Shown here in pieces: positions 1 through 43,367 of a stretch of 43,367 nucleotides of DNA. The notes under the pieces were generated by a model. It saw nothing but the letters and a program-made list of their open reading frames with translations, made no database searches and was not told the origin of the DNA. The DNA is from a virus, in the IMG/VR virus record IMGVR_UViG_3300030099_007836, positions 1-43,367 of that record; one strand, 5' to 3'. Positions within the stretch are counted from its first letter, which is position 1. Every line of letters begins with the position of its first letter. The translations under genes were made by a program, and so were the position numbers.

Positions 1-419
1 CTACCTGTCTCTGCACATGCTTGCTGAACACCTAAGGTCTTACCATTACCAGACATACCTGTAATGAATACAGGATAGAATAGTTTTGATGAAATCACTT
101 TCTTGAGATCAGGAAACTGACCAAATCTTACAAATGTCTTGTCAATCTCTGGTATAAGATTTTGTGCATCTGTTTCTGTTTTAGCAATACCAGTTGAAAC
201 TGGTGCTACTGGTGCTACTGGTGCAGAGGGTTGTTGAAATGTTTGCTCAAGTTGTGCTTTTGCTTGCTTGACAGTCACATTCCAATGACCTCTCTTAGTC
301 TTGTAGCGGTTCAAAAACTTAGTGATAGTTTGATACCCTATTGGGTGTGTATCTAGTTTTTTACCATAAATCTCAACAATGTTGTTGATGTGAAAATCGG
401 GGTCGTAGGTAATTGGCAT
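1..419 (-). CDS. cobS: CobS-like AAA+ ATPase (5' part, cut by window edge)
   Basis: This is the N-terminal part (about 139 residues) of a MoxR/CobS-type AAA+ ATPase; the rest lies beyond position 1. Reading from ATG 419-417, the protein starts MPITYDPDFHINNIV, has a flexible Ala/Pro/Val-rich linker around residues 75-85, and reaches a Walker A motif, GMSGNGKT, near the window edge. In bacteria CobS works with the VWA protein CobT as the cobaltochelatase chaperone. In marine T4-like phages a cobS-like gene commonly sits beside a large VWA gene, as here. The role in phage is unsettled: cobalamin synthesis, or remodelling of a different VWA-bound target. It lies 96 bases downstream of the VWA gene on the same strand, so the two probably share a transcript. 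I see no clear Shine-Dalgarno before the ATG. Confident in the AAA+ family, less so in the exact name. Confidence 0.8.
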   Translation of the reverse strand, partial: MPITYDPDFHINNIVEIYGKKLDTHPIGYQTITKFLNRYKTKRGHWNVTVKQAKAQLEQTFQQPSAPVAPVAPVSTGIAKTETDAQNLIPEIDKTFVRFGQFPDLKKVISSKLFYPVFITGMSGNGKTLGVQQACAETG

Positions 420-452
420 AATTTTGAATAATTGATTTGCTTGAACTTATCG

Positions 453-496
453 TACCATAAGTAAAATGGTATGGCAACCATAAAGTACCATACCAT
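453..496. repeat. Inverted repeats between the VWA and cobS-like genes
   Basis: ATGGTATGG (466-474) and CCATACCAT (488-496) are a perfect 9-base inverted repeat with a 13-base loop. A further TACCAT at 453-458 can pair alternatively with ATGGTA at 466-471. No T-tract follows on either strand, so this is not an ordinary intrinsic terminator. In the minus-strand transcript it would form a stem-loop about 35 bases before the cobS-like start codon, with two mutually exclusive pairings. It could be an mRNA processing or translation-control element; that is inference. Confidence 0.45.
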
Positions 497-515
497 GTGA
501 CAGAATTTAAATTGG

Positions 516-2708
516 TTACGCTATCTGGTCTATGAATTGTTTTACCATAACCTTGTTAGTTTTCTTACCTCTGTTCATCTTCTTGAAAGCGGTAGAGATA
601 GATCTCTTGTCTGCACCTGAGTCAACTGCTAGTTCATCATCAACTCTAAGTTTTGTAGCAGAGATACCATACCATTTATCAAAGGCATCAGTAGTAAAAT
701 GAATCATACCCTCTTTTTTGTTCTGTGCTTTCATTTCTTCAAACTCATTGTAAGAGTGTCTAGCATAGTTCATGTAGAAGTATCTGTAATCCCTCTCAAG
801 CAATCTTATACCTAAGAATGAACATTCGGGTAGAGTTGACTTGACTGCCTTTACAACACCCTCTGTGAAACTAGAACTAGAACCAGAACCACCTGTGAAT
901 GTTCTTGAACCTACTCTAATGCAAGCACTTCCAGAATATAATGCTCTGCTGTAAACGCTATCATCATAAGATGATTGAACATAGTAGTCTGAATGAAAAC
1001 CATCACCATCAGTCAATACAACTATGTGGCACTTTTGAATCTTGCGAGACTTGATGATTTCTTTAGCAAGTTGACCAATACAAATGATTGCTTCATTGAG
1101 TGGTGTGCCTGATAGATTGAAACCTCTATGTGAATCTATGTGACGTTGCACTACTGCATAAGTCTGTAACCATAATAGTTTCATACTTTCATCAAGATCT
1201 CTAGTTCTTTGCTGACTTGATAGAACATTGACTAATCTAAATGACTGTGGGATGTGAATGTTACCTACTATTGGTTGAGTGATACGATAGGGTTCTAGTT
1301 CCCTCTCTGACATATAGCGTGTATTCTGGTCACTTAGATCAGGGTCAAGCATGTATGAGTCATTAGTAAAGGCATATACTTCAAATGGTATTTGCACCTT
1401 ACGACAGAACCATACAAGATTGAAGAGTTGTTTTAGTGTATCTTCAAGTATGTTGTGCATTGAACCTGACCAATCAAGTAAGAATACTAGACCATGATTC
1501 TTGCCCTCTGGTATTGTTGTGACCTTTTTGAATATGTCCTCGTTATACTTGTATGTGTGTAACTTGGTCATGTCTAACATACCAGTTCTTGATGTTGCAG
1601 ACCTTGAGTAAGAGTCTGCTGATTTCTTCATTTCAAATTCTTTTACAAGGTTGTTCACATCCTTTCTTGAAGATAATTTGAATTGATTGAAGTCAGAGAT
1701 ACCTACATTCAAATAGTGATTGAAATATCCGTTTGCACCACCCTCTGATTCATCCCTTAGAGTGAAGTGTGTTTTGAGTTGTTGTCTCAATGTCTCGTAA
1801 CCAATCACAACTCTATCCAAATCTACCTCTGGAAGAGAAACATAAGTTGTTTCTTGCATGTCAGACTTGTTTAGTTCCTCTGCATTTTTATCAAATGATC
1901 TCTGAGTGTCAGATACATCAATGTCAGAGTGGTTGCCTGCTTTTTGTACTGTAACAAAATCATCAGGGTCAGTAATCTTATCCTCTAATGTTTCTTCAAC
2001 GGTGTCACCCTTGCCCTCTGTCTCTTCTGCATCATCTTCTTGCTCATCTACTGACTCTTGCTCATCTATTGATACAGGTGTGCCATCTATGTCCTGTGAC
2101 TCTGCATCAAGTTTGATTTCTAATGCTTGTAAGTCCTGTTGTGCTTGCTGTTGCTGTGACTTAGATAGTTCATAAAGTTTCTTAGATAATGCAAGCACCT
2201 CGTCAAATGTCTCTGCCTGTGAAATTTCTGTGATGAGTTGGTTCTCATCATCATTGAAATCAAAGCATAGATATGCACCAACCTTGAAGTATAGATTGAC
2301 TCTATCAATGAGTTTGAGACTATCTAGTTGTTCCTCGTCAACTTCAAAGAAATTCTGAGCATGTAGTTCCTCGTAACCTTTGTAGAAATCTCTGTTGAGT
2401 CCTGCATACTTTTGCTTCATCAACTTCTCAATGCGAGCATCTTCTACCACATTGACATAATCAAATGGTAGGTTCTTGTACTCTTCTTCTTCTTTGAAGT
2501 TACGATTTGGTGTGAATAAAGCATGACCAACTTCATGTGCGACAAGCATGTCATACACAAAGTTGCTATCAATATTCCATTGTGGTAAAGTAAGAACTCG
2601 TCTCTTTACATCAAATGATGCTGTATCTACGTTTTTGTGTTCTATGATAAGGTTCTCAGTAGCAAGTAGTTTTGCTAGATTACCTTTGATTTCAATGTTT
2701 ACTGGCAT
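516..2708 (-). CDS. VWA-domain protein with metallopeptidase-like N terminus (CobT-like)
   Basis: A 730-residue protein with three recognisable parts. The N terminus has a zinc-peptidase-type HEVGH motif (residues 58-62) followed by NVVEDARIE (about 86-94), where E89 is positioned as a possible third ligand. The middle (about 185-285) is a low-complexity acidic linker. The C-terminal VWA domain has a MIDAS motif DWSGS (412-416) and a later LTDGDG segment. This architecture is that of CobT-like and VWA-metallopeptidase proteins partnered with MoxR/CobS AAA+ ATPases, which fits the cobS-like gene directly downstream. The start is ATG 2708-2706, preceded by a sigma70-like promoter. Whether the HExxH site is catalytic cannot be read from sequence. 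Cyanophage annotations usually call such genes peptidase or VWA protein. Family confidence is high; biological role is open. Confidence 0.85.
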   Translation of the reverse strand: MPVNIEIKGNLAKLLATENLIIEHKNVDTASFDVKRRVLTLPQWNIDSNFVYDMLVAHEVGHALFTPNRNFKEEEEYKNLPFDYVNVVEDARIEKLMKQKYAGLNRDFYKGYEELHAQNFFEVDEEQLDSLKLIDRVNLYFKVGAYLCFDFNDDENQLITEISQAETFDEVLALSKKLYELSKSQQQQAQQDLQALEIKLDAESQDIDGTPVSIDEQESVDEQEDDAEETEGKGDTVEETLEDKITDPDDFVTVQKAGNHSDIDVSDTQRSFDKNAEELNKSDMQETTYVSLPEVDLDRVVIGYETLRQQLKTHFTLRDESEGGANGYFNHYLNVGISDFNQFKLSSRKDVNNLVKEFEMKKSADSYSRSATSRTGMLDMTKLHTYKYNEDIFKKVTTIPEGKNHGLVFLLDWSGSMHNILEDTLKQLFNLVWFCRKVQIPFEVYAFTNDSYMLDPDLSDQNTRYMSERELEPYRITQPIVGNIHIPQSFRLVNVLSSQQRTRDLDESMKLLWLQTYAVVQRHIDSHRGFNLSGTPLNEAIICIGQLAKEIIKSRKIQKCHIVVLTDGDGFHSDYYVQSSYDDSVYSRALYSGSACIRVGSRTFTGGSGSSSSFTEGVVKAVKSTLPECSFLGIRLLERDYRYFYMNYARHSYNEFEEMKAQNKKEGMIHFTTDAFDKWYGISATKLRVDDELAVDSGADKRSISTAFKKMNRGKKTNKVMVKQFIDQIA

Positions 2709-2731
2709 TTGATTTGTTGTATATACTATCC

Positions 2732-2760
2732 ATTATACACACATCTTTCAGTATATACAA
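2732..2760 (-). promoter_or_regulatory. sigma70-like promoter for the VWA/cobS operon
   Basis: On the minus strand, TTGTAT (2760-2755) and TATAAT (2737-2732) are separated by exactly 17 bases, and TGTG precedes the -10 as an extended -10. It lies about 24 bases upstream of the VWA start codon. This looks like a host-sigma (early) promoter and differs from the TATAAATA late promoters used by the structural genes. Seen in sequence; activity is inferred. Confidence 0.6.
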
Positions 2761-2805
2761 CCACTATGCCACTAATCTATCCGTACACACTTATATCCGT
2801 CACAA

Positions 2806-3234
2806 CTAAAATGATTTGCCCTCTCTCGGATAGTCCAAGATTCTTTTCTCAATCGTGTGCGATATTGCAAGTTGTTTTCCTTTCCTCTCACTTCTCTTGG
2901 TTGCATGTTGAGTTTGACATCCTTTTTTGAGTGATGTTGCCAATTTGGAATGTTCATGTTCCCCCAAAACTCTAATAGTATATAGTTGGGAAACACACAC
3001 ATTTACTGCCTTTGGTCGTATATCTTTACCACCCACACATGATATACAAATGGTCATGTAACCACCTGACACAAATGACACAATACCATATTCGGGGGGT
3101 GATGGTTGCATTTCACCATTGAGTTCCAAATAGAACTCAACGCAATCACCAACACGAAAGTCACCCTCTTGCCAACGTGGGCGAGTATCTTGATTTCCAT
3201 ATCCCTCTGGTGGTTGTGGATGTGGTATTGCCAT
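2806..3234 (-). CDS. Uncharacterised 142-residue phage protein
   Basis: Starts MAIPHPQPPEGYGN. A compact region at about residues 20-90 contains RPRWQEGDFRVGDCVEFYLE and a later GIVSFVSGGYMTICI segment, suggestive of a small beta-barrel (SH3-like or KOW-like reading of GDxVxF...GxVxxxxxGYxxI). The tail from about residue 92 is rich in Lys, Arg and Gln and looks disordered. No catalytic motif is visible. It transcribes divergently from the cassette starting at 3277 and shares a 42-base intergenic region holding a perfect inverted repeat. I do not recognise a named family. A shorter reading frame inside it (2772-3002) is treated as a shadow because this longer frame has the more protein-like composition. 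Confidence 0.55.
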   Translation of the reverse strand: MAIPHPQPPEGYGNQDTRPRWQEGDFRVGDCVEFYLELNGEMQPSPPEYGIVSFVSGGYMTICISCVGGKDIRPKAVNVCVSQLYTIRVLGEHEHSKLATSLKKGCQTQHATKRSERKGKQLAISHTIEKRILDYPREGKSF

Positions 3235-3258
3235 TTGTGTGATACTATAGATAGTATC
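3228..3258. promoter_or_regulatory. Divergent control region with perfect inverted repeat
   Basis: GATACTAT-AG-ATAGTATC (3241-3258) is a perfect 8-base inverted repeat with a 2-base centre. It lies 6 bases upstream of the minus-strand ATG (3234) and 18 bases upstream of the plus-strand ATG (3277). On the plus strand TTGCCA (3228-3233) and TAGTAT (3252-3257, inside the repeat) could be weak -35 and -10 elements with an 18-base spacer. The symmetry and position suggest an operator or a promoter-overlapping hairpin for the divergent genes. The repeat is seen directly; function is inferred. Confidence 0.45.
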
Positions 3259-3276
3259 TATGTTATCACGAAATCT

Positions 3277-4185
3277 ATGTTTGTGTTATGGGGATTCAAG
3301 CATTTTGGCAAATCATTCTTTTTAGCGTCATTTAGATATAATCGTAAGACAGTTGTTCAAATGCAAATAGGGGGTGAGTATAGCACCCATAAGTGGGAAT
3401 ACCATGGTGTTGAACAACATTATAAAACATTTTACAGAGAAAATGATGACAATATTATCAAGTGCCGTACTAAGATACATGAACTTACGAGTGACGAATT
3501 ATTATTATACAATCTCGATAAAGGTATTATTTCCCCAGATGGTGTAAATGATGATTACTTAGGATATGGAAAATTCCAATTCAATAAACCTAAAGTCGAC
3601 ACGAGTGTAGATAAAAAAACAGGTAAAAAATTATATCCAATATATTCAGATCATGGTAGTAAATGGTCAGATCATTTCTTTGACGATCTATGCACATGTG
3701 ATTTATTTGTACCTAGACCACATAACTCAATGTGGTATGAACCATTTATTGAGCATTTTAGGAAATGTAATAATATAGTGACATATAAAGAAGATGTACT
3801 TGACATGTGTATATCACGATTGAATTTATTTGAAACAAAAGAAACTAACAAATATATGAACACGAATGTAAAGGATATAGAAGACGCATATAATACGAAT
3901 AAATCACTGGTATTCACTCACTTAGATTTCTTTATCAAAAAGAATAGGGATGTTGAGGTCAAACTAAGAGAAAATAATATACCATATGAATATCTTGAAC
4001 TTGACTCATTTGATGCTAAAAGAATGGTCGATACAGAATTGCCAAGAAGATATAATGATGTTTTATTACCGATACCAAAAGACACCTATAGATTTAGACT
4101 AATAACACGAATGGCGAAGGAATATATAAAATCACGAGGGTTGACAGACCTTAGACTCTCAGGTAGAGTAAATGACAAGATCTAA
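3277..4185 (+). CDS. Cassette paralogue 1, P-loop/sulfotransferase-like (function unknown)
   Basis: First and most divergent of six related genes. The open frame extends upstream to 3106, but ATG 3277 is chosen because the product then begins MFVLWGFKHFGKSFFL, matching the N termini of the other five (MKYxYFSxxxxGK). This copy alone has an exact Walker A pattern, GFKHFGKS (residues 6-13). It shares NNIVTYKEDVLDM and NNIPYEYLELDSFD with the other copies, and is 302 residues long against 262-297 for the rest. A short basic loop near the N terminus plus a mid-protein strand followed by a KED(I/V) motif resembles the two phosphosulfate-binding elements of sulfotransferases (R/K-S-G-x-x near the N terminus; strand-R-x-P-x-D later). 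This is inference, and glycosyl or phospho-transfer cannot be excluded. The KdsB-like gene starts 6 bases after it. Confidence 0.6.
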   Translation: MFVLWGFKHFGKSFFLASFRYNRKTVVQMQIGGEYSTHKWEYHGVEQHYKTFYRENDDNIIKCRTKIHELTSDELLLYNLDKGIISPDGVNDDYLGYGKFQFNKPKVDTSVDKKTGKKLYPIYSDHGSKWSDHFFDDLCTCDLFVPRPHNSMWYEPFIEHFRKCNNIVTYKEDVLDMCISRLNLFETKETNKYMNTNVKDIEDAYNTNKSLVFTHLDFFIKKNRDVEVKLRENNIPYEYLELDSFDAKRMVDTELPRRYNDVLLPIPKDTYRFRLITRMAKEYIKSRGLTDLRLSGRVNDKI

Positions 4186-4190
4186 AAATT

Positions 4191-4904
4191 ATGTACAAAG
4201 ACAAAACTATTACATGCGTGATACCATCACGAATGTCCTCTTCACGATTTCCAAATAAACCTTTAGCAAAAATACTTGGAAGAGAATTAGTGCTTAGAGT
4301 TGCGGACTGTGCAAAAAAATGTAAATACTTTGATAGAATTATTGTTGCTACTGAAGATCAAGTTATAAAGGAATTGGTTGAGAGTGAAGGATATGAAGCA
4401 TGGATTACTGGAAAACATTACACATGCAACCATAGAGTATCTGAGGTAGCATCAGACCTTGAGTGTGATTATGTTTTCAATTTACAGGGTGATGAACCAC
4501 TCTCTGACCCAAATCATTTAGATTATATTATAGAGTACGGTATTGATAATGAATTAGATATGGTACAACCAATCAGGAAAAATTTGGAAGGTGATAACGA
4601 AAATCCTGACGTGGTGCAAGTTATTGTCAATAATGGTAAAGTATTATATCTCATGAGAATACCCGAAGTAATTACTGAAAATGTATATCCACAATTAGGA
4701 TATTATTTTTATAAACGAGAGGTCATTGATGATTATAAAAATCTTGATATGTCATTTGTAAAATATTGGAAGGGATTAGATACCATAGCATTTTGTGGTA
4801 AATATGATGTTGTGCCTTTACTTCTTCCTAATTGTGGAAGACAGCAGGGTGTAGATAGACCAGAGCATATCAAAATAATAGAAAAAGAGTTGAGTGAAAT
4901 ATAG
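4191..4904 (+). CDS. kdsB: KdsB-like CMP-ulosonate (3-deoxy-manno-octulosonate) cytidylyltransferase
   Basis: 237 residues, close to the usual 245-255 of KdsB. It has the N-terminal nucleotide-binding signature IPSRMSSSRFPNKPLA (residues 11-26), IIVATEDQVI (50-59), and NLQGDEPL (97-104), whose Asp is the metal-binding residue of this GT-A-like fold. These enzymes join CTP to an ulosonic acid (usually Kdo) to give the CMP-sugar used for lipopolysaccharide or capsule. The loop that reads GTDR in typical KdsB is CNHR here (79-82), so the sugar may not be standard Kdo. The gene sits between cassette paralogues 1 and 2. Its last 11 bases, GTGAAATATAG, are also the start of the next gene. No Kdo synthase (KdsA) is present in the window, so the acceptor sugar would have to come from the host or from elsewhere in the genome. 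Confidence 0.85.
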   Translation: MYKDKTITCVIPSRMSSSRFPNKPLAKILGRELVLRVADCAKKCKYFDRIIVATEDQVIKELVESEGYEAWITGKHYTCNHRVSEVASDLECDYVFNLQGDEPLSDPNHLDYIIEYGIDNELDMVQPIRKNLEGDNENPDVVQVIVNNGKVLYLMRIPEVITENVYPQLGYYFYKREVIDDYKNLDMSFVKYWKGLDTIAFCGKYDVVPLLLPNCGRQQGVDRPEHIKIIEKELSEI

Positions 4905-5779
4905 TTATTTTAGTGCTGAGAGAGCAGGGAAATGTCATTATCATTTCACAGCACTAATGAATGGTAAAAGTATTGCAAGACCCAAAGAGAATTGTGGTAT
5001 AGCATGTACAATTTACATGCCCACTAATAATACTATTCAATGGTATTGGATTGATAAAGACAATAATACCAGATGGTTGAGAGAATATAGAAATTACGAG
5101 AGTATTGATTGGTTAGGAACTATAAACGATCTCAAATTACGACCAAAAGATAATAAAAAAAGTAAACATTGGTTAGCACGAGGATTTATACACGATTATC
5201 CCCAAGAAATAGACGACACATGTGTATGGTTGTCAAATAGGTATCACGAATTTTTCAATAAATTTTTTGAGTGTGATCATTTGTTGCACCCAGAAATGTT
5301 ACTGGGATATTGGGGATTTACTAAAGCAGATAGAGAAGGTATGAGTCTAAGTGATTGTTTATTAGCAGATGAGAGATATATGAAGGTAGATTTGGATTAT
5401 TCTATTAGTATGATGAAAAAACGAAAGAATATTATAGTATATAAAGATGACATTAGAAAACTTGCGAGATCATGGTTTCTTGGTGGTGGTCAACTAATAG
5501 ATATTAGTGACGAGTCATATTATAGTAATATATCTCTCAGAATAAATGAAGCAAGAAAAATTCCTAGATCCATGCAGGTAGCGTTAGATCGTTTTGATAT
5601 ACCATACGAAGTATGGAGTTTAGATAAGGGAGACTATGGTGTATTTGGATTTGATAAAAATTTACCAAGATATGAAACTGAGGGATGTGATTGCACCATC
5701 AAACCTCGTCACCATCATAAAGTAGAAGGATGGATTGATAGATATGTGAGTGAATATAGTGAAATATAGTTACTTTAGT
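4893..5779 (+). repeat. Pair of direct repeats at cassette gene junctions
   Basis: The 22 bases at 4893-4914 and 5758-5779 differ at one position. Each copy contains GTGAAATATAG, which is both the end and stop codon of the upstream gene and the GTG start of the downstream gene. The first copy ends the KdsB-like gene and the second ends paralogue 2, although those two upstream genes are unrelated. The repeat is therefore a footprint of insertion or duplication at the 5' end of a family member. Confidence 0.7.
4894..5769 (+). CDS. Cassette paralogue 2, P-loop/sulfotransferase-like (function unknown)
   Basis: Starts with GTG at 4894 inside the 3' end of the KdsB-like gene; this start gives MKYSYFSAERAGKC, matching the N termini of the sister genes. 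291 residues. Shared family blocks in order: YFSxxxxGK (residues 5-13), WYWIDKDNN, HPEMLLGYWGF, MKKRKNIIVYKDDIRKLA, FDIPYEVWSLDKGDYG, then NLPRYE. The loop is degenerate for Walker A (SAERAGKC: Ser replaces the first Gly). There is no signal peptide or membrane segment, so the product is probably cytosolic. It overlaps both neighbours by 11 bases, implying translational coupling. Function is not recognised; sulfotransferase-like folding is my best inference. Confidence 0.6.
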   Translation: MKYSYFSAERAGKCHYHFTALMNGKSIARPKENCGIACTIYMPTNNTIQWYWIDKDNNTRWLREYRNYESIDWLGTINDLKLRPKDNKKSKHWLARGFIHDYPQEIDDTCVWLSNRYHEFFNKFFECDHLLHPEMLLGYWGFTKADREGMSLSDCLLADERYMKVDLDYSISMMKKRKNIIVYKDDIRKLARSWFLGGGQLIDISDESYYSNISLRINEARKIPRSMQVALDRFDIPYEVWSLDKGDYGVFGFDKNLPRYETEGCDCTIKPRHHHKVEGWIDRYVSEYSEI

Positions 5780-6652
5780 CCTAGTAAGGCAGGCAAGTAC
5801 CTTATTAGAGAGATGTTCCGTTATAATAACAAAACTCACTGCCTTTTTTGTTGTGGTCATCCACCAATCTATGCTGTTATGAGTGTTCCAGCGAACAAAA
5901 AAATATATTATGACTGGTATTGGGAAGATGATACCACTGGTGATTTAGTTCATAATAAATTTACTCAAACAAAGGATATTTTATTAGACCCCATGTATGA
6001 TGAGACATGGTATCCTGTATGCACAAATGGTCGTTATTCTATAAAAGAATTATTAAAAGTAAGAAATCAAGAACTTACAGGTATCAAAGCAAGTTCTCGC
6101 TGCACGGGTGATTTCTATAAATGTTTCAAGCATGCTTTTGAGACAGATATAATAGTAAATCCTCTTGTTATGTTAGGATACGGTGGTGTTCTTGGTACTA
6201 ATAAATTAGGAAAACTATTGAGACATCATCAACCTAATCTTGGAAACATTCCAATAGATTATGTTGTTGATGAATTATGTAAAAGGAAAAATATAGTCAC
6301 TCACAAGGAAGATATAAGAGAGTTGGCAAGAAATCTTTTTATAGGTAATGGTCATTTACCGTATAAAGACTCAAATGTTCTAATAACAGACACCGAAGAA
6401 AAATACATCCAGCAGGTAACAAAACTAATCAATTCACATAGACAATTTGAGAAAGATATTATAAGTTGTCTTGATTATTATAATATACCGTACGATATAT
6501 TCAATTTAGATAAAGATGACTACGCCCAACGTTTCAATTTGGATCGGACTTTTACAAAACTGCAAGATACCATGCTATCACGTTATGATTTTATAGAACC
6601 ATGTGACATTATTGAAGGTTGGATAGATAATTATATGAAGGAGAATCCATGA
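5759..6652 (+). CDS. Cassette paralogue 3, P-loop/sulfotransferase-like (function unknown)
   Basis: The frame can start at GTG 5750, but GTG 5759 is preferred because it gives MKYSYFSPSKAGKYLI, aligned with paralogue 2, and reproduces the same 11-base GTGAAATATAG stop/start overlap as at the previous junction. About 297 residues. Family blocks: YFSPSKAGK, an unusual Cys/His-rich stretch HCLFCCGHPP soon after it (about residues 27-36), WYWEDDTTGD, NPLVMLGYGG, CKRKNIVTHKEDIRELA, YNIPYDIFNLDKDDYA. The CxxCCGH-like stretch is not obvious in the other copies and might bind a metal, or may simply be lineage-specific. The gene ends with the ATGA overlap that starts paralogue 4. Function unknown. Confidence 0.6.
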   Translation: MKYSYFSPSKAGKYLIREMFRYNNKTHCLFCCGHPPIYAVMSVPANKKIYYDWYWEDDTTGDLVHNKFTQTKDILLDPMYDETWYPVCTNGRYSIKELLKVRNQELTGIKASSRCTGDFYKCFKHAFETDIIVNPLVMLGYGGVLGTNKLGKLLRHHQPNLGNIPIDYVVDELCKRKNIVTHKEDIRELARNLFIGNGHLPYKDSNVLITDTEEKYIQQVTKLINSHRQFEKDIISCLDYYNIPYDIFNLDKDDYAQRFNLDRTFTKLQDTMLSRYDFIEPCDIIEGWIDNYMKENP

Positions 6653-7437
6653 AATATACGTATTTCTCAACCATTAGATCAGGAAAATATCTAATGAGAA
6701 ATTTATTTTGGTTGAATAAAAAAAGCACATGTGCGTTAGCAAGATCTAAAGCGTTATGGGCATCATTGACAGAACCCATGGGTAAAAACTATAAGTGGGA
6801 ATGGTATTGGATTGATAAGAAAAACAATATACAGACATGTCATCACACTTTAGATGTTAGTAATAGAATATTATCTGCAAGATATTATGAGAAGTGGTTT
6901 CCTACCAAAAATCATTTAGGTTATAATTGCCTACCAATAGAGAATTGGGGTGTACATGAAAACTTTTGGTCTTGTATTGATACTATATTACGAAGAGATA
7001 TAATAACAAATCCTTTTACATTACTAGGTTATTTTGGCAGAGATCCACATAGAATGATAAACGAGATGAAGAGCAGCAGAACTACATTGACACCACATCC
7101 AGATATAATACAACAACTAAGAAAACGTAAGAATATAATAGCATACAAGGAAGATATAGAACATTTAGCGTATAATATTTTTTCAGTGCTGGCAGCAGAA
7201 AAAACAGCGATCAAAAGAATAAATCAAATAAGACAATTTCAAGAATATATGCCTAAATTTTTAGATAAACATAAAATCCCATATGAAATGTTCTCATTAG
7301 ATAGTGGTGACTACGCCAAAACTTTTGAACTGGAAAAAACATTACCAAGAGATTGCACTCAATCAATATGGCATGGAGATTCAAACAATATTGACACAAA
7401 AAAAGCAGTAAGTAATTATATGAGAGAGAACCCATGA
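6649..7437 (+). CDS. Cassette paralogue 4, P-loop/sulfotransferase-like (function unknown)
   Basis: 262 residues, starting at the ATG of an ATGA overlap with paralogue 3. The N terminus, YFSTIRSGKYLMRNLFWLN, is the copy most like a sulfotransferase phosphosulfate loop (compare the general pattern RSGTTLLRNLL). Later blocks are WEWYWIDKKNN, DIITNPFTLLGYFGR, LRKRKNIIAYKEDIEHLA (compare the sulfotransferase strand ending in R-x-P-x-D), IPYEMFSLDSGDYAKTF and KTLPRD. This copy and the next two form a close subgroup with long stretches of near-identical DNA, so they come from recent duplication. It is coupled to the next gene by another ATGA. The substrate cannot be read from sequence. Confidence 0.62.
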   Translation: MKYTYFSTIRSGKYLMRNLFWLNKKSTCALARSKALWASLTEPMGKNYKWEWYWIDKKNNIQTCHHTLDVSNRILSARYYEKWFPTKNHLGYNCLPIENWGVHENFWSCIDTILRRDIITNPFTLLGYFGRDPHRMINEMKSSRTTLTPHPDIIQQLRKRKNIIAYKEDIEHLAYNIFSVLAAEKTAIKRINQIRQFQEYMPKFLDKHKIPYEMFSLDSGDYAKTFELEKTLPRDCTQSIWHGDSNNIDTKKAVSNYMRENP

Positions 7438-8765
7438 AGTACACATATTATTCTTCTATAAAATCAGGCAAACGTATGATGAGAGATTTATTTTGTCTGA
7501 ATAACAAAAGTGCTGTATGTATGTCACCAAGTAAACCCATATGGGCATCATGCTTAGAACCTTTTGGTAATATTTTGAAGTGGGAATGGTATTATTGTAA
7601 TGAGAGTAATATATTACAAAAACACACTCATTACATAGATAAAAATAAAATATTAGAGGAAAAATATTGTGAGATGTGGTTTCCAGTAAAGAATAGTCAG
7701 GGAAAGAAGGTCATAGACTATAAAAAATGGAAAACACATGAAAATTTTTGGGGTTGTATAGATGATATATTACGAAGAGATATTATAACTAATCCTTTTT
7801 CTCTATTTGGTTATGCAGGTAGAGACAGTCATAAATTTATGCTGGAGATGAGTAATGACACCCCACCACTAAAACCACACCCAGATATAATACAACAACT
7901 AAGAAAACGTAAGAGTATAGTAGCATATAAAGAAAACATAGAGCATTTAGCGTATAATGTGTTTTCATGTAATGGGAGACCTGAATCAGTAGAACAGACA
8001 ATACACATTATCAATGAGATAAGAAAATTTCAAAAATACATACCAAAATTTTTAGAAAAATATGATATACCCTACGAAATGTTTTCTCTTGATAGTGGTG
8101 ATTATGCTAAAACTTTTGACCTAGATAAAGTTATACCCAGAAATTCAACTGATAATTTTTGGAAGAATAATTTGGGTCAAGATGTGAAAAAACTTGTCAG
8201 TGAATACATGAGAAATTATCCATGAAATTTACCTATTTTTCAACCATCAAATCAGGTAAACACTTGATGAGAAGTTTATTCTGGTTGAACAATAAAAGCA
8301 CATGTATCATGTCTCAAAGTAAACCAATATGGGCAGCATTATCAAAACCAATTGGTAAATTATATAAGTTAGAGTGGTATTGGTGCGATAAGGATAATAA
8401 ATTACAAACGCATAATTACTTTATAGATGTGACAGATAAACTTTTATCTTCACATTATACTGAGTATTGGTATCCTATAAAAGATCATAGGGGATATAAT
8501 TATTTGCCATATAATGAGTGGGTGACACATGAGAATTTTTGGGAGTGTATTGATAGTATTATGGAGAGAGATATAATAACAAATCCCTTTCAATTGTTAG
8601 GTTACGTAGGTAAAGATATTCATAAGATGCTGGAGCAGGTGAAGAACAATTCACCGACTATAAAACCACATCCCAATATAATACAACAACTACGAAAACG
8701 TAAGTCTATCGTAGCATATAAAGAAGATATAGAGCATTTGGCATATAATATTTTTTCGCTGGTGG
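7092..8765 (+). repeat. Near-identical DNA blocks in paralogues 4, 5 and 6
   Basis: A block of about 90 bases starting near 7092, 7875 and 8663 is highly similar in all three genes. It encodes PxIIQQLRKRKxIxAYKExIEHLAYNxFS. The spacing of about 785 bases equals one gene length, so these are tandem whole-gene duplications, not an internal repeat. Confidence 0.7.
7434..8225 (+). CDS. Cassette paralogue 5, P-loop/sulfotransferase-like (function unknown)
   Basis: 263 residues, starting at the ATG of an ATGA overlap. The N terminus is MKYTYYSSIKSGKRMMRDLF. It shares WEWYYCNES, DIITNPFSLFGYAGR, QLRKRKSIVAYKENIEHLA and IPYEMFSLDSGDYAKTF with copies 4 and 6. In this copy the acidic KED motif reads KEN (Asp to Asn), the only clear substitution in that block among the six. 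The segment just after it (FSCNGRPESVEQ) differs from the sisters, as does the C terminus, while the core stays constant. The pattern suggests a shared reaction with varied specificity. Function not recognised. Confidence 0.6.
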   Translation: MKYTYYSSIKSGKRMMRDLFCLNNKSAVCMSPSKPIWASCLEPFGNILKWEWYYCNESNILQKHTHYIDKNKILEEKYCEMWFPVKNSQGKKVIDYKKWKTHENFWGCIDDILRRDIITNPFSLFGYAGRDSHKFMLEMSNDTPPLKPHPDIIQQLRKRKSIVAYKENIEHLAYNVFSCNGRPESVEQTIHIINEIRKFQKYIPKFLEKYDIPYEMFSLDSGDYAKTFDLDKVIPRNSTDNFWKNNLGQDVKKLVSEYMRNYP

Positions 8766-9019
8766 GTGGATTTTCCGATCCAATAAAAACAATAAATCAA
8801 GTAAGAGAATTTCAAGATTACATGCCTATCTTCTTAGATAAACTTGAAATACCGTATGAAATATTTTCACTAGATAGTGGTGACTACGCTCAAACTTTTG
8901 AACTAAATAAAACTCTACCAAGACATAGCACCCAAACTCTTTGGGATTATGCATTTACAAATGATCGAGGTATTGATGTGAAAAAACAAGTTAGTAATTA
9001 CATGAAAAATTACGCATAG
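8222..9019 (+). CDS. Cassette paralogue 6, P-loop/sulfotransferase-like (function unknown)
   Basis: 265 residues, last of the tandem series, starting at an ATGA overlap with copy 5. It begins MKFTYFSTIKSGKHLMRSLF and carries LEWYWCDKDN, DIITNPFQLLGYVGK, QLRKRKSIVAYKEDIEHLA, IPYEIFSLDSGDYAQTF and KTLPRH. The KED acidic motif is intact. The next gene begins 32 bases downstream, the first real gap in the run; the gap contains ATACTATTATAAG, which might hold a weak -10 for the sugar genes that follow. Same family and caveats as the sister genes: sulfotransferase-like by motif layout, unproven. Confidence 0.6.
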   Translation: MKFTYFSTIKSGKHLMRSLFWLNNKSTCIMSQSKPIWAALSKPIGKLYKLEWYWCDKDNKLQTHNYFIDVTDKLLSSHYTEYWYPIKDHRGYNYLPYNEWVTHENFWECIDSIMERDIITNPFQLLGYVGKDIHKMLEQVKNNSPTIKPHPNIIQQLRKRKSIVAYKEDIEHLAYNIFSLVGGFSDPIKTINQVREFQDYMPIFLDKLEIPYEIFSLDSGDYAQTFELNKTLPRHSTQTLWDYAFTNDRGIDVKKQVSNYMKNYA

Positions 9020-9051
9020 TGTGTTAGAATACTATTATAAGAGAATTATCA

Positions 9052-9507
9052 ATGCTAGAAGTAGATCTTAGACATTTCCCATCAAAACTTCACAAAGCAA
9101 AAACTGTTGCTTTGCTAGGTAATGGAGGAAATCTTGCTGTTGCTCAACATATGGCATCAGACATTTTTAGACATACTGGGAAATTTTGTTTTGCTCCTGA
9201 CTCTGTAAATACAACTGCTTTAGCAGATAAAAATGATTGGAAAGTACCATGGATGGAGTACGCACAGTTTGCCGACCTTGTTATTGGAATAACTTGTAGA
9301 AATCACGCAGGTGTAGCAGATGCATTGATGACTGTAAAAGATAAATGCGATACTCTTCTCATTTGTCCTGTACAACATGAAGCACTTGACACACTTATTA
9401 TCCCTGCACGAAGTTATCACGAGTTTGAGTGTAACTCATTATGGACTATCTACATGATGATGGAACATATTGGTGTAGAATTACCTGATTTACCACACAT
9501 AAAATGA
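9052..9507 (+). CDS. gmhA: GmhA-like SIS-domain sugar-phosphate isomerase
   Basis: 151 residues, shorter than classical GmhA (about 190). VALLGNGGNLAVAQHMASDI (residues 19-38) matches the GNGGSAADAQHxAxEL substrate loop of sedoheptulose-7-phosphate isomerases, and TTALADKNDW (54-63) matches the following LTAxxND block. The usual second sugar-phosphate loop (STSGNS) reads TCRNHAG (81-87), so substrate or activity may differ. The family isomerises sedoheptulose-7-P to D-glycero-D-manno-heptose-7-P for LPS or S-layer glycans. It overlaps the HAD gene by 4 bases (ATGA), suggesting the two act in sequence. It is on the same strand as the KdsB/paralogue cassette and is plausibly part of the same glycan pathway. 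Confidence 0.75.
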   Translation: MLEVDLRHFPSKLHKAKTVALLGNGGNLAVAQHMASDIFRHTGKFCFAPDSVNTTALADKNDWKVPWMEYAQFADLVIGITCRNHAGVADALMTVKDKCDTLLICPVQHEALDTLIIPARSYHEFECNSLWTIYMMMEHIGVELPDLPHIK

Positions 9508-9893
9508 ATCCTTTAGTTGAAACATATGGTGACAAAACTGATTATGTCACTAATATATTCTGTATTGATATTGATGGCACTTTGACAGAACCACATAAAG
9601 GTACACCTTGGACTGCTGTGCCAAAATATGACCGTATTGCCAAAGTCAATCAATTATATGACGAGGGTGCGACAATATATCTTATGACTGCAAGAGGTTT
9701 TATCAAATCTCAGGAACATGATGGAACTATTCACGAACAACAGGGATATGCAGACGAACATGCAAGAGAGAGAACTGAACAGCAATTACAGAAATGGGGT
9801 GTCAAGTATCATGCATTATATTTTGGTAAACCTAGAGCAGTGACATATGTGGATGATCGTGCAATGAGTGACCACGAGTTTTTTCAAGATTAG
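9504..9893 (+). CDS. HAD-superfamily phosphatase, likely sugar phosphate
   Basis: 129 residues, compact and without a large cap domain. HAD motif I is DIDGT (22-26) with both aspartates, motif II is the Thr of YLMTARG (about 55-61), and the C-terminal acidic motif is YVDDRA, preceded by the Lys in FGKPRA. Related small HAD proteins occur in capsule and LPS operons, where they remove phosphates from sugar intermediates such as heptose bisphosphate. The ATGA overlap with the SIS isomerase supports a joint pathway. The last 62 bases overlap, in the opposite direction, the end of the gene at 9832-10812. Family assignment is firm; substrate is inferred from context. Confidence 0.75.
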   Translation: MNPLVETYGDKTDYVTNIFCIDIDGTLTEPHKGTPWTAVPKYDRIAKVNQLYDEGATIYLMTARGFIKSQEHDGTIHEQQGYADEHARERTEQQLQKWGVKYHALYFGKPRAVTYVDDRAMSDHEFFQD

Positions 9894-10812
9894 ATAACCA
9901 GTCGTACGATCTCTGATACTCTGGATTGTAGGTAAATTTTTGATGTGGTTCTAAAAATCCTTGAGTCATCATGTCATCATGCAATTCCTCTGGAGATTTG
10001 AGAGCATCAGTTCCTAGCATCAAAGTAGTAAGTTTTTTTCTTACACAAATGTCAATACTATTCCAATCACGAGTCCATTCAAAATATATTTTTTGATCTT
10101 CAGTCAACCAATTATACCCCCACTTCAACCAATGGATCACGATATTATTTTCTCTCTCCATCTCTTCCATTGTTTTAGTACGATATTGTTCTAACTTATC
10201 ATAAACGATCACCTTTTTATCTAAAAATTCAGCATAATATACATCGGTGCCAGGCCATGGTATGTAGATATACTCATGTCTCAAGAATATTTGTGATAAC
10301 CTCTCTTGTCTTACTATAGGATCTGCTAATTGAATAAATTTACTACCTTTTGGTAAGATAAGTTTATCCCAGTGCTTCCATATATCACATGTTCTCCATG
10401 GCAGCAGGAAAGTTGTGGGACTTGGAGCATTATCAATAAGATCTTGCACCCTCTTATAATCATTCTCTCTTATGGTACATTGATCATCTCTTGGTAAGAA
10501 GAACAATGACCCTTCTGGTTTGAAATCCTGTTTGCTGGCGACACGCCCCAACTCCCACAAAAATGGTGCTGTACCATAATACGCCCTTGTGCTACCAAAT
10601 TTTGCTGAATTTATTTTCTCTGCATGTCTTTTTGACCATGCATAAACCTTATTACTGTTGAAACACTCTCTTTTGGTGTACATATGATCGTAACGACCTA
10701 TTGCCTCACGACATACACCTGGCAAAATACCAAATAAAAAAGAGGTATCGAGTGATAAACCCAGATACCTCGCCATAGTATGATGCCACTTATCCGACCT
10801 GTCTGCGTACAC
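9832..10812 (-). CDS. Possible glycosyltransferase (GT-B-like C-terminal half), hypothetical
   Basis: 326 residues from GTG 10812-10810. The G of this codon is also the last base of the upstream stop TAG, and GGAG lies about 7 bases before it, which favours this start over the internal ATG 12 codons later. The section around residues 130-225 reads strand - PSPTTFLLPWRT - LILPKGSKFIQLAD - EYIYIPWPGTDVYYAEFLDK - KVIVYD. That is the layout of the nucleotide-sugar-binding half of GT-B or capsule-type transferases, where a G-x-x-x-x-E-A motif precedes KPVI. No exact family is recognised. Located between the sugar cassette and the fibre genes, it could glycosylate a fibre or a surface polymer. It ends by overlapping the HAD gene convergently by 62 bases. 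Confidence 0.5.
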   Translation of the reverse strand: MYADRSDKWHHTMARYLGLSLDTSFLFGILPGVCREAIGRYDHMYTKRECFNSNKVYAWSKRHAEKINSAKFGSTRAYYGTAPFLWELGRVASKQDFKPEGSLFFLPRDDQCTIRENDYKRVQDLIDNAPSPTTFLLPWRTCDIWKHWDKLILPKGSKFIQLADPIVRQERLSQIFLRHEYIYIPWPGTDVYYAEFLDKKVIVYDKLEQYRTKTMEEMERENNIVIHWLKWGYNWLTEDQKIYFEWTRDWNSIDICVRKKLTTLMLGTDALKSPEELHDDMMTQGFLEPHQKFTYNPEYQRSYDWLSNLEKTRGHSLHDHPHMSLL

Positions 10813-11228
10813 TAAGTAGCTCCGAAATATCCTCCTCCATTATGTAGAACACTATCAGTTGCTTTTCTTGAGAAACCTTGGAACTCGGACTTTTCAATCA
10901 ATATTGTATCAACTTCTTCATCTGTCAGTATTCCTTTCTCAAGTAATAACTGTACAAGACCCTCATTAGACACCTCTGTTTTATCTTCATACCATGGTGT
11001 CCATAGTTCATGGTGTTCATAATCTGCTATATCACCATAATCTCCATTTATTGCTTTTGTGTACAAATATCTTGAGTGTTCACATGTTACATCTGTAGGG
11101 GATGCAGTGTATGGTAACCACTCTTCATCTAATGGTACAAAATCAACCTCAAGGTCAATCATGTTTTTTTCAGGATTTGCCCACTTTGGGTTCCTAGCTC
11201 TTGCTACTTCGTAACTTGTGTCTGACAT
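10812..11228 (-). CDS. Tail-fibre-assembly-like small protein
   Basis: 138 residues, starting MSDTSYEVARARNPKWANPE. The segment KNMIDLEVDFVPLDEEWLPYTASPTDV followed by RYLYTKAINGDYGDIADYE is typical of small proteins encoded after tail-fibre genes in many phages (tail-fibre assembly or chaperone-like; the pattern is a protein of interest plus ATPxDxxxxGxxxYxxAxxGxxGxIAxY). The second half has LLLEKGILTDEEVDTIL, a short helix pair. It lies 6 bases downstream of the Gly/Asn-rich fibre protein, which supports a chaperone or tip role for that fibre. Exact function is inferred. Confidence 0.5.
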   Translation of the reverse strand: MSDTSYEVARARNPKWANPEKNMIDLEVDFVPLDEEWLPYTASPTDVTCEHSRYLYTKAINGDYGDIADYEHHELWTPWYEDKTEVSNEGLVQLLLEKGILTDEEVDTILIEKSEFQGFSRKATDSVLHNGGGYFGAT

Positions 11229-11234
11229 AATTGT

Positions 11235-12035
11235 TTAGGAATAACGTAACCAAAGAGTTGATGAGTATGCTACAGTTGTGTTGACTGTGATTGAACCAAG
11301 GTTCACGTTCACCGCCACGTTACCAGCAACTGATAAATCGTCTGTTGCAATAGTACCAGTACTACCAGTTATATTAAGATCATCAGTGGCAAGGTTTACA
11401 CTACCACCCACGCCTTTATTATCAAGAGAAACTGATGCATTGATATTTACTTTGTCATCATTACCATAGTTTGATCGTGGGTTTGCTTGGTTCACTGATA
11501 ATGTCTTACCACCCTGCAGGTTACCAGATACGTTCACGTTGGTGTTACCTTGAATATTACCACCTTGTAAGTTTCCTGATACATCACCCTGAATATTTCC
11601 AGAAATATTCGCTGTCCTATCACCTTGGACATTACCACCTTGCAGTGATCCTGACCCTGCTGCTGAACCACCGACTGAACCTGAGTTTGTCAGTGCAGCA
11701 CCTGAGTCATAACCCATACATCTCCAGTTTCCTGAAGGTGTGGTATTATGAACACGACCTGTTGCATCTGAAAATCGGAGACTTGAACCTGCTAATGTAG
11801 CACCTGGTGCATATTGTGTGTTACCACTCGCCTGTTGCATGAAAGCATAACTTCCAACCGTACCGACGTTTGCATTAGCATTCAATGTACTATATGTAAC
11901 TGACGCTGTGTTGATAGAGTTAAGTCTGCCACTACTGTCAATGTTGATAACGGGGATGGCATTGCCAGATCCATAGTTTCCTGACGAAACATCCGTCGTC
12001 ACATTTAGGTTGGCAGCATTACCGTGAAAAGCCAT
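11235..12035 (-). CDS. Repetitive fibre-type virion protein (266 residues)
   Basis: Composition is rich in Gly, Asn, Ser, Thr and Val with almost no charged clusters. Residues about 125-180 contain tandem degenerate units of the form SGN(L/I)QG(G/D), for example SGNLQGGNIQG, and VNVNLGSITVNTTVAYSSTLWLRYS ends the protein; such stretches fit triple-stranded beta fibre shafts. It resembles short structural proteins placed after the long fibres in marine T4-like phages. It has its own perfect late promoter (12059-12066) and a strong AAGGAGAT ribosome site about 8 bases before the ATG, so strong late expression is expected. No enzymatic motif is seen. Confidence 0.65.
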   Translation of the reverse strand: MAFHGNAANLNVTTDVSSGNYGSGNAIPVINIDSSGRLNSINTASVTYSTLNANANVGTVGSYAFMQQASGNTQYAPGATLAGSSLRFSDATGRVHNTTPSGNWRCMGYDSGAALTNSGSVGGSAAGSGSLQGGNVQGDRTANISGNIQGDVSGNLQGGNIQGNTNVNVSGNLQGGKTLSVNQANPRSNYGNDDKVNINASVSLDNKGVGGSVNLATDDLNITGSTGTIATDDLSVAGNVAVNVNLGSITVNTTVAYSSTLWLRYS

Positions 12036-12058
12036 TGATTACCGATCTCCTTCTTGGT

Positions 12059-12066
12059 TATTTATA
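12059..12066 (-). promoter_or_regulatory. T4-type late promoter TATAAATA
   Basis: The minus strand reads TATAAATA, an exact match to the T4 gp55-dependent late -10 element, ending about 24 bases before the start codon at 12035. A strong AAGGAGAT Shine-Dalgarno lies between them. Confidence 0.8.
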
Positions 12067-12069
12067 AGT

Positions 12070-15000
12070 TTATACTTGTTGTAATAAGAAGCGATACTTC
12101 TTACCAGAACGTTTGTTGAAGAGGAAAAGATCATCCTCACCCTCTTGGATTTGGTAATGACCCCAAGTTCCATCAACTTCATTTCCTCCAAGATGCTCAT
12201 TAGAAAGGTGAAGGTCACCAGTTCTTATGTTATCACCGTAGATATTTGACCATCTTACTGAGTTTGAACCCAAGTTATAAGTTGAGTCTGATTGTGGTAC
12301 GATAGTTCTTGCTGTAAGTGTTGCTGTCATTGTGTCAGCAGTGTCTGACCTGAGGAATGATCCAGAACTTACACCGTCAAGAGTATCAGCATCTAGTCCT
12401 GATCCAGAACCATCTACTGTCTTGATCAATGTCAAGATCTCTGATGCTGTCTGGTCTGCAGTAGCACCTGACTCAATACCATCGAGTTTACTGTGATCAG
12501 CATTAGTGAAGTTATTGTCTGTCTGTGACGCTACAGAGAAGTCTAATGTACCATCACCATCTTGATATGTTACTGTAATACCAGATTCAGAGTTGCTACT
12601 TACCATAGCACCCACGATATCTTGCACTGACTCAACAGATCTCTGAGAAGTTATGTAACCTGCTCCGTTTGTCAACTGATTGTTATTAGTGACATTGGTT
12701 GCACCAGAAGCAATACCGTCAAGTTTACTCTTAAGAGTATTGGTAAAATTATTATCCGTTTGAGATGCAACAGAGAAGTCTAACGTACCATCACCATCTT
12801 GATATGTTACTGTAATACCAGATTCAGTATTACTTGAGACCATCGCTCCTACTATGTCCTGAACCTGCTCGTTTGATAACTGTGTGTTAGCAGTGACATA
12901 GCCAGCACCGTTTGTAATGTTAGCATTGTTCAGTGCTATATTTGCCGATCCATCGAATGATACACCTGCAATAGTCCTTGCTGTAGCAAGTTTGGTTGCA
13001 GTAGCAGCGTTGCCTGTTGTGGATCCTGAAGATCCAGATACATTACCAGTGACGTTTCCTGTCAATGCACCCACAAATGTGGTGGTTGTTAGTGTGTTAG
13101 AACTTGGATTATACGATAACCCTGTATCGGATTCTAACCCTTGAGTTCCAGTGGCACCATCCACAAATACAGGATAGACGGTCTCGTTTGTGCTATTGTT
13201 AGCAGTGATGGTTGAGTTCGCTGCAAGTGTGGCAGTAGCAGAGTTTCCTGAACATGCTGCTGATGTGCCTGAACTTGTGATATACCCTGCACCATTGGTG
13301 ATTGCATTATTGTTCAGTGATATGTTTGCTGATCCATCAAACGACACACCTGCGATAGTTCTAGCGTTCGCTAGTTTTGTAGCAGTTGCAGAGTTACCAG
13401 TGCATGACCCTGATGACCCTGATGTGTTACCAGTGACATTACCAGTTAGATTACCAACAAATGCTCCTGATGAAAGTGTGATACCAGCAGCAGCAAAAGT
13501 TGCAAGTGTTGACCCGTCAATCGTTGCTACAATGCTACCTGTACCACTGTCATCCACACTCATACTTGTGTTGCCTTCAGTGATCTGAGTGGCATCTATG
13601 TCAACTGAAGCAGTGGACAGTGCTGTTATCTGACCCTGTGCGTTTACAGTGATGATTGGTATGGCACTGGCGGATCCATAACTTGCAGCAGATACTCCCG
13701 TATTAGCTAATTTGCTGCTCGCAATAGAACCTGCTAATTGAGCATTAGTTATGGTACCACTTAGACTACTTGTAGGATAATTGGTAGCATCAGAAAGATC
13801 AAACGCTGGTGTTGCATCTGATCCACCCAATGATAGTGATACACCACCATAAGATACACTGGAATTAGATAACTTAGCATTTCCAATTGAACCTGCTAAT
13901 TTACTCGCTGCAATAGAACCTGCTAGTTGAGCATTGGTTATGGTACCACTAAGACTACTTGTAGGATAATTTGTGGCATCACTCAAATTGAATGCTGGAG
14001 TGGCATCTGTTCCACCTAGTGTCAATGTAACACCACCCACACTCATGGTTGAGTTCGCTAGATATGCGTTACCAATCGCTGTACCCTGCCACACACCAGT
14101 GGATATAGTACCAAGACTTGTAAGTGATGATCCAGTTACACTAGATCCAAGTGTAGTTGCACTTAGAACTGATGTGTTATCAATCTTATAAACCTTGCCA
14201 TCAGCCAGGTTCATATTTTCTGATGATCCGAAATTATCACCTGTTGCTTCAAATTGGAAGGTCTTATCACCATCACCTGAGTCTATGGTAATACCTCCAC
14301 CATCTGCAGCAGAATCATCTGCAGCACCAGTGGCGACCTGAATATTTTTGTCTGCAATATTGACTGTTGTAGCATTCACAGTGGTAGTGGTGCCGTTCAC
14401 AGTCAAATTTCCTGAAACTGCTAGGTTGTCAGCAACAGTTGTGGTACCACCTGCAGAGTCTATCGTAAGATTACCTGATGAAGTTGTGACTGTATTTCCA
14501 TCCAGCGTTAAATTATCGACAGTTGCTGCACCTGAAACTGTCAAAGTGCCAGTAAATGCATCACTGGTGTCTGATCGTAAGAAGGATGCTGAACTTATAC
14601 CATCAAGAGTGTCTGCATCTAATCCTGAACCAGATCCATCAACGGTTTTGATTAGTGTGAGTATCTCACTTGCAGTCTGATCTGCTGTAGCACCTGCTTC
14701 AATACCATCGAGTTTTGAGTGATCAGCTGTGGTAAAATTCTCATCTGTCTGTGATGCTACAGCGAAGTCTATCGTACCATCACTATCTTGGTATGTTACG
14801 GTAATACCTGATTCAGTATTACTTGATAACATGGCACCCACGATATCCTGAATCTCTTCTGATGTCTGATCTGCGGTGGCACCTGACTCTATTGCATTGA
14901 GTTTTGATAATAAGGCATCGGTGAATGCATTGGTGTCACTATTGTTCTCATATGCTGTCTTGATCTCTGCATCAGATTGATCTGCTGTTGCACCTGCTTC

Positions 15001-16647
15001 AATACCATCCAGTTTTGCGTGGTCTGCAGTCGTAAAGTTTTCATCAGTTTGAGATGCTACAGCGAAGTCTATCGTACCATCAGCATCTTGATATGTTACC
15101 GTAATACCTGACTCAGTGTTACCCGTAAGCATGGCACCCACGATATCCTGAATCTCTTCATCAGTTTGATCTGCTGTTGCACCTGCTTCAATACCATCAA
15201 GTTTAGCGTGGTCTGCTGTAGTGAAGTTTTCATCTGTCTGTGATGCCACAGCGAAGTCTATGGTACCATCAGCATCTTGATATGTTACTGTAATACCAGA
15301 TTCAGTATTACCACTGAGCATAGCTCCAACAATGTCCTGAATTTCTTCATCAGTTTGATCTGCTGTAGCGTTTGCCTCGATGCCATTGAGTTTTGTGTGG
15401 TCGGCATCGGTGAACACGTTACTATCACTAGCATCCTCAACTAAAGTTCTTATCTCAGCAGCAGTTTGATCGGCTGTTGCACTCGTCTCAATACCTGAGA
15501 GTTTTGTTGCCAGAGCGTCAGTGAATGCATTAGTATCTGATTGTGCTTCATATAATGACTTGATCTCAGCACCTGTCTGATCTGCTGTTGCACCTGCTTC
15601 AATACCGTCCAGCTTTGAATGGTCTGCTGTTGTGAAATTTTCGTCAGTTTGTGATGCAACTGTGAAGTCTATCGTACCATCACCGTCTTGGTATGTTACT
15701 GTGATTCCTGATTCGGTATTACCTGTGAGCATGGCACCCACAATATCCTGAATCTCTTCATCAGTTTGATCTGCGGTTGCATTTGACTCGATTCCGTCAA
15801 GTTTTGAGTGGTCTGCATCGGTGAATACATTACTGTCAGATGCACTATCCACGAGTGTTCTTATTTCGGCAGCAGTCTGATCTGCAGTTGCAGCAGACTC
15901 AATCCCATCTAATTTTGTACCATCGGAAGCTACGTCTCTACCATCCACTGTACCAGATACAGTTATATTGCCCGTAACGTCGATGCCAGCAGTAAAATCA
16001 TGATTACCTGTAGATGTAATCGGACCGTTGCTTGCCACTGCGACTGACGCTGACCCATTCTCTATGGTGGTGCTATCAATGGCAGTGGTGGACGTATTTG
16101 TTACCTGACCTTGAGCGTTTATTGTTAGAATAGGTATGGCAGTTGATGATCCAACTGTGCCTGCTGACACACCTGTGTCTGCTAACTTAGCACTCGCAAT
16201 AGACCCTGCCAATTGTGCATTGGTTATAGTACCAACCAGTGAAGATGTAGGATAATCTGTAGCATCACTCAAGTTGAATGCTGGTGTATTGTTTGCACCA
16301 CCTAATGACAGTGACACTCCACCAAACGAAACTGTAGCGTTTGCTAATTGTGAGTTTGCTATCGTACCACTTAGACTACTGGTAGGATAATTTGTGGCAT
16401 CACTCAAATTGAACGCTGGAGTGGCATCTGCTGCTCCAAGTGCTACTGTAACACCACCTAACGATATTGTACTATTTGCTAAATTACTATTTGCTATCGC
16501 TGTAGATAGCACTGTTGTTCCATCTACTGTAATATTTCCATGTATTCTTACGTCAGACGCAAAGGTCGAGACACCAACAAACGTCGATATTCCACTGATG
16601 GTCTGAGTTAGTCCACCAACCTTGGATAAAACTCTTCCTCTTGACAT
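12070..16647 (-). CDS. Long repetitive tail fibre protein (1525 residues)
   Basis: N terminus MSRGRVLSKVGGLTQTISG. At least three internal repeat classes are seen: ten copies of K-L-x-x-I-E-x-x-A-T-A-D-Q-(T/S) (nine at about residues 240-660, one near 1390); six copies of (E/S)xxQDIVGAM followed by NTESGITVTYQD; and four copies of TPAFxLSDATxYPTSSL. The repeats alternate, as expected for a trimeric fibre shaft. The last 70 residues (LGSNSVRWSNIYG ... NEVDGTW ... QEGEDDLFLFN) match the end of the neighbouring fibre at 16680-18584, so this is a shared tip or capping domain. A late promoter at 16677-16684 lies just upstream. Virion fibre is confident; which fibre of the T4 scheme it replaces is not known. 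Confidence 0.8.
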   Translation of the reverse strand: MSRGRVLSKVGGLTQTISGISTFVGVSTFASDVRIHGNITVDGTTVLSTAIANSNLANSTISLGGVTVALGAADATPAFNLSDATNYPTSSLSGTIANSQLANATVSFGGVSLSLGGANNTPAFNLSDATDYPTSSLVGTITNAQLAGSIASAKLADTGVSAGTVGSSTAIPILTINAQGQVTNTSTTAIDSTTIENGSASVAVASNGPITSTGNHDFTAGIDVTGNITVSGTVDGRDVASDGTKLDGIESAATADQTAAEIRTLVDSASDSNVFTDADHSKLDGIESNATADQTDEEIQDIVGAMLTGNTESGITVTYQDGDGTIDFTVASQTDENFTTADHSKLDGIEAGATADQTGAEIKSLYEAQSDTNAFTDALATKLSGIETSATADQTAAEIRTLVEDASDSNVFTDADHTKLNGIEANATADQTDEEIQDIVGAMLSGNTESGITVTYQDADGTIDFAVASQTDENFTTADHAKLDGIEAGATADQTDEEIQDIVGAMLTGNTESGITVTYQDADGTIDFAVASQTDENFTTADHAKLDGIEAGATADQSDAEIKTAYENNSDTNAFTDALLSKLNAIESGATADQTSEEIQDIVGAMLSSNTESGITVTYQDSDGTIDFAVASQTDENFTTADHSKLDGIEAGATADQTASEILTLIKTVDGSGSGLDADTLDGISSASFLRSDTSDAFTGTLTVSGAATVDNLTLDGNTVTTSSGNLTIDSAGGTTTVADNLAVSGNLTVNGTTTTVNATTVNIADKNIQVATGAADDSAADGGGITIDSGDGDKTFQFEATGDNFGSSENMNLADGKVYKIDNTSVLSATTLGSSVTGSSLTSLGTISTGVWQGTAIGNAYLANSTMSVGGVTLTLGGTDATPAFNLSDATNYPTSSLSGTITNAQLAGSIAASKLAGSIGNAKLSNSSVSYGGVSLSLGGSDATPAFDLSDATNYPTSSLSGTITNAQLAGSIASSKLANTGVSAASYGSASAIPIITVNAQGQITALSTASVDIDATQITEGNTSMSVDDSGTGSIVATIDGSTLATFAAAGITLSSGAFVGNLTGNVTGNTSGSSGSCTGNSATATKLANARTIAGVSFDGSANISLNNNAITNGAGYITSSGTSAACSGNSATATLAANSTITANNSTNETVYPVFVDGATGTQGLESDTGLSYNPSSNTLTTTTFVGALTGNVTGNVSGSSGSTTGNAATATKLATARTIAGVSFDGSANIALNNANITNGAGYVTANTQLSNEQVQDIVGAMVSSNTESGITVTYQDGDGTLDFSVASQTDNNFTNTLKSKLDGIASGATNVTNNNQLTNGAGYITSQRSVESVQDIVGAMVSSNSESGITVTYQDGDGTLDFSVASQTDNNFTNADHSKLDGIESGATADQTASEILTLIKTVDGSGSGLDADTLDGVSSGSFLRSDTADTMTATLTARTIVPQSDSTYNLGSNSVRWSNIYGDNIRTGDLHLSNEHLGGNEVDGTWGHYQIQEGEDDLFLFNKRSGKKYRFLLQQV
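12460..15925 (-). repeat. Fibre-gene repeat region
   Basis: Degenerate tandem repeats encoding the KLDGIEAGATADQT and QDIVGAM...NTESGITVTYQD units. Several DNA copies are nearly identical over 60 bases or more, for example those around 14755, 15055, 15247 and 15655. This creates substrate for in-frame gain or loss of units, and it is also a place where short-read assembly could collapse copies. Confidence 0.75.
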
Positions 16648-16676
16648 AACGGGTATTTAGAAATCCTAATCTTTTA

Positions 16677-16684
16677 TATTTATA
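16677..16684 (-). promoter_or_regulatory. T4-type late promoter TATAAATA
   Basis: Exact minus-strand TATAAATA, 30 bases upstream of the long fibre start at 16647. It overlaps the last codons and stop of the upstream fibre gene (which ends at 16680), so the promoter is embedded in coding sequence. Confidence 0.75.
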
Positions 16685-18584
16685 CTTCGGTTAGGCTGAT
16701 TTTGTATTTTTTACCCGATATATTGTTCAGCATGTAGATATCCTCCTCACCCTCTTGCAATGTCCAACTACCTGATGTTCCATCTACCTCATTCACTCTT
16801 TTACCTACATTTGAAAAATGCATATCAGCACAGTAGAAATCGGAAGCGTATATTTCATTTAGTGCTACAGTGCTTGAACCAATGCTTCTAAGACCATTCA
16901 CATCGGGTATCATATTTCCCTTCAAGGTTATATTAGTGACAGTGACATCAGGATCTCCTGTCAATCCAGTGCATGAACCGTTGAAAGCTGATGCTGTCAA
17001 CGTATTGGTTGACGGATTGTATTTTAGACTGCTATCACTTCTCAATCTCTCACCACTTCCACCTGCAGTATCAACAAATGTTATAAAGTGATCGGCAGCA
17101 GTGGAGTCAGTTGCTGTAATATCTATAAATGCTGTTACTACATCAGTAAGTGCCGAACCATCTAAAGCAGGCAGAGCACCTGAAAGATCACTTGACGATA
17201 GACCACCACTAAATGATGATGCCGATAATGCACCTGTTGCAGCATTAAATGTCAAAGCGGTGCTTGACTTTGCTGCTTGCTCACCCGTCGCACTGCCTAC
17301 AAACAATATATTAGTTGTGGTATCAGTGGTGTCTGCTGCTACAGTAACCAATGTAGACGCACCAGTGACTGTTCCTGTGAGATTACCTGTTACATTGCCT
17401 TGAAGATTACCAGTGACATTACCAGTCAAATCTCCTGTAAATGTACCTGCGATTGCACCTGTGCCTGTAATAGTAGGCGAGGTCAATGTTTTGTTAGCAA
17501 GAGTCTGTGTGCCCGTGTCTGAAACAAGGGTCGCATCGCTATTACCAATTACTGAACCACCTGGTAAAGTTAGTTTATTTGTTGCCCCAACACTATGATC
17601 AGCAGCAGTAATTATTTGACCATGAGAGTTCACATGGCAATTTAATTGTATTTGTCCTTCAATTGATGAATTGTCACCTCTGACCTCAAGTATTTGAGTG
17701 GCAGGGTCAACCTCTAAATTACCAGATGAAGAACTAATATTACCTGTCAAATTACCCGTCACATTTCCTGTCACATTACCAGTGACATCACCTGTCAAAT
17801 CTCCCTCAACATCTCCTGTGATATCTCCTGTCACATTACCAGTGACATTACCAGTCACATTTCCAGTAAGATTACCGTCAAACACTGGTGCAGATGCAAT
17901 ACCACTGACACTCAAATGCTCAACATAAAAAGGAGAATCAGGAGCTAGTGATCCTATGCCAGAAGAGACTGAAGTAAATGTAAGTCCTACACCAAGTCTT
18001 ATTACATTGATTTCATCAACTAACTCAAATCCCTGTGCGTCCTCAAACTTTATACTAGAGTCAGCGATAGAGAATATTGATGTGATACCTGATGCATGTT
18101 GTCCTACAGGCAATTCCATAACTGACAAACCTGCACCGACTCTTACCGTAGTTACTCCGCTACTTACAGTAAATTCATTTGCATCTGAAAAATCTAATGT
18201 ATTTTTATTGATTATTACAGTGGCAATACCAACTTGAATCGTGCCACCTATACCTGTATTTTCTTTCGCTTCTGTTACAACAACACCATTTCCCTGAAAA
18301 TTTAATGTGGTTGTTGACCCTGCAAAACCAACTGGTGTTACTCCTTGATCTTGTACGGTGAAACCAAATGCTGATCCACCACCTGTACCTGAAGGTGGTG
18401 CTGCCCAGAATCTCTCTCCATTTGTATTAGCATATAATATAAACTCATTGTTATTTGGCAAACCTAAATTAGGTTCTGCCTCTTCCAGACCAAGAAAGGA
18501 CGGGAATCCATTTGTTTGATTTCTGAATGTAGATAAACCAGCATAACTGGTTACACCGACTCTGCCTGAAAGTAGTCTTCCCAT
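16680..18584 (-). CDS. Tail fibre protein with GNVTG repeats (634 residues)
   Basis: The N terminus, MGRLLSGRVGVTSYAGLST, resembles that of the 1525-residue fibre, suggesting a common attachment domain. Around residues 225-275 and 385-405 are runs of a five-residue unit, G-(N/D)-(V/L/I)-(T/Q)-G, such as GNVTGNVTG and GDLTGDVTG. The C terminus (about 565-634) contains RSIGSSTVALNEIYASDFYC, NEVDGTSGSW and QEGEEDIYMLN, homologous to the end of the downstream fibre. No Cys-rich or catalytic motif is present. Only one base separates its start from the upstream 112-residue gene. Its product is most likely a trimeric fibre; the precise position on the virion is not known. Confidence 0.75.
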   Translation of the reverse strand: MGRLLSGRVGVTSYAGLSTFRNQTNGFPSFLGLEEAEPNLGLPNNNEFILYANTNGERFWAAPPSGTGGGSAFGFTVQDQGVTPVGFAGSTTTLNFQGNGVVVTEAKENTGIGGTIQVGIATVIINKNTLDFSDANEFTVSSGVTTVRVGAGLSVMELPVGQHASGITSIFSIADSSIKFEDAQGFELVDEINVIRLGVGLTFTSVSSGIGSLAPDSPFYVEHLSVSGIASAPVFDGNLTGNVTGNVTGNVTGDITGDVEGDLTGDVTGNVTGNVTGNLTGNISSSSGNLEVDPATQILEVRGDNSSIEGQIQLNCHVNSHGQIITAADHSVGATNKLTLPGGSVIGNSDATLVSDTGTQTLANKTLTSPTITGTGAIAGTFTGDLTGNVTGNLQGNVTGNLTGTVTGASTLVTVAADTTDTTTNILFVGSATGEQAAKSSTALTFNAATGALSASSFSGGLSSSDLSGALPALDGSALTDVVTAFIDITATDSTAADHFITFVDTAGGSGERLRSDSSLKYNPSTNTLTASAFNGSCTGLTGDPDVTVTNITLKGNMIPDVNGLRSIGSSTVALNEIYASDFYCADMHFSNVGKRVNEVDGTSGSWTLQEGEEDIYMLNNISGKKYKISLTEV

Positions 18585-18585
18585 T

Positions 18586-18924
18586 TTACTTAGCGTTCTC
18601 CAGTATGCTAACTATGCATTTTTGTGTGTTCAAGAAATCACCTTGAATCTTGAGCACGTCACCTGTTTCTAATACTAATCTTCCATCTAAGAATGACATG
18701 GCATCCTGATGGGGTATACGTCCTAATTCAATTATAGGAGTATCAACTGAATCTCTACTGTGATATACACTGAATGATGTCACAGATGAACTCGTACCCA
18801 CGTTTGCTACGTTGCCATAGATGACTAGCGATGAAACACCAGGTGGACATGTGTATATGCCGACCTTTGATGTGGTCAGTGTATGAGTTACAGTCTTGAA
18901 TTTATTTAATGGAATCGCAGCCAT
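18586..18924 (-). CDS. Small virion-associated protein (112 residues)
   Basis: Starts MAAIPLNKFKTVTHTLT and reads as a compact all-beta protein (alternating hydrophobic strands such as SSLVIYGNVANVG and VLKIQGDFLNTQKCIVSIL). Embedded between two fibre or structural genes with no gap (its start abuts the stop at 18925, and 1 base separates it from the next gene), it is certainly part of the late operon. Small proteins like this between cyanophage structural genes are often virion or fibre-attachment proteins, but I cannot name the family. No signal or membrane segment. Confidence 0.55.
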   Translation of the reverse strand: MAAIPLNKFKTVTHTLTTSKVGIYTCPPGVSSLVIYGNVANVGTSSSVTSFSVYHSRDSVDTPIIELGRIPHQDAMSFLDGRLVLETGDVLKIQGDFLNTQKCIVSILENAK

Positions 18925-20964
18925 TTAGAATTGTCCTCCGAGAGCGATAATAAGTGGAGTCATTTGAGCTTGGATGCTCTTCTTGAAAGCATCACCAGAA
19001 ATGTCACCTGTCTGTTGATTGATGGTGAAATTGTCACCAACTTTCAGGTTACCTCTCTCATCCGTAGATGTATAGACAACCTTACCACCTTGCTCAGATA
19101 TTGCTTGGTTTTCTGGTATTGCTACACCACCCTTACTTGGACGTGATGTATTGATGTCTATACCAGAACCTACATGTTCAAAAGTATATGATGAAGCAAG
19201 GATCAATGACTGTCTGGCGAACGGGACAGTCGAACCAACACCGACTGCGTTTGGTAACGTCTGGTCGATGGTGATTGTGGAGACACCAGCTGTAACAGGT
19301 GTCGCACTATTTATAGTATAATAGACGGGTGCCATAGTAGGACTCGCCTCTGCTGTAGTTCCTGAAGTTGGATCAGCTATTGTTACCGTCGGTGCTCCAC
19401 GATATTGTGATCCTGATGATGTTACTTCAATTGAAGTTATACTACCAAAACCATTCACAACAGCAACACCTTCGGCACCTCTTCCACCTGGACCTGTAGG
19501 AGATGCTATGGTAACAAGTGGTGGATTTGAACTCGTATATCCTGTACCTGCGTTGGTGACGGTGAAACTACTTACCTCATTGAATAATTCACCTAGGTAG
19601 AATGCCTGACCTGTGAAAGGTCTACTTGTTAAACTTCCAACTGTAATAGTATTATCTTCTGTTATCCCTGCCACCGCTACAGCACCTGTTTGATTTACTG
19701 TGCCAACACCTGAAGCAACCAATCCCCTTGTTCCAAATGAAGCGTTTGAATTATTGACATCGCACTGACCTCCCGATACAGCAGTGATACCAGTCACATT
19801 ACAGATAGTAAATATAGAAACTAATTGAGCATAAGCATTGTTGCTTATAGTAACACCAATGCCACCTTGATTATACTGTGTATATGAATCAACGTTCATT
19901 GATTTCAAACCTTCAACATGAGATCCATCTACCTTCAAACCTTGACTATTTGGTATGAAGTTTGTACAGTTTCTTATGTAAGGTGATTGTGTAATGATAC
20001 CTGCTGAACCGTCGGGTGGGAAAGCAATGATAGCACCTGTATTTGCAGCACCTACAAATGATAGATTCTGGAACAGTGTACCATTCTTAGCATGAAATAG
20101 ATCTACACCAGTATTTGATGGAGTTATCTGTGTCTGTCTTAGATCATCACCATCAATAGTAACATTGTTTGGTACTATAACTGGGTTATTTTCAGTATAT
20201 AAACCAGCAGCAACTCTTATCGTATCACCTGTCTGTGCCATGGTACATGCAGCACCAATTGTCCGTTTCGCTGTCTTCAGGGTAAATCCATCAAAACCAT
20301 CATCACCATCTTCATTTACATGTATAATATTGGTAACACTGGCACCTGCACCAACCCACAATAATTCACCCGTATCACTCGCTGCTAAAATACTTTTAGC
20401 AACACCAACTGCACCTGAAGAATCAAGGAATGTGCCACCTATTTGTACAAAACCATTACTACTATCACCTGGTGCTCTTGCAACTTGTAAAAGATATTCG
20501 GGGAGTGTACTTCCTATGCCTACACGTTTATTTGTAGGATCAAAAACAAAATTGTCAGCACCCTGAAATTTACCATTAGATGCTTTCTTAAATTGTATAG
20601 AATTGTTAGCGTCAGAAGCGAGAGTAAATATTTCTGCCTCTGATGACCAAGATACACCTGTGCCTGAACCTGATGATATTATAACTTGTCCGTCAGTGCC
20701 TGCCCCCTCTGCATTATCCTTAATTGCACCACCAAATAGTGCGTCACCTCTAACATCTAAACCATTTGCAGGTTGTGTGCTTCCTATACCAACCTGACCT
20801 GCTGCCACTATGCCATCAAAGTTGGCAGTTGTTGCTACATCAAGACCGAATTTGGCATCAGTTTTACCAATACCAGTTTTATTCGTTTGAGCATCAACAA
20901 CCAGAGCGTCATCACCGACCTCCAGTCCTTTTTCGACAGCAAACTTCTTATTTACTGATGCCAT
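18925..20964 (-). CDS. Virion structural protein with beta-helix region (679 residues)
   Basis: Starts MASVNKKFAVEKGLEVGDDA. Residues about 213-400 read as a right-handed beta-helix: HVNEDGDDGFDGFTLKTAKRTI followed by GDTIRVAAGLYTENNPVIVP and TIDGDDLRQTQI, the opening used by pectate-lyase-fold proteins. Around 460-540 are two copies of a Gly/Pro module (GTGYTSSNPPLVTIASP and GSQYRGAPTVTIADP), also seen in gp5 and the collar fibre here. The beta-helix could bind or cleave polysaccharide, but catalytic residues cannot be assigned. A weaker late-promoter-like GATAAATA lies at 20990-20997. Probably a baseplate-attached or fibre protein. Confidence 0.7.
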   Translation of the reverse strand: MASVNKKFAVEKGLEVGDDALVVDAQTNKTGIGKTDAKFGLDVATTANFDGIVAAGQVGIGSTQPANGLDVRGDALFGGAIKDNAEGAGTDGQVIISSGSGTGVSWSSEAEIFTLASDANNSIQFKKASNGKFQGADNFVFDPTNKRVGIGSTLPEYLLQVARAPGDSSNGFVQIGGTFLDSSGAVGVAKSILAASDTGELLWVGAGASVTNIIHVNEDGDDGFDGFTLKTAKRTIGAACTMAQTGDTIRVAAGLYTENNPVIVPNNVTIDGDDLRQTQITPSNTGVDLFHAKNGTLFQNLSFVGAANTGAIIAFPPDGSAGIITQSPYIRNCTNFIPNSQGLKVDGSHVEGLKSMNVDSYTQYNQGGIGVTISNNAYAQLVSIFTICNVTGITAVSGGQCDVNNSNASFGTRGLVASGVGTVNQTGAVAVAGITEDNTITVGSLTSRPFTGQAFYLGELFNEVSSFTVTNAGTGYTSSNPPLVTIASPTGPGGRGAEGVAVVNGFGSITSIEVTSSGSQYRGAPTVTIADPTSGTTAEASPTMAPVYYTINSATPVTAGVSTITIDQTLPNAVGVGSTVPFARQSLILASSYTFEHVGSGIDINTSRPSKGGVAIPENQAISEQGGKVVYTSTDERGNLKVGDNFTINQQTGDISGDAFKKSIQAQMTPLIIALGGQF

Positions 20965-20989
20965 TTACCAGTGCACTCCTAAGTATTTG

Positions 20990-20997
20990 TATTTATC
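20990..20997 (-). promoter_or_regulatory. Late-promoter-like GATAAATA
   Basis: The minus strand reads GATAAATA, one mismatch from TATAAATA, 26 bases before the ATG at 20964 and overlapping the stop codon region of the upstream gene. The spacing is the same as for the exact late promoters in this window, so it may be a weaker late promoter. Confidence 0.5.
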
Positions 20998-23900
20998 AAC
21001 TGACACGCATGATATAGGCGATTGCATAATATGGAGGAAGGTTTTTACCAGTAACACTTTCCGAACCTGCAGGTGCTGAAGCAGTCAATGATAGACTTCC
21101 ACTCTGACCAATCTGGTCACCAGATGTAGAACCAGGTGTGGAGTTATTCGCTGCAAAGTCCTGAGTACCACTGCTATCTAAAATGTAACCACCTGCTGCG
21201 TCAGCAAGAACAGCACCACTTGTTTGAGTAGAATGTCTCACTGGGTGACCGTGACTACCACCCGTAGCAGTGTGAGTGTGTGTTGGTACGATAGAGTCTG
21301 CACTACCACCAGTGCTATCATCAGCGTACGCAGAACCACGACCAACGACAAATCTATCAACCAGGTTTGGTGCCCCTGCTGCTTGTGCTGCTGCTGAGTT
21401 ATTACATAAAACCCAATTGGTTGGTACGTTACCGTCTGAACCAGACCACATTATAATACCACCGATAGGAACAACTCCATTTCCAACAAAATCACCAGCA
21501 GTTACAGTTCCTGTGATGTTAGCGTCATCAGTTGAGGTAAGTTGCTCTGCTGTAACCGTTCCCGATGCAGTGACACTTGTTGCGGTTACACTGCTTGAAG
21601 CAATAAGGTTTGTGCTATTTACATTTCCACCAGATGTGATATTATTACATGTAATATCAGTCGTGTCAATTGATCCTGAGGTTGATATACCAGTTACGTT
21701 TAGATTTCGACTTATGATAGCATCGAATCCCACATTGATATTATTGGTGACTGATAATGTATTTGATGTCAGTGTCGCTCCAGCAAATGTGAGAGCTGAA
21801 CTATCTTGCAATTCACCACTTGTACCTATGGTAACAACACGTCCTGAAGTAAGATCATCCACCTTCAAACTTGTAATGCTTACATTACCAGTGACACTCA
21901 TTACCTCACCATTATCGGCAAAGGTTTGACCAACCGCAACTCTGTCGAATACATGGTGCTCACTACCATTCTCTACTGATACAGAACCAAAACGTTGCCA
22001 CTTCTCTGTTCCTGTCTCATTTGTTTGAACCCAACCGACATATCCCCCTCTGTTTACACTGGTTGCAAACAAAATATTATCACCAGTTTGTGATGATGGA
22101 GGTTCTGTCTCTTGAACACCAACAAATACCTGTTTACCTATGGCACCAGTCCGATTTCCTCTTAGTTTGAGGTCAATAACATCAGTATTTGAATTACTGT
22201 AGAAGTTCTGATTGACAGTGAGGTTGTCAAATGATGCTACAGTTGGAAGTTGTGCTGTTGGAGCTGACACTGAGGTAGTATCAAATTCATCAATAGTTGA
22301 TACCTCCTCACCAGTAAGAGCATCAATTTTCTTTCGCCCAATAAAGAATTCACCCTTGTCATTCATGGCGGTGTATACCACTAATCCACCACGTGTTTGT
22401 TCTGACTGTGCTAATATTTGCTCATCATTATCAAGTACTCTGTCTTGAACCTGTGGCATCGCAGTTGAGTAGTTACCTGGTCCAAAACCAACATACTCAA
22501 ATGTGTGTCCTGACGCTCTTATCAACGAGTTTCTTCTAGTTTCTACTGGTATAACCTTGATTTTGACTGCTGCTACATTTTTAGCATGAGATGTAGCGTT
22601 TGTACCAAGAGCACCTCTTAGAATTTTTGTTCTATTTTTATCAGTGATCCTAACGATTTCATCTTCAATCTGTAAATAATCACCTCTTTTGAGCATACTT
22701 CTGTCTGCCAAGTTGATTGAAGCAGATGTAGCAGTGACAGCACTATTCAATTCAGTGGTAAATCCACCGTAAATTGGCATAGTTTGATTGAATCCTTTTG
22801 CACTGATACCAGATCCATGTGCTATAGCAGCAGCACCTGAGAATGCAGGTTGTGATGCTGTCCTTCCTATGTTGACAGTAAGTGAAGAACCATATCCAAT
22901 TCTATCAGTAATAGTATGTGTGCCATTATAAACTGAGTTTGCACCACTAATAATGATCTCATCTCCTCTACGTAGACCTATGTCAGAATGTAAAGTGACG
23001 GTTGCTATACCACTAATTCTATCGTGAAGTATATTAGTGACCTGTGTAGACACACCGACATGATATATAAATCCACCAGATTCAGAGAAATTATTGTCCG
23101 CAGAACCTCCAAACTTGATCTGTTTGGAATCGTCTATGTTTGTTATCTTATGAACACCATTATAGGAATCACTTCCAACTCCTATAACCTGTATTATATC
23201 ACCCTTCGCATTGTTAATTGTACCTACAGTAAGGGCACAGTCTGTGGTAGATCCTGATGGTCTAAAAGGCACACCTTGTATCTGAAGTATATCCCCAACC
23301 TCATATGCTGAACCATAATTGTTGATGTCTACACTGGTTATGGTACCGCTTGAACCCACAGTGACATCAACTGTAGCACCTCTACCACTTCCTCCTTTTA
23401 ATGGTATGTTGAAGTAAAACTCAGCATCACCACTACTTCTTCCATAACCCACACCACCAGTATTATTACTAAATCCTGTGATACCATTCAATCCATGATC
23501 CACTATAGTATCTAACGTTATTTGTCCAGTGTCATGACCACCACCTGTGACACCAATACCTAAGTTCGACTCTTGAATGAAACTGTGAACTAATTCCTTA
23601 GTGATACTATTTTTAGGATCATTTGTGATAACCTGTCCGATCTTTTCTCTCAAGGCATGAGATACTGCTGCTTCAGGATCAAAGTCTATATTATCTACAT
23701 CTGTTTTTGGTCTAAGATTATTGATATTCTGAGCAAAGAAGTTTACAGTAGTAGAGAAGGGACTTACGTTAGGTTGTGATATGTAACCTAAAACTGTTAA
23801 ATCATATATTCCGTCCTGTACATCTTTCTTGAACTCTTGTACCACCTCATTATTGAATACTTGATATGTCTTATTGAATTCTCTTTTTGTAAAAAACGGT

Positions 23901-26662
23901 GCAAAAGTTCTACCTGAACCAACAACAGACTGGTCATGTCTTGTATATGGAACATTAGCAGTAATAGTGCTGATACCACCAGGATTGGTGTTGATACCTA
24001 TACTGAATATGGTGTCACCACTCACACCCGTGACTTCAAACAACCCATTGAATCCAGTATTATCTACACCGTTCTCATTATTGCTACTTCTGACTCTACT
24101 CACCTCAACCAAATTACCAACACTCAGTCTATGTGGACTTTGTGATGTTATGATACCAGAGTTACTACTTGAATCCCATGTGGCATCTATAATTGCATTA
24201 TTGGTTCTTAGGTTTGAGACTGATGTAAGGTCGGTGTTATCATTTCTATAGAAAGTGTCATCAATGAGCGTCGCTGATTCTTGTAGTGAGAAACCATTTG
24301 TAGGTGCTGCTGCAGTAGTAGAGTCATCAGGCACTACGAATCTCACACGGTATATCTTCTCTAAGTCTTTTCTGGTATCGGGTGTTCTTACTATAAATGA
24401 ATTATTTGTATCTACTGATACAACGCTTTGATTGGTAACAATCGCAGCACGTAATGAGTTTGCTGCACCAACATTTACATACCAACCGTTAGTTGTGTCA
24501 TATTGAATTGGATGACCTGGTTCACCAGGTTCCTTCCCTTCTACTGTAGATACAACTCTTATCTTACCACCTAGATTGTTTATACCAGTAAGATTACTAC
24601 CTGCGGTAGCATTGTTGAAAGTGGTTGCTATTTTTATCTGATCAGCCTGTAATCCAGATGTGATAGCAAAATAATCTCTGTCAGATACAATATTATCTGG
24701 TAAAGACCCTGAATCTGAATAGAATCTTATTTTCTCACCAGTATTGAATTTATGTACATCCTCAAGAGTTATCACATTACTGGTGATAGAATTGATACCA
24801 GAATTACTGCCTACAAATATCTCTTTCTTACCTGATGCCCATGTGTCAGTATCAGCAAGAGGTCCTGGCATAAGAATGTCAGCACCATATACTATATTTT
24901 GAATAGAGCAGAATAACTTATCTCCTATCTTATTACCTACAGTAAAACCACTTGCTGTCTTTACTGGAATAGTGTCCTTGACCTTGAAACCAGACAAATA
25001 CAGTTGAGTGTCAGTCGATACACCGATAGTTGACTGAACATCTAACGCTATCCAGTTGACATCCTCTGTTTTATTAAATGTCTTTTTAGGTGGCACAATA
25101 CCTGTGATATATGCCTTATCGTCCTTGATAAACGCTTGAGACTTGAATCCATCAGACTCAAGAGCAGTGTGTCCAAAGTTTGAGTTAGAGTTTGTAAGTG
25201 ATATATCACCACCAGACTCAGTAACAAACTGCTTCGCATAACCCACAGCAAAACAAGATACAATCTGTAGCACAGAGTCTCTTGTAACCTTGATGTGGAA
25301 GTTCTCATACTCTGGTTTATACAGTGCCAGACCATCAGTGTGTAGGGTGACTGATGTACCAAGAGTTGCTTGGTCTTGCCATGTACCTGAAGTTTTGTTA
25401 TATTTTACAAACGCATTGTCATCTTTCTGTAGTCCTATACCTGTGAACTGTGCACAGACCATAGATTTGAAACCAGTTGCCTTACTACCATCAGACAACA
25501 TACCACACATTCCGAACACTGAACGTAGTGAGCAGTTGAATACGTATGGTGAGGCAGATGTAACACTATCACTCTCTACGATTACGATTGGAGCAAGACC
25601 TGTCAGTGATGGTGTAGCAGTGGATGGTGGAGCGACAGGAACAGTGTAAGTAAATGATGTTGTACTTAGAACCTGTGCAACCACATGACTACCATCATAA
25701 TCATTGTTGTTTACGCCATTGATTATTATTGGTGTCTCTACATTGAGGTTATGTTCTGTCTTTGTGATAACTGTGACCACCGTGGTGGCAATAGCAGAGG
25801 ACGCATCTGTACCAGAGAATATGTCCTGTATCTCAAGGTCACCAAGTCTAGATATCGCACCAACGATACGAGATTCATCAACAGTTTTTTGGAAGTCAGA
25901 ATTTGCAGGGTAGTTAGGAAGTGCTCTACCACTATTTGTACCATAAGCAAGAGTCAACTTAGCATAATACATGTCTAAGTCAGTGTTACCCTTACCTTCT
26001 ACAACGTTGTTACCATCAGCAAATTCAAAGCAAGTTAGTTTATGGTGTGAATAGTTTGGAGCATATACATTACTGGTGTAATCTTTAAAAATTCTGTCAG
26101 CAGGGTCACCATCAAATAAACTGAAGTTGAAGAAGAAACAACCACCAGTCACTCTGAATATTGCTGTTCTCTCTATATTGTCATTGTCTGGTTGCGGTAT
26201 GAACTTTGGTCTTATCTTTGTCTTTCTAAGATCCATACCAATAATGGATGTACCTCTTGGTAATATAACTCCACCATGCACAGAGTTGAAATGATATAGT
26301 ACATTGTCTGGATCTTGTATATCAAACTTAGTTCCAATAGATAACTCACTAATTGACGCAGCAGTACCATTTACATCAGTAACATTACCACTATCATCAA
26401 TCACAAAACCTGGTCTATTATCAATATAGTGTGTGCCAGGTGACACCATTATTGTAGTTTTATCAAACCTATCGTTATCCTTACCTAACTGATATGAGAA
26501 TCTAGCAGACTCTATCAGTGCTCTCTGTATAGTTTTGAACGGACGAGTTCTGGAATTACCAGTGTTGCTAACGTCATCTGTTGCATCAAGTTCCTCAGGG
26601 TTGACGTAAATGACGTTACCCTGTACATTTTTTAGAAAATTTTCAAGTCTACTAAGTGGCAT
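20996..26662 (-). CDS. Giant collar-domain fibre/baseplate protein (1888 residues)
   Basis: The longest gene in the window. The N terminus (MPLSRLENFLKNVQGNVIYV, then RPFKTIQRALIESARFS and TIMVSPGTHYID) reads as a beta-helix start like that of pectin-lyase-fold proteins. The centre holds repeated small beta modules such as GDEIIISGANSVYNGTHTI. The C-terminal part from about residue 1730 is a phage tail collar domain: VPIGGIIMWSGSDGNVPTNW, NLVDRFVVGRG, THTHTATGGSHGHP, and a final LPPYYAIAYIMR. T4 gp12 and many short fibres end in this domain, with histidines coordinating metal in a trimer. The exact late promoter 26693-26700 precedes it. Likely a host-contacting adhesin anchored to the baseplate; gp10- or gp12-like equivalence is inferred. 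Confidence 0.8.
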   Translation of the reverse strand: MPLSRLENFLKNVQGNVIYVNPEELDATDDVSNTGNSRTRPFKTIQRALIESARFSYQLGKDNDRFDKTTIMVSPGTHYIDNRPGFVIDDSGNVTDVNGTAASISELSIGTKFDIQDPDNVLYHFNSVHGGVILPRGTSIIGMDLRKTKIRPKFIPQPDNDNIERTAIFRVTGGCFFFNFSLFDGDPADRIFKDYTSNVYAPNYSHHKLTCFEFADGNNVVEGKGNTDLDMYYAKLTLAYGTNSGRALPNYPANSDFQKTVDESRIVGAISRLGDLEIQDIFSGTDASSAIATTVVTVITKTEHNLNVETPIIINGVNNNDYDGSHVVAQVLSTTSFTYTVPVAPPSTATPSLTGLAPIVIVESDSVTSASPYVFNCSLRSVFGMCGMLSDGSKATGFKSMVCAQFTGIGLQKDDNAFVKYNKTSGTWQDQATLGTSVTLHTDGLALYKPEYENFHIKVTRDSVLQIVSCFAVGYAKQFVTESGGDISLTNSNSNFGHTALESDGFKSQAFIKDDKAYITGIVPPKKTFNKTEDVNWIALDVQSTIGVSTDTQLYLSGFKVKDTIPVKTASGFTVGNKIGDKLFCSIQNIVYGADILMPGPLADTDTWASGKKEIFVGSNSGINSITSNVITLEDVHKFNTGEKIRFYSDSGSLPDNIVSDRDYFAITSGLQADQIKIATTFNNATAGSNLTGINNLGGKIRVVSTVEGKEPGEPGHPIQYDTTNGWYVNVGAANSLRAAIVTNQSVVSVDTNNSFIVRTPDTRKDLEKIYRVRFVVPDDSTTAAAPTNGFSLQESATLIDDTFYRNDNTDLTSVSNLRTNNAIIDATWDSSSNSGIITSQSPHRLSVGNLVEVSRVRSSNNENGVDNTGFNGLFEVTGVSGDTIFSIGINTNPGGISTITANVPYTRHDQSVVGSGRTFAPFFTKREFNKTYQVFNNEVVQEFKKDVQDGIYDLTVLGYISQPNVSPFSTTVNFFAQNINNLRPKTDVDNIDFDPEAAVSHALREKIGQVITNDPKNSITKELVHSFIQESNLGIGVTGGGHDTGQITLDTIVDHGLNGITGFSNNTGGVGYGRSSGDAEFYFNIPLKGGSGRGATVDVTVGSSGTITSVDINNYGSAYEVGDILQIQGVPFRPSGSTTDCALTVGTINNAKGDIIQVIGVGSDSYNGVHKITNIDDSKQIKFGGSADNNFSESGGFIYHVGVSTQVTNILHDRISGIATVTLHSDIGLRRGDEIIISGANSVYNGTHTITDRIGYGSSLTVNIGRTASQPAFSGAAAIAHGSGISAKGFNQTMPIYGGFTTELNSAVTATSASINLADRSMLKRGDYLQIEDEIVRITDKNRTKILRGALGTNATSHAKNVAAVKIKVIPVETRRNSLIRASGHTFEYVGFGPGNYSTAMPQVQDRVLDNDEQILAQSEQTRGGLVVYTAMNDKGEFFIGRKKIDALTGEEVSTIDEFDTTSVSAPTAQLPTVASFDNLTVNQNFYSNSNTDVIDLKLRGNRTGAIGKQVFVGVQETEPPSSQTGDNILFATSVNRGGYVGWVQTNETGTEKWQRFGSVSVENGSEHHVFDRVAVGQTFADNGEVMSVTGNVSITSLKVDDLTSGRVVTIGTSGELQDSSALTFAGATLTSNTLSVTNNINVGFDAIISRNLNVTGISTSGSIDTTDITCNNITSGGNVNSTNLIASSSVTATSVTASGTVTAEQLTSTDDANITGTVTAGDFVGNGVVPIGGIIMWSGSDGNVPTNWVLCNNSAAAQAAGAPNLVDRFVVGRGSAYADDSTGGSADSIVPTHTHTATGGSHGHPVRHSTQTSGAVLADAAGGYILDSSGTQDFAANNSTPGSTSGDQIGQSGSLSLTASAPAGSESVTGKNLPPYYAIAYIMRVS

Positions 26663-26692
26663 TACCTACCTTCTGACACCATTCCTTCAACT

Positions 26693-26700
26693 TATTTATA
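26693..26700 (-). promoter_or_regulatory. T4-type late promoter TATAAATA
   Basis: Exact minus-strand TATAAATA, 31 bases upstream of the giant collar-domain gene (start 26662) and immediately after the end of the small membrane-protein gene. Confidence 0.8.
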
Positions 26701-26705
26701 CCCTA

Positions 26706-27044
26706 TCAGATTCGTGGTATTCTCTGAACTAATGGCACTATGTCGGATTCAACCTTTTCAACTATTTGATCTATGATGTTTATATCAATATCCATAAAAG
26801 GAGGGGTGATACCCAACAATCTTAATAATCCATCGACAAACAATGCAAGTGTGGTGAAACCAAGTATCATGCTTATGATAGTAGCGTCACGATTGTGTTT
26901 CGCCATAGACTCTTCATCTATACGTCTTGCTTCATCTACAGCATCCTTGATGAGTTTATCAACTTCATTCTTGGTATAGAATTGACCTACAACTGGAACG
27001 TCGTGAAACTTTATGTCAGACAATGGTAGTTTTACTTTAGACAT
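26706..27044 (-). CDS. Small protein with one transmembrane segment (112 residues)
   Basis: The frame extends to 27065, but ATG 27044 (product MSKVKLPLSDIKFHDVPV) is preferred: AAGGTGG lies 5 bases before it, and it gives a short overlap with the upstream gene's stop (27037-27039). A helix rich in Asp, Glu and Lys (residues about 25-55) precedes a hydrophobic segment, ATIISMILGFTTLALFVDGL, of about 20 residues, then an amphipathic C terminus. A membrane protein amid baseplate genes is unusual; it might be a morphogenesis or membrane-anchored factor. I do not recognise a family. Confidence 0.55.
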   Translation of the reverse strand: MSKVKLPLSDIKFHDVPVVGQFYTKNEVDKLIKDAVDEARRIDEESMAKHNRDATIISMILGFTTLALFVDGLLRLLGITPPFMDIDINIIDQIVEKVESDIVPLVQRIPRI

Positions 27045-27222
27045 AGACCACCTTGATTGTGTCATCGATCTCCTCTGCTACTTTAGCGACTTCAAGAACT
27101 CTCATAAACTGATCAACGTCATCACACTCTATTTTTTTAATATCTGCCTCAGAACCATAGATTCTGAACCACTTACCAGATAGGCAGATTTCTAAGCGGT
27201 CAACGTATTGATCGGTAAACAT
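27037..27222 (-). CDS. Small conserved phage protein (61 residues)
   Basis: The frame is open from 27339, but the internal ATG at 27222 is chosen because it removes a 74-base overlap with the upstream gene and gives MFTDQYVDRLEICLSGKW, a natural N terminus. The product is acidic in its middle (ADIKKIECDDVDQFMRVLEV). There is no known domain. It lies 43 bases downstream of the 85-residue gene and overlaps the membrane-protein gene by 8 bases. The start choice is moderately sure; function is unknown. Confidence 0.55.
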   Translation of the reverse strand: MFTDQYVDRLEICLSGKWFRIYGSEADIKKIECDDVDQFMRVLEVAKVAEEIDDTIKVVYV

Positions 27223-27265
27223 AGTATTTGAAGTTTTATTTAGTATAGCACACCGATACTCAAAG

Positions 27266-27523
27266 TCAAATATCAGACAGGGGTTTCTCTTGTACTGCAT
27301 AGACATTATAATATGCGTCAATAGGTCCACCTGCTGCATTTTTTATGATAATTTTACTACCATACTGAATTTCTGCAACATATAATTCTTGCCACACACC
27401 CTTTGGTGTCACATTTACTCTTATCGTCTCTGGTATAAGTTTACCCCAGTATTCTGGTAATTCTATAATTCCGTCAACTTTGACAACTCCATTAGTTGAG
27501 ACAGACCCATTAATTTTTGGCAT
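27266..27523 (-). CDS. Single-domain virion protein paralogous to the end of its neighbour (85 residues)
   Basis: The product (MPKINGSVSTNGVVKVDG...) contains IELPEYWGKLIPETIRVNVTP, then ELYVAEIQYGSKIIIKN and a final YYNVYAVQE. This matches the C-terminal region of the 275-residue protein just upstream (IELPDYWKSMV, SVQITPIG, DIYVKSFDNEKIVLES, CFYHVYGERND) in order and spacing. It is therefore a free copy of that domain, about 75 residues. The domain is common at the ends of phage tail or baseplate proteins. It could cap or complete the same assembly. No catalytic residue is apparent. Confidence 0.6.
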   Translation of the reverse strand: MPKINGSVSTNGVVKVDGIIELPEYWGKLIPETIRVNVTPKGVWQELYVAEIQYGSKIIIKNAAGGPIDAYYNVYAVQEKPLSDI

Positions 27524-27559
27524 TAGATTCTAACATACTATACTATCTAGCAATTTTTA

Positions 27560-28387
27560 TTATATAACAGTTTTGGTATTTTGACCAGTGTCATAATTAG
27601 GATCCTTAATATTTCTATCTTTATCAGAGGGATCAAGTTTGAGGTTGGGGTCAGGATAATCTTCCCATGTCTCACCTTCATACTCTACAATAAGTGGGTT
27701 TATATCATTTCTCTCACCATATACATGGTAAAAACAATCAATATCTGAATCAGATTCTAATACGATTTTTTCATTGTCAAATGACTTGACATAAATGTCT
27801 TCTTGTCTCCCGATAGGAGTGATCTGCACTGAAATGCTATCATTATACACCATGGACTTCCAGTAATCTGGTAATTCAATAGTGTCAGAGTCTTTCAATC
27901 TACCTCTATGATATATTGCTACCTCTGGACCTTCAACACATGCATATCTAAGTCTATATCCTTCTTTAGTAGGATGTTTTATATCAAAAGACTTACCTAA
28001 TGCATCAGCAGTTCCAAATCTAGAGGCGAGTCTACCTTTATTGCCTCCATCAATTCTACCTGTCACCAATAAATCACCTTGTATAATTACAGCATTTGGG
28101 TAATTATCTCCAAAAGGATCTCCTGCAATCTCAACATCACCCTCCACACTAAGAGCTAGACCTTTTACCGCAGGTTTAAAATTTGTAAAACCAAATTGAG
28201 AAGTTCCTATGTTCACATTACCAAAGGCAGTATCACTATGCTCACCAAGAAACACAGGTCCGACTGCTGCAAGTGTACCCTCAAATTCTTTGTCACCATC
28301 TAAAGTTTCTTTTGATTGATCTTGTTTTCTTGGAAACTCAGGTCCTATGTAAACCTTCCCTGTAGAAAGGTCTCTCATTTCTGCCAT
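27560..28387 (-). CDS. Virion structural protein, baseplate/fibre type (275 residues)
   Basis: Starts MAEMRDLSTGKVYIGPEFP. Residues about 75-115 form a short beta repeat (GLALSVEGDVEIAGD, NAVIIQGDLLVTGRI). Then KSFDIKHPTKEGYRLRYACV, EGPEVAIYHRGRL, IELPDYW and a C-terminal YHVYGERND block follow. The HPTKEGYRLRYxxxEGPE signature is widespread in marine phage tail structural proteins near gp5. The C-terminal 20 residues are Asp/Lys-rich and look disordered. The gene is 1 base from the upstream gene, inside the gp5 cluster. It belongs to the distal baseplate or fibre network; no finer call is possible from sequence. Confidence 0.65.
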   Translation of the reverse strand: MAEMRDLSTGKVYIGPEFPRKQDQSKETLDGDKEFEGTLAAVGPVFLGEHSDTAFGNVNIGTSQFGFTNFKPAVKGLALSVEGDVEIAGDPFGDNYPNAVIIQGDLLVTGRIDGGNKGRLASRFGTADALGKSFDIKHPTKEGYRLRYACVEGPEVAIYHRGRLKDSDTIELPDYWKSMVYNDSISVQITPIGRQEDIYVKSFDNEKIVLESDSDIDCFYHVYGERNDINPLIVEYEGETWEDYPDPNLKLDPSDKDRNIKDPNYDTGQNTKTVI

Positions 28388-28388
28388 A

Positions 28389-28985
28389 CTAACCCTTTAG
28401 ATTTTTTATTTGTTGATCTATATATTCTCTCATGAACGCAGGGCATATCTTTGTTATTGGTTCATGTAATCTAATACACTGTCCTATTAGTATAGTCCAT
28501 CCCTCAGAGTGTGACAAGATTCTTTCTTTAGCATCATGCGTGACGTTTTCTGCAGTCACAATGTAATCTCTGCCTGCAGAAATTCTTACGTCACTCTCTC
28601 CATGCACATTTACACCTACTCCATCATCTGCATATGAATGAAGGTCTATACGCTCTGCTTTTACAGTAAATGTTCTTTTACAAACAATGTTTATGTCACC
28701 CTCAGATGTTATGGTAAGTGGAGCGTTTGTACAAGACTGTACAATTTGAGAACCGTCTTTCTGATTTCGTTTACCATCTTTAGGATCAGCAGTTGCACTC
28801 GATTGTAATTCAAAACCACCGTCTCTGAAAAGTCTCAGATGATTATCTGATTTGCTCGCATATAGACCTATGTCTCTTGGTCGACTGGAGTCTTTTCCCT
28901 CTGCCCCCATGATTATGTGACCACTTTCATTGTGGTTTATAATAATAGGAGGTATTTTACTCTTGTCTTTTTTCGCTTTTGCCAT
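28389..28985 (-). CDS. gp5-associated beta-helix/needle-like structural protein (198 residues)
   Basis: The N terminus is Lys-rich (MAKAKKDKSKIPPIIINHNE). The body reads as consecutive short strands with polar turns: LTITSEGDINIVCKRTFTV, RIDLHSYADDGVGVNVHG, DVRISAGRDYIVTAENV. This is the pattern of the triple-stranded beta-helix that forms the T4 gp5 C-terminal spike and VgrG needles. The start ATG overlaps the gp5 stop codon by one base (TAATG), so translation is coupled. I infer a puncturing-device partner of gp5 encoded as a separate chain. The final 20 residues form a helix. Confidence 0.6.
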   Translation of the reverse strand: MAKAKKDKSKIPPIIINHNESGHIIMGAEGKDSSRPRDIGLYASKSDNHLRLFRDGGFELQSSATADPKDGKRNQKDGSQIVQSCTNAPLTITSEGDINIVCKRTFTVKAERIDLHSYADDGVGVNVHGESDVRISAGRDYIVTAENVTHDAKERILSHSEGWTILIGQCIRLHEPITKICPAFMREYIDQQIKNLKG

Positions 28986-31012
28986 TAATAAAATCTAGGA
29001 CAACTGATTACAGTGATTATTTTAGCTTGAGGTACAATAGGATCAGTGTATGCCTCACGCTTGACAAATCTAGTTATAGGTATAACATCTGCACCAAATC
29101 CAGTCTCGCTTTGAATTGTAAAAGCAGGTATTTCTGATAAACCTTGATCAACTTTGCCATAACCACCGACTATTCTACCATCTTCAATCACTGGTGTTAG
29201 TGTTTGACCACTATCACTTACAATAAGATCACCCTCTTGATAACCTGCACCAGTCGAAACCACTTTTACACCATCAACCTCACCTATAACATCTACACCT
29301 TCAGTGTCTGCAATTTGTTCACCACCCAAATAATTTGAACCTCCATTAGATATGATGATGTTTATCACCTCACCATCTTCGACAATCGCTTCTGCAGTAG
29401 CACCTCTTCCAATATCACAATCATCAACAATTGATACAAAAGGAGGTTCAAGATATCCTACACCTGTGTCTTGCATTCTTACACCTATCACCTCTCCTAT
29501 CTCGTTGACCACTGCATCAGCTGCTGCACCAATACCTCCACCACCAAATATCACCACTCTAGGTGGATAGCATTGTTTGGATGAAACATTACAACCATCT
29601 ACCAAACCTGCTAGTGGTGATGAACCACTTGGAGATCCAGTGGTGTCGCCTATCTTTGCTTGATTTGGAAAAGATAAGTCTACAAGATCATCTAAAAGAT
29701 TAGGTAGACCACTGCCATTGAGAGTATGAAATCTACTAAGGATATTATCTAATTTTAATAGATTTTTTGGATCAGGACCTGCATTCAATACAAAATCAAA
29801 TGCATCGTCACACTTACCACCTGTACAATCAAATAATTTTTTCGCTGCACTTACACGTCCTAAAGCATCTGCCATCAAACCTGAAAAACTTGGCATCGCT
29901 TTACCTGTAAAAGCACTCAAAGCACCAAGAATAGGTGCTATTGCCGATTGAATTTTATCTGTTATACCTGCTATCAATCCCCCTAAGAATTGTTCAGCTG
30001 CACATAAGGGGATATTTACAACCTTACCAAACAATTCTTTCAAGAATTTTTTGATAAAATTTTGCAATCCCTTTAGGACATTTTCAATAGCACAATAAAA
30101 ACCATCCTTGAGTTTTTTTGCCTTTATACTATCTGTAAGCCAAGTGGGTGATAAGAAATCTAATTTCTCGTTTATTTTTTTATTGATTTCATCAAACGCT
30201 TTATACCTTACTCCTCTTATCAACCCTGCCATGGCACCTGAAATTTCTCTTACCGCTTTATCCAACTCTTTATCAAAATCAATAATTTTACCTAAAACAG
30301 GATCAATAAATCCACCAGAGAAAGGTGTCAACTTTGAGAAAACTTCAAAAATTTCTTGCAGAGCTTTTGAGATATTACTCATTTTTTGCTTTGCATCTTC
30401 ACACTCAGCAGATGAAAGTCTTACTTTTTTAATAACATTATCATTTTCTTTTAATTTTGTCTTTGTCTTTATCTTACTATTGTTTGGTACATACCCATCA
30501 CTGTCAATGATTATACCAGAAGTCTTAGGTTTTTCATCATTTATTAGCGAGTTACCATCAGCATTATTCAATAAATGATCAAATGATAGTGCACCAAAAC
30601 CAGTGGTTCCTTTCTTCAGAGCTTCATTGTATGATACTATATCTTCAATATTATAATTTGCAAAAAATGCACCAATGACCACAGGTTGTTGTGCCTCTTC
30701 TCCATCAAGAAAGAAACCAACCACCATCTCACCACCTTGTAATGCGAATGAGGTACCTGTGTTATTATTACCTGCACCAAATTGAGGTGCAACTAAAAAG
30801 TGTGCCCAAGGCAAATTTTCATCCGAGATACCTCCCTCTTTTTCATTTTGATGAGGGTGATATCCTAGAATCCTTATCTTTGCTCTGAAACCATTATTAA
30901 AGGATTGATTGTCTTCAGTTCTCCATGCCTTATCAGGTGCAACCTGTGCAATAAACCACTGAAAACCATCCTTACCAAGGAATTCTGTGTTTGAGTGTCT
31001 TGTCTCAAGCAT
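28985..31012 (-). CDS. gp5: gp5-like baseplate hub/OB-fold spike protein
   Basis: 675 residues. The N-terminal OB-fold (about 15-116) has GFRAKIRILGYHP, ENLPWAHFLVAP and FFLDGEEAQQPVVIGAF, close to the T4 gp5 segment WVYGFFLDGDEAQQPIVIG. The middle (about 190-400) is alpha-helical and hydrophobic with no recognisable T4-lysozyme catalytic region. From about 480 to 600 there are repeats of G(V/S)xYLxxPxVxI(V/A) type Gly-rich beta modules. The product forms the central hub under the tail tube. T4 gp5 carries a lysozyme in this position; here that domain appears replaced. It overlaps both neighbours by one base (TAATG). Confidence 0.8.
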   Translation of the reverse strand: MLETRHSNTEFLGKDGFQWFIAQVAPDKAWRTEDNQSFNNGFRAKIRILGYHPHQNEKEGGISDENLPWAHFLVAPQFGAGNNNTGTSFALQGGEMVVGFFLDGEEAQQPVVIGAFFANYNIEDIVSYNEALKKGTTGFGALSFDHLLNNADGNSLINDEKPKTSGIIIDSDGYVPNNSKIKTKTKLKENDNVIKKVRLSSAECEDAKQKMSNISKALQEIFEVFSKLTPFSGGFIDPVLGKIIDFDKELDKAVREISGAMAGLIRGVRYKAFDEINKKINEKLDFLSPTWLTDSIKAKKLKDGFYCAIENVLKGLQNFIKKFLKELFGKVVNIPLCAAEQFLGGLIAGITDKIQSAIAPILGALSAFTGKAMPSFSGLMADALGRVSAAKKLFDCTGGKCDDAFDFVLNAGPDPKNLLKLDNILSRFHTLNGSGLPNLLDDLVDLSFPNQAKIGDTTGSPSGSSPLAGLVDGCNVSSKQCYPPRVVIFGGGGIGAAADAVVNEIGEVIGVRMQDTGVGYLEPPFVSIVDDCDIGRGATAEAIVEDGEVINIIISNGGSNYLGGEQIADTEGVDVIGEVDGVKVVSTGAGYQEGDLIVSDSGQTLTPVIEDGRIVGGYGKVDQGLSEIPAFTIQSETGFGADVIPITRFVKREAYTDPIVPQAKIITVISCPRFY

Positions 31013-31239
31013 TAGTCATCGTACATTAAGCACTCAGGTTCGTCGGGGTGCATATCACAAAATAATTCTAAAGCATTTGGATCGTGATGATCACCTGCTT
31101 CTATCTCATCATGATGATGATCGACGTACTCTTCAAGTTCGTGTAACTCATCAAGAGTATGTCTCCTCATGGGTTCTGAGGTTTTTGGATCAGCAAGAAG
31201 TTCTTTGTCATGCTGAATGTGGTCTTCGATTGTTTTCAT
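31012..31239 (-). CDS. Small acidic/histidine-rich conserved protein (75 residues)
   Basis: The frame is open to 31329, but ATG 31239 is used: it lies 1 base after the stop of the gp27-like gene and gives MKTIEDHIQHDKELLADP. The product is highly charged with several His clusters (DHHHDE, GDHHDP) and two late Cys, and ends DEPECLMYDD. Similar small proteins sit between gp27-like and gp5 genes in marine T4-like phages. His/Asp/Glu density suggests possible metal binding, which is unproven. Its stop overlaps the gp5 start (TAATG), so it is coupled with hub synthesis. Confidence 0.6.
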   Translation of the reverse strand: MKTIEDHIQHDKELLADPKTSEPMRRHTLDELHELEEYVDHHHDEIEAGDHHDPNALELFCDMHPDEPECLMYDD

Positions 31240-31240
31240 G

Positions 31241-32488
31241 TTACTCGTGTGTGGTAAATGAATCTCTAACGAGAGTAAGTCCAGTAAAGTCACCATCCGT
31301 GTTACCCAATTCATGAGATAATCTGGCAATCATATAATTGCCACTCTCAGGTGAGTTTTTAGGAATACTCCTATCAGTATTTATGTTAGGAAATCTGATC
31401 TTGAGCATCATCCCTGCCCTCAATGAAAGATTCATAGGAATTGTAATATCAAGCATTTGTGAGAATAAAGCAGAGTATCTTGCTGATGCTTGTGCCTGTG
31501 TTCGTGCTTGATCCTGTGGTGTTGCTAAATCTTTACCCTCTGGAGGTATGGTAGTAGTACCTTGATCAATAGTTCCCAAAATGATTCTAGAATAAAAATC
31601 TCTATAATCTTTAGGTGTTACATCCTCATCATTTGCTTTCTCTACACTTTTATTATACTTAAAATTGTGAAACTCTACCTTTCGTGTAATAACATCGTAA
31701 TACCAATTAGCTGTGCTATATGAACCTGCTCTCAATTTCTTGACAATATCATGACTCTCCTTGAAATTTGGTTCGCTTGCCACAAAAAAATTATTTTTTG
31801 GGTCAACGTGCACCTTGACAGGTGTCATTACATATTCATCTTCAATTGGTTCACCTGCAAATAACTTATCAATGCTTTTGAATTGATATCCATCTAAAGT
31901 CTCGTAGAATAAAAATCCAGCAGTTCCAGAATTTGCACCACCTTTTGAGAATGTAGTAGGTATTGATTTTTTACACAGATCTGCTATACACTTGAATGGT
32001 CTTCTATAATTTCCAAAAAACTCACTCTCATTAGCGGTCTCATCAACGTTGACCTTTGCACCAATTAATTTTACTAAATCCTTGACTGAATTTGAAATAG
32101 ACCCTTTATATTTTTTTATAACTCTTGTCGTCTCATTTGACAACGCTGTCTTTGTTTCACAGGTTAGCATATAAATTTCTCTTTTTTGATCAATGGTATG
32201 ACCTATTATGTTAGATATGACTAATTCAAGTGTCACCTCTTCTTGTTGACTGGGGTGTGCATATTTTAGTCTGACTGCTGATCCACTCCTTATAGGTAAT
32301 TTATTAATTATTCCTAAAGCGTCTAACACACTGATCTCAACGTGTAACGATGGGTCTATTACGTCTTCATAGTACTTGATGTAACTTAATTGTAGACCAA
32401 CATCAACATAGTCTCCACCTCTATCATCAGGAAACACTTTGAATTCCTTGATGACATGACCTTTAGTCCATAACACATTTTTATTCAT
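31241..32488 (-). CDS. gp27: gp27-like baseplate hub subunit
   Basis: 415 residues (T4 gp27 has 391). The N-terminal part (VLWTKGHVIKEFKVFPDD, YVDVGLQLSYIKYYEDV, LHVEISVLDALGIINKLPI) resembles the first tube-like domain of gp27. After GNYRRPFKCIADLCKKSIP comes a second domain ending with MNLSLRAGMMLKIRFP and GLTLVRDSFTTHE, the strand order of gp27 and phage-D/VgrG hub proteins. It lies directly upstream of gp5 and downstream of a tape-measure-like gene (4-base ATGA overlap), as expected for the hub module. I do not see an enzyme motif. Assignment rests on motif order, size and position. Confidence 0.7.
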   Translation of the reverse strand: MNKNVLWTKGHVIKEFKVFPDDRGGDYVDVGLQLSYIKYYEDVIDPSLHVEISVLDALGIINKLPIRSGSAVRLKYAHPSQQEEVTLELVISNIIGHTIDQKREIYMLTCETKTALSNETTRVIKKYKGSISNSVKDLVKLIGAKVNVDETANESEFFGNYRRPFKCIADLCKKSIPTTFSKGGANSGTAGFLFYETLDGYQFKSIDKLFAGEPIEDEYVMTPVKVHVDPKNNFFVASEPNFKESHDIVKKLRAGSYSTANWYYDVITRKVEFHNFKYNKSVEKANDEDVTPKDYRDFYSRIILGTIDQGTTTIPPEGKDLATPQDQARTQAQASARYSALFSQMLDITIPMNLSLRAGMMLKIRFPNINTDRSIPKNSPESGNYMIARLSHELGNTDGDFTGLTLVRDSFTTHE

Positions 32489-34296
32489 GTCGTAAATGCA
32501 ACAGAGGTGAACTCAGCGTATTTATTTAAAGATGTGAAACTATTTTCCGTGTTCCCAATGATGGCAATATTATTATTTCCTTCCATGACATTTATTTGGT
32601 CTGATGGTTCTTGATTATTGAAAATAAAAACATTACCAATGGGTGCTAGAGCAAGATTAGTGCTATCTGGTTTTTGTAAATCATTATCTACTTTCAATCT
32701 ATTAATAGGATCAAATGGTTTTCTTTTGAATGGAATACCTTTTTGTAAAAATTCTATAAGATCATCCATAGCTTGAAAATCTTTTCCCTTGAGAGTGCCA
32801 GCAGCTTTTTCTATTCTTTCTATTATCCCACTTGAGTCTGTTGGCACCTTTCCTGAAAATATATCTAATTTTTTGATCAATTCGTTTAAATTTTTCTGTA
32901 TAAGTTGTCCTGTCTTAGTAAAATTTTTCGGGTTAGTAAAGAAATCAATTATTGCTTCATCGTATTGATCAATCCTTTTCAACGTTTCTTTCTTTGCCGA
33001 TTCTATTGCATTTTTAGCCAAATCATACGTTGCTTTTGATATTTTTTTTCTCTGAAACAATATATTAAGATCAGTTATGTCTGTAGCAGTCCTATCATTC
33101 ACAATATTTCGTAACTTATTTGGATCAATAAATCCTGATTCTTTATAAAAATTTCTCATTGCACTTGCACTCTTTCTTATACTTACTGTTATTTCTCTTT
33201 CTATTTTTTTATTTGGGTTTACTCTTCTTCTTGCAAAAAATCTACCATCCTCAGGATTTATTTTTCTATTAGTTTTATTAATTACTTTTAGTTCTTTTTG
33301 CAGTATTCTTAATTGTTTTTCAAGTGGTAATTTTTGAAATGATGCTGGTTTTTTTCTTACCAACATAAGTATTCGTTGATAAGTTTTTACATCAATCTTA
33401 CCTTTCCTGAGTTGGAATGCTAAAAATGCTAAAAGAGCTGTTGCAAGAAGCACTCTACCTGTAGTTTTGACAACAGGTCTTTGGAAAAATGGTATTGCTG
33501 GAGATGGTAGTTTAGGTTTAGGTCTTCGTAAACCCTTTTTTTCTTCTGGTTCATCATCATCACGTCGTAAGACTAATGCAGGTGATACATCTTCAAATTT
33601 ATCTAAAACTTTATCAAAATCATCTAATGCATCAGAAAATAAAGTTTTTTGTGTCCTAAGAATCGTTCTCTGTTCCTCAAACCTCCTTCTCCTATTTGCA
33701 CCTGTAAATAAATCTGCAATTCTTCCACCTGCAAGACTACCTATAATAGCACCACCTACACCTCCCACTGCTGTACCCAAAGGTCCTGCAATCGCTGTGC
33801 CAATCAATGCTCCTGTCTTTGCACCTGCAATTGAACCTGCTAGACCACCTGCTGCACCTACCCCTGCCTGTACATTTGTTTGACCTTCTGCTTTTCTTCC
33901 TATAAAATCTAATCCAGTGCCCACAGCAGCAAGAGGTCTCGCCAATCTACCCAGTCTTCCCACCCTAGATAAACTAGATGTACCTCTTTGCATTCTTAGA
34001 AGTTGAGAAGGAGATCTTGGTGTTCTTCTTAATCCTCTTCTAAGTAGACCACCCCCACCACCAATACCAAGTAACCCAAGTGCACCGCCTAATAAACCTC
34101 CTCTTTGTGAGTCTTTATCTCTTGACGCTATCGTTCTTAATGTACGACCTCTTTCTTCTACGATTTTTCTTTTAAGGTCAAGGGATTTTTTCTCAAGAGA
34201 TCTCTCTAATGTTATTGAGTTACTTAAGTTACGAGTTAGAAATAAAGATGCTCTCGTGACTTCGCCACCAAGTTTGCTTAATTTTCTTTCTATCAT
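32485..34296 (-). CDS. Tape-measure/baseplate hub protein candidate (603 residues)
   Basis: The frame extends to 34311, but ATG 34296 in an ATGA overlap with the upstream stop is the natural start (MIERKLSKLGGEVTRASLFL). Layout: N-terminal coiled-coil (about 1-70), Gly-rich and Arg-rich linker, a strongly hydrophobic Gly/Ala run (about 150-195), a transmembrane-like helix VLLATALLAFLAFQL (about 285-300), a long Lys-rich helical region, and a beta-type C terminus. Size equals T4 gp29 (590 residues), the tape measure, and it sits between gp51-like and gp27-like genes where T4 has 28 and 29. Tape measure is the best inference; low sequence conservation prevents certainty. Confidence 0.55.
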   Translation of the reverse strand: MIERKLSKLGGEVTRASLFLTRNLSNSITLERSLEKKSLDLKRKIVEERGRTLRTIASRDKDSQRGGLLGGALGLLGIGGGGGLLRRGLRRTPRSPSQLLRMQRGTSSLSRVGRLGRLARPLAAVGTGLDFIGRKAEGQTNVQAGVGAAGGLAGSIAGAKTGALIGTAIAGPLGTAVGGVGGAIIGSLAGGRIADLFTGANRRRRFEEQRTILRTQKTLFSDALDDFDKVLDKFEDVSPALVLRRDDDEPEEKKGLRRPKPKLPSPAIPFFQRPVVKTTGRVLLATALLAFLAFQLRKGKIDVKTYQRILMLVRKKPASFQKLPLEKQLRILQKELKVINKTNRKINPEDGRFFARRRVNPNKKIEREITVSIRKSASAMRNFYKESGFIDPNKLRNIVNDRTATDITDLNILFQRKKISKATYDLAKNAIESAKKETLKRIDQYDEAIIDFFTNPKNFTKTGQLIQKNLNELIKKLDIFSGKVPTDSSGIIERIEKAAGTLKGKDFQAMDDLIEFLQKGIPFKRKPFDPINRLKVDNDLQKPDSTNLALAPIGNVFIFNNQEPSDQINVMEGNNNIAIIGNTENSFTSLNKYAEFTSVAFTT

Positions 34297-35684
34297 ACGA
34301 AGGCACCCCACGTTCTAAGAGCAGAGGCAGACTCAAATTTAGGTATACTAGCAAATTTCGTTCCTACACTAACAAACACAGGGTTAGGTGTTCTCCCACC
34401 TAAAACAGGTGTGGTTTGATTATCACCTGAAGATACATTTATTATTTGATTTCCTCCCTCATTCCCACTAACATTTTGTGTACGACCCTCTATCATATCA
34501 ATGCTTAAATTTGCTAAGAGAGATGAATTTGGTTCTATTTTACTTTCTAAATTTACTGCAACATTAGGATTCAAGTTGGTATCACTTGGATTTACTGAAA
34601 TATCAATATCTCCTTTTTGCCCTAACATCTTCCGAATACGTGTATTCAAAAATAATCCAAATTTTTGCATAGGACCTAATTCGTCTTTTGGTACAACTTT
34701 ACCTGTTCGCAAGTTGATAGCAAAATTGTTTGGATCGAGACCAAGATCTCTTAGACCTTGTGCATTAGTAAAAGCAGGGATGTTTATCTCATTACCTTCT
34801 CCATCAACAACAGTGGTTGTTCCTTCATTGCCTGGTGGCATTACAACTTCATTATTATCATCTTTTTTATTATCATTTTGATCATCCTTCTTATCACTAG
34901 GGTCTAATATAATTTCCTCATCTATAGTATCTTTACCCTTTCTTCTTCTTTCTAAAGAAATATTAGATAAAATACTATCAAAACGTGTCAATATACCTCG
35001 GAATCTATCTACATCTGGTTTGTTTATTATCTCTCTACCACGTATGACTCTGGTAGCATCAAGTTGCCTTCTCCTGTCTGCATTTTGATTAGAACTTATA
35101 AGACCAGGTAATATGAATGACGCAGCAAGTGCAGCAGTAATAAGAAGGGGATTCTTAAGTCTTGAGGCACCTGCAACTCTGGTACCAATAGTGCCTGCAC
35201 CAGCACCTCTGCCTAAGAGACCACTTTTTACAAGTCTTGTTGTAACTACTGTAGATATAACACCAAGAATCTCAGGTGTAAGTAAAGCAGCAGCACCTCC
35301 TATACCTGCAGCACCCTCTCCAAAATTTCCTTGCCCTAATTGGGACAGACCATATAAACCTAATACAGTTGCTCCCACCTTTCTACCAAATCCCATATTG
35401 AGACTTTGAAGATTCCTCGAATCTTTACGTAATATTTTTGTCTCCTCTCTATAATATTTTTTCTTTTCCTTGATATCTTGATTGATGAGTTCTCTCATCT
35501 CTTGCATACTATTGTTTATCGTCTGAAATTGAGATATTACACTGCCTAAGATTCTTTTTTGAGGTCTCTCTATCTTGACAACATCGTCTTCAACTTGTGT
35601 AAGTCTCTCCAAAGTCATATCCACCCTACGATTGATAGCAATCATAGGGGTCTGTGGTTCAACTTGTCTACCAGGTGTTTGCAT
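34293..35684 (-). CDS. Second tape-measure-like or hub-associated protein (463 residues)
   Basis: N-terminal coiled-coil (about 20-95, including ERLTQVEDDVVKIERPQK), then a hydrophobic Gly/Ala segment and LLITAALAASFILPGLI (about 175-195), an acidic Asp/Lys/Asn-rich linker near 270-290, and a beta-type C terminus ending in SALRTWGAFV. The order coiled-coil, Gly-rich, hydrophobic helix, linker, beta end mirrors the downstream 603-residue protein, so the two may be paralogues. T4 has gp28 and gp29 here; one of these could be a hub protein. The start ATG at 35684 lies within the 3' end of the gp51-like gene (17-base overlap). Confidence 0.5.
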   Translation of the reverse strand: MQTPGRQVEPQTPMIAINRRVDMTLERLTQVEDDVVKIERPQKRILGSVISQFQTINNSMQEMRELINQDIKEKKKYYREETKILRKDSRNLQSLNMGFGRKVGATVLGLYGLSQLGQGNFGEGAAGIGGAAALLTPEILGVISTVVTTRLVKSGLLGRGAGAGTIGTRVAGASRLKNPLLITAALAASFILPGLISSNQNADRRRQLDATRVIRGREIINKPDVDRFRGILTRFDSILSNISLERRRKGKDTIDEEIILDPSDKKDDQNDNKKDDNNEVVMPPGNEGTTTVVDGEGNEINIPAFTNAQGLRDLGLDPNNFAINLRTGKVVPKDELGPMQKFGLFLNTRIRKMLGQKGDIDISVNPSDTNLNPNVAVNLESKIEPNSSLLANLSIDMIEGRTQNVSGNEGGNQIINVSSGDNQTTPVLGGRTPNPVFVSVGTKFASIPKFESASALRTWGAFV

Positions 35685-35865
35685 CAGATGCTTGTCTCTG
35701 TTGTGCTTCTAATTTTTGTTTTTCGAGGAATTTCACCAAATAATTTACATATACCTCTTTTTCCCATGGCATCATATTTTCTATATCACTAAGTGACCAC
35801 TTATGATGTTGCATAAGTGAAAAATTAGTTTCCAACATTGCATCAATGCTGGTGTGATATAGCAT
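35668..35865 (-). CDS. gp51-like tail assembly chaperone C-terminal ORF (65 residues)
   Basis: The product is MLYHTSIDAMLETNFSLMQ... with SLSDIENMMPWEKEVYVNYL. The MMPWExEVY pattern is typical of small baseplate-hub assembly and tail-chaperone ORFs in T4-like phages (T4 gp51 is much longer). The ATG shares its A with the gp26 stop TAA, and it is in the -1 frame relative to gp26, just past a slippery run (35871-35880). It could therefore be made as a separate protein or, after -1 frameshifting, as an extension of gp26. It overlaps the downstream gene by 17 bases. Confidence 0.6.
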   Translation of the reverse strand: MLYHTSIDAMLETNFSLMQHHKWSLSDIENMMPWEKEVYVNYLVKFLEKQKLEAQQRQASDANTW

Positions 35866-36590
35866 TATGCGAAAAAATTTGATAAACCCTCAATTACAAC
35901 TTCAGAATCTTTCTTTGTTTTAGGATTATGCACAGTGCCCTTGTATTGTAACTTTGGCATGGTAGCAAAAAAGTCCTCTATCATAGAAAATTGTTTAGAA
36001 TTAAGTTGTTCAATAAATTTTACCAACTCTTTTTTAGTGCAATCTGACGCTGCCCATGCCTCATCCACAGTAAAAATAGTGTCAATGCAATCGACAACCG
36101 TGTCAAACGCTTTATCAATCACTTCATTATTATCGAGTGGTGCACCTGTAAAATTGTTATCCACAAATTGTTGCATTGATGGATATCTCATCTTTATGGT
36201 GATGTCATCATTCACCTTTATCATATCAGTATGCTCATCAGGAACATCTAATTTGATTTCTGATAAACTTATCTTGAGTGGCACCTTAGTCTCACCATCA
36301 TCCTGACATGTTACAAGGAGTTCAACTGACTCTCCAATTGATTTACCTCTGATATTCAAAAACAAATATTCTAATTCAAAACTAGGTAATTTTTCAACAT
36401 CCACACCACGAGTCACAATACATGATTTCAGCACACTCTTGAGTGTGGAACTGATATCTGCATCATTACCTCCTTCTAGGGCAATCAATAAAATTTTTTC
36501 CTCTTTTACAAGAAATGGTCTATATTTTATTTTTTTCCCTGTAATAAGTTGCAATTCAAATGTAGGTGCAACGACCTTGGGTAAAGGCAT
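35865..36590 (-). CDS. gp26: gp26-like baseplate hub assembly protein
   Basis: 241 residues (T4 gp26: 208). Starts MPLPKVVAPTFELQLITGKK, followed by IKYRPFLVKEEKILLIALEG, the signature opening of the T4 baseplate hub gp26 family. A conserved IKMRYPSMQQFVDN block is at about 130-145, and the C terminus is helical (KELVKFIEQLNSKQFSMIED) with a late VHNPKTKKDSEVVIEGLSNF segment. gp26 is needed for the hub and probably acts as an assembly chaperone in the cytosol. The exact late promoter at 36624-36631 lies 34 bases upstream. The gene continues into the gp51-like ORF through a one-base TAATG overlap and a candidate frameshift site. Confidence 0.8.
   Translation of the reverse strand: MPLPKVVAPTFELQLITGKKIKYRPFLVKEEKILLIALEGGNDADISSTLKSVLKSCIVTRGVDVEKLPSFELEYLFLNIRGKSIGESVELLVTCQDDGETKVPLKISLSEIKLDVPDEHTDMIKVNDDITIKMRYPSMQQFVDNNFTGAPLDNNEVIDKAFDTVVDCIDTIFTVDEAWAASDCTKKELVKFIEQLNSKQFSMIEDFFATMPKLQYKGTVHNPKTKKDSEVVIEGLSNFFA
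35871..35880 (-). promoter_or_regulatory. Candidate -1 frameshift slippery site at the gp26/gp51-like junction
   Basis: In the gp26 frame the codons end TCA AAT TTT TTC GCA TAA. AAATTTTTTC (35880-35871) contains two overlapping X-XXY-YYZ heptamers, A AAT TTT and T TTT TTC. A -1 slip on the latter reads CGC ATA ATG CTA and enters the gp51-like frame without meeting a stop. Position six bases before the stop is ideal. Seen in sequence; use is inferred by analogy with G/GT tail chaperones. Confidence 0.5.
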
Positions 36591-36623
36591 AATAATATTG
36601 TTCAGTAATTTTATTTAGTACCT

Positions 36624-36631
36624 TATTTATA
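36624..36631 (-). promoter_or_regulatory. T4-type late promoter TATAAATA
   Basis: Exact minus-strand TATAAATA, 34 bases before the gp26 start. It overlaps the stop codon of the upstream tube-fold gene (which ends at 36627). Confidence 0.8.
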
Positions 36632-37427
36632 GTGTCCTTACGTTTTCTTCGCTTGCGTCTGATTCTGCGTAAATCGCACCCTTTCTCGATGCTCTTTGAG
36701 TAAAGTATTGTTCGTAATTAAATGTTATGGTAGTCTTGATCAATTCTGCTCTTCCATATGCCAATGGTGCAGCAACAATGCTAGTGGGAAAAGCATTTAT
36801 TACATGATATGTAATGGCACTAGGTAGTTGTAAATTGAATCTACTTGTAGTATTTAATTTACTGAAATCATCATTTGTATCTTTACTAAACGCAGTTATC
36901 TCAATATTACACTTATAAGTGCTAGGATACTGCATCCTTCTGTATGCTGCTCCCCTATGTGAGTGATTAATTCGATCATCTATACTTTGACCAAAGGTGC
37001 CATCAGCAATCCTTGTGGGTGATATGAACTCCATCCATGCATTAAACACTTCATTTGTATAGTAATCAGTCTGGGAATAAAATGTAAGTATGACATCTGG
37101 GAATCTTCTGAACGTGGCATAGTTTTGAGACAAACCTTGTCTTAGACCATCAACCTTACCTGCTTGCAAATCTGAACCAGGCAAAACTGCCTCAGAACAA
37201 AAAAGTGCTAAGTATTCACCAGGATTGAATGTGCCACCGTTTTGATCAAAGAAACCATGTTGGTTTATAAAAGTTCTAAGTTTATCATTACTTGCAAAGT
37301 TTATCAATACATCATAATTATTATTCAGTGCAGGTGTTATATTACCAAACTTAGTCGTTGGATCAGTAAGATTTACCGTGGGTAGGTAAAATCTACCAGA
37401 TCTAAACGCATCTGCCCTCTGTGCCAT
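36627..37427 (-). CDS. Tail-tube-fold baseplate protein (gp54-like or tube-initiator candidate)
   Basis: 266 residues. After a short N terminus (MAQRADAFRSGRFYLP) it reads YDVLINFASNDKLRTFINQ, YLALFCSEAVLPGSDLQAGK, RRFPDVILTFYSQTDYYTNE and a long final strand set (LIKTTITFNYEQYF). This is the pattern of tube proteins (gp19, gp48, gp54): a strand carrying a small motif, an AVLPG loop, then F-W-x-F-P-type packing. T4 places gp54 next to gp48; here gp48 is on the other strand across the divergent region. gp54 is my best name, but gp19-like is possible; T4 gp54 is longer (320). The exact fold should be checked by structure prediction. Confidence 0.55.
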   Translation of the reverse strand: MAQRADAFRSGRFYLPTVNLTDPTTKFGNITPALNNNYDVLINFASNDKLRTFINQHGFFDQNGGTFNPGEYLALFCSEAVLPGSDLQAGKVDGLRQGLSQNYATFRRFPDVILTFYSQTDYYTNEVFNAWMEFISPTRIADGTFGQSIDDRINHSHRGAAYRRMQYPSTYKCNIEITAFSKDTNDDFSKLNTTSRFNLQLPSAITYHVINAFPTSIVAAPLAYGRAELIKTTITFNYEQYFTQRASRKGAIYAESDASEENVRTL

Positions 37428-37433
37428 CTAAAT

Positions 37434-37452
37434 ATAGTATGTTACATACTAT
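37434..37452. repeat. Perfect inverted repeat in the divergent tail/head region
   Basis: ATAGTATG-TTA-CATACTAT is a perfect 8-base inverted repeat with a 3-base centre, lying between the divergent tube-fold gene (start 37427) and gp4 (start 37455). The core ATAGTAT/ATACTAT is the same as in the inverted repeat at 3241-3258. Possible operator or promoter hairpin; no exact late promoter was found for either flanking gene, so this may be their control element (inference). Confidence 0.45.
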
Positions 37453-37454
37453 GT

Positions 37455-37889
37455 ATGTCATATAAAGGTAAATATCGACCCAAAAACCGCCAAAAGTATA
37501 AAGGCGACGTAGGAGAAGTCGTGTACAGATCACTGTGGGAATTGAAATTTATGAAATACTGTGATACAAATAATAAAATATTGAAGTGGTCATCTGAAGA
37601 AATTATCATACCATACAAATCGCCTGTTGATAATCGAGTACATCGATATTTTCCCGATTTTTACGTCAAATACAAGGATGTGAAGGGTAAAATAAGAGAA
37701 AAGGTTGTTGAAATCAAACCTGCAAAACAAGTCAAAGAACCTAAGATGCAAAAAAGGAGAACAAAAAAATACGTATCAGAGGTCTATACTTACGCCACCA
37801 ATCAAGCAAAGTGGGCAGCAGCAGAAGATTTTTGTAAAGATAGAAGGTGGGAATTTCAAATATTAACGGAGAAGGAACTTGGAATATAA
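37455..37889 (+). CDS. gp4: gp4 head completion protein
   Basis: 144 residues, near the usual about 150. It begins MSYKGKYRPKNRQKYKGDVG and contains VVYRSLWELKFMKYCD, HRYFPDFYVKY and VVEIKPAKQ, close to T4 gp4. E29 ... PD (67-68) ... E86-I-K88 is the layout of a PD-(D/E)xK nuclease active site, so the protein may trim or protect packaged DNA ends during head completion. It starts the plus-strand block gp4, unknown, gp48, gp53. It overlaps the next gene by 11 bases. High confidence in the family; nuclease activity is inferred from the motif only. Confidence 0.9.
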   Translation: MSYKGKYRPKNRQKYKGDVGEVVYRSLWELKFMKYCDTNNKILKWSSEEIIIPYKSPVDNRVHRYFPDFYVKYKDVKGKIREKVVEIKPAKQVKEPKMQKRRTKKYVSEVYTYATNQAKWAAAEDFCKDRRWEFQILTEKELGI

Positions 37890-38292
37890 AAATGTGTTTC
37901 CTACGTCTGTTGTCGTAGGTCAACCTATGATAGGAGAGGTTATGTTGTATCAATACTCAGCGAAATATGCTGAACAATTACCATACTACGATAAGAATCC
38001 CATGACTTACATCGTAGCGATGGAAAGTAATGCTTTTTACGGTATCAACCTTCATTACACTAAACCTGCAAATAGATCAGGCACTTTAGACTATATTATA
38101 GGTGATAATGATTATACAAAGTTGCCAGGATTCAATAAATACCTAAGATCTTATGTAAGAGGCATGTTCCTACAACTTAAAGGAGAAGATTTGGATACAG
38201 CACTAGGCATGCGTCTTGAGCAATTTGTCACTGATTTGGGTAGCGTTGAAATATCTTTGACAAATACTGCGATGAGGAGGGTATTGAAATGA
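37879..38292 (+). CDS. Conserved T4-like phage protein of unknown function (137 residues)
   Basis: The frame starts at TTG 37879 (MEYKNVFPTSVVVGQPM); GTG 37894 is an alternative. GGAGAAGGA lies just before the TTG, a little close. Recognisable blocks are YYDKNPMTYIVAME, FYGINLHYTKPANRSG, LPGFNKYLRSYVRGMFLQL and ALGMRLEQFVTDLG. This block order, with the xGxNxHYxxPxxR motif, recurs in many T4-like genomes beside head/tail completion genes, but I know no assigned role. It overlaps the gp4 end and the gp48 start (4 bases), so all are coupled. Likely a minor assembly protein. Confidence 0.6.
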   Translation: MEYKNVFPTSVVVGQPMIGEVMLYQYSAKYAEQLPYYDKNPMTYIVAMESNAFYGINLHYTKPANRSGTLDYIIGDNDYTKLPGFNKYLRSYVRGMFLQLKGEDLDTALGMRLEQFVTDLGSVEISLTNTAMRRVLK

Positions 38293-39929
38293 GTGATAAA
38301 AATACTCCAAGATCAATATATGGTGAGGGTAAACGGACGACTCATATAATATATTATAGGGTGGACGGTGTACAATATAAAGAAACTATTGACCTCGACG
38401 TAGCAAACGGAAATTTTGGTAGATCTAAAATGATCGAAGAGAAGTACGTCCGTAATATTATTGCACCTCAACCAATATTTGATTGGAGAGGAATGAATAA
38501 TGAAGAAAAACTTAAGGTCATACAAGATAGCACTGAAAGAATTACAGCATATAGCAAATTTTTAGAAAAGTTAAAAAAAGAAGGCGGTGATGAAGCTATT
38601 AAGGCATTTGAGGAAAGTGGTATGTCAGACATTACTAATTTTGACAGTATACTTGCTGTTGGGCATAATATACCATTACCACCAATACCCGTCGATAATG
38701 ACAACCCCAAAGATAGTACTGAAGGTAATAAGATAGAACCTAGTGACATATATGGTAATTACAAAGAAATATTCAAAGAACACCTCAAGTATCCTATCGA
38801 TATGTTTATTGGTAGAGGATTCAGTGTGACAGGAGGACCTACTACTGGAGATAACCCATTTGTGGAGGGAACAGGTGAAGGGTCACAGGATTACATGTTT
38901 ATCGAACAATTCATGTATAAACCACCTCAACCTAGTATCGGTAGATACCAAGAATTTACTGGTGATGAAGAACAGCAAAGAGCAGATAGATTGCAATATG
39001 AAAAAGATCTCATGGGCACCATTCTTCAACAGGGTATAAGCAGAGGTAGAAATACTTTTGGTGACCCGATGGGTAGTTGTATTTTACCTATTCCAAATAG
39101 ATTGGGAGTTAGTCAAGGTGTAAGTTGGGGTGAAGCCAGAGCAAATGCTGTAGAATTAGGTGCATTTCAAGCAATAACCAGTGCTACAAGAGGATTATTT
39201 GGACCTAATCCTAATCCCGATGGTGGTGGTCGTCTTTTAAAATTACTTGCTGATGGAGGGGAACAAGCAATAAGCACTTTCAATACCGTGTCAGAACAAT
39301 TAGGAAAAAATGATGGCACTGGAAACGCAGGTGCTATTTTAAATGCAACTATCGCAAAATCAATCCTCGGTAGAATCGGTATAAATGTAGACACTCAACA
39401 ATTTTTGACAAGAGAAACAGGTGCTGCGATAAACCCCAATTTGGAATTATTATTTGCAGGTCCACAACTTAGAACATTCTCGTTTGTATTCAATTTTGCT
39501 CCAAATAGCACAGAAGAGGCAAAGGTGGTCAGAAAGATTCACAGATGGTTTAGGCAAGGTATGTTAGCATCAAAAACCACAGATTTTGGTAATGGTGGTT
39601 CATTATTTCTTGGATCTCCAAATGTATTCAGACTATGTTATAAAAATAATAATAGGAGAATCAAATCTCTTAATACATTCAAAATATGTGCTCTTACATC
39701 AGTTCAGATCGATTTCACTCCTGATGGTGTATATCAATCATATGAGGATGAAGGTGCTCACTCACAACCAGTCAGATCTACCATGAAAGTTGATTTTAGT
39801 GAACTTACACCAATATTCGCTAATGATTACAATTTAAGAAATGAGGATGAGCAAGATCCAAGCATAGAAGATCTTGGACTCAATGTAAGAGGTTCAAATG
39901 CATTTACGGAGGATGATTTAGGATTCTAA
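38289..39929 (+). CDS. gp48: gp48-like baseplate tail-tube cap
   Basis: 546 residues, longer than T4 gp48 (364), with an N-terminal extension rich in Asn, Asp and Pro (about 110-200). The diagnostic C-terminal part starts near residue 380: NPNLELLFAGPQLRTFSFVF, AKVVRKIHRWFRQGMLAS, FLGSPNVFRLCYKN, NTFKICALTSVQIDFTPDGV and MKVDFSELTPIFANDY. This is the tube-fold segment of gp48, which caps the baseplate and starts tail-tube polymerisation together with gp54. The start overlaps the previous gene by 4 bases (ATGA); its stop overlaps the next start (TAATG). High confidence. Confidence 0.85.
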   Translation: MSDKNTPRSIYGEGKRTTHIIYYRVDGVQYKETIDLDVANGNFGRSKMIEEKYVRNIIAPQPIFDWRGMNNEEKLKVIQDSTERITAYSKFLEKLKKEGGDEAIKAFEESGMSDITNFDSILAVGHNIPLPPIPVDNDNPKDSTEGNKIEPSDIYGNYKEIFKEHLKYPIDMFIGRGFSVTGGPTTGDNPFVEGTGEGSQDYMFIEQFMYKPPQPSIGRYQEFTGDEEQQRADRLQYEKDLMGTILQQGISRGRNTFGDPMGSCILPIPNRLGVSQGVSWGEARANAVELGAFQAITSATRGLFGPNPNPDGGGRLLKLLADGGEQAISTFNTVSEQLGKNDGTGNAGAILNATIAKSILGRIGINVDTQQFLTRETGAAINPNLELLFAGPQLRTFSFVFNFAPNSTEEAKVVRKIHRWFRQGMLASKTTDFGNGGSLFLGSPNVFRLCYKNNNRRIKSLNTFKICALTSVQIDFTPDGVYQSYEDEGAHSQPVRSTMKVDFSELTPIFANDYNLRNEDEQDPSIEDLGLNVRGSNAFTEDDLGF

Positions 39930-40588
39930 TGAACTATTTCGATTTATTTCCCAATGTTAAACTTCCCTCTTTCTCAGATAAGAGGAGATCTAGTTACGAC
40001 TACATTACACTTGTAAATCTTTTTAAAAGAGGTAGAATAAGAGAAGATATTTACGGTAGTGTCACATCATTTTCCAAATATTTGGTGCTTGACGATGAGA
40101 GACCAGATACAGTCGCTAGGAAATTATATGAAAATGAACGACTTGATTGGGTCGTGCTCTTATCAAATAATATTATTAATGTCCAAAATGAGTGGCCAAT
40201 GGGACAATATGAATTTCAAAGATATCTTGATAATAAGTACACAAAAGATCAATTAGGAGAAATTCATCATTATCAGACAAAGGAAATTCGTAATTCAAGT
40301 GGAGTTTTGTTGCTTCAAGGTGGATTGACTGTTGACTCTGATTTTACCTTCAAATATACCGATACCACTGGTATTGTTCAATCTGTAAATGATGTAGAGT
40401 CAGTATCTTATCTCAAGCATGAAATTGACAAAAATGACGCAAAAAGGTCAATTAATGTACTAAGAAAAAAATATATCAATCTTATAATTGATGATATGAA
40501 ACAAATTATGACATATTCAGATAGTTCACAGTTTATCAATCGTAAGTTGAAGAAGGGTGATAATGTTAGGATTGCAGAACCTAGATAA
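39929..40588 (+). CDS. gp53: gp53 baseplate wedge subunit
   Basis: 219 residues (T4 gp53: 196). It contains YDYITLVNLFKRGRIREDIY, then SKYLVLDDERPDTVARKLYE (residues about 50-69) and LDWVVLLSNNIINVQNEWPM, the family hallmark (decreasing-period beta plus W-V-x-L-L-x-N-N). The C-terminal half is a mixed beta/helix extension. gp53 bridges wedges and completes the baseplate. It directly follows gp48, as in many marine T4-like phages. It converges with the SGNH genes, leaving a 28-base gap with no visible terminator hairpin. Confidence 0.88.
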   Translation: MNYFDLFPNVKLPSFSDKRRSSYDYITLVNLFKRGRIREDIYGSVTSFSKYLVLDDERPDTVARKLYENERLDWVVLLSNNIINVQNEWPMGQYEFQRYLDNKYTKDQLGEIHHYQTKEIRNSSGVLLLQGGLTVDSDFTFKYTDTTGIVQSVNDVESVSYLKHEIDKNDAKRSINVLRKKYINLIIDDMKQIMTYSDSSQFINRKLKKGDNVRIAEPR

Positions 40589-40616
40589 TCAATCTTCATA
40601 GATGTAAGGATCTTCC

Positions 40617-41186
40617 CTACGTAGTTTCCACATTTTGTAGCGGAATTTTATTTCTTTTAATAAGCGTTTCATAAATTTGATTTGCAATTATCCGATGACC
40701 CTCTTTGGTGGGGTGTTTTGTCTTTCCCAGAGGTAGGTCAGGATTATTTAGTTGTAAATCATAAGAATATTTCGTATTTTTTGATACGGTAAGTAAAAGT
40801 AACTCAGTCTTATTTGCCTTGAAATGATCAATTATTGCTTGTCTAAATATGAATTCGTCTGAGTGTCCGTACTCTTCATCATAATAATTTTTATAGTAGT
40901 CTAAAAATTTTTTTCCTTCACCTCTACCAGGATTTACATGTTCCCATTGACCATCTATATAAAATTCTGTCCTATTTTTGAATGTCATACAGATAATTCC
41001 TAAATCATAATTGCTGACATCATGATCTAGTGTAGTTCTAACAATTCTCCTATTACTACAACCATGATCTGAAAGATCTGTATATTGTGCTTTTAGTTTT
41101 TTTGATAATTGCACGGGATATCTGTCTTCCCTATCATCTAGAGAATACCCCCAACACCAAGAATCACCATTATATAATATTTTCAT
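40617..41186 (-). CDS. SGNH-hydrolase-like protein 1 (most complete)
   Basis: 189 residues. Block I is YNGDSWCWG with the candidate nucleophile Ser9; block II-like SDHGCSNRRIV; a C-terminal HPTKEGHRIIA, where one His would complete the dyad. The Asp normally three residues before the catalytic His (DxxH) reads Lys here, so a complete Ser-Asp-His triad is not visible. The family hydrolyses esters, including O-acetyl groups on sugars, which is relevant to polysaccharide editing. It overlaps the upstream gene by 17 bases and is last in a three-gene run. Lack of a signal peptide points to a cytosolic or virion role. Confidence 0.65.
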   Translation of the reverse strand: MKILYNGDSWCWGYSLDDREDRYPVQLSKKLKAQYTDLSDHGCSNRRIVRTTLDHDVSNYDLGIICMTFKNRTEFYIDGQWEHVNPGRGEGKKFLDYYKNYYDEEYGHSDEFIFRQAIIDHFKANKTELLLLTVSKNTKYSYDLQLNNPDLPLGKTKHPTKEGHRIIANQIYETLIKRNKIPLQNVETT

Positions 41187-41853
41187 TTAGAAATTCTGCC
41201 ATAACTTGATGTCCCTTGATAGAGAGATGTTGCCCATAACCTCTCTCAAATCCTAACCAAGATTTTTGTCCTTTACAATAATTATCTGGGTTTGTTTTTT
41301 TATCTCCAACAATTTCGGTATAGTCTAACATATTTTTCCACTTTGATATTTTTTTATAAAAACAATTACTATTAGATTTTTCACATTTCGTTGCATTTCC
41401 CTTTGCTATAAAAAAATAATGAGGTATATCTCCCAAATATGATTCCAAATGGTGAACTTGTCTCCAAAAATTGAAATCCCTAAAATGATTATTATCAATA
41501 TCTCTGTACCATGAATAACCTGCCTTTTTTATACACTCTGGTTTATTAGGTGTAGATTCAAAATTTGTGCTAACATGTCTCGCAGATATGTACACCCAAT
41601 CTCTTTTTGTAGGTGAATACCACTCAAACCGAGCAACGTTTCCCCATTGTACTATAACAAAGTCTGGTTTACCATATTTTTCAATGTATTTTATAGTGTT
41701 CCATGCTATCCGTTCATTAGATGCAGATTTTTGCGATATATTCACTGCAGATAATAATGAGGAGTAACGGTATTTGTCAATATACTCTATATCGTCATCG
41801 TTCTCTGTCAATTCACAACCCCATGTGACTGAATCTCCATTAACTAAAATCAT
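41170..41853 (-). CDS. SGNH-hydrolase-like protein 2
   Basis: 227 residues. Starts MILVNGDSVTWGCEL, with block I GDS (residues 6-8), an ASNERIAWNT segment corresponding to block II, VIVQWGNVARFEWYSP (block III-like, G-N) and a C-terminal GQHLSIKGHQVMAEFL that supplies a His. As in the neighbour, no Asp is in the DxxH position. Compared with the 189-residue copy it has a longer middle insertion containing aromatic residues. It overlaps both flanking SGNH-like genes (14 and 17 bases), so all three are translated together. Probably a deacetylase-like or carbohydrate-binding protein; substrate unknown. Confidence 0.65.
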   Translation of the reverse strand: MILVNGDSVTWGCELTENDDDIEYIDKYRYSSLLSAVNISQKSASNERIAWNTIKYIEKYGKPDFVIVQWGNVARFEWYSPTKRDWVYISARHVSTNFESTPNKPECIKKAGYSWYRDIDNNHFRDFNFWRQVHHLESYLGDIPHYFFIAKGNATKCEKSNSNCFYKKISKWKNMLDYTEIVGDKKTNPDNYCKGQKSWLGFERGYGQHLSIKGHQVMAEFLNENII

Positions 41854-42433
41854 TTGTCACCTCCATTATTTTACGTGCAAGAACTGTAAAGTCAGTCAAA
41901 TTTTCTCTTTTCATGTCTATACCAATCAAATTTATATCAGTGTTCATATCCTTCCATTTACTTAGATCTCTGAAAATCGATCCTGTATCAGTCTGGTGAT
42001 ATTGTTTGATATATGAATTATCCTCGATATATGTTCCTACAGGTTCATAGTTGTTTTTTACCATCCAGAAAAAATGTTTTATATTTCTCTCTTCTAAGTA
42101 TTTTTCCAAAACATAGACATTTTTCCATAAATTTGTTGAACGTAAATGTTCGCTATCTATCTTAGTGTACCATAATTTAGAAAGTTCGTAATTATCCTCT
42201 TTTCTTAAATATTGAGTTGGTTTCAATTGCACCCAATTATCCTGATATATCTCAACCCTACCCCATGAACCCCATTGCACTATTACGTATTTGTACTTTT
42301 TTCTCTCACATGCCTCTATGACCAATTTACAGATTCTGTCATTTGACAACCCATGTTGTGCAATGATATCTACAGGTTTTGGGAAATATTTGGGATATTC
42401 AAGAGAGTGTTTATCACCCACACACAATAACAT
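41840..42433 (-). CDS. Degenerate SGNH-like protein 3
   Basis: 197 residues. It aligns with the other two by layout: MLLCVGDKHS (block I), QHGLSNDRICK (block II), YVIVQWGSWGRVEIYQD (block III). The nucleophile position of block I is Lys instead of Ser (GDK), and the C-terminal His motif is replaced by NLTDFTVLARKIM. By family logic it should not be a standard esterase; it may be a binding or regulatory subunit, or have a different chemistry. It is the first gene of the minus-strand trio, starting at 42433, with a possible promoter in the AT-rich 42434-42475 region. The frame is intact, so it is not an evident pseudogene. Confidence 0.55.
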   Translation of the reverse strand: MLLCVGDKHSLEYPKYFPKPVDIIAQHGLSNDRICKLVIEACERKKYKYVIVQWGSWGRVEIYQDNWVQLKPTQYLRKEDNYELSKLWYTKIDSEHLRSTNLWKNVYVLEKYLEERNIKHFFWMVKNNYEPVGTYIEDNSYIKQYHQTDTGSIFRDLSKWKDMNTDINLIGIDMKRENLTDFTVLARKIMEVTNDFS

Positions 42434-42484
42434 AATAAATTACCGTATCAATATAGTTATAAAAAACCTTAAGGCAAAAAAATA

Positions 42485-42510
42485 CCCCGAATTTTTTTTC
42501 GGGGTTTTTT
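42485..42510. terminator. Bidirectional intrinsic terminator
   Basis: CCCCGAA (42485-42491), T6 loop, TTCGGGG (42498-42504), then six T on the plus strand (42505-42510). On the minus strand the same stem is followed by TATTTTTTT. It lies about 30 bases downstream of the gp32 stop, so it ends the gp32 transcript on the minus strand and could also stop any plus-strand transcription reaching it. The SGNH genes lie beyond it on the same strand as gp32, so they need their own promoter. Confidence 0.85.
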
Positions 42511-42538
42511 GAAACGAAAAGTCGATTTTGGTACAGGA

Positions 42539-43367
42539 TTACTCCTCTGCTAATCGTTGAAAGTATGACAGTGCATCGTCATCAGTGGTTGCATTAGCGG
42601 TCACTGGTTCTGGTGGTGCAGTTACTATCTCCTCCTCTTCAGTTGCAACCTCTGCTGCTACTGGTGGACGTGATGTATTCAACACTGCATTCAACCTCTT
42701 TTCAAGGTCACCATATGATTTGAACTGATCAGCAGCAGTGAACTCTTCAAGAGAGTATTGTTTCTTCCAGATCGCTTCAAGAGCATCGTCATCATCAAGG
42801 AGTGCACTGGTTGCAGAGAACTCAGATGAATCGTAGTTACGATAACCTGCTACGTTCTTTGCTTTCAACTTAAAGTTGGCACCTTTCCAAAAATCGAATG
42901 GATCGATTGCCTCTTCATCCTCAAACTCAGGTTGCATCGCTGCTGTAAGTTTGTCGAAGATTTTCTTACCAAACTTGTATAGAAATACTTTGCCTTCGTT
43001 CTCAGGGTTAGTAGGATCTTTTACAACATAGATGTTACTAATGTATGTAAGTTTCCTCTTCTGTTTACGTGCAAGGTCTTTGTCTGCATCGTTGCCACTG
43101 TTCCATAGCAAACGATTGTACTCAGATACTGGATCCTTACCACCAAGAGTGGTAAGACTGTTCTCTATGTACCAACCACCAGGTCCTTGAAAAGCATGTG
43201 ACCATACCTTTGCCCATGGTAGTTCTTCTCCGTCAGGTGCAGGTAAGAAACGGATGACAGCATAACCGTTACCTGCTTTATCGACCTCTAATTTCCATAG
43301 TCTGTCGTCGGCACCGTTAGTGCCTTTGCTGTTCATTTTTTCTATCTCTGTGGTCAACTTGGATGTC
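42539..43367 (-). CDS. gp32: gp32 single-stranded DNA-binding protein (5' end cut by window edge)
   Basis: The frame runs through the window edge in phase (T S K L T T E I E K M N), so the apparent TTG start at 43357 is not the real start and the N terminus is missing. Core blocks match T4 gp32: WKLEVDKAGNGYAVIRFLPA, GGWYIEN, ISNIYVVKDPTNPENEGKVF, YKFGKKIFDKL, FWKGANFKLKAKNVAGYRNY. The C terminus is acidic (EEEEIVTAPPEPV ... DDDALSYFQRLAEE), the usual protein-interaction tail. It coats single-stranded DNA in replication, recombination and repair. The zinc-binding cysteines of T4 gp32 are absent: the visible part has no Cys. A strong terminator follows it. Confidence 0.9.
   Translation of the reverse strand, partial: TSKLTTEIEKMNSKGTNGADDRLWKLEVDKAGNGYAVIRFLPAPDGEELPWAKVWSHAFQGPGGWYIENSLTTLGGKDPVSEYNRLLWNSGNDADKDLARKQKRKLTYISNIYVVKDPTNPENEGKVFLYKFGKKIFDKLTAAMQPEFEDEEAIDPFDFWKGANFKLKAKNVAGYRNYDSSEFSATSALLDDDDALEAIWKKQYSLEEFTAADQFKSYGDLEKRLNAVLNTSRPPVAAEVATEEEEIVTAPPEPVTANATTDDDALSYFQRLAEE

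Follow-up and report, generated by a model that had tools for sequence, protein, structure and literature searches.

A tandemly duplicated cyanophage protein family with a predicted sulfotransferase-like P-loop fold, encoded together with a putative CMP-sugar module

Introduction

What work would six paralogous genes do in a single phage, set around genes for the activation of a sugar? The question is raised by the window, that is, the whole 43,367-nucleotide stretch analysed here (IMG/VR record IMGVR_UViG_3300030099_007836), in which six paralogues with intact frames stand in tandem on the + strand (3277-9019). The remainder is T4-like, with a peptidase gene on one flank (39-41% to cyanophage peptidases) and tail-fibre genes on the other. 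A preliminary description made from the letters alone had suspected a divergent branch of the sulfotransferases, enzymes whose role in phages has been stated to be unclear (PMC10580990).

Results

Gene layout

All nine reading frames of the locus, those of the six copies and of the KdsB-like, SIS and HAD genes, are intact and lie in the order and at the positions first described, with the KdsB-like gene between copies 1 and 2 and the SIS and HAD genes after copy 6:

3277..4185, + strand: copy 1, class 1 (YWG/LWG...GK type), 302 aa; leave-out HMM 1.7e-9
4191..4904, + strand: KdsB-like CMP-sugar synthetase, 237 aa; PF02348 1.1e-26
4894..5769, + strand: copy 2, class a, by homology and tree
5762..6652, + strand: copy 3, class b, by homology and tree; 80% to its orthologue in contig L001
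6649..7437, + strand: copy 4, class c, local expansion, by homology and tree
7434..8225, + strand: copy 5, class c, local expansion, by homology and tree
8222..9019, + strand: copy 6, class c, by predicted structure and conservation
9052..9507, + strand: SIS-domain protein, GmhA/DiaA-like, 151 aa; profile match against PDB 5e-4
9504..9893, + strand: HAD phosphatase, EcbF/BcbF-like, 129 aa, by profile matches
9832..10812, - strand: 326-aa conserved partner of the KdsB-SIS-HAD core, by its position beside the core in relatives

From copy 1 to the HAD gene, successive neighbours are set apart by gaps (+) or joined by overlaps (-) of +5, -11, -8, -4, -4, -4, +32 and -4 bases, most junctions of the array being overlaps of 4-11 bases, and by this spacing the array and the sugar genes look like one translationally coupled operon. 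The mechanical open reading frame of copy 1 opens at 3106; as its nearest relatives begin at the residue encoded by the ATG at 3277, the latter is the likely start.

A family of IMG/VR contigs

Pairwise BLASTP shows copies 2-6 to be homologous (E 9e-15 to 2e-125), with 56-62% identity among copies 4-6 and 27-33% between copies 2 and 3 and the other copies. Copy 1 is not detectable in pairwise comparison with the other copies (best E 0.13), yet an HMM from which its class was left out recovers it at 1.7e-9, 1000 shuffled versions of it gave no score, and by profile it counts as a very divergent member, with orthologues 49-54% identical in L002, L003 and L006.

The family had no usable match in Pfam, NCBIfam, PHROGs or PDB sequence profiles; no match emerged for 35 members searched against the sulfotransferase families of Pfam, and the PDB profile search was empty. 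Weak Pfam matches of single members to ADDT, SSXRD and KH_5 were dismissed as chance. No relative was found among INPHARED phages (tblastn with three members from different branches) or among GTDB genomes scanned with exact patterns from class c only, and on these comparisons the array proteins constitute a previously unclassified family. It was found only in IMG/VR contigs, 12 loci being recovered directly and more via the KdsB neighbour. True members occur in 18 of the 38 contigs with the KdsB core; the variation in copy number that the preliminary description proposed to look for in other marine phages does exist, at one to six copies per contig, some of the 38 contigs being fragmentary, so that low counts may be lower bounds. 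An HMM match at G035:10057-10212 is only partial, lies in an SGNH-like protein and was dropped; a nineteenth hit in the tally is likewise spurious.

Five ordered classes

In a maximum-likelihood tree of 45 members, the copies form well-supported groups in line with their gene position, giving five classes: class 1 precedes KdsB and class a follows it directly; b and c come next, in that order, and d lies beside the SIS gene. This order is nearly constant among contigs, the usual layout being class 1, KdsB, any further copies, SIS, HAD and then the 326-aa partner on the opposite strand; exceptions are L003 (a copy after the SIS gene), L033-L035 and L037 (two copies before KdsB) and L021 (a different order). 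The window has no class d copy and three class c copies, which group with the class c copy of L001 at 100/100 support, and on this tree copies 4-6 are a local expansion of class c. Values of dN/dS are 0.13-0.39 between orthologues and 0.26-0.28 among the class c copies of the window, by which measure the family is under purifying selection. From the classes, their order and dN/dS together, we therefore regard the array as old, selected and ordered, one class having gained copies recently. The diversified set of acceptors first suggested for the copies is compatible with five old classes whose order is conserved and with a copy number that varies at one site.

The sugar-activation module

The KdsB-like protein has a predicted CTP_transf_3 domain (PF02348, 1.1e-26) and its best similarity to CMP-Kdo synthetases (2e-27 against those in the PDB); it lies below the NCBIfam cut-offs, and its substrate is thus unsure. 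The SIS protein is weak on its own (Pfam 0.03), with profile matches to DiaA and phosphoheptose isomerases (5e-4 to 1e-2). The HAD phosphatase has the DxDG motif (as an invariant DIDG) together with HAD profile matches: the PHROG 'phosphoheptose isomerase' (8e-23), NCBIfam EcbF-BcbF (1e-5) and a PDB 'capsule biosynthesis protein' (9iqw, 1.5e-15). The SIS and HAD genes are fused as one in many relatives, and the HAD gene is present in L001-L006 except L002.

These matches bear out the sugar-activation module in kind. Like the CMP-Kdo pathway (KdsB, a KdsD/GmhA-type SIS protein and a KdsC/EcbF-type HAD protein), the operon has KdsB-like, SIS and HAD members; unlike it, the operon lacks KdsA, its SIS protein is short and weakly similar, and its sugar is putative. 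The core of KdsB, SIS, HAD and partner also occurs widely where there is no array, about half of the core contigs lacking the family. The 326-aa partner stands beside the core in nearly all contigs; it had no profile match in Pfam or the PDB, and by inspection we read it as a GT-B-like transferase.

Predicted fold

AlphaFold models of copy 6 (mean pLDDT 89.6, pTM 0.88) and copy 1 (pLDDT 80.8, pTM 0.81), which belong to different branches, share their topology despite about 20% identity: strand 1, loop and helix 1, an antiparallel insert, later strands (at 118, 161 and 212 in copy 6), then one long helix and further helices at the C terminus. Foldseek returned no significant match in the PDB for either model, and the matches in BFVD include two annotated sulfotransferases, both weak. 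By VIA-align, the closest resemblance of both models is to P-loop proteins of the nucleotide-kinase/PAPS-sulfotransferase type. The mycobacterial sulfotransferase Stf0 (PDB 1tex) ranks second for copy 6 (Z 7.6, 165 aligned, 4.5 A, model 1..265) and first for copy 1 (Z 7.5, 181 aligned, 4.8 A, model 1..289), on a scale that only re-ranks Foldseek's own list and on which, as the tool warns, Z < 8 may reflect a common arrangement. Sulfotransferases make up 27 of the 50 matches listed for copy 1, most of them reaching the C-terminal part of the model; kinases come within 1 Z of the sulfotransferases, with Z 5.5-7.8 for nucleotide, shikimate and adenylate kinases, and most kinase rows reach no further than about residue 230 in copy 6 and 253 in copy 1. 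No GT-A or GT-B fold appears among the structure matches listed for either model.

The predicted P-loop-type alpha/beta core, with sulfotransferases among the best matches and the main group there to align over almost the full chain, upholds in part what had been expected of the structure; against it stand the want of a significant Foldseek match, Z < 8 and the similar scores of kinases of the same superfamily. The ranking supports placement in the P-loop superfamily and leans, short of proof, to its sulfotransferase branch, membership of which is unproven given a Z under 8 and the failure to find any link by sequence.

Conserved residues

The motif blocks first listed for the family are real in copies 4-6, and only a few of their residues persist family-wide. 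In copy 6, predicted structure and conservation mark two candidate elements:

residues 7-14 (STIKSGKH): candidate 5'-loop
residues 162-176 (SIVAYKEDIEHLAYN): candidate 3'-strand

Among the 45 members, in copy 6 numbering, the loop has K/R at 10 (25/45), a small residue at 11 (35/45), G12 (43/45) and K13 (32/45), the [KR]-small-G pattern being present in most of classes a-d; members of the class-1 branch mostly have D, N or H where the others have K/R. N23 is kept in 42 members. K167, which lies on the fourth parallel strand, never varies (45/45) and is preceded by Y166 in 39, and the C-terminal block retains L217 and D218 (each 43/45), Y222 and F226 (each 42/45).

Neither of the two standard loop motifs is present. 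The sulfotransferase loop [KR]-[STAG]-G-[TS]-[TS] is broken after the Gly, where T/S is found in 2/45 and K in 32/45, and the Walker A motif GxxxxGK[ST] is incomplete, since a Ser after the GK occurs in 4/45 (mostly Y/F/D/L stands there) and its first Gly is not general in the family. The mostly absent Walker A Ser/Thr makes an ordinary kinase less likely, and the likewise absent Thr/Ser after the loop Gly defeats strict sulfotransferase membership. At the 3'-phosphate strand, where a basic residue is expected with a Ser about eight residues later, K167 is followed by S or N at 176 in 36/45, nine residues on and so displaced by one. The two phosphosulfate-binding elements proposed earlier are placed like the 5'-phosphosulfate loop and the 3'-phosphate strand of sulfotransferases; they part from them in the Lys that replaces the loop Thr/Ser, and no link by sequence or profile was found.

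Set beside Stf0 and the SULT/NDST-type PAPS sulfotransferases, the best near-full-length structural matches of both models, the predicted proteins share a strand-loop-helix, a later strand with an invariant basic residue followed by a helix, and a C-terminal strand and helix. They differ in having no sequence or profile similarity that we could find, a Lys for the loop Thr/Ser, Z < 8 and an antiparallel insert (strands 37-68).

Sulfotransferases in the same slot

In MH319720 (Marine virus AG-345-D19, from the plate of an extracellular sort gate; PMC6122165), a SATTP-family sulfotransferase gene lies directly upstream of KdsB, in the slot that copy 1 occupies in the array. We call the SATTP genes sulfotransferases because an alignment of four of them matches L111 (HHalign probability 98.7 over 259 columns), itself similar to Sulfotransfer_3 (Pfam 3.6e-5, narrowly short of the curated cut-off). 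Of the Sulfotransfer_3 (PF13469)-like and SATTP-type proteins of this cyanophage group (L110, L111, L139), that of L110 occupies the slot upstream of KdsB and that of L139 lies near an array-family member; their clear GWSATTP or MKSGTTS loop and FRDPxRRLYS strand are absent from the array proteins. The array-bearing contig G004 has an extra copy away from the array, with an HpcH aldolase and three SATTP genes close by. Elsewhere the slot before KdsB holds an epimerase, a DegT aminotransferase and a carbamoyltransferase (L039), or an aminotransferase, an oxidoreductase and, by inspection, an amidinotransferase-like gene (L035). This genomic context supports a putative transfer of sulfate or a similar group.

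HHalign of the family against NodH (real plasmid sequences), L111, L112 and SATTP gave no signal, in a comparison of little power, as the positive control NodH-L111 also failed, and one that does not count against the reading; a search of the contigs for PF09037 gave nothing usable and, its control being silent too, carries no weight. A search for APS kinase, with a good control, was negative for 20 contigs and for the record of the window itself, so that PAPS would have to be supplied by the host.

Discussion

A tailoring role and its rivals

We give about an even chance to the reading that the six genes encode a divergent group-transfer family of sulfotransferase-like P-loop fold, which tailors a glycan of a CMP-activated acidic sugar, most likely by sulfation. 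The KdsB-like, SIS and HAD proteins would make the activated sugar, Kdo or a Kdo-like ulosonic acid, which a partner such as the 326-aa protein would transfer to a glycan; each array class may then act on a position or acceptor of its own, with sulfate from host PAPS as the most likely modification, and the decorated glycan would probably be shown on the virion, as the operon abuts tail-fibre genes, or on the surface of the infected cell. Because the loop-motif and sequence-family tests fail, we do not file the family as sulfotransferases, yet it most likely works like one.

The kinase scores, as high as those of the sulfotransferases, and the GK at the loop of 32/45 members would suit a P-loop protein that moves another group, phosphate or a nucleotide-activated one, as a kinase-like or novel transferase; with Walker A incomplete in both its Ser/Thr and its first Gly, and most kinase rows falling short of the C-terminal part, we consider this possible but rather doubtful. 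That the copies are glycosyltransferases, each adding one residue from the CMP-sugar made by KdsB, is improbable: a CMP-sugar synthetase does share the operon, the first copy directly precedes it and many copies would suit a multi-linkage glycan, but the structure matches listed hold no glycosyltransferase fold, and the 326-aa partner, kept in nearly all core contigs when about half dispense with the family, is the better candidate. Loop residues that differ between classes and the lack of an evident catalytic base would fit non-catalytic binders with a degenerate P-loop fold, diversified for recognition (e.g., of glycans or proteins on virions); this we hold to be very improbable, as K167, N23, G12 and LD217-218 are near-invariant over very divergent classes, which is typical of an active site, and the operon is shared with biosynthetic enzymes.

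Host and the origin of the glycan

psbA is present in the record of the window itself (8e-87) and in six further records of the group, MH319720 among them, and we therefore take these phages to be cyanophages. LPS is devoid of Kdo and heptose in the marine Synechococcus strains examined (PMC4515613), and of the lipid A genes the surveyed cyanobacteria possess just the first four (PMC3087551). A CMP-Kdo-type module encoded by a phage of such a host points to a foreign glycan.

More tentatively, tailoring by sulfation may be extended to a larger proposal: a new sulfotransferase-like family, found only in uncultured cyanophages, whose five-class variable array would act as a modular code for tailoring a CMP-Kdo-type glycan absent from the known host LPS, which the phage would itself build and pattern. 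If true, marine cyanophages carry an exchangeable cassette that makes and chemically patterns an acidic sugar absent from known marine Synechococcus LPS, and the locus, which combines a core module with a variable slot and a graded number of copies, offers concrete enzymes with which to ask whether virion decoration or host-surface remodelling is at work. The adjacency to tail-fibre genes weakly favours display on the virion over the cell surface.

Genes flanking the KdsB module

The KdsB-like CMP-sugar synthetase, SIS and HAD genes are adjoined in nearly all contigs by a 326-aa protein, which had no family match and is likely the transferase of this module. Radical-SAM-type genes also lie close to the module in three related viral contigs, each without the array of tandem sulfotransferase-like paralogues; the Pfam test covered two of these proteins, both in L023, and those of L039 and L057 are radical-SAM-looking.

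Window 9832-10812 (-): 326-aa protein
L023:5910-7975 (-): radical-SAM proteins
L039:1270-2307 (-): radical-SAM-looking protein
L057:2800-3807 (-): radical-SAM-looking protein

Sulfotransferases and sulfotransferase-like genes in related phages

L110:5907-7118 (MH319720): SATTP-family sulfotransferase, whose gene lies immediately upstream of KdsB
L139:5171-11001 (contig G004, ~22170-28000): second decoration cluster
L112:1183-2689 (contig G006): two adjoining sulfotransferase-like genes (IPGSGWAK loop, LRDT/FRDK strand)

The SATTP slot of MH319720 is the position that array class 1, the copy just before KdsB, occupies in other phages. Besides its three SATTP sulfotransferase genes, the G004 cluster carries one further copy of the array family, along with SGNH-like genes and an HpcH/HpaI aldolase. 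The G006 pair, whose Sulfotransfer_3 matches are weak, are probably tandem duplicates.

Other genes of the same record

The window's own record encodes psbA, and the phage therefore infects a cyanobacterium; it also has a run of glycosyltransferases, so that glycan genes are abundant across the whole genome.

L141:11534-12616 (-): psbA (photosystem II D1)
L141:17737-19420 and L142:481-1158: GT25-like, galactosyltransferase-like and GT2 glycosyltransferases
L141:5003-6456 (-): carbamoyltransferase, with its N-terminal and C-terminal domains on separate ORFs that abut
Window 40617-42433 (-) and L141:190-1568 (-): five clustered, short SGNH/GDSL-like proteins

These five proteins start with NGDS, GDKH and FDGxS motifs, and similar genes adjoin sulfotransferases in L139 and at the Sulfotransfer_3-like locus L111, and the array itself in L009, L011, L012 and L046.
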